This document shows, one piece after another, positions 1 through 64,000 of a stretch of DNA of 64,000 nucleotides. Each line of letters starts with the position of its first letter. Position 1 is the first letter of the stretch. Below the pieces are notes generated by a model, which saw nothing but the letters and a program-made list of their open reading frames with translations, did no database searches and was not told where the DNA came from. Both the position numbers and the translations under genes were made by a program. Source of the DNA: an uncultured Clostridia bacterium (lineage in GTDB: Bacteria > Bacillota > Clostridia > Oscillospirales > Acutalibacteraceae); contig CAMJMQ010000016.1 in assembly GCA_946407065.1 (NCBI GenBank), forward strand, positions 1-64,000, in the 5' to 3' direction.

Positions 1-55
1 CTCGTCGGGCTCATAACCCGGAGGTCGTGAGGTTCAAGTCCCACCCCCGCAACCA
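1..55 (+). tRNA. initiator tRNA-fMet (CAT anticodon), 3' portion only; 5' end is outside the window
   Basis: TCGGG-CTCATAA-CCCGG anticodon arm with the GGG/CCC initiator signature, T-arm GGTTCAAGTCC, ends CCCCGCAACCA. Confidence 0.9.
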
Positions 56-201
56 AAGAAGCAGTCCATTTAGGACTGCTTCTTCTCTTTAGGTCGTGAG
101 GAAAGGTCTCCGTAACCCCCGCAACCAAAGAAGCAGTCCATTTAGGACTGCTTCTTCTCTTTAGGTCGTGAGGAAAGGTCTCCGTAACCCCCGCAACCAA
201 A
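48..201 (+). repeat. 72-bp tandem duplication made of the tRNA 3' end remnant plus terminator
   Basis: CGCAACCAAAGAAGCAGTCCATTTAGGACTGCTTCTTCTCTTTAGGTCGTGAGGAAAGGTCTCCGTAACCCC present twice in tandem (48-119, 120-191); a third diverged copy of the 3'-end module at 2896-2944. Confidence 0.85.
57..95 (+). terminator. intrinsic terminator after tRNA-fMet (duplicated 72 bp downstream)
   Basis: AAGAAGCAGTCC-ATTTA-GGACTGCTTCTT followed by a T-rich stretch; same hairpin repeated at about 129-160. Confidence 0.75.
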
Positions 202-452
202 CTAAGACTCTCGATTTGATACAATCGGGAGTCTTGTTCTTTTTTGAAACGTCCAACAAAATCGCATAGACAAGCCATTTCTAGGAAATATAGGCGCAAT
301 AATACCCTGCCGGGGAATCAAGTGTTTATGACTTTGATTTCGCCAACAGGGCATTTTTTCTTGCCGAAACAAGGCAATCGTTTGATTTTTAGGCTAAAGT
401 TTGCCTTATGGGGTTAGTTTAACTGAAGTGAAAGTCTTTTGGCTAATATGAA

Positions 453-962
453 CTACCCAATGATATATTTTATATCATCTAAAGTTAGATCGCTATAAAT
501 ACTTTGATCATTATCCAAATATGATTGCTCGATTTCTTGATATCTGGCAAGCATATTACGATACCGATTTAAATGTGGATAATGGCTATTCAATTCGACT
601 CCCTGTTGTTCATTATATTTATCCATTTCTCTAATCAAGTAACAACAGTACGCATAGTGTTCAAATTCTTCATTTTCATCAAAGCCATGAAACTTTATTG
701 AATACTCTTTAATACCATCGTCAGGCGTCTTAAGCTTATCATATCTGTCATTAATTGTCCGAAACATTTCGAGTATACCATAAACCTCAGATTTAACGCT
801 TTCTGCTGTGCCATGAAGAAACTCTAACATTTCTTCAATATCACTATCACTACCAATCTCAAGCGTTCTCTGATCTTTTTCGTAATCCTCCATTTGCTCA
901 GGGTTAAGGTGTTTTAGAATTTCAAGTTGGTTATAAACTACATATCTTTCCTCTTTTGTCAT
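453..962 (-). CDS. hypothetical protein (169 aa, acidic)
   Basis: ORF track; no recognised family. Confidence 0.6.
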   Translation of the reverse strand: MTKEERYVVYNQLEILKHLNPEQMEDYEKDQRTLEIGSDSDIEEMLEFLHGTAESVKSEVYGILEMFRTINDRYDKLKTPDDGIKEYSIKFHGFDENEEFEHYAYCCYLIREMDKYNEQQGVELNSHYPHLNRYRNMLARYQEIEQSYLDNDQSIYSDLTLDDIKYIIG

Positions 963-1057
963 AATGATTAGCTCCTTATTATTTTTTCTTCATGCATTTT
1001 TCAATTACAAGAAAATGCACTTTATAATTTTTCTATGTATTAGTTAAAATATACAAA

Positions 1058-1912
1058 TCAAAACTTGTGTTTACAATGTGTACATTCATACTGCTTCCCA
1101 ATTTTACTAGATGCCAATCCTACTATCGCAACAGAAACTCCCCTATCAATTGACGATATTCTTCTGACGTAATTTTTACTATGGCAAATCGGACATTCAG
1201 GTAATTTGGATAATCTAATTTCTTCTGCTTGTTTTTGGGCTCTGTATCGTTCTTGTCCTTTTCTGGTTTCTTCTGCGACGATTTTATTGTATAACTCAGG
1301 GTTATTTTTTTGAAGATTGTATCTACTAAGACCTCTAAAGTAAATGCCAAGTGTAATTCCAATAATAACAATACCGAAAATAATAAGAATCACACCTTGG
1401 AATGCGGGATCTCCAGAACCATGAGATCTACTTGTTGCTCTTGAAGCTTCGCTCTCAAACAGTCCCGGTAAGCCAATTAAACCAACTATTACACCAACCA
1501 CGATACCAATAATATAACCCTTTGAAAAGCGGGGTCTATTCGATGATGCATTATGGTTATTCCTATAAATCTTTCCTTGCAAATCTCGTTGTGTGTCTAT
1601 ACTTGTCCTTTCCAGATTCCCACAGGAAGGACATTTATTTGAATCAGCTGGATATATTGCACCACACTTTAAACACCGAACAGGTTTTGCGTTACCTCTT
1701 TCTGATAATTCTTCTGGTTCAGTCGTCGTTTTATTGATATTTTCAGATTCGTTTGCTTTTTCACTATCATTCCTGTTACTTACGCTATCTAATTTGACCT
1801 CGGACTTTCTGTCGCAAAAATACTCTCTAATATTAAAACCACATTCAGGACAAGCTTCTGCCGAGTCGGAAACTCTTTCCCTCCCACATTCTGGGCATTT
1901 TATTAGTGCCAT
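1058..1912 (-). CDS. zinc-ribbon membrane protein
   Basis: CPECG..CPECG, CLKCG..CPSCG and CPIC..CTHC zinc ribbons flanking two hydrophobic segments; ATG at 1912 preferred over the upstream ORF start. Confidence 0.75.
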   Translation of the reverse strand: MALIKCPECGRERVSDSAEACPECGFNIREYFCDRKSEVKLDSVSNRNDSEKANESENINKTTTEPEELSERGNAKPVRCLKCGAIYPADSNKCPSCGNLERTSIDTQRDLQGKIYRNNHNASSNRPRFSKGYIIGIVVGVIVGLIGLPGLFESEASRATSRSHGSGDPAFQGVILIIFGIVIIGITLGIYFRGLSRYNLQKNNPELYNKIVAEETRKGQERYRAQKQAEEIRLSKLPECPICHSKNYVRRISSIDRGVSVAIVGLASSKIGKQYECTHCKHKF

Positions 1913-2109
1913 AATAATACCTCCTCCATTCAATAAAGCTCTATTTTATAATAACATCTTTCTTAATCAGTGGAAAATACGATTATCTCCTTTTTTGTGT
2001 ACAGTAATATTATATCATATAAAGTGTTTGAAAACAATCTCCAGAATAATAATTCTTGACTTGTTTCGACAAAGATGGTAATGTCATGCACTAACAAGGA
2101 GTTGGTACC

Positions 2110-2373
2110 ATGACAGTGTTAGAGGATCTGTACTACGGAAACATACAACCATGCGATAACAAACAGAGCGGAGAGACACGGCGGAAATTGTCTGCGATGA
2201 CCGCAGCGGAAGAAAAGTTGATGGAAGATATACTGGATAATGCGATCCATTCCAAGGTGTTAGAAACGTTCGATAAGCAGACGGAGCTGATAGCTCTCTG
2301 CGAACGCGATGCCTTTATTGACGGATTTCGTTTAGGAGTAAGGCTGATGATCGAAATTCTGACAGTGCCGTAA
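2110..2373 (+). CDS. small protein resembling the DUF6809 family
   Basis: 87 aa ORF with motif AEEKLMEDI...F.DGFRLGVRLMIEI. Confidence 0.5.
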   Translation: MTVLEDLYYGNIQPCDNKQSGETRRKLSAMTAAEEKLMEDILDNAIHSKVLETFDKQTELIALCERDAFIDGFRLGVRLMIEILTVP

Positions 2374-2525
2374 ATACCGGATTAAATCAATCGTATCATG
2401 CTGTATTTCCGAATGCAAGTGATTTGCGAAAATGTAGTACGGAATCGCTGAAAATGTAATACAAAGCATAGGGCACTCTTTCCCAAAGCCGGGATCAAGC
2501 GCCCATTATTATGCAATCGTTTGAT

Positions 2526-2650
2526 TGTTGCAAAAAAATCCTAAATGTTGCAAAATCGTCCGAGTGTTGCAAAAAAGTTCAAATGTTGCAAAATTGACCG
2601 GATGTTGCAAAAAACATGAAATGTTGCAAAATCCGTCGAATGTTGCATTG
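2526..2650. repeat. iteron-like array: seven copies of TGTTGCA(AAA) at 19-20 bp spacing
   Basis: TGTTGCA at 2526, 2546, 2565, 2584, 2603, 2622, 2641; alternating A-rich and CCG-containing spacers. Confidence 0.9.
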
Positions 2651-2895
2651 TATCATTTACTGAGTTCTTCTTTTTGATGTAGCTTATATCTTCACGACCT
2701 GCGGGTTATGCTATAGGTGGGTACTTAGCTCGTTGGGTTAGCGAGCGAAAAACAATCCGGTGAATTGTTTTTCACGAACGGTGTCGTCCAAAGCGCGAGT
2801 ATGGCGAGCCGAGGTGACGAGGCGAAGTCAGACGACTCGCGACGACGACCGGGGCGGGCGTATCCTCCTGATGAAGGCATCCTTTACAATGCGTC

Positions 2896-2970
2896 AGGTC
2901 GTGAGCAAAGGTCTCCGTAACCCCCGCAACCAAAGAAGCAGTCCCGTTGTGGGCTGCTTTTTCTTTCGCT
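2896..2970 (+). repeat. diverged direct repeat of tRNA-fMet 3' end/terminator (possible att-like right boundary)
   Basis: AGGTCGTGAGCAAAGGTCTCCGTAACCCCCGCAACCAAAGAAGCAGTCC, one mismatch to the copy at 91-139; followed by hairpin CAGTCCCGTTGTGGGCTG and T-rich tract. Confidence 0.85.
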
Positions 2971-3186
2971 TATGAGGAAGGTCTGCGAGCTTTGCCGCTA
3001 TGTCCGAATCGTCCTTGAACGATGCGGATGATATGGTTTTTATAGCTGATCTATTTTCAGTCCATAGAGAATCCTGTGTTACTTCAACGGTAACTGACAC
3101 ATACCTAACAAAAAATCGGTAACCGACATGGTGCCGATTACCGATTAGAGGTTTCATTCTATTTTATGCGCTTACCATACAGCCGA

Positions 3187-4455
3187 TCATGCCTTCTGCT
3201 TTTTGGTGATGGCTTTGTAAACAGGCTTCATCGTCAAGCCTTGGATGACCGTGGTGAAGAAGACGACGGCATAGGTGCAGCCGAGAATGATATAGTAGAC
3301 CTTTTCGGGCACCATGTCCTTGGTGCTCATCGCAAGGGCAACGGATAAGCCGCCTCGCAGTCCGCCCCATGTGAACAGGGTAACAAAGCCGGATTTGGAG
3401 AATCCGTCGGGGATCTCACCCATGAACAGCGAAGAGATCGACAGACTGCCGACGCGCGCGATCAGGTTTGCGGCGATCGCGGTGAGCGAGAGCAGCAGGA
3501 CGCTCTCCATCTTGAGAACGCTGACGAATGACAGACCTAAGAGGACATACAACAGCGAGTTGAAGAAGACATCGAGCGTCTCCCAGAAGGAGTCGAACAG
3601 CTCGGCGTGTTCCTTCTCCTCGTTCTCCGCATACTTGGAGCGCAGGTGAGAGAACAGGATACCGCAGATAACAGACGCGATCGCGCCGGAGCAGTGGAAC
3701 ACCTCGCACAGCGAATACGCCAGAGAAACGGTCAGCAGGCTGATGAAGATCTTGAGCTGCGGATGCTTGGAGAAGCGGAACATCAGGAAGCATACCAGCG
3801 TGACGATGATGCCGATAGCAACAGCGCCGAGCACCTCACGGAGCATGACGGACAGGAAGCCCTGATCGGAAGAACCGCCGCTTGCCTTTACCATGCCGGA
3901 GAAGCAGACGAACAGCGCTACGCCGATACCGTCGTTGAACAGGGATTCACCCTGGATCAGGAAGGAAGTGTCCTTCGGCAGACCGAACTTGCTCAGGATA
4001 CCGGTCGCGGCGATCGGATCGGTGGGGGCGATGATACTGCCGAACATCAAGCATACGGGCAGCGAGAGATTCAGCCCGAAGGCGAGGCTTGCGCCGTAGA
4101 TGAGCAGTGCGTAGAAGATCGCGCCGAGCAAGGTGCATACCAGCGAGAGCACGGTGATCTGTCGTGCCATACGTTTGAAGTCGGATAGCTTCATATGGCA
4201 GGAGCCGGCGAACAGCATGAAGCACAGCACGCCGTGCATCAAAAAGTCGTGGATATCGAAGCCCTGTATTTGTTTGAGTACCTCTCCGACGCTGGTATCG
4301 TTGAAGATGGCGATGCCGATCAGCAGAACGATACCGAGGATGGTCGAAAACAGCATGAGTCCGATCTCATAGGTCATCTTGGTGACCTTCTCATTGAAGA
4401 AGCCAAGCAGACACACCAGAGCGATGATCGCGACAAAAATATACATAGTTTCCAT
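3187..4455 (-). CDS. cation:proton antiporter (CPA1-like)
   Basis: Multi-TM; GSIIAPTDPIAATGIL and LFNDGIGVALF motifs; ATG at 4455 preceded by a strong RBS. Confidence 0.85.
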   Translation of the reverse strand: METMYIFVAIIALVCLLGFFNEKVTKMTYEIGLMLFSTILGIVLLIGIAIFNDTSVGEVLKQIQGFDIHDFLMHGVLCFMLFAGSCHMKLSDFKRMARQITVLSLVCTLLGAIFYALLIYGASLAFGLNLSLPVCLMFGSIIAPTDPIAATGILSKFGLPKDTSFLIQGESLFNDGIGVALFVCFSGMVKASGGSSDQGFLSVMLREVLGAVAIGIIVTLVCFLMFRFSKHPQLKIFISLLTVSLAYSLCEVFHCSGAIASVICGILFSHLRSKYAENEEKEHAELFDSFWETLDVFFNSLLYVLLGLSFVSVLKMESVLLLSLTAIAANLIARVGSLSISSLFMGEIPDGFSKSGFVTLFTWGGLRGGLSVALAMSTKDMVPEKVYYIILGCTYAVVFFTTVIQGLTMKPVYKAITKKQKA

Positions 4456-4631
4456 GTGTAACTTTTCCTCCTTTTTAACCCTCATATTTTGACGGCAATG
4501 ACAGAACAGGCTCCATCCTCGCCGATTTTTATACATTATAGCATAAAAACAGCGGCTTGAAAACCCATAAAATAGAAAATTTTACAAACACTTTTGCCGA
4601 GAATATGACCGCTTGATCTGACACACTTCGG

Positions 4632-4951
4632 CCTTTGGGGCAGGTGTGGCAGATAAAAACTAAACTCTCTAAAAAAAGAGCTTTTCTGAAAACAACCATT
4701 TTTTGCTGCCACATCTGCCCCAAGGGTGTTTTTTGGTGCCTTCCTTTTGGTGGAGCAGCCGGAGCAGGTAAAAACAGTACTCTCTTAAAAAGCGCTTTTC
4801 TGAAAACAACCATTTCTTGCTGCTCCACCTGCTCCAAGGGTTTCTCTGATCCGCACAATGTTGCAGATGTTGCAGGTAAAAAGTAAAGTTCCTTAAAAAA
4901 GAGGAAATCTGAAAACGACTTATTTTGCTGCAACACCTGCAACATCGCGGA
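4632..4951. repeat. three tandem structured hairpin elements with variable, self-complementary arms
   Basis: Arms GGGGCAGGTGTGGCAG/CTGCCACATCTGCCCC, TGGAGCAGCCGGAGCAG/CTGCTCCACCTGCTCCA, ATGTTGCAGATGTTGCAG/CTGCAACACCTGCAACAT; shared core TCTGAAAACRACYWTTT..TTGCTGC. Confidence 0.9.
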
Positions 4952-5087
4952 ACACTCACCGTATCTGTACGTGTATCATAGGGCAAAAAAGAGGAAGATT
5001 TCTACTTGAACAGCATGGAGAACTACTTGTCAGCCCTAAAAACATATGCTATACTCATATCATAGGATCGGAAAAGGAGTGATCGGG

Positions 5088-5498
5088 ATGAAAGAGCTGA
5101 CCGTTGACGCTGTGGTAGAGAATATCGAAACCGTCACCGAGTTCGTCAACGCCGAGCTGGAGACCTTCGGCTGTTCGATGAAAATACAGATCCAGATCGA
5201 CGTCGCGATCGACGAACTGTTCGGCAATATCGCGCACTATGCCTATGGGAATGATCGGGGCACAGCGACGGTACGGATCGCTTTTGACGAGGATTCGCAC
5301 ACTGTGACGCTGACCTTCATCGACAGCGGAACGCCCTTTGATCCGCTCAAAAGGGAGGATCCCGACACCACGCTCTCCTTAAAGCAGCGCAGCATCGGCG
5401 GACTGGGCATCTTCCTCGTCAAAAAGACGATGGATCATATGGAATACCGCTACGAGGACGGTCACAATATACTCTCGATCATGAAAAAACTGAGGTGA
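5088..5498 (+). CDS. anti-sigma-factor/serine kinase-like ATP-binding protein (RsbW family)
   Basis: HATPase motifs AIDELFGNIAHYAY, FIDSGTPFDP, GGLGIFLVK. Confidence 0.85.
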   Translation: MKELTVDAVVENIETVTEFVNAELETFGCSMKIQIQIDVAIDELFGNIAHYAYGNDRGTATVRIAFDEDSHTVTLTFIDSGTPFDPLKREDPDTTLSLKQRSIGGLGIFLVKKTMDHMEYRYEDGHNILSIMKKLR

Positions 5499-5502
5499 TA
5501 AA

Positions 5503-6951
5503 ATGGGAAAAATCAAAGATTATTTCAAGATCTATGAATCGGAAGAAACCAAGGATGTGTTTGAACAGAACGATTATGACGGAAACCGCCTGTCCTTTTA
5601 TGTCATACTCTCCTGCGCGGTGATCCTGCTCATATCATGGGCGTTGAACATGGCAGGGATCTTCACCGTCGCGAAACTCAGGATGAATGTCCTCGCAATA
5701 TCCGGCTTGATCGAATTTGCCGTTCCGATCGGTCTGTATCTCAAGTTCAAAGGACAACGGCGCTGGCTCAAATATGTGATGGTCATCACCCTCTTGTTCG
5801 TCTGTACCCAGCTGTTCAGTATCCTCAATCACAACGTCATCCTGATCATGACTCTGCCCGTGCTGCTGTCGAGCCGTTATTTTTCCAAGGGCTTCACGGT
5901 GATGATCTCGACTTTGACGACGCTTTGCGCGGTGGCAGGCAGTATCCTGAGCGTGCTGTTCGGCATCATCGACCTGAACTTCTATCCCTCTCCCGCAAGC
6001 GGTACCGTCATCGTGATCGAAAAGAAACTGCGTGACGCGATCATGGCGCTGGGTATCGATCCGTCAAAAGCGGTGGTCAGCATGCTGGTCAACGGCTTTT
6101 TGCCGCGGCTGCTGGTGTTCACCATCATCGGTTTCATCGCGGTGTATATCGCAAAGAACGGCCATGACATGGTACTCAAACAGGATGAGATCGCCCGCGC
6201 CTCTGCCAACGTCAAGGCGGAGCTGAACACCGCCACCCAGATCCAGAACGGTATGGTTCCCAACATTTTCCCCGCCTTTCCGGAGAGAAAGGAATTCGAT
6301 ATCCACGCCGGCATGTATACCGCCAAGGAGGTCGGCGGCGACTTCTACGACTTTTTCCTGATCGATGATAAGCACCTCGCCATGGTGATGGCGGACGTCT
6401 CGGGCAAGGGCGTACCCGCGGCGCTGTTCATGATGGCGTCCAAGATCCTGATCAACGACAGAGCGCTCATGGGCGGCACGCCCGCTGAGATCCTCGCGTT
6501 TGTCAACGACCGTATTTGCAGCAATAACAAGGCGGAGATGTTCGTCACCGTATGGCTGGGCATCCTCGATATCGAGACCGGCAACGTTATCGCTGCCAAC
6601 GCGGGTCATGAGTACCCCGCGATTCGCAGAAGCGGCGGACAGTTCGAGCTGCTCAAGGACAAACACGGCTTTGTCGTCGGCGGTATGGAAGGCATCCGAT
6701 ACAAGGATTATGAGTTCAAGCTGGAAAAGGGCGACGCCCTCTTCCTCTATACCGACGGTATCCCCGAGGCGAACAATATCGCGCAGGAGCAGTTCGGCAC
6801 CGACAGGATGGTATCGGCGCTGAATATCGACCCCAACGGCGCGCCGGAAGCGATCCTCTCTAACGTCAAAGACGCGGTCAATCAGTTTGTCGGCGACGCC
6901 GTCCAGTTCGATGATCTGACCATGCTGTGCCTGCATTATAACGGCAAGTAA
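5503..6951 (+). CDS. membrane PP2C-type serine phosphatase (SpoIIE/RsbU family)
   Basis: N-terminal TM helices, AKEVGGDFYDFF, MADVSGKGVPAALFM, YTDGIPEANN motifs. Confidence 0.9.
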   Translation: MGKIKDYFKIYESEETKDVFEQNDYDGNRLSFYVILSCAVILLISWALNMAGIFTVAKLRMNVLAISGLIEFAVPIGLYLKFKGQRRWLKYVMVITLLFVCTQLFSILNHNVILIMTLPVLLSSRYFSKGFTVMISTLTTLCAVAGSILSVLFGIIDLNFYPSPASGTVIVIEKKLRDAIMALGIDPSKAVVSMLVNGFLPRLLVFTIIGFIAVYIAKNGHDMVLKQDEIARASANVKAELNTATQIQNGMVPNIFPAFPERKEFDIHAGMYTAKEVGGDFYDFFLIDDKHLAMVMADVSGKGVPAALFMMASKILINDRALMGGTPAEILAFVNDRICSNNKAEMFVTVWLGILDIETGNVIAANAGHEYPAIRRSGGQFELLKDKHGFVVGGMEGIRYKDYEFKLEKGDALFLYTDGIPEANNIAQEQFGTDRMVSALNIDPNGAPEAILSNVKDAVNQFVGDAVQFDDLTMLCLHYNGK

Positions 6952-7188
6952 CGGGTTTTATGCCGTATTTTGTCCCTTTTTAGGGCATTGCCGTCAAAAA
7001 GCATAAAAAAATCAAAATATTTTAGCTATTCTATCAATGTCTGTCAGCGAAGATTTATGATAAAATAATATAAATATCAATTCGTTGGAAGCATCTGTCC
7101 TGTTTAATCCGCGACCAGTTCCCTTTCTTGTGCGGAACATTATTCGATGATTTCAAATGCCACCGTAAGAAAATCCGTAGGTGATCAT

Positions 7189-8280
7189 ATGAAAATCCTG
7201 TCAAAAGAATTCTACCGCCAAAAAATGAAAGCGTTCGTTGAAAACGAGGAGAAGTGGAAGCTCTTTCAGAACGCCAGCATCTTTGTGCTGTTCGGATTGA
7301 TCTCGCTGATCATGTCCGTTGTCAATCTGTTTACGAAGCAAGGATTGTTCACATGGATGACGATGGGCTTTGCGCTTGCCTGCTTGATCGACTTGCTGCT
7401 GTTGATGAAAAAGGGGAAGTTTGCTAAAGCAGCGATCATCCTGTTCGCGATAGAGATCTCGGTCACCTTCCTCTTCTTCATCGTGTCCGGCATCCCCGAC
7501 GGCTTCAGCGTGCTGTGGACGGCGATGCTGCCGTCCTTCGGACTGCTGATGTTCGGCGTGCGCAACGGTTCACTGTTATCGGCGGTCATGTTTGCGGCAC
7601 TTGTCTTTTTCTTCTGGACGCCGTTAGGACGCGGGCTGTTACAGTATCCGTATGAGAACACGTTTATGATGCGGTTCCCGCTGTTGTATCTCGCGTTCTT
7701 TGTGGTTACGATGTTGTTGGAGCAAATGCGTGAGATGGCGTACTCCGCGCTCAGGGAATCACGGCTGAAATATGAGTTTTTGTGCTATCACGACGCGCTG
7801 ACGGGGCTTTATAACCGCTTTTGGCTTCAATCGTTCATCCGCGATCCCAAAAGGGAGATCCGGCCCGCGGCGGTCGCGGTGCTGGATATCGATAACTTCA
7901 AGTTCATCAACGACAACTTTGACCACCTCAACGGCGATATCGTGATCCGTGATTTCGGACAGGCGATCCACGACACGCTCGGCAACAGCGGCGAATTGTG
8001 TCGCTGGGGCGGCGATGAGTTCCTGATCCTGTTCCACACCGACATCGACGCGTCGACGGTCTGTAAAAGGATCGTCGACGTCATCCGCGCGCATGAATTT
8101 CGATTCAACGAGGAGCGTCTGAGCACCACGGTGACCGTCGGGCTGGTGATCGCGCCGAACGGCGGAACAACCGATGTGAGAGCACTGCTCCATCAAGCGG
8201 ACGTCAACCTGTATCTCGCCAAGGATCAGGGAAAGAACTGCACCGTCTGCTCACAGCTGAAACCGGAAACATCAAAATAA
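7189..8280 (+). CDS. membrane diguanylate cyclase (GGDEF)
   Basis: TM N-terminus; DALTGLYNR, RWGGDEFLILF. Confidence 0.92.
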   Translation: MKILSKEFYRQKMKAFVENEEKWKLFQNASIFVLFGLISLIMSVVNLFTKQGLFTWMTMGFALACLIDLLLLMKKGKFAKAAIILFAIEISVTFLFFIVSGIPDGFSVLWTAMLPSFGLLMFGVRNGSLLSAVMFAALVFFFWTPLGRGLLQYPYENTFMMRFPLLYLAFFVVTMLLEQMREMAYSALRESRLKYEFLCYHDALTGLYNRFWLQSFIRDPKREIRPAAVAVLDIDNFKFINDNFDHLNGDIVIRDFGQAIHDTLGNSGELCRWGGDEFLILFHTDIDASTVCKRIVDVIRAHEFRFNEERLSTTVTVGLVIAPNGGTTDVRALLHQADVNLYLAKDQGKNCTVCSQLKPETSK

Positions 8281-8299
8281 AATACAGCGAATATAATAA

Positions 8300-8336
8300 A
8301 GCACATTCGGCATTTTCAGTCGAATGTGCTTTTTTC
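8300..8336 (+). terminator. intrinsic terminator
   Basis: AGCACATTCG-GCATTTTCAGT-CGAATGTGCT-TTTTTC. Confidence 0.85.
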
Positions 8337-8358
8337 ATTGTGATATTCAATTTTTCAC

Positions 8359-9468
8359 TCAACGGCTTGCGTTGATCCGTTCTTTCTCCTGATAGAGCAG
8401 TTGATCTGCCCGTGTCAGATAATCAAAGAACTCCGAAGGATCCTTCGGACACGCCGTAACGCATCCAAAGCTGCAACCTAACTGTGAGTTGATACCCGAG
8501 ATTTTCAGTGCGGAAAACATTGCATTGACCTGCCCGAGCTTTTCCTTTAAGCCGTCAAGATCACCGTTCTTCTCGATGACCAGGAATTCATCACCGCCAA
8601 AGCGGAACACGCTCTCAGCGGGAAAAACCTTTACCAGAATATCGGCAAAGCCCTTGAGCACATCGTCGCCCCTTTGGTGACCGTAGGTATCGTTGACCGC
8701 CTTAAAGCTGTTGATATCGCCCATCGCGATGCAAATATCTTTTCCCAGATAGTCGGGGACATGCTGGTTCAGCGCGTAGCGGTTCTGCAAGCGGGTGATG
8801 CTGTCGTGGTTGGCGATGATCTCTAAAGAGTTATTCAGCATATTTGCCTTATTCTTCTCCGAGATATAGCCTACGGTCAGGCGATAGTTCATGATAGCGC
8901 CTATCACCGACAGCGCCCCGAGCATCATATAGTTATACGGGTTGATCACACCGCGCTCAAAGCCGAAATTCAAAATCAGATAGTTGACGATATAAGAACC
9001 GAAGATGACCGTCGTTGTAAACACGGGATGGAGCTTGACGAACAATGCCGCGATCAGCCCTACCGTGTAGAAGGTCAGGAGCTGTTGATGGTTGATGTAG
9101 TTCCACACCGATACAACCATGCTCCAAACAACCAGTAGGATAAGAAAACTACCGATAAAGAGTCTGACGGATCTCGGGTGCTGTTTGACGGTATCCGGTT
9201 TTTTCATCAAGCTTCCCGCGATCAAATAGCCCAGCACGCAAAGCACGATGCTCATACCGACTCTGATAACAGCGTATAAAACTTCGCTTTCGTTGATTCT
9301 ATTGTGATTCATGATCAGGAATACGACCAGTGAGATAGTCTGCACGATCCCGATCACAAGGGTAACATAATGGATATTCTTGACATTCAGCGAGTCGATC
9401 TCACTTTCTGTCTCCTTGCTCGTGGTTGAAAAAAACCAACTTTTGAGCCAATCCGAAGGTTTTGTCAT
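8359..9468 (-). CDS. membrane diguanylate cyclase (GGDEF)
   Basis: TM N-terminus; FRFGGDEFLVIE. Confidence 0.92.
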   Translation of the reverse strand: MTKPSDWLKSWFFSTTSKETESEIDSLNVKNIHYVTLVIGIVQTISLVVFLIMNHNRINESEVLYAVIRVGMSIVLCVLGYLIAGSLMKKPDTVKQHPRSVRLFIGSFLILLVVWSMVVSVWNYINHQQLLTFYTVGLIAALFVKLHPVFTTTVIFGSYIVNYLILNFGFERGVINPYNYMMLGALSVIGAIMNYRLTVGYISEKNKANMLNNSLEIIANHDSITRLQNRYALNQHVPDYLGKDICIAMGDINSFKAVNDTYGHQRGDDVLKGFADILVKVFPAESVFRFGGDEFLVIEKNGDLDGLKEKLGQVNAMFSALKISGINSQLGCSFGCVTACPKDPSEFFDYLTRADQLLYQEKERINASR

Positions 9469-9696
9469 TCAATCACCTCTGATTAGAAATGCAATGGGTA
9501 AATCAACCTCATCGGTAAATTGATATTATGTACGAGGATTTTGAAGAAGATCCGGCAGGAATCTGCCGCCGGCAACCAATTGGATGTCAGCACTCTTCAT
9601 CCTGTTATATAATAAAGCATTTTAACTGTGTTTGAGCAAAAAATCAATGGTAATAGTGCCCAAAAATCAAAGGGAATCGGATAAAACAGGCTGAAA

Positions 9697-11820
9697 TCAG
9701 GGCTCCGGATTGAGTTTTGCGACGCGGCGAACCTCATCCTCGGCGTCAAGAAACGCCTGCGCGACGAGCGGATCAAAATGTGATCCCGCGTCCTCGCGGA
9801 TGATGGAGAGCGCCTTTTCGATGGAAAAAGGCTCCTTGTAGCTGCGGCGGGAGACCAGCGCGTCAAACACATCCGCTACCGCCATCACGCGCGCTGAAAG
9901 CGGGATCTCCTCACCCTTGAGACCGGTGGGATAGCCCTTGCCGTTCCACTTCTCATGATGGTAGAGGGCGAGGTTCTTGGCCTCGGTCAGGTAGCCTGTG
10001 TCCTCATCCACAAGCGCCATCGCCTTGTCGATGATCTTGCCGCCCTCGACGGTATGGTTCTGCATGATGCGGAACTCCTCGTCGGTGAGTCTGCCGGGTT
10101 TGTTGAGGATCACATCGGAGACGGTGATCTTGCCCACGTCGTGGAGCGGTGCGGAGTTGACGACCTCCGCGATGTATTCTTCGGTCAGCTGATCGCTGTA
10201 GATGCCTTCCCTGAGCATCTGACAGAGTATGATTTCAGTATATGCGGCAGTTTTGAAAACATGATCTCCCGTGCACTGGTCACGGCTCTCGACCATATCG
10301 GCGAGCACCATGATCAGCCCGTTTTGCAGCTTGGTGAGCTGTTCGCTCTTGCGCTGGATCTCTTCGATGTAGAGAACGGTATGATGCGCCGCCCTTTTAT
10401 AATCTTCATAGAGCGTTTCGATCTCGTCGCCGGTGCGGATATCCAGCGCGTCAAGCATGCTGATCCACTTCTCTCTCGCCTCGGGGGTATCATAGCTCGA
10501 GTGACGCGAGACATGGGCGATGGAGTTGATCGGCTTGACGATATGGCGCTCCGCCAGCCACACCGCGTAGGTGCGGATCAAAATCAAAAAGCCGAGGAAT
10601 AGCGAGATGATCTTGGCGAGAAATTCGATCTCGTCGGAGCGCAGACGGCTCATCTCCATATCGATGCCGATATAGCACTTCACCTGCCCCGCGCTGTTTT
10701 TGACGGGCTCATAGACCGACAGCAGCCAGCCGTCCTCGTCATTCGTGATATCGGTGGGGATCTCCTCACCCGCTAAGAATCGCTCCTTGTATTTTTCGAT
10801 CGATTTGTCATAGCGGATGACCTCGCCGGGATCGTCGCTCTCTACGGTCGCGGTGTCTACATCAAAGATGACATGGGTGCCGTCCTCCATGATGCTGTAG
10901 ATATAGGCGAACTTGATATCGGGTGACGCCTTGACGATCGTCGTGAGGAGCTCCTCGATATCATCGTAACCCTCGGCGGCTCTGCCCTTCTCCATATACG
11001 CGTCGATCCGGTCGGCATTCAGCTTCTCCGCAATGACATGGATAGCATGGTGACCGTCCTCCTCAAACTCGGCGATCGTCGAATTATGGTACTGCAAAAT
11101 GCTGATACCGATCGCCGCCGATGCGACCAGGGTGGTAGAGATCGCGACCACCAACGTGGTTTTCCAGCGCAGGGAAAGCCGCTTGCGGTTGTGCTTGTTG
11201 GACTGCTCAAAGATGGTGAGATAGTACCAGTCACGTGTGTGGATAAAGTCCAGCAGCGGGGAAGGCAGCAGCTTATAGATGACCAGCGCGATCACGGTCA
11301 CTATCGTCTTATCGACAAGGTCGATCAAAAAGACGGACAACAGATTGGACAGAAAATAGCCCATCGGCACCACGCTGTTGATGCGCGCCGCCATGTCGAC
11401 GGCATAGCCCTCGCCGAAGTTCAGCCCGTTGATGAACCAGGTCAGCAATCCGCCCACGACGCCGCCCAAAAAGGCAAAGGTCACGATCCCGAGCAGGATA
11501 TACGGGATCTTCAGGCGGCGCATTTTCTCGGCAAAGGATACCGCCGCTACCGCGACCAGCACGCTGATGATACAGTAATAGATCGTGTAGGAATCGAAAA
11601 AACCATCGATGATATTGGTAAAGAAGCCAACCGTGATACACGGGATGTAGCCGCCCAGCATCGCCGAGAGGATGGTTCCGATATTATCGATAAACAGCGG
11701 CAGTCCCAGCGCGCCGTTGAGCTTGGTGCCGAGGATATTCAGCAGGATGCAGACGACGATGATGCCGATCAGCGACGCTATACTTTTCCATGATGATTTT
11801 GATCTTTGGTTCGATATCAT
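9697..11820 (-). CDS. HD-GYP c-di-GMP phosphodiesterase with ECF-S-like membrane N-terminus and extracellular sensor
   Basis: HDVGK and HHEKWNGKGYPTGLKGEEIP motifs; N-terminal multi-TM LPLFIDNIGTILSAMLGGYIP. Confidence 0.9.
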   Translation of the reverse strand: MISNQRSKSSWKSIASLIGIIVVCILLNILGTKLNGALGLPLFIDNIGTILSAMLGGYIPCITVGFFTNIIDGFFDSYTIYYCIISVLVAVAAVSFAEKMRRLKIPYILLGIVTFAFLGGVVGGLLTWFINGLNFGEGYAVDMAARINSVVPMGYFLSNLLSVFLIDLVDKTIVTVIALVIYKLLPSPLLDFIHTRDWYYLTIFEQSNKHNRKRLSLRWKTTLVVAISTTLVASAAIGISILQYHNSTIAEFEEDGHHAIHVIAEKLNADRIDAYMEKGRAAEGYDDIEELLTTIVKASPDIKFAYIYSIMEDGTHVIFDVDTATVESDDPGEVIRYDKSIEKYKERFLAGEEIPTDITNDEDGWLLSVYEPVKNSAGQVKCYIGIDMEMSRLRSDEIEFLAKIISLFLGFLILIRTYAVWLAERHIVKPINSIAHVSRHSSYDTPEAREKWISMLDALDIRTGDEIETLYEDYKRAAHHTVLYIEEIQRKSEQLTKLQNGLIMVLADMVESRDQCTGDHVFKTAAYTEIILCQMLREGIYSDQLTEEYIAEVVNSAPLHDVGKITVSDVILNKPGRLTDEEFRIMQNHTVEGGKIIDKAMALVDEDTGYLTEAKNLALYHHEKWNGKGYPTGLKGEEIPLSARVMAVADVFDALVSRRSYKEPFSIEKALSIIREDAGSHFDPLVAQAFLDAEDEVRRVAKLNPEP

Positions 11821-11833
11821 GATGCTCCTCCGA

Positions 11834-12178
11834 TCAGTCGGCGCACAGCGCGGCGAGCGACTCTCTCTTTGTCAAAAGCGCCTCAAGCAGCGGGGTGTAA
11901 TCCATCTCGGTACGCGCGCGCAGCAGCTCCGTCATCTCACAGCACACCTTGTACATCGGCGTGAGCGACAGATTACCCAGCACGCCCTTGAGCGCGTGAG
12001 CCGCCTCAAACGCGCCGTCGAGATCGCCCGACTGCAGGGCGCCTTGCAGCTTATCGAAACTCGCCTCTGCGGGGATCATCCCCACCAGGCGCAGATACAG
12101 CGCCTCGTTGCCGTAGCAGCGGCCGAGGCCTTCCTGTGTATCGGCGCCGAAATCGTTCAGCTTTTCGATGGTCAACAT
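11834..12178 (-). CDS. HPt (histidine phosphotransfer) domain protein
   Basis: AAHALKGVLGNL motif. Confidence 0.85.
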   Translation of the reverse strand: MLTIEKLNDFGADTQEGLGRCYGNEALYLRLVGMIPAEASFDKLQGALQSGDLDGAFEAAHALKGVLGNLSLTPMYKVCCEMTELLRARTEMDYTPLLEALLTKRESLAALCAD

Positions 12179-13878
12179 GATGCTTCTCCCCTTTTTTGAC
12201 ATTCCTGTTCGATCAATGCGCCGAAGCGTTCAGCGGGCAGCGGCGGCGAAAAATAATAGCCCTGTACGATATCACAGCCCATTTGCCTGAGCACGTTGAG
12301 CTGTTCTTCTTCCTCTACACCCTCCGCCACGACGGGGACGTCGAGGAATCCCGCGATATCCATCACCAGTCGGACGAGCTTGAGGTTTTTGTCATCCAAC
12401 AGCATGCGTCGGATAAACTGCATATCGATCTTCAAGACGTCGATCGGGATCTCGGTCAGCATATTCAGCGAAGAATAGCCCGAGCCGAAGTCGTCCATCT
12501 CGATCTTGAAGCCTGTATCTCTTAAGCTGTTGACCACCTCGATCAGCCGATCCGCGCTGTCGGCATAGGCGGACTCGGTGATCTCGAGCATCAGATCGTC
12601 GGGAGTGAGGGAGAACTCGTCGAGGATGTCGCAGAGCTTTTTCTCCAGCTCGGGATCGAAGATGTCGACGCGTGACACGTTCACCGAGACCGGAATAGTC
12701 ATCGCGTATTGCTCGCGCCAGCGCTTGATCTGCTCCGCGGCGCTGCGCCAGACATAGTGATCCACCCGACGGATCAGCCCGTTTTGCTCAAAGAGCGGGA
12801 TGAACTCGCCCGGGCTGATGAAACCCAGCTCGGGATGGATCCAGCGGATCAGCGCCTCTGCGCTGGCGAGTACGGGACGCTCACCCTGTATTCTGTATTT
12901 CGGCTGAAAATAAACGACAAAGTTACGGTCATGGATCGCGTCGTCGATGTCGCCGATCAGCCGTTCATGAAAGACCGTGCGTTCATACAGCTCGTTGTTG
13001 TAGCGAGTCGCCAACGAGCCGTACTGACCGCGGATACGGTCGCATGCCGACTTGGCGCGGCTGAACCACGCTTCGGGTTCACTCTCGTGATCTTCACAGG
13101 AATAGATACCCGCTCTCAGGCGCAGACTGCGCGATTTGGCAAACGCCGCGAGCTTACTCTGCATCTCTTCCATCAGCGATTCATACTCCTGTTGCCGTTC
13201 GCAAAAGAGGAAGAAGGTGTCGCTCTCACTGCGGCAGGCAATGCCGCGCAATTCAGAAAGTTTTTCAGAGATCAACTCACCGATGGTGGCGAGCACACGG
13301 TCGCCCTCGTCGCGCCCGAACAGCTCGTTGATCAGATGGAAGCGGTCAAGGTTGAGCACCAGCGCGTCCATCGGCTTTTCGAGCCGGGGGATCATCCGCT
13401 GCAGGTAGGCGAAAAAGTAACCGCGCGTATACAGTCCCGAGACCTTGTCGCGCTCGGTGGAACGGATGATGCTCTTGTCCTCGCTCAGCTCAATGATCCT
13501 CTCGCACCGCGCGAGAATGACCTCGGGCATGTCATAGGGCTTGGTGATGAAATCCGCCGCGCCCATGCGGATACTGCGCACCTCGGCGGATTTTTCGGAC
13601 GTCATGACGATGATGGGGATCCGCTTGAGCACCTCATCCCTTTGACAGCGCTCAATCACCTCAAAGCCGTCCATCACGGGCATCATCAGATCGAGCAGGA
13701 TCAGCGAGTAATTCGCGTCGGGCTGTGTCAGCGTCATCATGGCCTCCTGACCGTTTGACGCTGTTTCGATCTCAAAGGTCTGTGACAGCATGGCGCCGAG
13801 CAGCTCCCGGTTGATCAATTCATCATCAACTATCAGCACGCGGCGTTTGATGCCGCTTGCCGTCATATAATTCTTCAT
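12172..13878 (-). CDS. response regulator: REC - degenerate GGDEF - EAL
   Basis: LLDLMMPVMDG (REC); SESDTF in place of GGDEF; SAEALIRW, EITES, MDDFGSGYSS, AEGVE (EAL). Confidence 0.92.
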   Translation of the reverse strand: MKNYMTASGIKRRVLIVDDELINRELLGAMLSQTFEIETASNGQEAMMTLTQPDANYSLILLDLMMPVMDGFEVIERCQRDEVLKRIPIIVMTSEKSAEVRSIRMGAADFITKPYDMPEVILARCERIIELSEDKSIIRSTERDKVSGLYTRGYFFAYLQRMIPRLEKPMDALVLNLDRFHLINELFGRDEGDRVLATIGELISEKLSELRGIACRSESDTFFLFCERQQEYESLMEEMQSKLAAFAKSRSLRLRAGIYSCEDHESEPEAWFSRAKSACDRIRGQYGSLATRYNNELYERTVFHERLIGDIDDAIHDRNFVVYFQPKYRIQGERPVLASAEALIRWIHPELGFISPGEFIPLFEQNGLIRRVDHYVWRSAAEQIKRWREQYAMTIPVSVNVSRVDIFDPELEKKLCDILDEFSLTPDDLMLEITESAYADSADRLIEVVNSLRDTGFKIEMDDFGSGYSSLNMLTEIPIDVLKIDMQFIRRMLLDDKNLKLVRLVMDIAGFLDVPVVAEGVEEEEQLNVLRQMGCDIVQGYYFSPPLPAERFGALIEQECQKRGEASC

Positions 13879-13891
13879 AGCTATCTCCGTA

Positions 13892-16822
13892 TCATTTTGC
13901 CCTGATACATTCGGCGAGCGTTTTGAGCAGCTCGTCGGGGTTGAAGGGCTTTGCAACATGGGCGTTCATCCCTGCCTCAAAAGCCTCTTGTCTGTCGGTT
14001 TCAAAGGTGTTTGCCGTAATGGCAATGATGGGGATGCTGGCGTTCTCTCCCGCTGACGCGCGGATCCTGCGCGTCGCGTCATAGCCGTTCATCACAGGCA
14101 TCTGGATATCCATCAGGATCGCGCTGTAATAGCCCTTTTCGGACTGTTCGACCATCTCGGCGGCGATCTGACCGTTTTCGGCGACGTCCACGGTGAAGCC
14201 CTCCTGTGTGAGGATCATCGAGGCGATCTCGATGTTGATCGGGTTATCATCCGCCAGCAGGATCCGCACGCCGCTGAAATCGATTTTCTCGTTCTCACTC
14301 TGATCGGATGCGGTGTGTACCTCATCCTCTTTCGCGAGCGGAAAGCTCAGACGTACCGTAAAGGTGGAGCCCTTGCCCTGCTCGGTTTCGATCAGGATCG
14401 TGCCGTTCATCATCTCGACGAACTTTTTGGTGATCGCCATGCCCAGGCCCGTTCCCTGGATCGCGTCGACGGTACGGCTGCGCTCGCGCTCGAACGAGTC
14501 AAAGATACGCTCGGCAAATTCCTTGCTCATACCGATACCCGTATCGCTGACGCTGATTTCGTAGGTCTTTTCCTGTCCGGCTGTTTTTAGCTCTGTCAGC
14601 TTGGCGCTGACGCTGCCGCCGGAGGGCGTATACTTGTACGCGTTGGAGATCAGGTTGAGCAGGATGCGGTTGAGGCGGTTTTTATCACAGATGACATAGC
14701 GATCCTTGACGCCGCTGTGATCCACCGTATAGGTCAGCGGCTTTGCCTGCATTTGCAGGTCAAAAATATGACAGGTCTCGTCAAAGATCTCGATCAGGTC
14801 GGCGGGAGCGGGGTCGAGCTCCATCTTGCCGGATTCGATGTGACTCATATCGAGGATATCGTTGATCAGCGAGAGCAGTTGTTTTCCCGAGGTATCGATC
14901 TTCTCAAGATAGGCGCGGGTCGAGTCAGGCACGCCATCCTCCTTGAGCGCCAGCGCCGTGTAGCCGGTGATCGCGTTCATCGGCGTGCGGATATCATGGC
15001 TCATGTTGGAGAGGAAGGTGCTTTTGGCGCGGCTGTTTTCCTCCGCAAGCAGCCGTTCGGCTTCGATCAACTGCTCCCGCTTTTTGATGATGGAAAAGAT
15101 GCTGAATATCAAGAGTAAGGAGCCAAGCAGCAGCCCGCCGAGGATCAGGACGTTTTTTCTGACGGTCTCGGCGAACTCATTGAAGCGGTCACCCAGAAAA
15201 CGATTCGTCCGTGTGACGCTGTCATGATGGGCTTCCAGTCCCGCCTGTCCGGCTAGGTCGGTGTGTACCTCCTGCACCTCTTGTGTGACTTCCTTTGCGT
15301 GGTCAACGGTAGTTCGGTTCACCCATGATACGGATACCAAGAGGATCAGACAGAACAGGATGATCCATACGACGGTGCTCTTACCGATCAGTCGGGTTTT
15401 GTCACGCTGCATCAACGCGCGGAACACGATCATACCGATCAGGCTCCACAGGATCAGGATCATATAGGATTCCGCCGCCAGCTCGCTTTGCGAGCGGATA
15501 TGAGGCAGCAGATAGGAGACCGCAAAGATCATGGTGATCAAGGTGCCGATCACGCCGATCAGCAGCGCGGAGAACTTCTTCTCTCGTTTGCCGACGACAA
15601 CGGCACAGATGGATACATAGATATAGACGATCGTCGCGCCGATGGTGGTGACGTCGACGATCCAGCCGATCGCCGTTCTGCCGAAGAACGGGATGATCAT
15701 GGAGATGATCGCGACACACCAAAGCGCGCGTGAGGGGATCCCCTTTTTGTTGAGCTGTCCGACTTTTTTGGGGAGCATATTGTCGGCGGACATGCGAAAG
15801 ATCAGTCGGCTCAGCGCGATCATGTTGCCGATCAAGCCGGTGAAAATGCCGCAGAATGACGCGACGCCTAAGATGATCAGACCGGTCGTTCCCATCGTGC
15901 TCTGCGCGGCGTAAAAGGTCGGCAGACCGCGGATGCCGTCGATGTCGGATAATACGCGGATGTAATCGCTCCAGCTACGGAAGCCGTCGGGCACCGCCAC
16001 AGCGGCGCACAGCGTGAGCATCGTATACGCGAGCGCTCCTGTAGCGAGCGCCGCGATCAGGATCAAAAGGATCTTTTTCGGCTTGAAGTGAAATTCCTCC
16101 GCCGAATGGGAGACCGACTCAAAGCCGATGAACGCCCACGGCGCAAGGATCACGATCGTCAGGATCTGAGAGAAAGGATCGCCCTGTGAGGAGAAGGCGG
16201 GTGTGATTCCGCCGAGCCCGCCGCGACGGATCACGATGGTGACAAAGCATACGGCGATCCCCGCGAACAGCAGAACCGCGCCAATCGTCTGGACCCACGC
16301 CGCAAGGCGTTTGCCCGCAACGCAAACCAGACACGCGGCGGCGAGGATCGCGACGGACAGGAGCACCTCGCCCATATAGACGGTGTAGCCCGCGATCTGA
16401 TAGGAAAAGCCGAAGCAGAAGATGTCGCCGAACAGAAAACGCACGATCAGGGACAGCGCCGTGCTGTTTGCCCAGATGATCGCCGCGTAGGTCAACAGCA
16501 GCATCCACGCGCACAAAAAGCCGTGGTCGCTTCCGAGCACCTTGGCGGCAAAGATATAGGAGCCGCCCGCGTCGGGGTAACGCTCCATCAAAAAGCGGTA
16601 GCTCAGTCCGATGATCAGCATGATGACCGCGCCGATCAGCAGTCCGATCACCGAGCCCCACGGTCCCGCAATGGGCAAAAAGGTAGTGCCGGGCATGACA
16701 AAAGCGCCCCAGCCGACGGCACTGCCGAAGGCGAGTGCCCATACCGCGACCGGGGAGAGGTATTTGGTCAGCCCGTTGTTATTTTGATTGGTGCTTTGAA
16801 TACGAATCATAGTATGCTCCAT
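13892..16822 (-). CDS. APC-type amino acid permease fused to hybrid histidine kinase (HisKA-HATPase-REC)
   Basis: ~12-TM permease N-terminus (SAVGWGAFVMPG, YPDAGGSY, FIGFESVSHSAEEF), NMSHDIRTPMNAITG H-box, HATPase GTGLGMAITKK, REC MDIQMPVMNGYDA; start at 16822 has GGAGG RBS. Confidence 0.9.
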   Translation of the reverse strand: MEHTMIRIQSTNQNNNGLTKYLSPVAVWALAFGSAVGWGAFVMPGTTFLPIAGPWGSVIGLLIGAVIMLIIGLSYRFLMERYPDAGGSYIFAAKVLGSDHGFLCAWMLLLTYAAIIWANSTALSLIVRFLFGDIFCFGFSYQIAGYTVYMGEVLLSVAILAAACLVCVAGKRLAAWVQTIGAVLLFAGIAVCFVTIVIRRGGLGGITPAFSSQGDPFSQILTIVILAPWAFIGFESVSHSAEEFHFKPKKILLILIAALATGALAYTMLTLCAAVAVPDGFRSWSDYIRVLSDIDGIRGLPTFYAAQSTMGTTGLIILGVASFCGIFTGLIGNMIALSRLIFRMSADNMLPKKVGQLNKKGIPSRALWCVAIISMIIPFFGRTAIGWIVDVTTIGATIVYIYVSICAVVVGKREKKFSALLIGVIGTLITMIFAVSYLLPHIRSQSELAAESYMILILWSLIGMIVFRALMQRDKTRLIGKSTVVWIILFCLILLVSVSWVNRTTVDHAKEVTQEVQEVHTDLAGQAGLEAHHDSVTRTNRFLGDRFNEFAETVRKNVLILGGLLLGSLLLIFSIFSIIKKREQLIEAERLLAEENSRAKSTFLSNMSHDIRTPMNAITGYTALALKEDGVPDSTRAYLEKIDTSGKQLLSLINDILDMSHIESGKMELDPAPADLIEIFDETCHIFDLQMQAKPLTYTVDHSGVKDRYVICDKNRLNRILLNLISNAYKYTPSGGSVSAKLTELKTAGQEKTYEISVSDTGIGMSKEFAERIFDSFERERSRTVDAIQGTGLGMAITKKFVEMMNGTILIETEQGKGSTFTVRLSFPLAKEDEVHTASDQSENEKIDFSGVRILLADDNPINIEIASMILTQEGFTVDVAENGQIAAEMVEQSEKGYYSAILMDIQMPVMNGYDATRRIRASAGENASIPIIAITANTFETDRQEAFEAGMNAHVAKPFNPDELLKTLAECIRAK

Positions 16823-17209
16823 ATCCTCCATGACGGCGGATGGCAAACCACCATCTTTGTTATGGGTGCGAGGTCGCCGTGGATTATTTGTTCGCGGCTT
16901 TTATGTTAACTGATTTATTATAAACTATTGCCGTTAAAAATACAATAAAATTCCGAAAAATAGGCGTTTTATACAATGAACGATATGAGAGCTTTGACCC
17001 CCTGTTACGGCAGAGCCGCGCGCTATCGTGATCAGGCGATGATCCTGAGCGGAAAGGTCAGATTTCTTCTTGTGTAGATTTCATAAAATCTACCACATAA
17101 ATATAGAACAAATCCCGATTTTGCCGCGCCCATATTGAAAACTGTCGCAAAAAATATTATGATTATTTTGATACCCCAGCGAATATGATTCAAAGGAAAG
17201 GGAACGGTC

Positions 17210-19750
17210 ATGAACACAGGTTTTTTCGATCTGCTGAAAACAGTCAGACAGCCCGAAGCCATCGTTCAGTTTCTTGACAATTCATCCTATGATGAGCTGC
17301 TCGAAATCGATCTGAATCAGCAGACTTTCAAAAGCTTATTCCATATTGCCAAAAAGTACGCCATGCCGCTGTCACAGGGCACCTACCGGGAGGTGTTCAT
17401 CGGCATGTCCGAGGAACTCATCCACCCCGGTGAACGCGACAGATTTGTTGAGCTGATGCATCCGGAAACGGTGATGTACCGGCTGTCCGAATCCGAGATC
17501 CCCGGACTGTATTGCGAAGAATACCGTTTTCGGCTGATCGTCGGCAATTGGCACTGGGTAGAGCTGGTGCTGATCGCGGGAGAGGATTACGGGCTGACGC
17601 CCAATGTCATCCGTATGTATGTCTTTGACTGCCAGAGTCGCAAGATCCGCGAACTGGGGTTGACCGACACCGCGGTGTATGCCGACAACAACCGAAGCGA
17701 AATGACCGGATTGCTGAAAAAGCGCCCCTTCATCAAAGAGGTGAAACAGCGCATCAAGGATGAAGGGAAAGAATGGTGTCTGGTCAGTATCGATATCGAT
17801 AATTTCAAGCTCTTCAACGAATGGTACGGCCACAGCGAGGGCGATCTCTTGATGGTACAAATCGGTGCGACGCTGCTCGAAGCCGGTGATCGTACCGGCG
17901 GTACGGCGGGTTACTTCGGACAGGATGATTTCTGTCTGCTGATCCCCTACGACATGGAGCTGATCGGTCACATCTATGAGGATATCGCCTCTTTGATCGG
18001 CTCTCGCGGCAGCAGCTCGAGCTTTTTGCCCGCGTTCGGCGTTTGTATCGTCAAGAAAGAGTATGAGCTGATGGATATGCTCGACCGTGCGCTGTTGGCG
18101 GCACAGGTCGCGAAGGAAGGCTACCACAGCCGCATCCGTATATTTGAAAAGGGAATGTATTCGCGCACCAATGAAGAATATCGCGTGCTCACCGATTTTT
18201 CACGGGCGCTCAAGCAGCATGAGATCGTCTTTTATTTGCAGCCGCAATGCCGCGCGTCATCGGGCAAGATCGTCGGTGCCGAGGCGCTGGCGCGTTGGGT
18301 CAAGCCCGACGGTACGGTCGTGCCGCCCGACGCGTTCATCCCCGTACTCGAAAAGCGCGGGCTGATCTCCGACTTGGATCTGTATATCTGGGACAATGTT
18401 TGCCGCTGGATGCACGACTGGATCGAGAGCGGACACACACCGCTGCCCGTATCGGTGAACGTGTCGGTCTCCGATATCCTGCACACCGACCTTCCCGCTA
18501 TCTTTGAAAACCTGATCAACAAATACTCTCTGGAACGCAGTCTTCTCAAGATCGAGATCACCGAATCCTCCTACATCACCAACACGGCGCTCGTCATGGA
18601 TACCGTTCGATCGTTAAGGGAAAAGGGCTTTACGGTGCTGATGGACGATTTCGGCAGCGGCAGCTCCACCTTGAATATGCTCAAAAATCTGAATATCGAC
18701 GTCATCAAGCTCGACGCGCAGTTTTTGAACATGGATGAAAGCAACGAGGAAAAGAGCATTCGCATCCTGGAATCCGTCACCAATATGACCAAGACGATCG
18801 GTGTGCCGATCATCGTGGAGGGCGTCGAGACCAAGGAACAGAGGGATTTTCTGGTCGACATGGGATGCCGCTATATCCAGGGCTACTACTTCTTCCGCCC
18901 CATGCCGTCAGAGGACTTTGAAAATCTGATCGATAATCCTGAGAAGATCGATACCTCGGGGATCGTCTTCAAGGCGAACCAGCAGTTCCGCCTGCGCGAG
19001 CTGCTCGACAGCAACATCTACAGCGATACCATGCTCAACAACATCCTCGGCCCGTGCGCGCTGTACTCGTGGCACGGCGATGATGTGGATATCGTGCGCT
19101 ATAACGAACAGTTCTATGAGGCGGTCGACGTTCCCGATTTTAAGGATCGTCTGACCTGTATCCAGCGCTTTTTGCCCAAGGCGGACATTCCGCGGATCAC
19201 CGAGCTGCTGCGTCTGGCGCAGCGCGACCGACTCAACGGCTCCAAGGGACTGCTGCATTTCTATAAAACCGACGGCACACTGACTACCTTTGATATGCAT
19301 TTTTATTATCTGCACAGCGAGGGAGAGGAAAAGATCTTCTACGGCTCCGTGCGGAATATCACCAAGCTGAGCAATCTGGAAAAGCAGATGTCGTGGTTGT
19401 CGCATATCTCGAGGGACACGGTTCTTTTTCTGTCCCAAACCTCCGATGATGATCTCCGTTTCACCGTGCTGTTCAACGGTCTGGAGAATATCATCGGCAT
19501 CAGTGCCCATGAACTGGAGGTCGAGCTGAACCGCGAGGACTTCTTCAACAGGATCGGCTCCGAAAACAGGCTCTCCTCTTATCGCGACATCCTGAAAAAG
19601 ATCAAAAGCTCCGAACCGTTCTCGGAGAAGCTGAGCATAAAAAACGCGAACGGAGAATCGGTAGAGCTGAATGCGATCGGTAACTATATGCCCGACGAGA
19701 CGAACACGATGAATTATATCATCATCCTGAGCAGCATATCGAAAGAATAA
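17210..19750 (+). CDS. degenerate GGDEF - EAL - PAS-like signalling protein
   Basis: GQDDF replaces GGDEF; GAEALARW, EITESS, MDDFGSGSSTL, VEGVETKEQ. Confidence 0.88.
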   Translation: MNTGFFDLLKTVRQPEAIVQFLDNSSYDELLEIDLNQQTFKSLFHIAKKYAMPLSQGTYREVFIGMSEELIHPGERDRFVELMHPETVMYRLSESEIPGLYCEEYRFRLIVGNWHWVELVLIAGEDYGLTPNVIRMYVFDCQSRKIRELGLTDTAVYADNNRSEMTGLLKKRPFIKEVKQRIKDEGKEWCLVSIDIDNFKLFNEWYGHSEGDLLMVQIGATLLEAGDRTGGTAGYFGQDDFCLLIPYDMELIGHIYEDIASLIGSRGSSSSFLPAFGVCIVKKEYELMDMLDRALLAAQVAKEGYHSRIRIFEKGMYSRTNEEYRVLTDFSRALKQHEIVFYLQPQCRASSGKIVGAEALARWVKPDGTVVPPDAFIPVLEKRGLISDLDLYIWDNVCRWMHDWIESGHTPLPVSVNVSVSDILHTDLPAIFENLINKYSLERSLLKIEITESSYITNTALVMDTVRSLREKGFTVLMDDFGSGSSTLNMLKNLNIDVIKLDAQFLNMDESNEEKSIRILESVTNMTKTIGVPIIVEGVETKEQRDFLVDMGCRYIQGYYFFRPMPSEDFENLIDNPEKIDTSGIVFKANQQFRLRELLDSNIYSDTMLNNILGPCALYSWHGDDVDIVRYNEQFYEAVDVPDFKDRLTCIQRFLPKADIPRITELLRLAQRDRLNGSKGLLHFYKTDGTLTTFDMHFYYLHSEGEEKIFYGSVRNITKLSNLEKQMSWLSHISRDTVLFLSQTSDDDLRFTVLFNGLENIIGISAHELEVELNREDFFNRIGSENRLSSYRDILKKIKSSEPFSEKLSIKNANGESVELNAIGNYMPDETNTMNYIIILSSISKE

Positions 19751-19793
19751 CCGTAACCTGCATCGATAGATTCACCGCGTCAATCACAAGATA

Positions 19794-20012
19794 AACCCCC
19801 TGTTCCGAGGAACAGGGGGTTCGCTTATGTTGGTTTATCAGTTGAATTTTCGGTTCTTTCATTCTGTTTAATGGATACTTAGTATAAAGTTTAGCAGGCG
19901 CAATACAACAACATTACAACAAAAACAACACAAATTTTGATTATTTTAAAATTTTTTCAAAAAACTTTTAAAAGGCATAAAAAAGCAGACGTTCCGTGGG
20001 GAACGTCTGCTT
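19794..20012. terminator. two convergent hairpins between opposing genes
   Basis: ACCCCCTGTTCCGAGGAACAGGGGGT (about 19795-19822) and AGCAGACGTTCCGTGGGGAACGTCTGCT (about 19984-20011). Confidence 0.8.
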
Positions 20013-20030
20013 GCTGTGGCGGTTTACTCT

Positions 20031-24387
<4,357 letters not shown>

Positions 24388-24391
<4 letters not shown>

Positions 24392-25800
24392 TGTTCAAAC
24401 TCCTTCCGCTGGATCTTGCCCCATGTTTTACGAAGTTTACGGTATTTGATGATACCCTCCACACGGAAGATGGTGATGATCTGTCGGTAGCCGAAGTTCT
24501 CGAGGATCGCGTAGACGGAGATCGCGATGCTCTGCTTGGCGGTCATCGCGGCACGGTGGGTGTACTGTTCCAGCACGAGGCTGCCCTCCGATAGGATAAC
24601 GCCCAAGGATACCGACAGCAGGAAATAAATGACAAAGAAGAACATGTTCAGCTCGCCCATGATCAGCGTGAACGGTATCAGAAAATAACCGATCGTTTCG
24701 ACCACAGCGCCGAACAGCTCGAAGATCCAGTTGTAGGGCATCGATACCATTCCGACAAAGCCGTAGCGCGGGTTGAAGGTCATGCCGGCATGCGAGATCA
24801 GCGTATCCATCAAGCCGATCTGCCAGCGGCGGCGCTGGCTGCGGATGTCGTTGAGCGACATCGGGCCCTGCGTCCAGCAAACCGAGAATTCGTTGAAGGT
24901 GACTTTATATTTTCTGCGGTGCTTGCGCATATAGTGGTGGATGCGGACGACGATCTCCATATCCTCGCCGATGGTGTTCTTCTTGTAGCCGCCCACCTCG
25001 ATAACGGTCTGCTTGCGGAACAGTCCGAAAGCGCCCGAGACGATGAGCAGGGAGTTGGACGCCGCCCAAAAGACACGCCCCATCAAAAAGGAGCGGTAGT
25101 ACTCGACGATCTGGAAACGCTCAATGAGCTTTTTGGGCATGGTAAAGCCCTTGAGCTCGCCGTCGACGATCTTGGAGCCGTTCGCGATACGCACGATACC
25201 GCCCGCGACGACGGTGCGGGAATCCTTAATGAACTCCAACGACAGGCGCAGCAGCGCGTCCTTTTCGATACGGGAGTCGGCGTCCAGACAGGTGAACAGC
25301 GGATATTTGGAGATATTGATGCCCGCGTTCAGCGCGTCGGACTTACCGCCGTTTGCCTTTTGGACATACAGCAGGTTGGGGTAGGTCTTACTGTAATAGA
25401 CCGCCTCGATCTTCTGGGTCGGGATCTGGTAGCGGATCGAGGTCTCGATCTTGTGCATATGAAAGGCGTTGATCACCCTGTCGCCTGTCTTATCCGTTGA
25501 GCCGTCGTTGACGACGATGATCTCAAAATGCGGATAGTTGAGCTTCATAAGCGAGCGGACATTCTGCACGATATGCTCCTGCTCGTTATATGCGGGGATG
25601 ATCAGCGAGATGGGCAGGAGGTTTTCACTGTCCTCATAGCTGAGATAATCATCGGAAAAGGTCCTGTTATAGTTGTGGTGTACGCGGAAAAAGGACACAA
25701 AGAGCTGGATGATATATATTATGTTGAGCAACAGCGTAAAAGCCATGCAGAAGTAATTGAAATACACGATAAAGTAGCGTATCGCATTCAAAAATCCCAC
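24388..25800 (-). CDS. processive membrane glycosyltransferase family 2 (BcsA/IcaA-like polysaccharide synthase)
   Basis: VVNDGSTD, LDADSRIEKD, GED, QRRRWQIG motifs; TM helices at both ends. Confidence 0.92.
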
Positions 25801-25886
25801 AGTCTGTTCCTCCTAATCTGATAGTCAGGGCACTACCGCACACCTGAATTTTGCGGTGTTGCCTTTGTTAACGGATGATCATATCC

Positions 25887-26957
25887 TCAGGTGTCGACCG
25901 TTTTATACAGCACGTTCTTCATCGCGTCGGCGGCAAAACGGTCGTATCCGCCTAAGATCTCTTCCAGATCCCTGGGCGAGATATCCATACGGGTGAGCGA
26001 CTGCGCCGCTGTCTGGCGCACCCACCATTCCTTGTCGCCCAGCGCGTGCTTGACGGTGTTGAGCGCGGTCTGCGTCTTTAAGAGCGACAGCCCTCTGACC
26101 GCCGAGGAACGGATCACCCAGTCCTTATCGCCCGCGGCGATCTGCAGGATCTGTTCATCCTCGGGGTAGCCGAAAGCGGCGAGCGCCTTGACGCACGCGA
26201 TCTTGAGCTGGTTATCGTCGCCCGACGCGCCCTCGATGTACATGTTTCTGAAGCCGTCGATCTTGTACTGCGCGATCGTCTTGATGACGGTGCACTTCAT
26301 GTACTTGTTGCATTTTTCAAAGAGCATTGCGGCGAGCTCCTCCCGGTCGCCGGTGAACTGGTCAAAAAATTCGTTGACGATCCTGCCGGAATACTGCGTA
26401 TCGTTCTCAATGCGCAGCAGGTACGCGGCGACCTCATAGACGTCGCCCATCTCACACAGCGCCATCGCGGCGTTATATGCCAGATCTCTGTCCTTGCTGT
26501 CGACACATTCCTTGATCTTGTCGCGGTACTCCAGCGCCTCCAGATCGGCGAGCCTTCTGCAGGCATAGCCCTTGTGGTAGACGTCGCCCTCGTCAAGCAT
26601 CTTGGCGTACATCGCAACAGGATCGACCTGCGTATTGATGCGCTCGATCAGCTTCTCTTTGGCTTCATCATCAAAGCCGGAGCCCTGATGCTCTTTGATT
26701 TCTTTTACAGCCATCTCATAAACGGCGTATTCTCCGTTTATCTCGTCTGCCAATGCCGTTATCTCGGCGTCACGACTGCCCTGTGTGGGTGCATAGAGCA
26801 CCCCTTCCACATGGATATCAAGCCTGCGCCTGATGTTATCGTTGCGGGCTGTATGCTCATCCTGCAATTCAGCCAGCCGATAAAGAAGAATGTACTCTAT
26901 GCCTATGATCAACAGGCACAGCAGTAACCCGATAACGCTTATCAGTTCGATCTTCAA
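25887..26957 (-). CDS. membrane-anchored HEAT-repeat protein
   Basis: Repeated helical units (DKDWVIRSSAVRGLSLLKT, DKEWWVRQTAAQSLTRM); N-terminal TM; TTG start at 26957 with AGGAG RBS inferred. Confidence 0.82.
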   Translation of the reverse strand: MKIELISVIGLLLCLLIIGIEYILLYRLAELQDEHTARNDNIRRRLDIHVEGVLYAPTQGSRDAEITALADEINGEYAVYEMAVKEIKEHQGSGFDDEAKEKLIERINTQVDPVAMYAKMLDEGDVYHKGYACRRLADLEALEYRDKIKECVDSKDRDLAYNAAMALCEMGDVYEVAAYLLRIENDTQYSGRIVNEFFDQFTGDREELAAMLFEKCNKYMKCTVIKTIAQYKIDGFRNMYIEGASGDDNQLKIACVKALAAFGYPEDEQILQIAAGDKDWVIRSSAVRGLSLLKTQTALNTVKHALGDKEWWVRQTAAQSLTRMDISPRDLEEILGGYDRFAADAMKNVLYKTVDT

Positions 26958-27029
26958 GCGGTTATCTCCTGTTTGTCGGCCTCCCTGAGGAGGTGGGGCT
27001 TTTCTCAAGCCCCCTTTTTATTGATAATA

Positions 27030-27069
27030 GTCTTTGCGATGCCCCTTTAGGGGCTGTGGCAATCTCAAC
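27030..27069. repeat. palindromic intergenic repeat (GTCATTGCGAA...GTGGCAATCTC family, copy 1)
   Basis: GTCTTTGCGATGCCCCTTTAGGGGCTGTGGCAATCTCAAC. Confidence 0.8.
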
Positions 27070-27101
27070 CGATGGACACGTTAGTGCTTGCACCGGGAAG
27101 T

Positions 27102-30100
27102 TTATTGCCCCGAAAAATATTGTTTGAGTGTATCAAAGCTCTCCTTGCGGCGGGAGGCGTACTTGACGGTCTCCCATTTATCCCACTGAAAGACTTTGTA
27201 TCCGGGGTCGTGTTTATCGACGGGGAAGGCATACATCAAGTCGCCCTCCTCACGCTCGCCGACCATGACGGATACCAGCACGCCGTTGGTGGTGACGGTC
27301 TTGGCGGTCTTCTCCTTGAAGGAGGTGTCATTGATCACGAGCTTTTTGGACGGATCGGCGACGTTGAGCCATGTCCACGGCAAGCGGATATAGATCGTCG
27401 AGCCGGTCTGGTAGAACTGGGTATCGCCCGAGGTAAAGCCGCCGTAGCTCAGATCTGCCACCTTGTTGTAGTCGCCGGTATAGCTTTCTTTGGTATATGC
27501 CGAGCCCTTGCTGCGGTCATAGGTCTCGATGACGTACAGCGCGGCGTTCTGCTTGCCCTCAAAGCGGAGGGAGTATTCCATACCGGAGAGGGAATTCGCC
27601 GTGAAGTCGTCGGCATAGTAATATTCACCGTCGTTGCGCTGGAAGGTATCCAGACCGATGAACATCGCGTTATCCTTATAATCGATCTCCTGTAGCAGCT
27701 GCAGGGTGATATACAGATAGCCCGCGTCGCTGTACATGGAGACCGCCTGCGCCAGGTCGTCGTCGGAGAGGACCAGACCCGGTGTCTCGGGCATCACGCT
27801 GTCCATCGCGATCAGACCGGTCATCTGCTCGGGGTCACAGGTGTTGTGCCACAGATGGCTGTCGGAGGCGGAGGAGCTGAAGAACGCCATGTCCTCGCCG
27901 ACCTCGCTCCAACTGTCGTTGAGGTCATACACGGTCGCGCCCAGGATGTCGCTGTCCTTCGCTGCCTTGAGTGCTGAGATGATCCGCTCACCCTGCTGTG
28001 CCTCGGTGACCGCGTCCTGATCGTAAACCGCGTTGACGTCAGAGAACGATACACCCGAAGCGAGCACAGGCGACGTGATCTTTTTGAGCTCGTTGAAAAC
28101 GCTCAGATACTTTGTCTCTACGGTGTCGGATTTTTTGCCGCCGCCAATGATCTTCGCGTTATCGAGAGCGATATCACAGAAGTAATATTCCTGACAATCG
28201 TCAGTGACGATGTCGTTGAACACATACGCGTTTTTATCCTTGACGCCCGTCATACCCTTGATCATCTCATAGGAGCCGCAGACGGAAACAGGCGTATGGT
28301 AATCGTAATCATCGCAGGAAACCGTCTGGGCGGTATCGTACAGATATGCCGCAAAGCCCTCGACGCCCTTGCTTTCCTTGACATACTTGCCGCTGTAGGA
28401 ATAGGAGGAAAGCCCGGTCATCGCCGCGACGTTCTGAGAGGTCAGCGCGGGATCGATGCTCACGCCCAGCACATACTCCGATACATCGATGAAGTAGGTC
28501 GCCGCGCCGAGCTTTTCACTCTGCGCGTGGCCGTTGCCGTGGAGCGCTTTGATCGTAGTCGTGATCGACTCCTTCCATTGATCGAGGCCGTCGGACTTGA
28601 GATAATCCGCAGCACTGAGCTCATCGGGCACACCGGTGCGCTGCAGGATATAGATCGCCCCATTCTCGGGATTCTTGTTATAGCGGCTGACTGCCGCGTA
28701 GAACTCGGGCGGTAACAGATCCTTTGCCACAAGACAGTTGACGCCCATCTCGCCGGCGGATTTGATCAGATCCTCATAGAAGGTGAAATCGCGCGAGTAG
28801 GTCGCCTTGCCGGGCTCCTGCGCGTTCAGGGCGGCGGCTTTGAGCGTCATGCCGCGCCACTTTTCATCCTCGAGCACCTGGAAGCTGCCGTTGTTGACGC
28901 GCGCGACCTCCGCGTGCGCCTCCTTCTCCTCTACATACTTATTGCTCTTGGTATCGGACAGGATATGGCGGATCAGCGGATTGTAGAACCGCCAGTAAAA
29001 GTTGGAAATATCGCCCTGTCGGTCGTAGGACAGGAATTTGAAAAACTGGTTGGAGAATAGAAAATCGCCGTAGCGGTCGCCGTTAACATAGTCGTTGCAG
29101 TCGCCCGCAAAGTAGTAGACGGGCGCATAGCCCTCTTCCTGATGGCGTGAGATCGCGCAGAAGCGCGGTGTTTTGCTGATCTCGCTGATCTTTTCCATAC
29201 CGGTGGCGTTGAGGTCAAAATCAAAGGTCGCCAGCGTTTCAACGCCGTAGTTCGGCTCGACAAGCTCGAACCAATTATAGAAGTTGCATTTATCGCAGCC
29301 GGAGAATTCCTTGCGGTATTCCTCGTTGATATAGATCCGCAGCAGATTTTTGGATAAGAAATCCGTATTCTGCTCCAAGATGATAATCTTGCCGTCGGAC
29401 GATACCAGCAGGATACCGGGGCCGGTAAAGCGCCATTCAACGCCCTCCTGCTGCTCATACATCGGCGGCGCCCAGTCGGGAACGTCGGTAAAGTCCTCCA
29501 GATCGACGATATACCTGCCGATCCACTTGGTCGGATTGACGCCGGTGAGCGCGATCAACTGAGCGCGTACCGAGTCGGACAGCGGCGAGCTGAAGAAGGT
29601 GCTCTCCGCAATGATCGGAGCGCCGCTCTCATGCGCGAAGGAGATATACGACATATCGTCGTCGGAGATACCGCCGTTCAGCGGTGAGCCGCCGTTATAG
29701 TGACCGAAGGTATCGTTGCCCAGACCGTAGGCGTCGGAGAGATAGAGCAGGTCGGGCGTGGCATTCGCGTCCTTGAGCTCGACGTCATGGTCAAAGTTAC
29801 CCTCTTCATCGAGCATCGGGCCGAAATAATCCTTTTTATAGTCATAATACTTTCCGTCGGGCTTGACATACCGCTGCTGATGCATGATCCAGTAAAAGCC
29901 CTGGTGCTTACGGTACACGGTATGCTTGATGATGTTCTCATCATCCGCGTAGGCGAGCACGGTTTTGTCCAGTACCGCGACATTCATCGCTTTCTTCGGG
30001 ATCAGATGCCATATGCCGAACAGCAGGATGAGGAACAAAACGATGACGGCAGCCACGATGTGGTACCATTTGAATCTCTTGATATAGAACTTGACCTTTG

Positions 30101-30191
30101 ACTTGCGCGCGGTCTGCTGCTCTTCAAAAGCCTTTTCCTCTGGTGTGGTCGGGACATAGTCGGTCTGCTTATTCTTATTTTCTTTTGACAT
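27102..30191 (-). CDS. large membrane-anchored pseudo-glycosidase paralogue with extra N-terminal domain and DOMON-like C-terminus
   Basis: 1031 aa ORF; N-terminal TM; middle region parallels the two GH-like ORFs, but the glutamate positions read GVSIDPAL and LASGVSFSDV. Confidence 0.75.
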   Translation of the reverse strand: MSKENKNKQTDYVPTTPEEKAFEEQQTARKSKVKFYIKRFKWYHIVAAVIVLFLILLFGIWHLIPKKAMNVAVLDKTVLAYADDENIIKHTVYRKHQGFYWIMHQQRYVKPDGKYYDYKKDYFGPMLDEEGNFDHDVELKDANATPDLLYLSDAYGLGNDTFGHYNGGSPLNGGISDDDMSYISFAHESGAPIIAESTFFSSPLSDSVRAQLIALTGVNPTKWIGRYIVDLEDFTDVPDWAPPMYEQQEGVEWRFTGPGILLVSSDGKIIILEQNTDFLSKNLLRIYINEEYRKEFSGCDKCNFYNWFELVEPNYGVETLATFDFDLNATGMEKISEISKTPRFCAISRHQEEGYAPVYYFAGDCNDYVNGDRYGDFLFSNQFFKFLSYDRQGDISNFYWRFYNPLIRHILSDTKSNKYVEEKEAHAEVARVNNGSFQVLEDEKWRGMTLKAAALNAQEPGKATYSRDFTFYEDLIKSAGEMGVNCLVAKDLLPPEFYAAVSRYNKNPENGAIYILQRTGVPDELSAADYLKSDGLDQWKESITTTIKALHGNGHAQSEKLGAATYFIDVSEYVLGVSIDPALTSQNVAAMTGLSSYSYSGKYVKESKGVEGFAAYLYDTAQTVSCDDYDYHTPVSVCGSYEMIKGMTGVKDKNAYVFNDIVTDDCQEYYFCDIALDNAKIIGGGKKSDTVETKYLSVFNELKKITSPVLASGVSFSDVNAVYDQDAVTEAQQGERIISALKAAKDSDILGATVYDLNDSWSEVGEDMAFFSSSASDSHLWHNTCDPEQMTGLIAMDSVMPETPGLVLSDDDLAQAVSMYSDAGYLYITLQLLQEIDYKDNAMFIGLDTFQRNDGEYYYADDFTANSLSGMEYSLRFEGKQNAALYVIETYDRSKGSAYTKESYTGDYNKVADLSYGGFTSGDTQFYQTGSTIYIRLPWTWLNVADPSKKLVINDTSFKEKTAKTVTTNGVLVSVMVGEREEGDLMYAFPVDKHDPGYKVFQWDKWETVKYASRRKESFDTLKQYFSGQ

Positions 30192-30213
30192 GAACACACC
30201 GCCTTACTGTCGG

Positions 30214-32421
30214 TTATTGTGCGGTTACAGCTTTGGTACCGTTTTCTTCTTCGCCGATGAACGCAAGGAACTGCTCACAGATAGCGGGGTCAAAGATCTT
30301 GCCCTCGTTATCCTTGAGGTAACGCATCGCGTCCTCCTTGCTCCACGGCTTTTTATAGGTTCGCTCGGAGATCAGCGCGTCATATACGTCGCATACTGTG
30401 ACGACGCGCGCCTCGACGGGGATCTCCTCACCCTTTAATCCGTTGTTGCCGGTACCGTCGTAACGCTCGTGATGATAGCGTGCGATCACGGCGGCTGTGG
30501 CGAGCATGGGATCATCGTCATATGCCGAGAGGATGGTATAGCCGAATTCGGTATGGCTGTTGATGATCACGCGTTCTTCTTCACTGAGCCTGCCCTCTTT
30601 ATGGATGATGTCCTTGGGTACGGCGATCTTGCCCAGGTCGTGCAGCTCCGAGGCGATGGAGATACGCTCGGCTCTCTCCTCTTCGATGCCGATCCTCAGA
30701 CACAGCTCGCGGCTATTGTTCCTGATATTGATCAGGTGATCGACGCTGCAGCCGTTGTCAATCTCTGTATTTTCGGCAAGCTCGGCAAAGATCACGTTGA
30801 TATCGCGGTGGGTACCGTCGGTGAAGATATCTTCATAGGTGGTCACCAGTCCGCAGTAGGCGGCTTCGATCATGCTGATGAAGAAGACGTCCATACCGTC
30901 TTTGATGTTCTCAAAATGGAAGACAGCGCCGACTTGATCATTGTTTTTGAGGATGTATTCAAAATAAGTCCCCGCAAACAGACATTCCTTATCATTCTTG
31001 CGTCCGTTTTGCTCGATCAGGTCATAGCGGCAGCCTTCGATTCCGTTGTTGACCACTTCCGTGTAAGCATCTCCGTTTTTGACGGCGACGCAGTAGCGGA
31101 TATCGGTGTTGTCCGGATGATATTTGACGATCAAATCGAGGATCTCGCGGACAGCCGTATCATAAAACCTCGATTTGTCACGACAATCGAGCATATGGCG
31201 GATAAACTGCGAGATGCCCTCTACCGATTTGCTGTATTTGGTGCTCTGAAGGCGAACGTCGCTGTTCTGCTTTTCCTGACGGAAGTGGCGGATATAGATG
31301 TATTCGAGCACGCACATGATGACGATCGACGATATCGTGACATTATAGATGTACAGGATCCGCTGGCGGGTGATCATAAAGATCGCCGCGAGCACCATGA
31401 TCATCGTGCAAAATACACACATCACAAAGATGGGCGCCGCGTATTGGATCCGTCGGTCGAGCTGTACCATCGCCGTGTGCGAAACAAACACCGCGGCGGC
31501 GGTGGTGAGCAGGCACATCAGCAGGATGGCGATCTTGACCGTCAGCGGATTGAACGCCACCAGCAGCGCGATCGCCGATATCACGGAAGCGACCAGGATC
31601 GCGATCACGGTTTTACGCGATTCCTTGAACAGTCCGTTCAGGCACAGCAGTACCGCCATAAAGGTGAGGTGAACGGGCAGCGCGGTGATGCTCAGCCACT
31701 TCGGCGTATTGAACGTATAGGTGACTTCGGGCAGCATGTACAGCGCCAGAGCAAGCCCTACATAGCACAGCAGTCCCGAAACGATGACCGAACGGAACAG
31801 GCGTTTTTTGACAGCCGAGAGGATCCCGAAGACGATCGCCGCCAACAGACCGAGCCCCATCAGGATCAGCCCGATGGTAAAGCCGGGCATGTAGGTAAAG
31901 GTCGGATCGCCGGGGGGATTCAGATAGGTCTCAAACCGTACCGAGAAGGGCAGCTTGAGCATGACCTCCAGCTGTCGCTCCTGTGTGGACGGCTCCAGTG
32001 TGACGGCGTTGTAGCAGTTGCCAACATACTCCGCCGTGTCGAATTGGTTATTGTAGATCTCTTTGCCGTTGAGTCGGATCTTGACCGGCGCGAAATCGGT
32101 GATGAGCACAAAGTTGCTCGCCTTATCCGATGGTTCCAGCGTTTTAGTGAAGTAAATATTGCTTTTGTTGCCATCCGATACGATCGGGTTCTGCGCGTTA
32201 TAGATGCGCAGCTCGCCGTCGGGCACGGAGCCCGCCTTTTCGGTATACAGGTAGTTCCAGTTGGAAAAGCGGTTCTCGTCCGTATAGCTGTTGGCGACAT
32301 AGTGCGCGACAAAGTAGACCGCCACGGTCAGCAAAAGGATGATCAGCGATACGCCTAAAAGGGGGAGCACTCCCCCTTTAGTGACCTTGTCATTCAGTTT
32401 TTTTAAGCGGATCTTTTTCAT
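30214..32421 (-). CDS. membrane HD-GYP-family protein with variant GYP motif (GNN)
   Basis: ELHDLGKIAVP, YHHERYDGTGNNGLKGEEIPVEARVV; extracellular beta-rich domain followed by multi-TM. Confidence 0.88.
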   Translation of the reverse strand: MKKIRLKKLNDKVTKGGVLPLLGVSLIILLLTVAVYFVAHYVANSYTDENRFSNWNYLYTEKAGSVPDGELRIYNAQNPIVSDGNKSNIYFTKTLEPSDKASNFVLITDFAPVKIRLNGKEIYNNQFDTAEYVGNCYNAVTLEPSTQERQLEVMLKLPFSVRFETYLNPPGDPTFTYMPGFTIGLILMGLGLLAAIVFGILSAVKKRLFRSVIVSGLLCYVGLALALYMLPEVTYTFNTPKWLSITALPVHLTFMAVLLCLNGLFKESRKTVIAILVASVISAIALLVAFNPLTVKIAILLMCLLTTAAAVFVSHTAMVQLDRRIQYAAPIFVMCVFCTMIMVLAAIFMITRQRILYIYNVTISSIVIMCVLEYIYIRHFRQEKQNSDVRLQSTKYSKSVEGISQFIRHMLDCRDKSRFYDTAVREILDLIVKYHPDNTDIRYCVAVKNGDAYTEVVNNGIEGCRYDLIEQNGRKNDKECLFAGTYFEYILKNNDQVGAVFHFENIKDGMDVFFISMIEAAYCGLVTTYEDIFTDGTHRDINVIFAELAENTEIDNGCSVDHLINIRNNSRELCLRIGIEEERAERISIASELHDLGKIAVPKDIIHKEGRLSEEERVIINSHTEFGYTILSAYDDDPMLATAAVIARYHHERYDGTGNNGLKGEEIPVEARVVTVCDVYDALISERTYKKPWSKEDAMRYLKDNEGKIFDPAICEQFLAFIGEEENGTKAVTAQ

Positions 32422-32453
32422 CTTACGCGCTCCATCGGATAGAATCTGTCGCG

Positions 32454-32654
32454 TCAGTGCAGACGCGAATACTTTTTGAGAAGCTCTTTGACGTCCTCAT
32501 CCGTCACCGGCGCGGACTCGGTCTGCTCGTTTGTCGCGAGCAGATCGCTCACTTCGTTCAGTATTTTTTGTATCTCGTCTTTATGCTCCTTGATCTTTCT
32601 CAGAGCACCGAGCAGGCGGGCGTTCTCACTCGCCAAGGCTTTGTTATCTTCCAT
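32454..32654 (-). CDS. small coiled-coil protein (66 aa)
   Basis: Heptad-like NARLLGALRKIKEHKDEIQKILNEVSDLL; lies between co-directional genes. Confidence 0.7.
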   Translation of the reverse strand: MEDNKALASENARLLGALRKIKEHKDEIQKILNEVSDLLATNEQTESAPVTDEDVKELLKKYSRLH

Positions 32655-32664
32655 ATCGAATCCT

Positions 32665-33354
32665 TTACTCTGCTTTGAGTGAATAGATCACGGGTTTGCC
32701 GTCTTGGATCTTGACCGTGAGTGTCGCTCTGCCGAACAGGGTCTTGCGTTCCAGCTCGTTATAGAAGGTGGTGATGATCTCCGCCTGATCCGAGCTGACG
32801 TTGACCGCGTCGATATTATAATAGATGTTGGTACCGTAAGAGGGGATCCACATCTCAAAGATCTTTTTATCGGCGTTATACAGCATCGAGGAGGTGACGT
32901 TGAAGTCATCGGTGCCGAACTGCGTCTTGAGAACGTCGCGGATCTGCTGTTCCTCGGCGCTGCGGTACTGTACCGTTTTGTTATTGATGGTGTAGAAATC
33001 GTCGAAGAAAACATGGATAAAGGCGTACTGTACGGCAGCCTCGAGCGGGATGTCCTTCGGCTTATCGAACTTCTTTTGCGCCATCATGAACGCCAGCTCA
33101 TAGGAGCGCACCGCATAGTCCTTGACATTGACCGTAACGTCGCCGACCTTTACGGGGTCGGTTTTGCCCTTTCCGTAAGCATAAAAGCCCTCGCGCTCGG
33201 TCTCCTGATCTTCGCTGTCGATCTTGACTTTGTAGTCCGATGTCGCTTGATCCTCCTGCTTCACCTTGGGGTCTACGCCGCAGGCGGAAAAAGCCGATGC
33301 CGCAAAGACAACAGCGGTGAGAAATGCCAGTAATTTTATCATGTGATTCTTCAT
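32665..33354 (-). CDS. lipoprotein, function unknown
   Basis: Signal peptide with SAC lipobox (AASAFSACG). Confidence 0.8.
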   Translation of the reverse strand: MKNHMIKLLAFLTAVVFAASAFSACGVDPKVKQEDQATSDYKVKIDSEDQETEREGFYAYGKGKTDPVKVGDVTVNVKDYAVRSYELAFMMAQKKFDKPKDIPLEAAVQYAFIHVFFDDFYTINNKTVQYRSAEEQQIRDVLKTQFGTDDFNVTSSMLYNADKKIFEMWIPSYGTNIYYNIDAVNVSSDQAEIITTFYNELERKTLFGRATLTVKIQDGKPVIYSLKAE

Positions 33355-33478
33355 AAAAAATCGCCCCTTTATAAGAATATTCCCTGACTCGTGAAAAATC
33401 AAGTCAAGGAATAGTCTTTTGGATAGTTCACCAATAAATCAGCCGTCGAAATCATCGTGGCTGTCTATTTTACTATGC

Positions 33479-33520
33479 TTTTGAACGGTGTGCTGCCACC
33501 GTTCAAAAGCAGGATCTCAA
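33479..33520 (-). terminator. strong inverted repeat between 33534 gene and the EPS-like cluster
   Basis: GCTTTTGAACGGTG-TGCTGC-CACCGTTCAAAAGC, perfect 14-bp arms. Confidence 0.85.
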
Positions 33521-33533
33521 GGTGCTGAAAAGG

Positions 33534-35585
33534 TTATTTCCAGGTGTAGTCGTTGACGCTGGTCAGGAACTCATCCTCGTAGATGCCTTCACCGGAGTTA
33601 TTAACGATGAGGATATCGGCGCTGTTGACCTTTTCATAGTTATGATAAGCGTCACAGGTGATGGTCGAACCGAGCGGAAGGTTGACGGACAGGCTCTCGA
33701 GCGGGGTGTTGATGACCTGCTTGATGCCGGTCTGCTTGTTGTAATCCTCGCCCTCAAAGTGGAATCTGTACGCCATGAAGAAGTTGTTGACATCGGTCTC
33801 GAGGTGCGTATCCTTCGCGTCGATGTTGATGATGATCTTTTTGCCTACGTTGTCGATGATATCGATACCCTTGACGGTGTATCTGTCGGGATCTTCCTTA
33901 GCGGCCTTAGCCAGCTCGTTGAACTCGTTCTGATGAACAACTTCCATTCTGTAGACGACGGTACCGCGGATGCCGTTGCCGTCATCATCAAAGGTGCCGT
34001 TATCCCAGTTGACAGCGCACATCTGGAAGGTGTACTCCTTGCCGACGGTGACGTCCTTCATCTCGCCGCCGTAGTATACGGTGCCGTCCTCAAATACGAC
34101 GGCCATCTTCAGCGGCACATCGATCCTCAGACCGACTTTGCCCTGATCAGCGGGCTCGTCGGGGGTGTCGGGCTCATCGGGCTTCGACTCCTGCGCCTTG
34201 ATGCGGGCCCATACGGAGACGGTGCCTGCGGGAGCGGCGTAGGTCATATCGCCCTTGGTGCTCTCGACCTTGACGCTGGCAACGTCAGCGATCGCGACAG
34301 CGTCCTCGTTGAAGAACCATCTGTCGGAAGAGCCGAAGTAATTGTCGTTGATAGAAAGGGTAGCAGCGTCCTTGTCGACTGCGTAATCGCCTGCTGTCGC
34401 CGCAAAGAGGTCGACGTTGTCGCCGATCACGATGCGATCAGCTACGGGAGTCGCGCCGTCTACGGGAGAAATCTGCTTGCTCGCGCCGATCGCGGGAGCC
34501 TGGGTGGCGCTGATCGCGGTCACCTTGGCGTTGCCGGTGATCTCGATGGTGCCGCCGGTATGTGTACCTCTGCCGGAGCCGATCGCGGCGCCGCCGGAGT
34601 TGAGCTCTTTTGCTCTGTTGTTCGCGGTGATCGCGGTAACGTCAGCGTTGCCGCCGATCTTGACATTTACTGTATAGGTATCCTGATTATACTGAGCGGT
34701 TTTGCTGGTGCCGCGGCCGCCGCCGATGCCTGCGCCGCCGCAGGAACCGATCGCTACGACCTTACCGCCGTTGATCTCAATGTCGGGAGCGGAGGAACCG
34801 TAGCCGCCGCCGATGCCCGCCGCAAAGGTGCCGGGATCGTTTGCGTTCAAAGCAGCCAGATCGCTGTAATCAAAGCCCTGGTTCCATGCGGTAGCCGCAT
34901 AAACCTCGCCGCCGTTGATGACGATACGGCCCGCGCTGTAATCGCCGACTGCCGCAACGCCGGACGCGCCGCCGCTGGTGCCGTAGCCGGTGCCGATACC
35001 GGCGCCGCACTCGTTACCGTAAGCGTGGATCACACCGCCGTTGATGGTGATGGTGTTGGCGTCAACATGATAGCCGGAGCCGATGCCGGAGCCTCTTCTG
35101 CCGGCGAAAGCGTTGATATAACCGCTGTTGATGGTGATCTCGCCGACCTTGACTCTCTCCTCAGCCGGGATGTTGCGGTCTGTACCGTAGGAACCGATCG
35201 CCGCGCCCCAAAGACCGCCGGTCACGTTCAGCGTGCCCTGACCCTCAAAGGTGACCTTGGAGCCGTACTCGACTTCGATACCGCAGGAATATGCGTTGGA
35301 GTCGCCCTCGACGGTGCTGAAGCCCTCTAATACGAAGGTGACGTCGGAGTTGTTCATGACCTTGATCGCGGAACGGCCGGTGGAGAAAACACCCGCGTCG
35401 GCAAGGGTGATCTTGCCGGTCACGCCGTCGATATCGACCGCATTGTAGTCGTTTTCATCCAAAACGTAGTCACCGTTCTCGTTGATGGTGAGCGTTTTTA
35501 AGTCCCCCTCAGCCGCGTTTGCCGCCAGCGGGATCACGGATACCAGCAGAAAGACTGCCAGTAATACGCATAAAATCTTTTTCAT
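33534..35585 (-). CDS. secreted beta-helix/adhesin-like protein
   Basis: Signal peptide MKKILCVLLAVFLLVSVIPLAANA; repeated INGGxxxAxGxxxGAGIGxG units. Confidence 0.82.
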   Translation of the reverse strand: MKKILCVLLAVFLLVSVIPLAANAAEGDLKTLTINENGDYVLDENDYNAVDIDGVTGKITLADAGVFSTGRSAIKVMNNSDVTFVLEGFSTVEGDSNAYSCGIEVEYGSKVTFEGQGTLNVTGGLWGAAIGSYGTDRNIPAEERVKVGEITINSGYINAFAGRRGSGIGSGYHVDANTITINGGVIHAYGNECGAGIGTGYGTSGGASGVAAVGDYSAGRIVINGGEVYAATAWNQGFDYSDLAALNANDPGTFAAGIGGGYGSSAPDIEINGGKVVAIGSCGGAGIGGGRGTSKTAQYNQDTYTVNVKIGGNADVTAITANNRAKELNSGGAAIGSGRGTHTGGTIEITGNAKVTAISATQAPAIGASKQISPVDGATPVADRIVIGDNVDLFAATAGDYAVDKDAATLSINDNYFGSSDRWFFNEDAVAIADVASVKVESTKGDMTYAAPAGTVSVWARIKAQESKPDEPDTPDEPADQGKVGLRIDVPLKMAVVFEDGTVYYGGEMKDVTVGKEYTFQMCAVNWDNGTFDDDGNGIRGTVVYRMEVVHQNEFNELAKAAKEDPDRYTVKGIDIIDNVGKKIIINIDAKDTHLETDVNNFFMAYRFHFEGEDYNKQTGIKQVINTPLESLSVNLPLGSTITCDAYHNYEKVNSADILIVNNSGEGIYEDEFLTSVNDYTWK

Positions 35586-35702
35586 CGTAATCATCCTTTC
35601 TTGATTTGACTTTTGCTTGGGTGATTAAAACATATATATTGATATGATGATATCAATAAACCCTCAGCCGCATGGCGCGGATCGGGATTTTGACCGGATA
35701 AT

Positions 35703-35760
35703 AAAAATGACCGCCTGCCAGTTTCTTACACTCGTAAAAAACTATGCAGCCGGTCGGTCA
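35703..35760 (-). terminator. candidate riboswitch expression-platform terminator overlapping the aptamer 3' end
   Basis: RNA strand TGACCG...CGGTCATTTTTATT; the 5' arm is part of the aptamer's second helix. Confidence 0.7.
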
Positions 35761-35826
35761 TATAGAATCGCTATTTAGACACCTGAGCTTTGCGTCCCCG
35801 CCTTTCAGCGAGTTTGCCGTTTTAGA
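35738..35826 (-). promoter_or_regulatory. c-di-GMP-I (GEMM-I) riboswitch aptamer
   Basis: RNA strand: ACGGCAAACTCGCTGAAAGGCGGGGACGCAAAGCTCAGGTGTCTAAATAGCGATTCTATATGACCGACCGGCTGCA; conserved GGCAAAC, GAAA loop, GGGACGCAAAGC, CTAA. Confidence 0.9.
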
Positions 35827-36007
35827 TATATATTATTTTATCATAGATTTTTGCAAATTGCAATCTCTTTTTGCCTAAAATTTTTAACCTTTCTTTGTGC
35901 AATATCACGATATCAAAGGCGTTTTCGTCCATCGAGCCCCGTTTCCGTTGGATGCACGATACGTTGTGACCGTCAACAAAGGGGGGATGGAAAATCCCGC
36001 GGATCGC

Positions 36008-36036
36008 TTGACTTGCTCCCGACAATCGTTTATTAT
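36008..36036 (+). promoter_or_regulatory. sigma-A-type promoter for nicotinamidase/NAD synthase
   Basis: TTGACT-N17-TATTAT. Confidence 0.65.
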
Positions 36037-36125
36037 CAAAACAGAGATGTTATGGCATCCGACTGCCGATCATCTGCCCCGCCCGGGGCGGCGAAGATCG
36101 CAGCCAAAGCGGAAGGAGAAAGACA

Positions 36126-36650
36126 TTGAAGCATTATTTGGTCGTTGTCGATATGCAAAAGGATTTTGTGGACGGCGCGCTCGGCACAAAAGAAGCCGTC
36201 GCGATCGTTCCCGACGTCGCGAAGAAGATAGCGGACTTTAAGGGCGCGATCTTCGCCACCCTCGATACGCATTTTGAGAATTATATGCAGACCGCCGAGG
36301 GCAGAAAGCTCCCCGTTCCCCATTGCATCAAGGGCACCGAAGGGTGGGCTTTGGACAAGACCGTCGCCGCGGCGCTGGAGCAGAAAGGCTATACGCCGGT
36401 CGAGAAGCTGACCTTCGGCTCTGTTGATCTGCCCGCAATGATCCGCAAGGCGGCCGGTGACGAAGATTTCACGATTGAGCTGATCGGTCTTTGCACCGAC
36501 ATCTGCGTTGTCAGCAACGCTTTGCTGCTCAAGGCGAGCTTCCCCGAGGTCGAGATAGCGGTGGACGCCGCCTGCTGTGCCGGTGTGACGCCCGAAAAAC
36601 ATGAAGCGGCGCTCGAAACGATGAGAAGCTGCCAGATCGAAGTAAAGTGA
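36126..36650 (+). CDS. pncA: cysteine hydrolase, nicotinamidase/isochorismatase family
   Basis: VVDMQKDFVDGAL, CTDICVVSNALLLKA; TTG start. Confidence 0.82.
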   Translation: MKHYLVVVDMQKDFVDGALGTKEAVAIVPDVAKKIADFKGAIFATLDTHFENYMQTAEGRKLPVPHCIKGTEGWALDKTVAAALEQKGYTPVEKLTFGSVDLPAMIRKAAGDEDFTIELIGLCTDICVVSNALLLKASFPEVEIAVDAACCAGVTPEKHEAALETMRSCQIEVK

Positions 36651-36654
36651 GGGA

Positions 36655-37401
36655 ATGATGATGTTTAACGCGGAACAAATCAAAAACGAATGCGTACAGT
36701 GGATACGCGATTTCTTTGACAAAAACGGGAAAGGCTGTAACGCCGTTGTCGGGATCTCCGGCGGAAAGGACAGCTCCATCGTCGCGGCGCTGTGTGTCGA
36801 GGCGCTGGGCAGGGACAGGGTCATCGGCGTGCTGATGCCCAACGGCGAGCAGTCGGATATCGACAAGGCAAAGCTGTTGGTCGACACGCTCGGCATCCAA
36901 CATTTCATCATCAATATCAAGGACGCTTTTGACGGCGTAATGAACCAGCTGCCCTTTGAGCCGACGGAGCAGACCCGACAGAACCTGCCGCCGCGTCTGC
37001 GTATGGCGACACTCTACGCGGTATCCCAGAGCCATAACGGCAGGGTCGTGAACACCTGTAACCTCAGCGAGGACTGGGTCGGCTACTCCACCCGTTACGG
37101 CGACAGCGTGGGCGATTTCAGCCCATGCTCCCATCTGACGGTCGACGAGGTCAAGCAGATCGGCAGACTGCTCGGACTGCCTGCGGAATTGGTCGACAAG
37201 GTCCCCTCCGACGGGCTGTGCGGCCGGACCGATGAGGACAAGCTCGGCTTCACCTATGCGGAGCTGGATCGCTACATCCGCACCGGCGAGATCGAGAATC
37301 CCGTCAGCAAGGAACGGATCGACCGCCTGCATAAGATGAACCTGTTCAAGCTGGCGCTCATGCCCGCCTTTGATCCGGGGCTGACGACCTTTGAGCCGTG
37401 A
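36655..37401 (+). CDS. nadE: NAD(+) synthase
   Basis: GISGGKDSSIVAAL P-loop, NLSEDWVGYSTRYGDSVGDFSP, PSDGLCGRTDEDKLG. Confidence 0.92.
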   Translation: MMMFNAEQIKNECVQWIRDFFDKNGKGCNAVVGISGGKDSSIVAALCVEALGRDRVIGVLMPNGEQSDIDKAKLLVDTLGIQHFIINIKDAFDGVMNQLPFEPTEQTRQNLPPRLRMATLYAVSQSHNGRVVNTCNLSEDWVGYSTRYGDSVGDFSPCSHLTVDEVKQIGRLLGLPAELVDKVPSDGLCGRTDEDKLGFTYAELDRYIRTGEIENPVSKERIDRLHKMNLFKLALMPAFDPGLTTFEP

Positions 37402-37574
37402 TCCGTACAGGCTCGCTTTAAAAAAGTCAGATAACAGGGCTAGACCTCACAAGGCTGTTATCTGTATGGGATTCCTTTGTTTTTGGTAACGAAACACAAA
37501 AAAGCATCGACATAAGATACCCGTAAAATACGGACGATATGCCGTTGAAGCTTCAACGGGAAAGGGGATTGACT

Positions 37575-38495
37575 ATGAACAGACTGCAGGCGAATCTCTG
37601 CCTGATCTGCGTCACGCTGTGCTGGTCGACAGAGGTGATCATCTTTGCCTGTATCCCGGACAGTGTTTTACCGTTTGCGACGACATTCATCTGTAACGCG
37701 ATCGCATCGGTGATCCTTGCCGCCTGTTTTTCCAAGCGTGTCAAAAATGAGCTGCACCGCTCGGGAAAGAAGCTCGTTTTGCGATGTTTGTTGCTGGGCG
37801 CGCTCAACTGCGGCTACAACACCCTGTACCTCTACGGCTTGAACTATTTTGACGTTTCCACGGGAGCGTTCACCTTTTCGATGACGGTGGTGGTACTGCC
37901 CGTCGTACTGCTCACGATGAGAAAGGCGGTCGGAGCGAAAACGTGGCTATCCGTTGTGCTTGTCCTGTCGGGTATCGTCTGCGCTCTGGGCGGCAATATA
38001 GCGGGGATCCATCCTACCGGCTTTATCCTAATGCTGCTGGGCTGTATCGTGCGTGCCGTCTTTATTGTCAAACTGAATGATTTTGCGCGGGAGCACGATT
38101 CCATTACGCTGTCAACGTTTATTTCCATTTTTGTTTCCGTGATCAGCTTCGGCATCTGGTTCTTTCTCCAGCCGGAGACCTTCGGCGCGATCCCGTGGTC
38201 GAGCACGATCATCGCCAGCTTGTTTATCCATGCGTATTTTATCATCGCGTTCGCGCAGACGCTGAATATATTCGCTCAAAAACGCACTACGGCGGCAGAG
38301 TCGACCATCATCTACGCGCTGGAGATCGTCTTTTCACTGATATGGGGCGCTGTCTTGCCGGAAACGCTGATCGACCGCGCGATCCCGACTCCGTTCCAAA
38401 TCGTCGGAGCGGCGCTGATCGTCGCGGGCAGCGTGATCGAGATCGTTGAGTTCAAAGGAAAAAGGAGGCTCGTCAATGGCGCTGAAAAGCAGTAA
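37575..38495 (+). CDS. DMT/EamA family transporter
   Basis: ~10 TM, two EamA-like halves. Confidence 0.85.
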   Translation: MNRLQANLCLICVTLCWSTEVIIFACIPDSVLPFATTFICNAIASVILAACFSKRVKNELHRSGKKLVLRCLLLGALNCGYNTLYLYGLNYFDVSTGAFTFSMTVVVLPVVLLTMRKAVGAKTWLSVVLVLSGIVCALGGNIAGIHPTGFILMLLGCIVRAVFIVKLNDFAREHDSITLSTFISIFVSVISFGIWFFLQPETFGAIPWSSTIIASLFIHAYFIIAFAQTLNIFAQKRTTAAESTIIYALEIVFSLIWGAVLPETLIDRAIPTPFQIVGAALIVAGSVIEIVEFKGKRRLVNGAEKQ

Positions 38496-39054
38496 CCTTC
38501 CCAAGCCCGTTCGGCAATGTGCCCTGACGGTCATCCTGATCTTCGTCTATCTGATCATCGCGATCCCGTTCAAGGTCATGGGCGTCATTCCCGGGTTCAC
38601 CGATATCCGTCCCGTCATGCTGCTGAAACCGGTTTTCGGCGTATTCTTCGGGATCCCGGGCTGTATCGCCTTTGCGATCGGCAACCTGATCGGGGATATC
38701 ATGAGCGACAGCCTGAGATGGTCATCGATTGCGGGCTTTGCGGCGAACTTCTTGGGGCCGTTTCTGTTTTATGTGTTTTGGCGGCGGATCTCAAAAGAAC
38801 CCTTCTCCCTCCGAACGGGAAAAAGCCTGCTCAAGCAGACGGCGGTCATCCTCGCCTCCGCAACGATGGAAGCGGTCATCATCACCCCCGCTGTCAATTT
38901 GATCTATCCCGACATCGATTTCGGGTTGTTCGCTGTCATGGTGCTTCTCAACGGAACGGTATTCCCGCTCTTTCTCGGGATCCCTTTGATGATTCTCATG
39001 CAAGAGGAGCTCCATGTAAAACCGATTGAAAATAAAAACAACGCGGATCAGTAA
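38476..39054 (+). CDS. membrane protein, ECF S-component-like
   Basis: PVMLLKPVFGVFFGIPGCIAFAIGNLIGDI; multi-TM. Confidence 0.6.
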   Translation: MALKSSNLPKPVRQCALTVILIFVYLIIAIPFKVMGVIPGFTDIRPVMLLKPVFGVFFGIPGCIAFAIGNLIGDIMSDSLRWSSIAGFAANFLGPFLFYVFWRRISKEPFSLRTGKSLLKQTAVILASATMEAVIITPAVNLIYPDIDFGLFAVMVLLNGTVFPLFLGIPLMILMQEELHVKPIENKNNADQ

Positions 39055-39085
39055 GCAGAACGCTTGCCTATCCGCGTTGTTTTTA
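39034..39085 (+). terminator. intrinsic terminator overlapping 3' end of preceding CDS
   Basis: AACAACGCGGAT ... ATCCGCGTTGTTTTT. Confidence 0.8.
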
Positions 39086-39470
39086 ATAAGGATTAGTATT
39101 ATTTGTGTATCATTGTCAGACGGTATCGTCCTGTGTCCCGGTCGCAATGGCCGTCATCGTAAAAACAAACAGAAGAAGGGTGATCATTATGATGATGAGC
39201 GTAACTTTTTCGTTGGTTTTGCTTTTGCATAAATCGTAATGCTTTTTCCCGAACAGACGGTTTTATTCCCGAATTGCATCGACCAAAAGCCGTCGGGCTT
39301 TCCCCCTCAAGATGAATCGGGCCGTGAAATGTCATGGTTTTGTCACAGTATCCATGGTATAATAAAAATATAACAGAGAGAAAAGCACTCTCTGATACCA
39401 TCAATAATCGCGTAAAAGCGGATGCAACCATTCGGCTTTGCGTATCGCTTCCCGAAAGAAAGGAGAGATA

Positions 39471-40364
39471 ATGATGAACACGATTTTAACAACGCAAAAT
39501 CTGACAAAGAAATACGGCAACAAAATCGCCGCCGGCAACATCAATATCCATATCCGCGAGGGTGAGATCTACGGACTGATCGGCAGAAACGGCGCCGGCA
39601 AGACGACGATCATGCGGATGATCAGCGGGCTGTCCGCTCCGACGAGCGGCAGCTATGAGATCCACGGTGAACACAGCCGCGGGGTCGGCGTGCTCATCGA
39701 AAGCCCCGGCGTTTATCACAACCGCTCGGCGTTTGATAATCTGAAGATCAAGTGCATCGCACTGGGGTGCTATTCCAAGGAATATGTCGATGACCTGCTC
39801 AAAACGGTGGGGCTTGCGGATACCGGCAAAAAGAAGGTCGGTTCCTTCTCACTGGGCATGCGCCAACGCCTCGGGATCGCCCTCGCGCTGGCGGGGGATC
39901 CGAAATTTATTATCCTCGACGAGCCGATCAACGGGCTCGACCCGCAGGGTATCGCCGAGGTCAGAGAAACACTTGAAAAGCTTAGGGATGAAAAGGGGAT
40001 CACCGTGATGGTCTCCAGCCATATCCTCGAGGAGCTCGGCAAGGTAGCGGATTCCTTCGGAATTATCAACAACGGCGAGCTGATCCAGGAATTCACAAGC
40101 GAAGAACTGGAACGCCGCTGCGGACAGTACATCACCGTCAACACCGACGATAACGACAAGGCGATGGAGATCATCCGATCGCTCGGCATCGAGAACGCGG
40201 TGAAAAGCGGCAACAAAATACGAATCGACGACCATCTGGATCAGACAGCAGCTATCAACAAAGCGTTGGTGGAGGCGGGTCTGGCGGTCGACGAGATCCA
40301 CACGACGAATATTTCGCTGGAGAATTACTACCTCAGCCTGACGGGAGGGAAGCAGAATGACTAA
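39471..40364 (+). CDS. ABC transporter ATP-binding protein (BcrA-like)
   Basis: GRNGAGKTT, SLGMRQRLGIALAL, ILDEPINGLDP. Confidence 0.93.
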   Translation: MMNTILTTQNLTKKYGNKIAAGNINIHIREGEIYGLIGRNGAGKTTIMRMISGLSAPTSGSYEIHGEHSRGVGVLIESPGVYHNRSAFDNLKIKCIALGCYSKEYVDDLLKTVGLADTGKKKVGSFSLGMRQRLGIALALAGDPKFIILDEPINGLDPQGIAEVRETLEKLRDEKGITVMVSSHILEELGKVADSFGIINNGELIQEFTSEELERRCGQYITVNTDDNDKAMEIIRSLGIENAVKSGNKIRIDDHLDQTAAINKALVEAGLAVDEIHTTNISLENYYLSLTGGKQND

Positions 40365-41121
40365 CTTGATCAAAATGGAATGGTATAAGCTCAGAACATC
40401 CAAGCTGTTCATCATATTATTGATCGTGACTTTCGCGCTCAACGCGATATTCCTCGCGTCACTGCCGATGATCACCTCAGCTCTGGGCGCTGAGATGACC
40501 GCGACAGAGCTCTCCTCGATCCTCGCCTCTCCCTTTGCGTTGGGATTGTTGATGATACCGATCTTCATCTCGGCGGTATCGTTCCTGTATCTGGATTTTT
40601 CGGGCGGCTATATCAAAAACATCGCGGGGCAGCTTGCCGATCGAGGCAGTCTGGTATTCGCCAAATTCATCATGATCGGCGTCCATAACCTGATCTTCTT
40701 TGTCGCTGCCGCGATATCCGCTGTCCTCGCGACAGCTTTGACGGGCGGGATCGTCGTGGACGCGGCAGTATGGAGCGGTATCTTGACGCTGCTGCTCAAG
40801 TGGCTGTTATCCCTGTCGCTGTGTACCGTACTGATGTTCTTTGCGGTCGGGCTGAGGAACAAAACGCTCGCGATCATCATGGCGGTGGTCTTTTCGACAG
40901 GCGCGTTATCACTGCTTTATATGGGCATCAACACCGGGATCACGGCGCTGTTCAAGGTCGAGAACATCGACGTCGGCAACTACCTGCCCGACGCGCTGAT
41001 GGGCTCCGTGAACGTGATCACAGGCGAGCTGGTGGTCAACGCGATCATCGTAGCAGCCATTTTCATCGGCGTGTTCCTGTGGCTGACATATATGATGTTC
41101 AAAAAACGCGATGTGAAGTAA
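40357..41121 (+). CDS. ABC-2 type transporter permease
   Basis: Six TM segments; overlaps the ATPase gene. Confidence 0.85.
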   Translation: MTNLIKMEWYKLRTSKLFIILLIVTFALNAIFLASLPMITSALGAEMTATELSSILASPFALGLLMIPIFISAVSFLYLDFSGGYIKNIAGQLADRGSLVFAKFIMIGVHNLIFFVAAAISAVLATALTGGIVVDAAVWSGILTLLLKWLLSLSLCTVLMFFAVGLRNKTLAIIMAVVFSTGALSLLYMGINTGITALFKVENIDVGNYLPDALMGSVNVITGELVVNAIIVAAIFIGVFLWLTYMMFKKRDVK

Positions 41122-41161
41122 AAGTCAAAACAAACGGAAAAATCAAGCACCGAATCACCAC

Positions 41162-41203
41162 AAGCCTTTTCTTCACCGTTAAGAAAAGGCTTGTTTTATT
41201 GAG
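41162..41203 (+). terminator. intrinsic terminator
   Basis: AAGCCTTTTCTT-CACCGTT-AAGAAAAGGCTTGTTTT. Confidence 0.85.
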
Positions 41204-41330
41204 AATTTTTGTCAATTAGGGAATGACAACTCTGATTTTTTGTGCTATAATTAATGAGATAGGGCTGTAAACGGGAGATCAATAAAAATTCCGCAAACAG
41301 CTTTTGGGAGTTTTGAGGTGAGAAAAGAAG

Positions 41331-42812
41331 ATGAAAACAAAACTGACACAGAAAAAGAAGATGGACAAAAGATTTTTGATCCTGAATATCGCTGTGATCG
41401 CCGTGATCGTTTTTACGTCACTTTACGTCTGGACGGTCGGCGATGATTATACCCTGCACACGCACTTTTATCCGGAGGACGGAACCATCGATAATGTTGT
41501 CGTCAACGTCAAGGATGACGATGTTGTCGAGTTTGTCAATGTGCGAACGGAAAAAGGAGAGCTCGTGGCAGATTTTCGATCGGACAACCGCGGCAAAACG
41601 GATGTGCTGATCAGTTACAGCATCGGTGATACAAAAATGGATCCGATGGTGTTCAATCTGGAAGTCAATGAGTTCGACACGATCATCGACCATACGATGG
41701 GCGATATCCACTTCAACGGCGACAAGGCTGTGATCATCTCGATCATTGCCCTGCTGGCGCTGGCGGAGGTGATGATGCTGTGGATGTACATTGATTACCG
41801 CAAACAGGGTAAGTTCTCATATACCATGATCGCCTGCGGAGGCCTGAGTATCTTTAATGCGATCCTCCTGGCGTATGTCATCTATTATCTCATCAATATG
41901 TCGAACCTGTCGATCGGTACGTTTTTGATGCTGGTCACGGGTGCGGGTACGATCATGTTGATCGTCCTGTTCCCGCTGATGTTGTTGTTGGCGATCCTCT
42001 TGGCGATCAGCAATATCTGGCTGATGAAAAACGAGGGTTATCGACCCGTCAACGCTCTGGGCATCTTCTTTGCGGTCATCTGGGCACTGGGCACCCTGGG
42101 AACGGTAGGCGTCTACTTCATCCCGTACAGCAACTACAGCAGCGGACGAGTCGGCTACATCGTGCTGATGGTACTGGTGTACATCATCGGTTATCTGGAA
42201 TGTATGTTTATCTCTACGGTGGCATGTTCCTTCCTTGCGACAAAATATAAGGTGCCGACGGATCGCAATTTTATCATCATCCTCGGCTGTGCGATCCGCG
42301 GTGACGGAACGCTCACACCCCTGCTCAAGGATCGTGTTGACGCTGCGGTTGCTTTTGAGAAGAAGCAGTATAGAGAAACCGGAAAGCATGCTGTCTTTGT
42401 CCCCTCGGGCGGACAGGGCGCTGACGAGGTGATCTCGGAGGGCGAGGCGATGGAGAATTATCTGGGGAGCATCGGGATCCCCGAGGAGCGTATCGTGCGT
42501 GAGGACAAGAGTACGAACACCTTAGAGAACCTGAAGCTCTCTAAGGAGATCATCGACGGAATGTCCGACAGCGAGGATAAAAAGATCGCCTTCGCGACCT
42601 CCGGCTATCATGTGTTCCGCGGCTATATCATGGCGAAGAAGATTGAGATGGAAGACGCCAAGGGTATCTCCGCCAAAACCAAGCCCTACTTCTTCCCGAA
42701 CGCATTCCTCAGAGAGTTCGTCGGACTCCTGGTCGATCAAAAGTGGAAGCATATCATCTTTGCGCTGGCGATCGTGGCATTCTTCGGCACTTTGGCTTAT
42801 ATGATTTTCTAA
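41331..42812 (+). CDS. membrane protein with C-terminal YdcF/DUF218 domain
   Basis: FIIILGCAIRGDGTLTPLLKDRVD, SGGQGADEVISEGEAM, DKSTNTLENL. Confidence 0.85.
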   Translation: MKTKLTQKKKMDKRFLILNIAVIAVIVFTSLYVWTVGDDYTLHTHFYPEDGTIDNVVVNVKDDDVVEFVNVRTEKGELVADFRSDNRGKTDVLISYSIGDTKMDPMVFNLEVNEFDTIIDHTMGDIHFNGDKAVIISIIALLALAEVMMLWMYIDYRKQGKFSYTMIACGGLSIFNAILLAYVIYYLINMSNLSIGTFLMLVTGAGTIMLIVLFPLMLLLAILLAISNIWLMKNEGYRPVNALGIFFAVIWALGTLGTVGVYFIPYSNYSSGRVGYIVLMVLVYIIGYLECMFISTVACSFLATKYKVPTDRNFIIILGCAIRGDGTLTPLLKDRVDAAVAFEKKQYRETGKHAVFVPSGGQGADEVISEGEAMENYLGSIGIPEERIVREDKSTNTLENLKLSKEIIDGMSDSEDKKIAFATSGYHVFRGYIMAKKIEMEDAKGISAKTKPYFFPNAFLREFVGLLVDQKWKHIIFALAIVAFFGTLAYMIF

Positions 42813-42830
42813 TATAATAGTATATAATAT

Positions 42831-42866
42831 ACAGCGTCGATCGGATAGATCGGCGCTGTTTTTTCG
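42831..42866 (+). terminator. intrinsic terminator
   Basis: ACAGCGTCGATC-GGATA-GATCGGCGCTGTTTTTT. Confidence 0.8.
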
Positions 42867-42994
42867 AGGAGCGAGCGGAGGATTGTTGGTTTTTGCTCTC
42901 TTTTTGTTCTGAGAAGATGATTATCATAGATAGCTATTGATTTTTTTGCATTGTTTTGTTAAAGTAAATGTATATTGATGAAAGGAGACTATCA

Positions 42995-44137
42995 ATGGAA
43001 GAAAAGAAAAAGAACCCTACCCTCCCGTGGAAAGTCGTATCGGGCATTTTGGTCGTCGCGTTGATCGTGATGTCCGTGTTGTACTTCTCCGGTGCGGGTA
43101 AGAACAACAATGCTCAGCCCTCTGCCGAGCCGACAACAGTCAGTGAGTCGAATGCTGACAACTCGCAGGACGCGCTGTCGCTGTGGACAGAGTCCGCGCC
43201 GCTGAAATCGGAACTGACGAGCTATATGAAGACGATCACCGATAAGGACTCCAAGGATTATATCCCCGTCGAGAACCGTATCGCGGTATTTGACATGGAC
43301 GGTACCCTGTGCTGTGAGACCGATCCCGGCTACTTTGATCACAAGCTGCTGTATCACCGTGTGATGGAGGACGAGAGCTATAAGGATAAGGCGTCCGAAG
43401 AAGAGAAGGAGACCGCGGCGATCATCAAAGAATACTTTGAAACCGGCGAGTATCCCAAGGGTCTGGACGTCAAGCACGGCACTGCCGTAGCGACCGCCTT
43501 CAAGGGCATGACCCCCGATGAATTTGACGCGTATGTCAAGGATTACAAGAACACCGCGATGGTAAGCTACAGCAACATGACCAACGGTCAGGCGTTCTAC
43601 AAGCCCATGCTGCAGGTCATCGACTATTTACAGGCGAACGACTTCACCGTTTACGTCGTCAGCGGTACCGACCGTCTGATCACACGCGGTCTGTGTGACG
43701 GCGTGATCGATATCCCGAAATCCCAGATGATCGGCTCCGACGAGAGTTTGGTTGCCAGCAATCAGGGCGATAAGGACGGTCTGGACTACACCTTCTCGAA
43801 GGATGACAAGCTCATCACCGGCGGCGAGTTTATCATCAAGAACCTCAAGATGAACAAAGTCAGCGTCATCGAGAAGGAGATCGGCGAACAGCCCGTACTG
43901 TGCTTCGGCAACAGCTCCGGCGACGCGGCGATGGCGAACTACACCATCACCAACAACAAGTACAAGAGCGGCGCTTATCTGCTTTGCTGTGATGATCTCG
44001 AGCGTGAGAACGGCAACACCGAAAAGGCGGACAAAATGCGCGCGAGCTGTGAGGAAAACGGCTGGACGGCTGTTTCCATGAAGAACGACTGGACGACCAT
44101 CTACGGCGACGGTATTACTTATAGCAAAAGTAAATAA
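42995..44137 (+). CDS. membrane-anchored HAD-superfamily hydrolase
   Basis: AVFDMDGTLCCETDPGYFDH; VVSGTDRLI; GNSSGDAAM. Confidence 0.85.
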   Translation: MEEKKKNPTLPWKVVSGILVVALIVMSVLYFSGAGKNNNAQPSAEPTTVSESNADNSQDALSLWTESAPLKSELTSYMKTITDKDSKDYIPVENRIAVFDMDGTLCCETDPGYFDHKLLYHRVMEDESYKDKASEEEKETAAIIKEYFETGEYPKGLDVKHGTAVATAFKGMTPDEFDAYVKDYKNTAMVSYSNMTNGQAFYKPMLQVIDYLQANDFTVYVVSGTDRLITRGLCDGVIDIPKSQMIGSDESLVASNQGDKDGLDYTFSKDDKLITGGEFIIKNLKMNKVSVIEKEIGEQPVLCFGNSSGDAAMANYTITNNKYKSGAYLLCCDDLERENGNTEKADKMRASCEENGWTAVSMKNDWTTIYGDGITYSKSK

Positions 44138-44148
44138 TACGATACAAC

Positions 44149-44177
44149 AAAAGGGTTGGCGTTCTGCCAACCCTTTT
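44149..44177. terminator. bidirectional terminator
   Basis: AAAAGGGTTGGC-GTTCT-GCCAACCCTTTT. Confidence 0.85.
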
Positions 44178-44179
44178 CG

Positions 44180-45631
44180 TTATGTGGAAAGTTGTTGATT
44201 TGCTTTGAGGCGTTTGATCAGGAACACGAGATACACGATGAACAGCGCCGCCGCAAACGCCGCGCCCGCGGGATAGGCGATCGCGGTGGAGAGGCGAAAA
44301 CCCTCCTGCGCCGTGAGGATGTAGGTCACGCTCACCGCGGACATAAAGGTCGCGGGCAATGCCGTGATCAGCGAACCAAAGCGGTATTTTCCCTTTTTCA
44401 ATAGATACGCGGTCGACACCCATAATGCGATCATGGCGAGGGTTTGGTTGCTCCACGAGAAGTAGCGCCAGATCGTCTGGAAGCCGTTGTCGTCGACAAT
44501 AGCGTACCAGGTCAGCAGACCGCCGATCACCAGCAGCGGGATCGTGATAATCAGGCGGTTTTTGATCTTCGTCTGATCGGAGTGGAAGGTCTCCGCTAAA
44601 ATCAGTCGCGCGCTGCGGAACGCCGTATCCCCCGAGGTGATGGGGCAGACAACGACGCCCGCCACCGCGAGGATACCGCCGAACACGCCGAGAACGCCTG
44701 TCGAGATCTCGTAGACAACATTGGAGGCGCCGCCTTTGAGTGCCTCATTGAGCAGTTCGGTCGCGCCGTAGAAGGAAACGCCTGCCGCCGCCCATACCAG
44801 GGCGATCACCGACTCGGCGATCATCGCGCCGTAAAAGATCGGTCTGCCCTGTTTTTCGGAGGTGATGCACTTGGCGACCATCGGGGACTGGGTCGCGTGA
44901 AAGCCCGATATCGCGCCGCAGGCGACCGTGATGAACATATACGGCCAGATGGGGGTGCCCTCGGGATACATATTTTGCAGTGATATCTCGGGGATCGTAT
45001 ATTCTCCGCCCGAGAACAGGATACCGCCGATGACGGTCACCGCCATCAAAATCAGCAGTACGCCGAAAACGGGATAGAGCTTGCCGATCACCTTATCGAT
45101 CGGCAGCAGCGTTGCCAAGAGATAGTAAACGAGGATGACGATCGCCCAGAAGGTGCCGTTCATCCAGTCGGGGGTCAGCTCGTCGAGCAGTGCCGCGGGT
45201 GAGGTGACGAACACCACGCCGCACAGGATCAGCAGAACGACGGAGAACACGCGCATGATCCATTTTGCCGCTTTGCCCAGATACGTGCCCGACAGCTCCG
45301 CGATAGAAGCGCCGTTATGTCGCGAGCTGATCATGCCCGACATATAGTCGTGCACCGCGCCGCCGAGGATGGAGCCGAATACGATCCATAGAAAGACGAC
45401 AGGTCCGAACACCGCGCCCATCAGCGCGCCGAAGATCGGTCCCGTACCCGCGATGTTGAGCAGCTGGATCAAAAACGATTTCCACGGCTTCATCGGCACG
45501 CAGTCCACGCCGTCGTTGATCGCGATCGCAGGGGTCTGGCGGTCGTCGGGAGCGAATACTTTTTCTGCCACCTTGCCGTACACCAGATAACCGATGATCA
45601 GTACGGCGAGGGAAATGAACAGTGATATCAT
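44180..45631 (-). CDS. cstA: carbon starvation protein A family (peptide/pyruvate transporter)
   Basis: LLNIAGTGPIFGALMGAVFGPVVFLWIVFGSILGGAVHDYMSGM; ATG at 45631. Confidence 0.92.
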   Translation of the reverse strand: MISLFISLAVLIIGYLVYGKVAEKVFAPDDRQTPAIAINDGVDCVPMKPWKSFLIQLLNIAGTGPIFGALMGAVFGPVVFLWIVFGSILGGAVHDYMSGMISSRHNGASIAELSGTYLGKAAKWIMRVFSVVLLILCGVVFVTSPAALLDELTPDWMNGTFWAIVILVYYLLATLLPIDKVIGKLYPVFGVLLILMAVTVIGGILFSGGEYTIPEISLQNMYPEGTPIWPYMFITVACGAISGFHATQSPMVAKCITSEKQGRPIFYGAMIAESVIALVWAAAGVSFYGATELLNEALKGGASNVVYEISTGVLGVFGGILAVAGVVVCPITSGDTAFRSARLILAETFHSDQTKIKNRLIITIPLLVIGGLLTWYAIVDDNGFQTIWRYFSWSNQTLAMIALWVSTAYLLKKGKYRFGSLITALPATFMSAVSVTYILTAQEGFRLSTAIAYPAGAAFAAALFIVYLVFLIKRLKANQQLST

Positions 45632-45710
45632 AACATCACTCCTGTGATAAAAGATAAGTGTATTATTCGCCTCGTGAGCGTATGATGTCAAATTACATTC
45701 TTGAAAAAAT

Positions 45711-45740
45711 CGGGATGCCGCTCCATCGAGTGACATCCCT
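45711..45740 (-). terminator. intrinsic terminator of 45746 gene
   Basis: RNA strand GGGATGTCACTCGATGGAGCGGCATCCCGATTTTTT. Confidence 0.7.
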
Positions 45741-45745
45741 TTTAT

Positions 45746-47743
45746 TCAGTCGAGTTTTTGTTGATCGATATGATAGAAATAATAGTTCTTATCAGACGGA
45801 TCGATGTAAAATGCGGTATGATCCTTGATAGCCAGAACGGATTGACAGCTCAGACTGCCGATATTGTCCGCGGAGGATGAATCATCGTCGATGGCATAAA
45901 TGATGTTTTTGGTGTTGGTGACCGCAATGCAATAGGTCGTCTTTTTGTCGCGGATCACATTGGTATAATTGCTGCCGGCTCCCGACAGGTTGATATGCTC
46001 GGATTCTCCCGAAGAGAGGTCAAAGCGATCGACCGTCTGCTTATCGGCGCCGATAGCATATTTGTCATCATAATCCTTTAGATTACTAAACTCGGACAGT
46101 TCGGTTGTTTCTTCGGTTGCGATATCATAGCGGCACAGCTTGTAATGAACGGATGACATCGTACCCGAGGCGAAGTCGGTGTTGATCGTGTAGTACAGCT
46201 GATCGCCGATCACCTTGAAGCTGATCACGTTATCCTCGCTGATCTCCTTGGAGCTCTCTGTCTTTGTATCAAGGCAGTGGATCTGATGAACGCCCATACC
46301 GCCGCCTGCCGCCATGATCTCCCGATAGAAGATTTTGCCGTCATAGGACGCGGTCAGGTGGGCACCGTCACAGAGATACTTCTTCTCACCCGTAGCGGTA
46401 TTGTAGGAGCAGATCCCCTGTGCGAGTCCCGCCATATTGCCGTCAAAATCATCGGGGAAGTCGGTATAATAGACAGTATCACCGACAGCGCAGATCGGTC
46501 TGCCGGCTTCGATGAACGAGGTGAGCTTCTCGTTGGAGCCGGTTTTCAGATCATACTTGTATAGATCATACTGGTTGATATCGATCTTGGTGGAATAGTA
46601 GGAATAGGAAACAGTGTCGTTGAACGCGCCGTAGTAGATGACCTGTCCGTCGGTCGCAAGGTTGGTCGCGGAGCAGGACACGAGCTTTTCGCTCTCGGAG
46701 TCGGGTTCCTTCTTCCATAGTCCGTCGTCATCTGCATAATAGATGACGTCATCGTACTCGACAAGATAATGATCCTTGACAAAGTTTCGGTCCTTTTCTT
46801 CTGCCTGATTGCCGTCGGTTTCCTGTCCCTGAGAGTCAGCGGAATCGGGAGTGGAATCACCCGTTTCGGCAAGATCATCCTTCAGCCGCTTGATGGCTTT
46901 GTCCTGCTTTTCGGAAATGTCCTCAGATACATCGGGGAACAGCTTGTTGAGGTCGTCATCGGATAAGGTCGTGAGGATGATAGTGGTTTTTTGATTGCAT
47001 ATGGAATCGATAAAATCGTTGTATTCCTTTTCGCTGACCTCTTTGAATTCATCGGAATCGAGGAACATATAGGTGTATCCGTCGCTCGACTCGTCATAGG
47101 TGCGCTGTGCGATCAACGCCGGTTGCAGCCGTTTTCTGTCGCTTGCATCCTTGCCGTTGACCAGTTGGAACAGGCAGTTTTGGGTTCGGATGTAGATGGT
47201 GTCTTTGCCATATCCTTTGAACATGGTATACTCAGGGTCAAGTTCGCCCGTGATACCTTTTTCCGCATCGACCTCCACATCCCTTTCGCCGTCCGTGACA
47301 CAGTGCAGATACGGTGTGTTGTTCTCGTCCTGTGTGATATACAGCGCGTCGGGGATACCGGAACCGTTGATATCGACAAAGGCGATGCTGTTGCTGTCGT
47401 TCTTATCCTCGTACTCTGTGATCCCATCCCGATGCTGTTCAATGATCTGTATATATTTTTTGTACGCCTTTTTCTGTGACATACCGGAGTTCAGACGAAA
47501 AATGATAAAAAGCGCAGTTCCCAAAACGACCAGGACGGTCAGGATCGATAAGATGATCACCGTCCACTTGACGGCATTGTTGCTCTTGGGCGGCATCGGC
47601 GGCTGATGCTGATAATATCCCGCGTTTGTATAATCGGGAGAGGGTGCTTGACTGTTTACGGGATCACCGCCGACAGGGGCGCCGCATGCGGGACAATATG
47701 TCATTCCGTTTTGCAGTTCTGTTCCACAATGATAACATTTCAT
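45746..47743 (-). CDS. zinc-ribbon membrane protein with large extracellular beta-propeller-like region
   Basis: CYHCGTELQNGMTYCPACG N-terminus; single TM; repeated YYTDF/YYTINTD-like strands. Confidence 0.75.
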   Translation of the reverse strand: MKCYHCGTELQNGMTYCPACGAPVGGDPVNSQAPSPDYTNAGYYQHQPPMPPKSNNAVKWTVIILSILTVLVVLGTALFIIFRLNSGMSQKKAYKKYIQIIEQHRDGITEYEDKNDSNSIAFVDINGSGIPDALYITQDENNTPYLHCVTDGERDVEVDAEKGITGELDPEYTMFKGYGKDTIYIRTQNCLFQLVNGKDASDRKRLQPALIAQRTYDESSDGYTYMFLDSDEFKEVSEKEYNDFIDSICNQKTTIILTTLSDDDLNKLFPDVSEDISEKQDKAIKRLKDDLAETGDSTPDSADSQGQETDGNQAEEKDRNFVKDHYLVEYDDVIYYADDDGLWKKEPDSESEKLVSCSATNLATDGQVIYYGAFNDTVSYSYYSTKIDINQYDLYKYDLKTGSNEKLTSFIEAGRPICAVGDTVYYTDFPDDFDGNMAGLAQGICSYNTATGEKKYLCDGAHLTASYDGKIFYREIMAAGGGMGVHQIHCLDTKTESSKEISEDNVISFKVIGDQLYYTINTDFASGTMSSVHYKLCRYDIATEETTELSEFSNLKDYDDKYAIGADKQTVDRFDLSSGESEHINLSGAGSNYTNVIRDKKTTYCIAVTNTKNIIYAIDDDSSSADNIGSLSCQSVLAIKDHTAFYIDPSDKNYYFYHIDQQKLD

Positions 47744-47793
47744 AGGCTAACTCCATCATCTATATCAGTTTTATCAAATACGGTGAAAAAGGA

Positions 47794-48030
47794 TCATGCT
47801 TTGTTATGCTGATCCACCATCTCTTGCAGCTTTTGCAGCAGTTCGTCGGTCGATAATCCCGCCTTTTTGCTCAGATCGGCGACGGTCGCCTTTTTGATCA
47901 TCATTTTGCCGACCGGCGTATTCACGATCTTAAAGCGGCTGTCGAGTTTGATCAGCTCGTCGGGCAGCCACGGATATGCTGCGAGGATATCGGTCAGCTT
48001 TGTCTGGTCGTTATAGTTCATGTTCTTCAT
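47794..48030 (-). CDS. DUF1858-like small protein
   Basis: TKLTDILAAYPWLPDELIKLDSRFK. Confidence 0.7.
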   Translation of the reverse strand: MKNMNYNDQTKLTDILAAYPWLPDELIKLDSRFKIVNTPVGKMMIKKATVADLSKKAGLSTDELLQKLQEMVDQHNKA

Positions 48031-48075
48031 CCTTTATTATGAATAGTCATTGCGAAGGGCGCATAAGCAACCGAA

Positions 48076-48864
48076 TTATTTGATGCCGCGCAGGTTGATA
48101 TCTTCGAACGCAACGGGCGTGATGCCGCGCTTTGCGAGGTTCTGCTCACATTCGCGAAAGATTTTGTCATTCAGCAATACCTCGGGTGTATGCGCGTCAT
48201 AGCCGATAACCGCCTTGTTACCTGTCTGTGCGACAATGTCCCAGAAGATCGGGTTCGGGTAACAGCGCTTGTTCAGGAAGCCGAGGATGTTGTACTCCAG
48301 CGGGATGTCATGCGTCCCCGCAAAGCGGCAGAGCTCGGTCATTTGCTCAATGTAAAAATCGGGATCACCCTCGTACCAGACGGTGTCGGGATGCGCCAGA
48401 TAGGTGAACGCGCCTGTCGATAAGCCCTCCTTGACCTGGGCGACATACTGCATAAGGTAATCCTCTCTTTTTCCCTTGTCGATCGTAGAGTACGAGCCTT
48501 CGTCGTATTCGTTACCGACAAAATGCTGACCCATGATCATGTAGTCGAGGTGCAAAGGTCTGACAAAGGCGATCAGCTTGTCAAAGGTCTCGGGGTAGTA
48601 TTCCGTCTCAAAGCCCAAGAGGATGCGGATATCGGAGGCATATTCCTTTTGCAGGGCGCGGATGCTCTCGGCGTATTCCTGCGCCTGTTCGGGGAACATG
48701 CGAAAATGGCTGTAATAGTCATCGACAGGAAAGAACTGGGGACAATGATCGGCGAAGCCGAGCGTTTTGAACCCTGCCTTGATCGCCGCCTCAACATATT
48801 CTCGATCTTCGCCCACAGCGTGACGACACCGTGTGGTGTGCGTATGCAGGTTGTAGTCCGCCAT
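48076..48864 (-). CDS. PHP-domain histidinol-phosphatase family protein
   Basis: YNLHTHTTRCRHAVG, FADHCP, LAHPDTVWYEG. Confidence 0.9.
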   Translation of the reverse strand: MADYNLHTHTTRCRHAVGEDREYVEAAIKAGFKTLGFADHCPQFFPVDDYYSHFRMFPEQAQEYAESIRALQKEYASDIRILLGFETEYYPETFDKLIAFVRPLHLDYMIMGQHFVGNEYDEGSYSTIDKGKREDYLMQYVAQVKEGLSTGAFTYLAHPDTVWYEGDPDFYIEQMTELCRFAGTHDIPLEYNILGFLNKRCYPNPIFWDIVAQTGNKAVIGYDAHTPEVLLNDKIFRECEQNLAKRGITPVAFEDINLRGIK

Positions 48865-48950
48865 TTTCATCTCCCTTTCTTGAAAGACTGACTTCATCAT
48901 AACAAATATAAGCTGTTTTGTCCAGAACAATTGTAGCGCCATGTATAATA

Positions 48951-49000
48951 GTCATTGCGAAGCCCCTTGGCACACGGCAAGGGGCTGTGGCAATCTCAAC
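48951..49000. repeat. palindromic intergenic repeat (copy 3; truncated copy 2 at 48046)
   Basis: GTCATTGCGAAGCCCCTTGGCACACGGCAAGGGGCTGTGGCAATCTCAAC. Confidence 0.85.
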
Positions 49001-49006
49001 AAATAA

Positions 49007-49036
49007 AAAAAGAGACTCCCTTTTCGGGAGCCTCAT
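49007..49036 (-). terminator. intrinsic terminator of 49064 gene
   Basis: RNA strand GAGGCTCCC-GAAAA-GGGAGTCTC-TTTTTTT. Confidence 0.85.
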
Positions 49037-49063
49037 GAGGATGGAAAATGAAGAAAAAGATGA

Positions 49064-50509
49064 TCAGTTATTGGGTTTTTCGGGAGGGGTACCGCGGTCG
49101 GAGCCGCCCTCACCGGGCTTGTCGGGAGGGGTGCTGCCGCCGCCGTGACCGCTGCCGGTCGATACGACCGCGATCGACTCCCCTGTGGATGCGGTGCCCG
49201 CGGTGTACGCTTTGCCGTTCACGTAGAGTGTGTGACCGTTGAGGTCGATGCTGTCCGCGTCACAGGTCAGCGAGGTAATGTAGCTATCAGCTGTGAGCGT
49301 CCATTTCGCGCCGCCGCTGAGGTCGACATAGACCTCGCCCGCTTCACCGGAGCTGTTGATCGCGCCGCTGAAGACAGAGCTGTCGGAGAGGTAGAGGTTG
49401 AGGTGGGATACGTCATCCACCACCATGTCGCCGTTGATGGTCTGCTGTTTGGCGTTCATGGTGACCTGGCCGCCGTTTTTGCCGTCGCTGCCCCAGCCGG
49501 CTGCCGCCGCTCTGAGGAATACGCCTTCCGCGTCATTATTGGTGATGGTCGCGTTCGTGAGATTGATGTCGGTCGCGGTGTTGTTGACGAAGAACACATC
49601 GCCGTTTTGGTTCGTGAGCGTACCGCCGTTCATCGTGAAGGACGAGGTGCCCTCTGCCGCGTCGCCCGACATGCTCTGATAGATCATGACCGCCTGATAA
49701 TACGAGGACTTATTGCTGTTCTTCTTGTTGTTATCTGCGTTGAGGTTGACGTTGTTCAGCGTGACGCTGTTCTTGCCTTCGACCACCACGCCCTGTGAGG
49801 CGGTGGAGGTCATCTCAGCATTGGAGACGGTGATGTCGGCGGTGGAGTAGATGACGGGCGAGCCGGTGCCCGAGGTGGTGTAATATCCACCGTCCACGTT
49901 GACGGTACCGCCGCCGCGGTCGGAGCGGATCGCCGCCGAGGAGTTGCCCGAGGTGTTGATGGTGAGGTTCTCGGCGTTCATCGTGCCGCCGCCGGTGGTC
50001 ATCAAGCCGCCCGAGCAGTTGCCGGCGGTCTCGATGTAGGAATCCTTGATGTTGACGGTCGTGCCCTCGCCGTAGCTGAACACGGCGTTGGCGTGCTTGC
50101 CGTCGGACTTGACGACGATCTCGCTTAAGTCGAGCGTACCGCCGTTCGTGGCGAAGATCGCAGCGTTATCGCCGTAGAAGTCGGCTTCGTCATTCTCACT
50201 GCTGTCGCCGCTCTTGACGACCTTGACGTTGCTATAACTTGCTTTTTCACCGTCGGCAGTGATCGCATGCTCGCCGCCGGTAGTATTCTCGATGGTTTGG
50301 GTGGTGTTGACATCCGCTTCCGTGAGCTTTTTGGCGGTGGAGCCTGCTGTATCGGCAGTGGCTGCCGCGGCAGGACGGGTCGCTTCATCAACGGTAGCTA
50401 CCGACTGCGTCGCCTCCGTGCTGCCCTTTTGAGTGCCGCATGCCGCGAGCGGTAATGCCATGAGTGCCGCAAGAATAATCGCGGTACCTTTCTTCGATAA
50501 TAATTTCAT
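49064..50509 (-). CDS. lipoprotein with beta-helix-like repeats (adhesin-like)
   Basis: Lipobox LAAC; repeated NxGGTxxxxNxxxxxxG units; C-terminal Gly/Pro-rich tail. Confidence 0.8.
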   Translation of the reverse strand: MKLLSKKGTAIILAALMALPLAACGTQKGSTEATQSVATVDEATRPAAAATADTAGSTAKKLTEADVNTTQTIENTTGGEHAITADGEKASYSNVKVVKSGDSSENDEADFYGDNAAIFATNGGTLDLSEIVVKSDGKHANAVFSYGEGTTVNIKDSYIETAGNCSGGLMTTGGGTMNAENLTINTSGNSSAAIRSDRGGGTVNVDGGYYTTSGTGSPVIYSTADITVSNAEMTSTASQGVVVEGKNSVTLNNVNLNADNNKKNSNKSSYYQAVMIYQSMSGDAAEGTSSFTMNGGTLTNQNGDVFFVNNTATDINLTNATITNNDAEGVFLRAAAAGWGSDGKNGGQVTMNAKQQTINGDMVVDDVSHLNLYLSDSSVFSGAINSSGEAGEVYVDLSGGAKWTLTADSYITSLTCDADSIDLNGHTLYVNGKAYTAGTASTGESIAVVSTGSGHGGGSTPPDKPGEGGSDRGTPPEKPNN

Positions 50510-50614
50510 AGGATGACCTCCTTGTTTCTTGATTGTGTCTAAATATTAACATATGATATTGAAAATCATTTGAACGTATTGTGATGATTATGTGAAATTT
50601 GGTTGGATACAAAA

Positions 50615-50640
50615 AACGGAGCCCACATAGGGACTCCGTG
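50615..50640 (-). terminator. intrinsic terminator of the Veg-like gene
   Basis: RNA strand ACGGAGTCCC-TATGT-GGGCTCCGT-TTTTTG. Confidence 0.8.
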
Positions 50641-50649
50641 TTGAGCAGG

Positions 50650-50910
50650 TCATGATGATGATACCATCGTCGGATCCTCGATGATCTCGATATTATGCGT
50701 GAGGATGTCGACATATTGCAGGGAGTGTGTTCTCGGTGATCCGGTGGAGGTCTCTTCGATACAGAAAATGTTTTTATACACGCCCTTTATCTCGACAAGA
50801 TCATTTTTCAGCTCCAGTCGGGGATGGGTCAATCTCACATTGATGTGGATCTTCGGTGAGGTTGTGTACAGATAGGCGACCTTCTTTTTGATCATTTCCA
50901 GTTGTGTCAT
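50650..50910 (-). CDS. Veg-family-like protein
   Basis: NDLVEIKGVYKNIFCIEE...SLQYVDILTHNIEI resembles B. subtilis Veg C-terminal pattern (YPSVFVIQ...YSYADILTETVEL). Confidence 0.7.
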   Translation of the reverse strand: MTQLEMIKKKVAYLYTTSPKIHINVRLTHPRLELKNDLVEIKGVYKNIFCIEETSTGSPRTHSLQYVDILTHNIEIIEDPTMVSSS

Positions 50911-50952
50911 TACATAGCCTTCTTTCTCATGATTCGCTGTATTCGTATAAAG

Positions 50953-51000
50953 AAAAACGTGCAGTACCAACCGGACTTACGCAGTTGATCGCTACACGTT
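50953..51000 (-). terminator. intrinsic terminator in the 5' leader of the Veg-like gene
   Basis: RNA strand AACGTGTAGCGATCAACTGCGTAAGTCCGGTTGGTACTGCACGTTTTTC; 9 + 6 bp stem. Confidence 0.75.
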
Positions 51001-51008
51001 GTAAGATG

Positions 51009-51037
51009 ATTATAACAGATTTTTGATAAAATTTCAA
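51009..51037 (-). promoter_or_regulatory. sigma-A promoter for the Veg-like gene
   Basis: RNA-strand TTGAAA-N17-TATAAT. Confidence 0.75.
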
Positions 51038-51066
51038 GCGAAAAATGGGGATGATCCCTGTCGTGA

Positions 51067-51336
51067 TCAGGCGTTGCCGTGTCGGATCAGCTCGAGCTTT
51101 TCCTGTCTTGTCAGCTGTTTGATCTGATACTCGCGGCGCATCGCCTCCTGCTTTGTCGCGAAATGTTCGGTGTAGACGAGCTCGACCGGTCGGCGCGGAA
51201 AGGTGTATTTTGACGCCGTGCCCGCGTTATGGGCGGCGAGTCGCTTTGCAAGATCATTGGTCCAGCCGCAGTAAAAGGTGCCGTCGGCACATCTCAGGAG
51301 ATAGGTGTAATTGGTTTTGTCGTTTGTGCTGTTCAT
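51067..51336 (-). CDS. GIY-YIG nuclease-superfamily protein
   Basis: YTYLLRCADGTFYCGWTNDLAKRLAAHNAG...KYT..RRPVELVY. Confidence 0.9.
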   Translation of the reverse strand: MNSTNDKTNYTYLLRCADGTFYCGWTNDLAKRLAAHNAGTASKYTFPRRPVELVYTEHFATKQEAMRREYQIKQLTRQEKLELIRHGNA

Positions 51337-51412
51337 GGGCTCCTCACAGTCATCATGATATCTGTCGATATGATACACCAAAAAGCGGGATTTGTCCAAT
51401 GGACGGCTGAAC

Positions 51413-51441
51413 TTGACAAACAGGAAAAAAAGAAATATAAT
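51413..51441 (+). promoter_or_regulatory. perfect-consensus sigma-A promoter
   Basis: TTGACA-N17-TATAAT. Confidence 0.85.
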
Positions 51442-51443
51442 GC

Positions 51444-51530
51444 AGTTAGCAACAGATAACCGTTAAGAAACCATGCCGCATCCCGTGATCGGATGCTTCT
51501 TTTTTGGCAAAGGGTTAGCTCTTGCTAACC
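51444..51530 (+). promoter_or_regulatory. two DtxR-like palindromic operators flanking a short leader terminator
   Basis: GTTAGCAACAGATAACC (51444-51460), GCATCCCGTGATCGGATGCTTCTTTTTT (~51478-51506), GGTTAGC-TCTT-GCTAACC (51513-51530). Confidence 0.75.
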
Positions 51531-51571
51531 TCAATAATAACAGTTATCGACGATAGATAGGGAGGATTCGT

Positions 51572-51829
51572 ATGATCAAAACAACATTGAAGATCGATGG
51601 CATGATGTGCTCGATGTGCGAGAGCCATATCAACGATACCGTCCGCAGGGACTTTCAAGTGAAGAAGATTTCTTCTTCTCATTCCAAGGGGATCACCGAG
51701 ATCATCAGCGAAGGTGAGTTGGATGAAACCGCGCTGAGAGAAGCAATCGGCAAAACGGGCTATCAGGTGCTGGAATACCACGCCGAGCCTTATGAAAAGA
51801 AGAAGTTTTCGCTGTTCGGGAGGAGATAA
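51572..51829 (+). CDS. heavy-metal-associated (HMA) domain protein
   Basis: KIDGMMCSMCESHINDTVRR (CxxC HMA motif). Confidence 0.85.
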   Translation: MIKTTLKIDGMMCSMCESHINDTVRRDFQVKKISSSHSKGITEIISEGELDETALREAIGKTGYQVLEYHAEPYEKKKFSLFGRR

Positions 51830-51830
51830 C

Positions 51831-52532
51831 ATGGCGATCGTTCAATTTGAAAATGTGACCAAAGCCTACATTAGCGGCGACCATGAGCTCAAAGCGCTCA
51901 ACGACGTCAGCTTTACGCTGGATGAGGGCAAATTCGTCGTCATCCTCGGACCCTCGGGCGCGGGCAAAAGCACCTTATTAAATATGCTGGGCGGTCTTGA
52001 CAGTCCGAGTGAGGGCACCATCACCGTGGGTGGCAGGGATATCAGCACCCTGTCCGACAATGAGCTTGCCGATTACCGCGCGGCGACCGTCGGCTTTGTG
52101 TTCCAGTTCTACAACCTGATCCCGACCCTGACCGTTTATGAAAATGTCGAGCTGGTGTCGGAGATCTCCAAGGACGCGCTCGACGCAAAACAGATGGTCG
52201 CTGAGGTCGGATTGTCCGACCACCTGCACAACTTTCCCTCCGAGCTCTCGGGCGGTGAGCAGCAGCGCATCTCTATCGCGCGTGCGCTCGCCAAAAATCC
52301 CAAGATCCTGCTATGCGACGAGCCGACAGGTGCGCTGGATTCCGAGACCGGTGTGATGGTGCTAAAGCTCCTGTTGCGTATGGCGCAAAACTACGGCAAG
52401 ACCATCGTCATCGTCACCCATAACCAGAGCATCGCCAAGATGGCTGACGTTGTCATCCGTGTCAAGAACGGCAAGATCCGCTCGATCGAGGAACAAGCCG
52501 ATCCCATGAGCGCCGACGAGGTGGAGTGGTAA
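51831..52532 (+). CDS. ABC transporter ATP-binding protein (MacB/LolD type)
   Basis: [48 protein letters not shown]. Confidence 0.95.
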
Positions 52533-54922
52533 TGCTGATACGAAAACTATTCCGTACCGCGTGGAGCTACAAGGCGCAGTTCATCTCCATGATCATCATG
52601 ATCACCCTCGGCATGGGCATCTTCCTCGGCTTCAATATGGAGTGGCGCACGATCGAGGTCGACACGGGCAACTTTTTTCGTGATACCAACTATGCCGACT
52701 ATCGGCTCTATTCCGAGAAAGGCTTTACCTCCGATGATCTGCAAAAGATCGCCGCGATCGACGGCGTTGACAAGGCGACGCGGTACCTGACCGTCAACCT
52801 CGACATCAAGGGCGAGAAAAACAAAGCCCTCGCACTGGATGTGAGCGAGGATTTCAATGTGTCGACCTTCCTCGTCACGGATGGCGCGGGGTATGACGCA
52901 AACAGCGACGGCTTCTGGCTGAGCGACAAATTCGCCGCGGCAAATGACTACACGGTCGGCGATACCCTCACGCTCGAATTCCAAGGGGTGGCGCTCAGCG
53001 GCGATATCGTCGGGCTGATCAAGTCGGGCGAGCACATGATCTGTGTCGCCGACAAAAACCAGCTCATGCCCGATTACAACACCTTCGGCTTTGCCTACAT
53101 CACGCCGAAAAAGCTCAAAAGCGCCGTCGAAGCGAAGATGAAGGACACCGCCGCCGAGGAGCTGAAAAAAACGGGTATCCCCGACGAATTCATCGACGAC
53201 AGCCTGTCAAAGCTGTTGTTCACCGATAAAGATATCGACAAGGTGCTCGATCAGGTCTACGCCCAGATCAATTTGATCTCCGACATGGAGAAAGGAGCGC
53301 TGGAGGACGCGGTCAAGGAGAGGCTCGGCCGCACGATCATGGTCACCCCCAAGGACGACCACGTCGTCTATCAGGAGGCAATGGGTGAGGCGGAAGAAGG
53401 CAAGACGATGGGCTCGGTACTGCCCGTTCTGTTTTTGGCGATCGCGATCCTCACCATGGTCACCACCATGCACCGTATCGCGACAAAAGAGAAACTCCAG
53501 ATCGGCACCTTAAAGGCGCTCGGCTTCAAAAACCGCAGGATTCTGCGGCATTACACCTCCTACGGTCTGTTCATCGGACTGGTCGGTACCGGCATCGGCG
53601 CCCTGCTCGGACTGGGCATCTGCAAGCTCGTGATGAGCAAGAACGGCATGATGGGCACCTATTTTGACATGCCCGACTGGTCCGCGGCAGTACCGACCTT
53701 CTGCTATCCCGTGATGGCGGGTACGGTGATCCTGCTGACGCTGATCAGCTTCCTGTCCGTCCGGCAGCAGCTCAAGGGAACAGCCGCCGACGCGCTGCGC
53801 CCCTATTCGCCCAAGAAGATGCGTAAGATGCTGTTGGAGCGCTTCCCCTTCTGGGATAAGATGAAGTTCGGCACCAAGTGGAATCTGCGCGACTTAAGCC
53901 GCCACAAGAGCCGCTCCGCGATGACCCTGTTCGGCATCGTCGGCTGTATGATCCTGATGGTCGGCGGACTGGGGATGCGCGATACGATGGCGGGTTTCCT
54001 CGATCTGCTCGACAGCGACATCTCCAACTATACCACCAAGGTAAATCTTGTCGATAACGCTGAAAAAAAGGACGCGCTAAAGCTCGCCGATGAGATCGGC
54101 GGCGATTGGGAGAGCCTGAGCGGAATCAGCCTTGACGGTGACACGGTCTCACTGGATGTGATCCATAACCCGAACAATATGCTCAACGTCATCGACGAGG
54201 ATAAAAAGCGCATCGAGCTGAGCGACGAGGGCGTCTATCTCTGCCTGAGATTGAAGGATAAAGCCAAGATCGGCGACACGATCACCTTCTCTCGCTACGG
54301 CTCGAGCGATACCTATACGGCTAAGGTCATCGGCTACAATCGCGCCATCATGACCGAAAGTGTGACGATGACCGACACCTTCGCCGACAAGCTCGGCATC
54401 GACTATACCCTCACCGCGATCTATACCGACAAGTCCGCTGATGAAATAAGCTCGTCAGAGCTGATCGCGGGCAAACAGGATAAGGCGCAATTGATGGAAA
54501 CCTTCAACAGCTTTGTACAGATCATGGACAGCATGGTCGTCATTCTGGTCGTTGCCGCCGTGATCCTCGGCATCGTGGTGCTGTACAACCTCGGCATCAT
54601 GAGCTATGTGGAGCGATCCCGCGAGCTTGCCACCTTGAAGGTGCTCGGATTCCGCAACCGCAGTATCGGCAGACTGCTGATCTCACAGAATATCTGGCTG
54701 ACCGTGATCGGCGTCATTATCGGACTGCCCGCGGGCGTCGGGGTACTGCAATGGCTGCTGGCCGCCCTCGCGGGTGAGTATGAGATGAAGCTGATGCTCG
54801 GCGGCTTGACCTATGCCGTTTCCATCCTGTTGACCTTCGGCGTATCGCTGCTGGTCGGCTTGATGGTCGCGCGAAAGAACAAAAAGATCGATATGGTCGA
54901 AGCCCTGAAGGGCGCTGAATAA
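52532..54922 (+). CDS. FtsX-family ABC transporter permease
   Basis: Two FtsX-like blocks, large extracellular domain; TAATG overlap with ATPase gene. Confidence 0.92.
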   Translation: MLIRKLFRTAWSYKAQFISMIIMITLGMGIFLGFNMEWRTIEVDTGNFFRDTNYADYRLYSEKGFTSDDLQKIAAIDGVDKATRYLTVNLDIKGEKNKALALDVSEDFNVSTFLVTDGAGYDANSDGFWLSDKFAAANDYTVGDTLTLEFQGVALSGDIVGLIKSGEHMICVADKNQLMPDYNTFGFAYITPKKLKSAVEAKMKDTAAEELKKTGIPDEFIDDSLSKLLFTDKDIDKVLDQVYAQINLISDMEKGALEDAVKERLGRTIMVTPKDDHVVYQEAMGEAEEGKTMGSVLPVLFLAIAILTMVTTMHRIATKEKLQIGTLKALGFKNRRILRHYTSYGLFIGLVGTGIGALLGLGICKLVMSKNGMMGTYFDMPDWSAAVPTFCYPVMAGTVILLTLISFLSVRQQLKGTAADALRPYSPKKMRKMLLERFPFWDKMKFGTKWNLRDLSRHKSRSAMTLFGIVGCMILMVGGLGMRDTMAGFLDLLDSDISNYTTKVNLVDNAEKKDALKLADEIGGDWESLSGISLDGDTVSLDVIHNPNNMLNVIDEDKKRIELSDEGVYLCLRLKDKAKIGDTITFSRYGSSDTYTAKVIGYNRAIMTESVTMTDTFADKLGIDYTLTAIYTDKSADEISSSELIAGKQDKAQLMETFNSFVQIMDSMVVILVVAAVILGIVVLYNLGIMSYVERSRELATLKVLGFRNRSIGRLLISQNIWLTVIGVIIGLPAGVGVLQWLLAALAGEYEMKLMLGGLTYAVSILLTFGVSLLVGLMVARKNKKIDMVEALKGAE

Positions 54923-54980
54923 AGGAAAATATGCGATCAAAGCGAACGAAATCGCATTGAATGATCCGTATAATTTGTTC

Positions 54981-55075
54981 TTGACAAACCCTGTTTTGAC
55001 TGATATACTATATGAGTAAGGTTAGGCTAACCGCCTGACCTTACGATTTGCCCAAAGGTTAGCTTTAGCTAATCC
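54981..55075 (+). promoter_or_regulatory. feo promoter with two DtxR-like operators
   Basis: TTGACA-N17-TATACT; GGTTAGGCTAACC (55020-55032) and GGTTAGC-TTTA-GCTAATCC (55057-55075). Confidence 0.8.
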
Positions 55076-55113
55076 GGTTAGCGAATCATAACTCATTGCA
55101 AAAGGAGATCGCT

Positions 55114-55323
55114 ATGCCGCTCACCTTAGCCGTTATCGGCGAAGAAAACATCATCAAAAGAATCGGCGGAAACGCAGAGGTAAGGACCCACCTGCAAAAC
55201 CTGGGCTTTGTATCCGGCGCAACCGTCACGGTTGTCAGCTCCATGGGCGGCAACCTGATCGTGAATGTCAAAGGCACACGCATCGCCATCAGCAAAGAGA
55301 TGGCGCAGAAGATATTTGTATAA
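55114..55323 (+). CDS. feoA: FeoA-family protein
   Basis: RIGGNAEVRTHLQNLGFVSGATVTVVSSMGGNLIVNVKGTRIAIS. Confidence 0.85.
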   Translation: MPLTLAVIGEENIIKRIGGNAEVRTHLQNLGFVSGATVTVVSSMGGNLIVNVKGTRIAISKEMAQKIFV

Positions 55324-55325
55324 TC

Positions 55326-55370
55326 GTCATTGCGAACCCCGCGCGTTTGTGCGGGGTGCGGCAATCTCAC
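55326..55370. repeat. palindromic intergenic repeat (copy 4)
   Basis: GTCATTGCGAACCCCGCGCGTTTGTGCGGGGTGCGGCAATCTCAC. Confidence 0.8.
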
Positions 55371-55425
55371 CCGAGTTGATGCTTTGAAGATTGCATGCAG
55401 TGGCAGAGTATAAAGGAGGAAGAGT

Positions 55426-55647
55426 ATGAGAACATTGAAAGAGGTTGCTATCGGCAGTACCTGCAAGGTCAAAAAGCTCCACGGTGAGGGCGCGGTCAAG
55501 CGTCGTATCATGGATATGGGCATCACCAAGGGCGTCGAGATCAAGGTGCAGAAGGTCGCTCCCCTGGGCGATCCGATGGAGGTCACCGTGCGCGGCTATC
55601 AGCTGTCGATCCGCAAGGCGGACGCCGAGATGGTCGAGGTAGAGTGA
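55426..55647 (+). CDS. feoA: FeoA-family protein
   Basis: KRRIMDMGITKGVEIKVQKVAPLGDPMEVTVRGYQLSIRKADA. Confidence 0.9.
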   Translation: MRTLKEVAIGSTCKVKKLHGEGAVKRRIMDMGITKGVEIKVQKVAPLGDPMEVTVRGYQLSIRKADAEMVEVE

Positions 55648-55819
55648 TGCGCGCATCTTTTTCTGTCTATCTTTAAAGCAGGCTGTATCGGATCATCGAT
55701 GATAAGCTTTTTCCGCTTGATATCACGTAGCTCCCAATGAAAAGCGGATCATTAGCGTAGCTTTTGGCGCGCTATATTTTTTCACCATTAGTTAGCATAA
55801 GACAACCAAGAAATGAGGT

Positions 55820-58303
55820 ATGGATATGAACATCAAGATTGCCTTGGCGGGTAACCCGAACAGCGGTAAGACCACCCTGTTCAATGCCCTGACAGGCGCG
55901 AATCAGTTCGTCGGCAACTGGCCCGGCGTAACGGTCGAGAAAAAGGAAGGTAAGCTCAAAAAGCACAGCGACGTGACCATCACCGACCTGCCCGGTATCT
56001 ACTCGCTCTCTCCCTACACGCTGGAGGAGGTCGTGGCGCGTAACTATCTGATCGAAGAACGCCCCGACGCGATTTTGAACATCGTCGACGGTACCAACTT
56101 AGAGCGTAACCTGTACCTGACCACCCAGCTCTGTGAGCTCGGCATCCCGATCGTCATCGCCATCAACATGATGGACGTTGTCGAAAAAACCGGCGTCAAG
56201 ATCAACATCGAGGAGCTCAGCCGCCAGCTGGGCTGTAAGGTCGTTTCAATCTCCGCCTTAAAGGGCAAGGGCGTCATGGACGCCGCCGAAGCAGCCATCA
56301 AGGCAGCAGAGGAGAAGAAGCCCGTCCCCAAGCATCCCTTTGACGGATCGGTCGAGCACGCGATCGCGCATATCGAAGAAGCCTGCGTCCATGATATGCC
56401 CGAGGAGGAGCAGAGATGGTACGCGGTCAAGATCTTTGAGCGCGATGACAAGGTCGTGGAGAAGCTCAACCTGAGCAAAGAGACCCTCGACCATATCGAA
56501 AAGGATATCAAGGCTGTTGAGGACGAATATGACGATGACGCGGAGTCGATCATCACCAACGAGCGTTATGTCTATATCGGCAAGATCATCAACAGTGTCT
56601 ATAAGAATAAGCAAAAGGGTCAGCTCTCGACCTCTGACAAGATCGATAAGATCGTGACCAACCGCTGGCTGGGTCTGCCGATCTTCATGGTCGTGATGTT
56701 CCTCGTGTACTATATCTCGATGGTAACGGTCGGATCCGCGGCGACAGACTGGGCGAATGACGGTCTGTTCGGCGACGGCTTCCATCTGTTCGGTATCGGT
56801 TCCGCGCAGTATGAGGAGCACGCCGACGCGATCGGCAAGCTGACAGGCGCGGCGGAATCGGCAGGCAATGAGGATCTGCTCGCGGCGCTCGACTTTGAAT
56901 CGGAAAAATATGACGCCAACGCGGCGGTGACCTCTGTTAAGAGCTTTGCCGCAAGCGTCAAGGACAGTGACGAATTCACCTTTGAGGTCGAGGATGAAGA
57001 GACCCTCGAGGTGAAGAAAGAAACCATCACCGGCAAGGACGTCAAGGACGCCGCGGATATCTTTGTCAAGAACGAAGGCAAGCCCGACGATCCCGCCGAG
57101 TTCGGCGTATGGGTACCCGGTATCCCCGTCGTTGTCGGCAACTGGCTGGAGGCCGCCAAGGCCCCCGAATGGCTGTCGAGCCTGATCCTCGACGGTATCA
57201 TCGCCGGCGTGGGCGCGGTACTCGGCTTTGTACCGCAGATGCTCGTGCTGTTCTTCCTGCTCGCGTTCCTCGAGTCCTGCGGCTACATGGCGCGCATCGC
57301 CTTTGTCCTCGACCGTATCTTCCGCCGCTTCGGTCTGTCGGGTAAGAGCTTTATCCCGATCCTGATCGGTACGGGCTGCGGTATCCCCGGCATCATGGCG
57401 TCGCGTACCATTGAGAATGAGCGCGACCGCCGTATGACCATCATGACCACCACCTTCATCCCCTGCGGCGCAAAGGTGCCCTTCATCGCGATGATCGCGG
57501 GCGCGATCTTCGGCGGCTCTCCGTGGGTCGCGACAAGCGCGTATTTCATCGGCATGGCGGCGATCATCATCTCCGGTATCATGCTCAAAAAGACCAAGCC
57601 CTTCGCGGGCGAACCCGCTCCGTTCGTCATGGAGCTGCCCGCTTACCACTGGCCGACCCTCGGCAACGTGCTCCGTTCGATGTGGGAGCGCGGCTGGTCG
57701 TTCATCAAAAAGGCGGGCACCATCATCCTGCTCTCCACCATCGTTCTGTGGTTCCTGAGCCGCTTCGGCTGGGTCGACGGCAGCTTCACCATGCTGGGTG
57801 AAGAGGAAATCGGCAACAGCATTCTCGCCGTGATCGGCAACGGCATTGCATGGATCTTTGCACCGCTCGGCTGGGGCAACTGGCAGGCGGCTGTCGCCTC
57901 CATCACCGGCCTGATCGCCAAGGAGAACATCGTCGGCACGATGGGCGTGCTCTACGGCGGCGGAGAAATGTCCACATGGGCAGCGCTTGGGAGCGTATTC
58001 ACCGGCGTGACCGGCTTCTCGTTCCTCGTGTTCAACCTGCTGTGCGCACCCTGCTTTGCGGCGATGGGTGCCATCAGACGTGAGATGAACTCCGGCAAGT
58101 GGACCGCGTTCGCGATCGCTTATCAGTGCGGCTTTGCGTATGTGATCGCGCTGTGCATCAACCAGATCGGCGGCGCCTTCACCGGCAACCTGAATGTATT
58201 CGGTCTGATCGTTGCGATCCTGCTGATCGCGTTCATGCTGTATATGCTCTTCCGACCTTATAAAGAAGCGAATAAGCTGACCAAGGACGTCAAGATCAAA
58301 TAG
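55820..58303 (+). CDS. feoB: ferrous iron transport protein B
   Basis: GNPNSGKTTLFNALTGANQFVGNWPGVTVEKKEG; DLPGIYSLSPYTLEE; GCGIPGIMASRT. Confidence 0.97.
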   Translation: MDMNIKIALAGNPNSGKTTLFNALTGANQFVGNWPGVTVEKKEGKLKKHSDVTITDLPGIYSLSPYTLEEVVARNYLIEERPDAILNIVDGTNLERNLYLTTQLCELGIPIVIAINMMDVVEKTGVKINIEELSRQLGCKVVSISALKGKGVMDAAEAAIKAAEEKKPVPKHPFDGSVEHAIAHIEEACVHDMPEEEQRWYAVKIFERDDKVVEKLNLSKETLDHIEKDIKAVEDEYDDDAESIITNERYVYIGKIINSVYKNKQKGQLSTSDKIDKIVTNRWLGLPIFMVVMFLVYYISMVTVGSAATDWANDGLFGDGFHLFGIGSAQYEEHADAIGKLTGAAESAGNEDLLAALDFESEKYDANAAVTSVKSFAASVKDSDEFTFEVEDEETLEVKKETITGKDVKDAADIFVKNEGKPDDPAEFGVWVPGIPVVVGNWLEAAKAPEWLSSLILDGIIAGVGAVLGFVPQMLVLFFLLAFLESCGYMARIAFVLDRIFRRFGLSGKSFIPILIGTGCGIPGIMASRTIENERDRRMTIMTTTFIPCGAKVPFIAMIAGAIFGGSPWVATSAYFIGMAAIIISGIMLKKTKPFAGEPAPFVMELPAYHWPTLGNVLRSMWERGWSFIKKAGTIILLSTIVLWFLSRFGWVDGSFTMLGEEEIGNSILAVIGNGIAWIFAPLGWGNWQAAVASITGLIAKENIVGTMGVLYGGGEMSTWAALGSVFTGVTGFSFLVFNLLCAPCFAAMGAIRREMNSGKWTAFAIAYQCGFAYVIALCINQIGGAFTGNLNVFGLIVAILLIAFMLYMLFRPYKEANKLTKDVKIK

Positions 58304-58308
58304 GATCG

Positions 58309-58410
58309 TGTCATTGCGAACCGCCGCAAGGCGGTGTGGCAATCTCCTTCCTGCTACGACCGGTCGGTGTGACAGGGGGATGGTCGCTTTGCTCCCCCGG
58401 AATGACATCA
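58309..58410. repeat. palindromic intergenic repeat (copy 5, longest)
   Basis: TGTCATTGCGAACCGCCGCAAGGCGGTGTGGCAATCTCC ... CCGGAATGACA. Confidence 0.8.
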
Positions 58411-58432
58411 CATAACTAAAGGAGTGGACTGT

Positions 58433-58609
58433 ATGCTTACATGGATATCGAATAACATGGGCACGATCATTATCTGTGCGGTGCTGATCGCGATCGTCAC
58501 GGCAATCATCGTCAGCATGATCAAAAAGAAAAAGCAGGGTAAGTCGGTGGTATGCAGCTGCGGTAACTGCAAGCACTGCGCGATGTCCGGCTCCTGTCAT
58601 AAGCAATAG
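58433..58609 (+). CDS. FeoB-associated Cys-rich membrane protein
   Basis: Single TM then CSCGNCKHCAMSGSCHK. Confidence 0.88.
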   Translation: MLTWISNNMGTIIICAVLIAIVTAIIVSMIKKKKQGKSVVCSCGNCKHCAMSGSCHKQ

Positions 58610-58618
58610 TGTTTCCGA

Positions 58619-58650
58619 GTACCGAGTGCCCAAAGCGCTCGGTACTTTTT
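58619..58650 (+). terminator. feo operon terminator
   Basis: GTACCGAGTGC-CCAAA-GCGCTCGGTAC-TTTTT. Confidence 0.85.
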
Positions 58651-58667
58651 GTTAAATGACAAAGATT

Positions 58668-59212
58668 TTGTAGGGACGACCATCGGTCGTCCGCAGAAAA
58701 CATTGGATAGGAATACAACGTTCCTGCCGTGCGGACGAGCACTTCTCGTCCCTACGAAAACGTGTTATTTTTTCAACCGACGTTGCGTTTTAATCTACGC
58801 CCTACCTTGCGGGTCGTCGAACACGCGTGTCTGCGCCGACCCCTACAGGTGAGATTTGCTCCGCGTAATAAAATGATATAAAGGAAAAGTTTTGGGATGT
58901 CGCAAGCGTCATCCCCTACGATAAACGGTGGAGCGTATTTGTAGGGGAGGGGCTTGCTCCTCCCGCGGTAGGGCGTTGCATAAAAAGCAATTCCTATTGA
59001 GGAGATGTGTGTGTTGTAGGGTACGGCGCTTGCGACGTACCGAATGGCAGAAACGTGGTACACCTATCCGATGCTCCCGATATTGGAAACGCCCGTCATA
59101 CTCGGTACGTCATAAATGCCGTACCCTACGGAAAGATTGATGTGCTTCGCGTTTGGGTGACATGTATCGGAAAGGATTCGGCGGGAGCAAGTGCCGTACC
59201 CTACGGAAAGAC
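58668..59212. repeat. cluster of GTAGGG...CCCTAC inverted-repeat (MITE/REP-like) elements
   Basis: TTTTGTAGGGACGA/TCGTCCCTACGAAAA (58668-58760); ACGCCCTACC/GGTAGGGCGT (~58797-58978); GTAGGGTACGGC/GCCGTACCCTAC (~59015-59128); partial GCCGTACCCTACGG near 59195. Confidence 0.8.
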
Positions 59213-59267
59213 CGGTTCCATTTGATAAACGATGAAAAAATATTGAAATAACGCATAAATTCCCCTT

Positions 59268-59324
59268 GACAAACTCATTTATATTTGATACAATATAGTT
59301 GCACAATAGATAAAGGGGTGCAAC
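59268..59324 (+). promoter_or_regulatory. marR promoter and inverted-repeat operator
   Basis: TTGACA-N17-TACAAT; GTTGCAC (59298-59304)-N13-GTGCAAC (59318-59324). Confidence 0.7.
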
Positions 59325-59327
59325 AAA

Positions 59328-59768
59328 ATGGAACTGAGAAAAAAGGAAGAAATGAAGCTCGAGAATCAGCTGTGCTTTCCGCTGTACGCGGCGGCGCGGA
59401 GTGTGACATCTCTGTACACGCCGTACCTCAAACCGTTGGGGCTGACCTACACCCAGTACATCGTTTTTTTGGTGCTGTGGGAAAAGGACGGTATCCCCGT
59501 GGGGGAGCTGGGCAAGCGACTGATGCTTGACAGCGGCACGCTCTCACCGCTCCTCAAAAAGATGCGGCAGGCGGGCTATGTCGAAAAACGCCAGAGCGCG
59601 AAGGATGAGCGATCCTTTCTGATTACTCTGACCGACAAGGGCAGAGCGCTGCAGGAACAGGCGAGCGAGATCCCGCGCAAGGTCGGCGGCTGTATCGCGC
59701 TCAGTCCCGAAAAGGCCGCACAATTATATCAACTCTTGTATGAACTATTAGAAAACATACCATCATAA
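59328..59768 (+). CDS. MarR-family transcriptional regulator
   Basis: LGKRLMLDSGTLSPLLKKMRQAGYVEKRQSAKDERSFLITLTDKG. Confidence 0.93.
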   Translation: MELRKKEEMKLENQLCFPLYAAARSVTSLYTPYLKPLGLTYTQYIVFLVLWEKDGIPVGELGKRLMLDSGTLSPLLKKMRQAGYVEKRQSAKDERSFLITLTDKGRALQEQASEIPRKVGGCIALSPEKAAQLYQLLYELLENIPS

Positions 59769-59787
59769 TCAATGAACCGAAAGGAGA

Positions 59788-60339
59788 ATGACCATGAAAA
59801 CAGTATACGATTTTACGGTAAAAGACAGAAAAGGGAACGACGTCAGCCTGTCCGATTATAAAGGCAAGCTGCTCTTGATCGTCAACACGGCGACCGGCTG
59901 CGGCTTCACCCCGCACTATGAGCCGCTTGAGGCCATGTACCGCGACCTGCGCGACAAGGACTTTGAGATCCTCGATTTCCCGTGCAACCAGTTCGCGAAT
60001 CAGGCGCCCGGAGATGAGGAGGAGATCCACAACTTCTGCACGCTGAAATTCGGTACCGATTTCCCGCAGTTCAAGAAGATCGACGTCAACGGTGACAATG
60101 CCGATCCGCTGTTTGCGTTCCTCGCGACCGAAAAGCCGTTTGAGGGCTTTGGCAAGGGGCTTAAGAACAAGGCGCTCAATAAGTTCGCCGACATGAACAA
60201 CAAGGCGTTCGGCGACAAGGCGTATATCAAATGGAACTTCACCAAGTTCCTCGTTGACCGCGAGGGCAATGTGATCGCCCGTTTTGAGCCGACCGTCGAT
60301 ATGAAGGACGTCAGAAAAGCGGTCGAAGAAGCGCTCTGA
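59788..60339 (+). CDS. glutathione peroxidase family protein
   Basis: NTATGCGFTPHYEPLE, FPCNQFANQAPG, KWNFTKFLVDREG. Confidence 0.93.
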   Translation: MTMKTVYDFTVKDRKGNDVSLSDYKGKLLLIVNTATGCGFTPHYEPLEAMYRDLRDKDFEILDFPCNQFANQAPGDEEEIHNFCTLKFGTDFPQFKKIDVNGDNADPLFAFLATEKPFEGFGKGLKNKALNKFADMNNKAFGDKAYIKWNFTKFLVDREGNVIARFEPTVDMKDVRKAVEEAL

Positions 60340-60350
60340 GGTAAAGGCAA

Positions 60351-60761
60351 ATGAAGATCGCAGTCAGATATTATACCAAAACGGGTAACACCGAAAAGCT
60401 AGCTCGAGCAGTCGCCGACGCTGTCGGCGTCAAGGCGCTGCCGATCAGCGAGCCGATCGATGAGCCCGTCGATATCCTCTTCCTCGGCAACTCCTATTAT
60501 GCGTTCAGCATCGACCCCGAGGTACGGAATTTTGTCCGCTCGCTGGACAGCAGCAAGGTGAAGCGCATCGTCAACTTCGGCTCCGCCGCCATGCTCAACT
60601 CCACATGGAAAAAGGTGAAGGCGGAAGCGGATCAGGTCGGCATTACGATGGATGACCGTGAATTCCACTGCAAGGGCGAGTTCAAGGGACTCCACAAGGG
60701 CAGACCCAATGAGAGTGATTTGAAGAAAGCCGCGGCGTTTGCGAGAAAGATCATAAAATAA
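60351..60761 (+). CDS. flavodoxin-like protein
   Basis: RYYTKTGNTEKLARAVADAVG, LGNSYYAF. Confidence 0.85.
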   Translation: MKIAVRYYTKTGNTEKLARAVADAVGVKALPISEPIDEPVDILFLGNSYYAFSIDPEVRNFVRSLDSSKVKRIVNFGSAAMLNSTWKKVKAEADQVGITMDDREFHCKGEFKGLHKGRPNESDLKKAAAFARKIIK

Positions 60762-60764
60762 AAC

Positions 60765-60798
60765 AAACCGGTAACTGAACAAATCGGTTACCGGTTTT
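60765..60798. terminator. bidirectional terminator
   Basis: AAACCGGTAAC-TGAACAAATC-GGTTACCGGTTT. Confidence 0.85.
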
Positions 60799-60816
60799 GT
60801 CTATATTGTTATTTGA

Positions 60817-61932
60817 TTATTCCAGATTTCGACATTCCTTGAGCAGGGAGATGATCGGCAAATGCTGGGGACACGCGTCCTCGCACTGACCGCATTCAAT
60901 GCAGTCGCTCGCCTTACCCTTGCCCTCGGTGGCGATTTGGTAAGCGCCTCTGCCGCCGTCCCAGTTGCCCGTCTCCTTGTTCTTGACGGCAAAGATTCCC
61001 GGGATGGCAATGTCCATCGGACAGCCCGACACGCAGTATTTGCAGGCGGTACAGCCGATGGAATTGTCCTTTTGCAATTCCCTTTGCACGGCGGCGATCA
61101 CCTTGTATTCCTCGTCGCTCAGCGGCTGAAAGTCTTTCATATACGAGAGGTTATCCTCCATTTGCTCCTCGTTGGACATACCCGAGAGCACCGTGATCAC
61201 GCCCTCGAGCGACGCGGCATAGCGGATGCCCCAGGAAGCATACGACAGCTCGGGACGCGCCTCCTTGAACAGGCGCTTGACAGCGTCGTTCGGATTCGCG
61301 AGTTTACCGCCCTTTAAGGGCTCCATGATGGTCATGGATACATTGTGTTTGCGCGCGATCTCGTAGCATTCCCCGGACGCGACGCCGGGGTTATCCCAGT
61401 CGGCGTAGTTGATTTGCAATTGGATAAAGTCCACGTCGGGGTGCTCTGTCAACAGCTGATCGAGCAGCATCGGATCGCCGTGGAACGAAAAGCCATAGTA
61501 GCGGATGAGTCCCTCCGCCTTTTTCTCACGGGCAAAATCCCAGATGTGAAAGTCCTCGTACTTTTTATAATTGTTCCTGTCCAGCGCGTGCAGGAGATAA
61601 TAGTCGAAGTAGCCCGCGCCGGTGCGTTTGAGACTGGTGAAGAACTGTTGCTTCGCCGTTTCCTCCGTCAAGCCCGACAACGTAGCGTTGAGCTTGGTGC
61701 ACAGGGTGAAACTCTCGCGCGGATGGCGGTCGATCAGCGCTTCCTTAGTTACGCGCTCACTGTCGCCGTCGTCATAGACAAAGGCGGTGTCAAAATAGGT
61801 GCCGCCTTCTTCGATAAAGCGGTCGACCATCTGCGATACCCTCTCGGTATCGTTCGAGCCATCCTCGCGCTTTGGCAGGCGCATGAGCCCAAAACCGAGT
61901 TTGAATACATCTTTTCCAAACCAATCAGACAT
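60817..61932 (-). CDS. aldo/keto reductase with C-terminal 4Fe-4S clusters
   Basis: FGLMRLP, FDTAFVYDDGDSE; CTACKYCVSGCP and CIECGQCEDACPQHL. Confidence 0.93.
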   Translation of the reverse strand: MSDWFGKDVFKLGFGLMRLPKREDGSNDTERVSQMVDRFIEEGGTYFDTAFVYDDGDSERVTKEALIDRHPRESFTLCTKLNATLSGLTEETAKQQFFTSLKRTGAGYFDYYLLHALDRNNYKKYEDFHIWDFAREKKAEGLIRYYGFSFHGDPMLLDQLLTEHPDVDFIQLQINYADWDNPGVASGECYEIARKHNVSMTIMEPLKGGKLANPNDAVKRLFKEARPELSYASWGIRYAASLEGVITVLSGMSNEEQMEDNLSYMKDFQPLSDEEYKVIAAVQRELQKDNSIGCTACKYCVSGCPMDIAIPGIFAVKNKETGNWDGGRGAYQIATEGKGKASDCIECGQCEDACPQHLPIISLLKECRNLE

Positions 61933-62356
61933 GTTCTGTTCCTTTCCTTAATTCCATCAGGCGCTGTTTGAGCGCGGTAGTCCCCTCTTCGGGGTCGTCG
62001 ATCAGGGCGACCGTCTGTTCCATCGGACAGATACCGTCACCCCTGCGGTTGATGATTATTTCCGTGAGCGTGCCGTAGGCGCAGGGGGTATCGTGCTGCT
62101 GCAAATAGTCATACCCTGCTCTCGACATCACTTCGCCGTACACCTCGCGGATCCCCGCCTTGATAAACAGCATCGCCGCCGCCTTGCCGACGATGATATC
62201 GGCGACAGCATAGCCGCGCAGATCGCGACCCTCCTCCATCAAGCGGAGCATCGGCGAGATCCCACGGCCGTCATCGGTAAAAAGCTCGCCGTCCCTGCAC
62301 AGGCAAATGCTGTGACCGTCAAGGTGAGCCTTTGCAAGCTCGATATCAGTCATCAT
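61925..62356 (-). CDS. DUF1893 family protein
   Basis: DIIVGKAAAMLFIKAGIREVYGEVMS; NRRGDGICPMEQTV. Confidence 0.8.
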   Translation of the reverse strand: MMTDIELAKAHLDGHSICLCRDGELFTDDGRGISPMLRLMEEGRDLRGYAVADIIVGKAAAMLFIKAGIREVYGEVMSRAGYDYLQQHDTPCAYGTLTEIIINRRGDGICPMEQTVALIDDPEEGTTALKQRLMELRKGTEHV

Positions 62357-62930
62357 TCTTGACCAAAACCGCGCGCAGGGCGATGATCAGCAGCGGTACC
62401 GCGATCGCCTGGATCAGCAGTCCGAGCCATCCCGCGACGATCTGTCCCCAAATCATCCGGGGGGAGAACGGCGCAATGCTTTGGAAGATCGCGACCAGTC
62501 CGAGGAACACGGCGCGACCCGCAAGCTGAGCGAGGATCACGGCAGGGAATGCCCACAAGCCGTTTTCATATATTTTCTTCGAGAAAAGTCCCGATACCAG
62601 CGCGAATACAGCAAGCTCCGCCATCATGAACGGCAGTCGCGGAAGGGCGGGCATTGCGCTGCCCGTCAGCGAGGTGATCGCAAAGCTGACGACAGGAGAG
62701 AGCATGCCGACCGCCAGCGCCCATTTCCATCCCAGCAGACAACCGCCGATCAGCACCGGCAGGTACATCGGCAGGAGCTGAACGCCGCCCGGCTGTCCGA
62801 GCGCGATATGGACGATCTGCGGCAGGACGACCGCCAGCGCGATCAGCCCGACGGATAAAACCGCGTGCAGGGTGAGCTTTTTTTGAGTGGTTGCGTTTTG
62901 TTTGGTCAATATATTATCTAACATAATCAT
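62346..62930 (-). CDS. ECF transporter S component-like membrane protein
   Basis: LLPMYLPVLIGGCLLGWKWALAVGMLSPVVSF; multi-TM. Confidence 0.75.
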   Translation of the reverse strand: MIMLDNILTKQNATTQKKLTLHAVLSVGLIALAVVLPQIVHIALGQPGGVQLLPMYLPVLIGGCLLGWKWALAVGMLSPVVSFAITSLTGSAMPALPRLPFMMAELAVFALVSGLFSKKIYENGLWAFPAVILAQLAGRAVFLGLVAIFQSIAPFSPRMIWGQIVAGWLGLLIQAIAVPLLIIALRAVLVKNDD

Positions 62931-63106
62931 TCTCCTCTCGGTAATTATGCAAATATTGATTATATGATAACAAGAATCCGTCCTCCGTGCAAGAGATTTT
63001 TTGCATGATTTATAACGGAATGTTGCAGGTTTTTCATATTTATTGACTTTGTGGATGGAATCATATAGAATTGAGCTAACTAATTGTCGGGGAGATTTCC
63101 CTATGA

Positions 63107-63376
63107 GGAGTCATTATAAACATAAAGAAGTGGAACGCGCGGCTGTCGCTGCTGACTGTCGTGTTGTTTTTGATACATGAGGGGTATCATTTGTATGCCT
63201 ACACTGCCATGTATCACAATCCGACTCTGACAAAGGTCACGGGCTACGCGCTTGCCGCGGCGTTGGGACTGCACGTGATCCTGTCGATCATGAGCGTTTT
63301 TGTCCTGCATGACGCAAAGAAGGTCGCCTAGAAGATCCCGACTCTCGCGTCGATCGCGAAGATGAACCGCAGATAA
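63107..63376 (+). pseudogene. decayed small membrane protein gene (no ATG/GTG/TTG start, in-frame TAG)
   Basis: Frame reads IKKWNARLSLLTVVLFLIHEGYHLYAYTAMYHNPTLTKVTGYALAAALGLHVILSIMSVFVLHDAKKVA*KIPTLASIAKMNRR*. Confidence 0.55.
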
Positions 63377-63387
63377 AGGTGGGGAAT

Positions 63388-63852
63388 ATGAAAAGTAATT
63401 GTCGAAAATTGAACCATCATCATATACACGACCTTATCGCAATATCGGGAGCGGAGGGCTTCCCGTATCCGATCACGGAGGATATCGCGCGGGTCTATTG
63501 CCAAAGCAGGGCCGCGTCTGATTCAGGCGTGCAGACCTACGGCATTTTTGAAGACGACAAGCTCGTCAGCGTAATGACCGCCACCTTTTGCATGGTGTTT
63601 CCGTGTGAGGATTCCCCGAGCGGTCGGATCGCGCATATCAGCGGCGCTTATACGCTGCCCGATCACCGGCATCGTCATTACGCTACCGAGCTGTTGGCGG
63701 CGATAGAAGCGGACGCCAAAGCGTTCGGCGCGGATTATCTCTGCTGTGACAGCACAGCGGACGGCTTATATCTGCGCTTCGGCATGCAGCCGACGTCGGA
63801 TGACGAAACAAGAATGTGGAAAAAGCTAAAAAAAGAGGAGGAAAACATATGA
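63388..63852 (+). CDS. GNAT-family N-acetyltransferase
   Basis: SGAYTLPDHRHRHYATELLAAIEADAKAFG. Confidence 0.85.
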   Translation: MKSNCRKLNHHHIHDLIAISGAEGFPYPITEDIARVYCQSRAASDSGVQTYGIFEDDKLVSVMTATFCMVFPCEDSPSGRIAHISGAYTLPDHRHRHYATELLAAIEADAKAFGADYLCCDSTADGLYLRFGMQPTSDDETRMWKKLKKEEENI

Positions 63853-64000
63853 TAGAAACAGGTTGGGTATCGATCCTGCCGCCCTTGATCGCGATCGTGC
63901 TCGCGCTGGTGACCAAAGAGGTATACTCGTCACTGTTTTTGGGCGTATTGTCCGGAATGGTGATCTATGTCGTGTCGGCGCAGGAGCCGTTCATGGCGGT
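63849..64000 (+). CDS. Na+/H+ antiporter NhaC-type, N-terminal fragment (runs off window)
   Basis: MIETGWVSILPPLIAIVLALVTKEVYSSLFLGVLSGMVIY. Confidence 0.75.
   Translation, partial: MIETGWVSILPPLIAIVLALVTKEVYSSLFLGVLSGMVIYVVSAQEPFMA

Follow-up and report, generated by a model that had tools for sequence, protein, structure and literature searches.

A long barrel protein lacking both catalytic glutamates in a putative c-di-GMP-linked exopolysaccharide operon of a rumen Ruminococcus-like bacterium

The window, a stretch of 64,000 nucleotides (assembly GCA_946407065.1, contig CAMJMQ010000016.1), belongs to a rumen Ruminococcus-like bacterium. On its minus strand lie genes for a multi-TM HD-domain protein of the HD-GYP type (30214-32421), a long protein of 1031 amino acids (27102-30197), a HEAT-repeat protein with one N-terminal TM helix according to domain search and hydropathy (25887-27008), a GT2 glycosyltransferase (24388-25800) and two shorter GH-A-like proteins. 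The first of these short paralogues, 747 amino acids long with an N-terminal anchor (22148-24391), has the glutamates E221 (codon 23729-23731) and E370 (codon 23282-23284); the second, 706 amino acids long with a lipoprotein-like Cys19 (20031-22151), has E206 (codon 21534-21536) and E352 (codon 21096-21098). The genes for the GT2 protein and short paralogue 1 overlap by 4 nt, as do those for short paralogues 1 and 2, and a strong terminator-like hairpin with a 13-bp stem and a T tail is found just past the last gene (19983-20012, minus strand). There is no transporter gene within the operon. A lipoprotein-like protein of 245 amino acids (32665-33402, minus strand), kept upstream in close relatives, is separated by a gap of 243 bp and its membership in the operon is uncertain.

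The order HD protein, long protein, HEAT, GT2, GH, GH is maintained across close relatives. The HEAT and GT2 genes accompany the barrel in most of the loci read, and in one of them (L045) HEAT is fused to GT2. In locus L014 the gene for short paralogue 1 (16163-18364) is hybrid-like with a C-terminal half matching paralogue 2, of which no separate copy was found at this locus; because GT2 is also split in the same MAG, the hybrid is possibly an assembly error.

The GT2 protein has the motifs DAD at 173 and QRRRW at 322, and its GT2 domains, QRRRW motif and TM segments predict a processive-type synthase. The nearest NCBIfam models, PgaC/IcaA and the XrtG-associated glycosyltransferase, both score below cut-off. 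In the HD-GYP-type protein the third motif reads HHERYDGTGNNGL, so that the GYP is not canonical, and the activity of the protein may be altered.

The open reading frame of the long protein begins with GTG at 30197. An in-frame ATG two codons further in, at 30191, would give 1029 amino acids and is the likelier start because AAGGCGG is located 7 nt upstream of it. The protein consists of a cytoplasmic tail, one TM helix, an N-terminal domain (N-domain), a pseudo-GH barrel and a C-terminal domain, all on the minus strand. The TM helix (residues 47-65, 30003-30059), placed by hydropathy on the translation, is preceded by six and followed by three K/R, which suggests that the N-terminus is inside and the ectodomain outside. 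The N-domain comprises residues 67-425 (28923-29999). The (beta/alpha)8 barrel, delimited by alignments and the model, comprises residues 430-762 (27912-28910) and the C-terminal part residues 763-1031 (27105-27911), which has its homologue at the C-terminal end of the short paralogues. Sequence searches of Pfam, NCBIfam and PDB with the whole long and short proteins, and with the N-terminal and C-terminal parts on their own, turned up nothing above cut-off.

The window's own barrel proteins have no match in Pfam, and some relatives give weak GH113 and GH72 matches. The AlphaFold model of the 747-amino-acid paralogue (mean pLDDT 70) places both glutamates: beta4 spans residues 213-221 and beta7 366-371, so that E221 ends beta4 and E370 lies within beta7. 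Foldseek matches of this model are mostly GH157 (7.6e-9), GH5, GH2 and GH50. Model and matches support the short paralogues as predicted barrels of the clan GH-A type, in agreement with the preliminary description, which had called them GH-like and referred to clan GH-A. Structure prediction was less informative for the long protein. Its low-confidence model (whole-model pLDDT 43, barrel blocks mostly 45-92) places beta4 at 576-581 and beta7 at 711-717 with an order of strands and helices that suits a (beta/alpha)8 barrel, and Foldseek with this same model gave GH157 as top match (1.1e-4) among many generic TIM barrels.

The preliminary description had proposed, from protein segments that are all present in the translations, that the long paralogue has lost both catalytic glutamates and is non-catalytic. 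Alignment of the beta4 and beta7 positions bears this out. At beta4 a conserved DP motif sets the register (LGVSIDPAL in the long protein, VGIEWDPNL in the short), which puts Ser580 (codon 28458-28460) in place of the acid/base Glu221, and at beta7 the strand aligns without gaps (VLASGVSFS and LVAEFGIPT), which puts Gly715 (codon 28053-28055) in place of the nucleophile Glu370. The beta4 register moved by up to 4 residues in one MAFFT alignment, and in no alignment register does the window's long protein have a Glu near beta4 or beta7. Both glutamates are absent from all 21 long-form proteins, which are 13 close orthologues including the one in the window and eight more distant proteins (L043, L044 and L133-L138), and both are retained in all of the aligned short paralogues from the same operons. 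The loss is therefore not due to chance. There are two blemishes: in L012 a Glu follows the beta4 site at a distance of 4 residues, and in L138 a Glu immediately precedes the beta7 site.

Altered catalytic residues are also found in some single-copy relatives: at beta4 Asn in L050 and L056 and Asp in L049, and at beta7 Gly in L149. No second barrel copy was found in the genomes of these four. Hydrolysis may thus not be essential to the barrel family.

The trees separate the long and short barrels deeply. A branch with 100/100 support has on one side the long barrels that are inactive, together with the GREL-type Glu-bearing barrels from fused proteins of other Bacillota; on its other side the two short paralogues form a sister pair. 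An origin of the long protein as a recent duplicate of the short paralogues is rejected by this topology. Given the long stem of the inactive-barrel clade (1.5 changes per column), its placement as sister to the fused Glu-bearing barrels could be a long-branch effect; the common fused architecture independently supports the placement. The loss of the glutamates in the long barrels appears, from these sequences, to be one evolutionary event, and its coincidence with two short paralogues consequently counts as a single observation.

The preliminary description had mentioned an extra N-terminal domain of about 400 amino acids that could not be assigned. It still has no match to a known fold, and it can now be placed as a widespread free-standing family tied to the GT2 synthase. 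The N-domain has no PDB sequence match and is poorly modelled, and a Pfam search with the free-standing proteins at an E-value limit of 1 gave one weak, unrelated match and nothing else. The family is present in 12 of 299 sampled Bacillota genomes (about 4%), the window's genome included. In L139, L142 and L143 the N-domain is a protein by itself with GH, HEAT and GT2 genes as neighbours, and it is also free-standing in L128, where the short contig stops behind the HEAT gene. In 13 proteins of other Bacillota it is fused to a barrel in which both glutamates are kept (13 of 13; L166 is split over two reading frames). A single chain of 1378 amino acids in L165 comprises HEAT, GT2, a TM helix and the N-domain in that order. 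In the genomes G833 and G953 the N-domain sits with HEAT and GT2 and no related barrel was found, G833 being 82% complete. The fetched stretches around the fused genes of L162, L164, L166 and L167 and around the free N-domain gene of L172 have no HEAT or GT2 gene.

In barrel-less loci the free N-domain is adjoined by multi-TM proteins of 567 amino acids (L168, 5771-7474) and 569 amino acids (L170, 8741-10450), for which the only match is a weak one to Y_phosphatase2, in one of them. Other loci have a protein of about 490 amino acids upstream of the barrel; its correspondence to the N-domain was considered and rejected, as it is CotH and gave hhalign probabilities below 1%.

Since the N-domain gene adjoins or is fused with GT2, a putative extracytoplasmic partner is encoded together with the synthase. 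The N-domain is on these grounds a candidate extracytoplasmic subunit of the GT2 synthase, and the long protein seems to be retained for its front half, as a conserved partner of a polymer-making enzyme.

The operon is tied to c-di-GMP by its neighbourhood only. Four of the five GGDEF genes of the genome that score above cut-off are located at 7786-18115 of the window, within about 13 kb of the operon. The surrounding cluster (7147-19750) comprises two GGDEF genes, an HD-domain gene, a REC-GGDEF-EAL gene and a GGDEF-EAL-PAS gene. Adjoining the REC-GGDEF-EAL gene is one for a protein of 984 amino acids (13892-16846, minus strand) that combines an amino-acid permease domain with HisKA, HATPase and receiver domains. 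A regular-expression count placed GGDEF/HD-GYP genes near 28 of 47 loci; as it overlooks known cases and was made without a background control, it is not used as evidence.

The explanation that we prefer, with a probability of about 0.7, is a c-di-GMP-linked, synthase-dependent exopolysaccharide operon in which the long protein serves the synthase through its N-domain and the dead barrel is structural. The GT2 protein and the membrane-bound HEAT protein would polymerise a glycan at the cytoplasmic face, presumably under c-di-GMP control. The long protein would be the membrane-anchored extracytoplasmic subunit of this synthase, forming a complex with it by way of the N-domain. Its barrel would descend from a Glu-bearing barrel that lost its active site and would persist between the N-domain and the C-terminal domain as their scaffold or spacer. 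The two short barrels that bear the glutamates, of which one is membrane-anchored and the other lipoprotein-like, would be the ones to carry out hydrolysis, as trimming or release of the polymer.

The pattern of constraint agrees with a structural barrel. Mean pairwise identity in the long protein is 80% for the N-domain, 77% for the C-terminal part and 62% for the barrel, which is its least conserved extracytoplasmic domain, whereas the barrel is the most conserved part in both short paralogues (87% and 82%). The dN/dS is 0.12-0.21 for the pseudo-barrel, 0.04-0.06 for the 747-amino-acid barrel, 0.09-0.13 for the 706-amino-acid barrel and 0.03-0.12 for the N-domain. The pseudo-barrel is thus relaxed compared with the 747-amino-acid barrel and only somewhat above the 706-amino-acid barrel, against which the contrast fails, and it is clearly not neutral. 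Purifying selection is ongoing.

Such selection would also be expected of a glycan receptor whose cleft, although without the glutamates, would still bind the polymer so as to tether it or guide it outward. The well conserved C-terminal part could bind glycan, and the single-copy relatives with one catalytic residue changed suit a binding role. However, active-type barrels have 49 conserved columns; in at least 80% of the inactive barrels, 15 of these are retained and 20 have disappeared. Most of the cleft residues are among those lost, which include Trp283, Tyr325, Pro326, Tyr328, Trp421, Glu424 and Trp430, while those retained (Phe132, Tyr133, Ala135, Asn140, Gly190, Tyr272, Glu394 and Gln397) look structural. 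Because of this loss and the low conservation of the barrel relative to the other extracytoplasmic domains, a receptor acting through the old cleft is unlikely. The preliminary description had left scaffold and glycan receptor side by side; the first is preferred here and the second weakened. The non-catalytic reading common to both is well supported by the sequences.

It is more doubtful still that the barrel has gained a new catalysis, as a transglycosylase or lyase, with other acidic residues such as those of the DLND motif at beta8. This motif (Asp758, Asp761) shows no variation among the 16 long proteins aligned and differs from its counterpart in the short proteins, mostly (T/S)WQDE, and in most fused Glu-bearing barrels, EW(M/T)DE. 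Asp761 nevertheless corresponds to Asp423, which is already conserved in active-type barrels, and the constraint on the barrel is relaxed rather than renewed. Rumen Ruminococcus relatives degrade plant glycans. The operon could in that light be a catabolic locus for glycan degradation with the GT2 and HEAT genes incidental, as the resemblance of the short barrels to GH5/GH157 folds and the four barrel genes fetched with no HEAT or GT2 neighbour (L162, L164, L166 and L167) would allow, but most of the loci read have HEAT and GT2 genes beside the barrel, these two occur in fusions with one another and with the N-domain, and a transporter gene is missing from the operon, so that this is the least probable reading of all.

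If the preferred reading of a synthase with a structural dead barrel is true, the N-domain, with its share of the sampled Bacillota genomes, becomes a candidate subunit for c-di-GMP-linked polysaccharide synthases and is the more interesting part of the locus. The free domain, its fusion to a Glu-bearing barrel and its fusion to a dead barrel would then form a natural series that shows a route from a polymer-processing hydrolase to a structural part. The chances are about even that the operon represents an undescribed class of Bacillota exopolysaccharide synthase, composed of HEAT, GT2 and the new N-domain. In this class a barrel of hydrolase origin, joined to the partner of the synthase, would have turned into a dead structural element when the operon had separate hydrolases. 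Searches of the open-access literature yielded no account of an operon that combines HEAT, GT2 and a barrel.

BcsB of the Gram-negative cellulose synthase is a single-pass extracytoplasmic partner of BcsA and is sometimes fused to the synthase. By analogy, the N-domain protein is likewise predicted to be single-pass and extracytoplasmic and is sometimes synthase-fused, although it has no sequence match to BcsB. The Bacillus subtilis operon ydaJKLMN is a putative c-di-GMP-controlled exopolysaccharide operon that encodes a GT2 synthase together with a BcsB-like partner. The window's operon resembles it as a putative c-di-GMP-linked Bacillota exopolysaccharide operon with GT2 and differs in that its N-domain has no Pfam match to BcsB; we know of no HEAT protein in ydaJKLMN. 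Unlike the Bcs/Ccs cellulose synthases, the synthase here has no PilZ domain on it or with it, PilZ giving no match anywhere in the genome. The Gram-positive Pel locus pelDEADAFG is linked to c-di-GMP and has CotH, a polyphosphate polymerase, DUF4956 and GGDEF/EAL as accessory genes (PMC7112168). The same accessory set, as CotH, VTC, DUF4956 and GGDEF/EAL genes, is found beside some relatives of the window's operon, whereas no Pel component is among the operon's own Pfam matches and the synthase is of the GT2 type. In the clostridial ccsZABHI operon, as far as the part of the source consulted describes it, a GT2 synthase with a PilZ domain (CcsA), a membrane-bound extracellular partner (CcsB), a GH5 hydrolase (CcsZ) and the acetylation proteins CcsH and CcsI are encoded together (PMC7710045). 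The window's operon differs from this description, in which no HEAT protein is mentioned, by its HEAT protein, its different extracytoplasmic domain and the lack of a PilZ match in the genome, and it shares with ccsZABHI the association of GT2, a putative membrane-bound extracellular partner and a GH-A-type hydrolase in one clostridial operon (PMC7710045).
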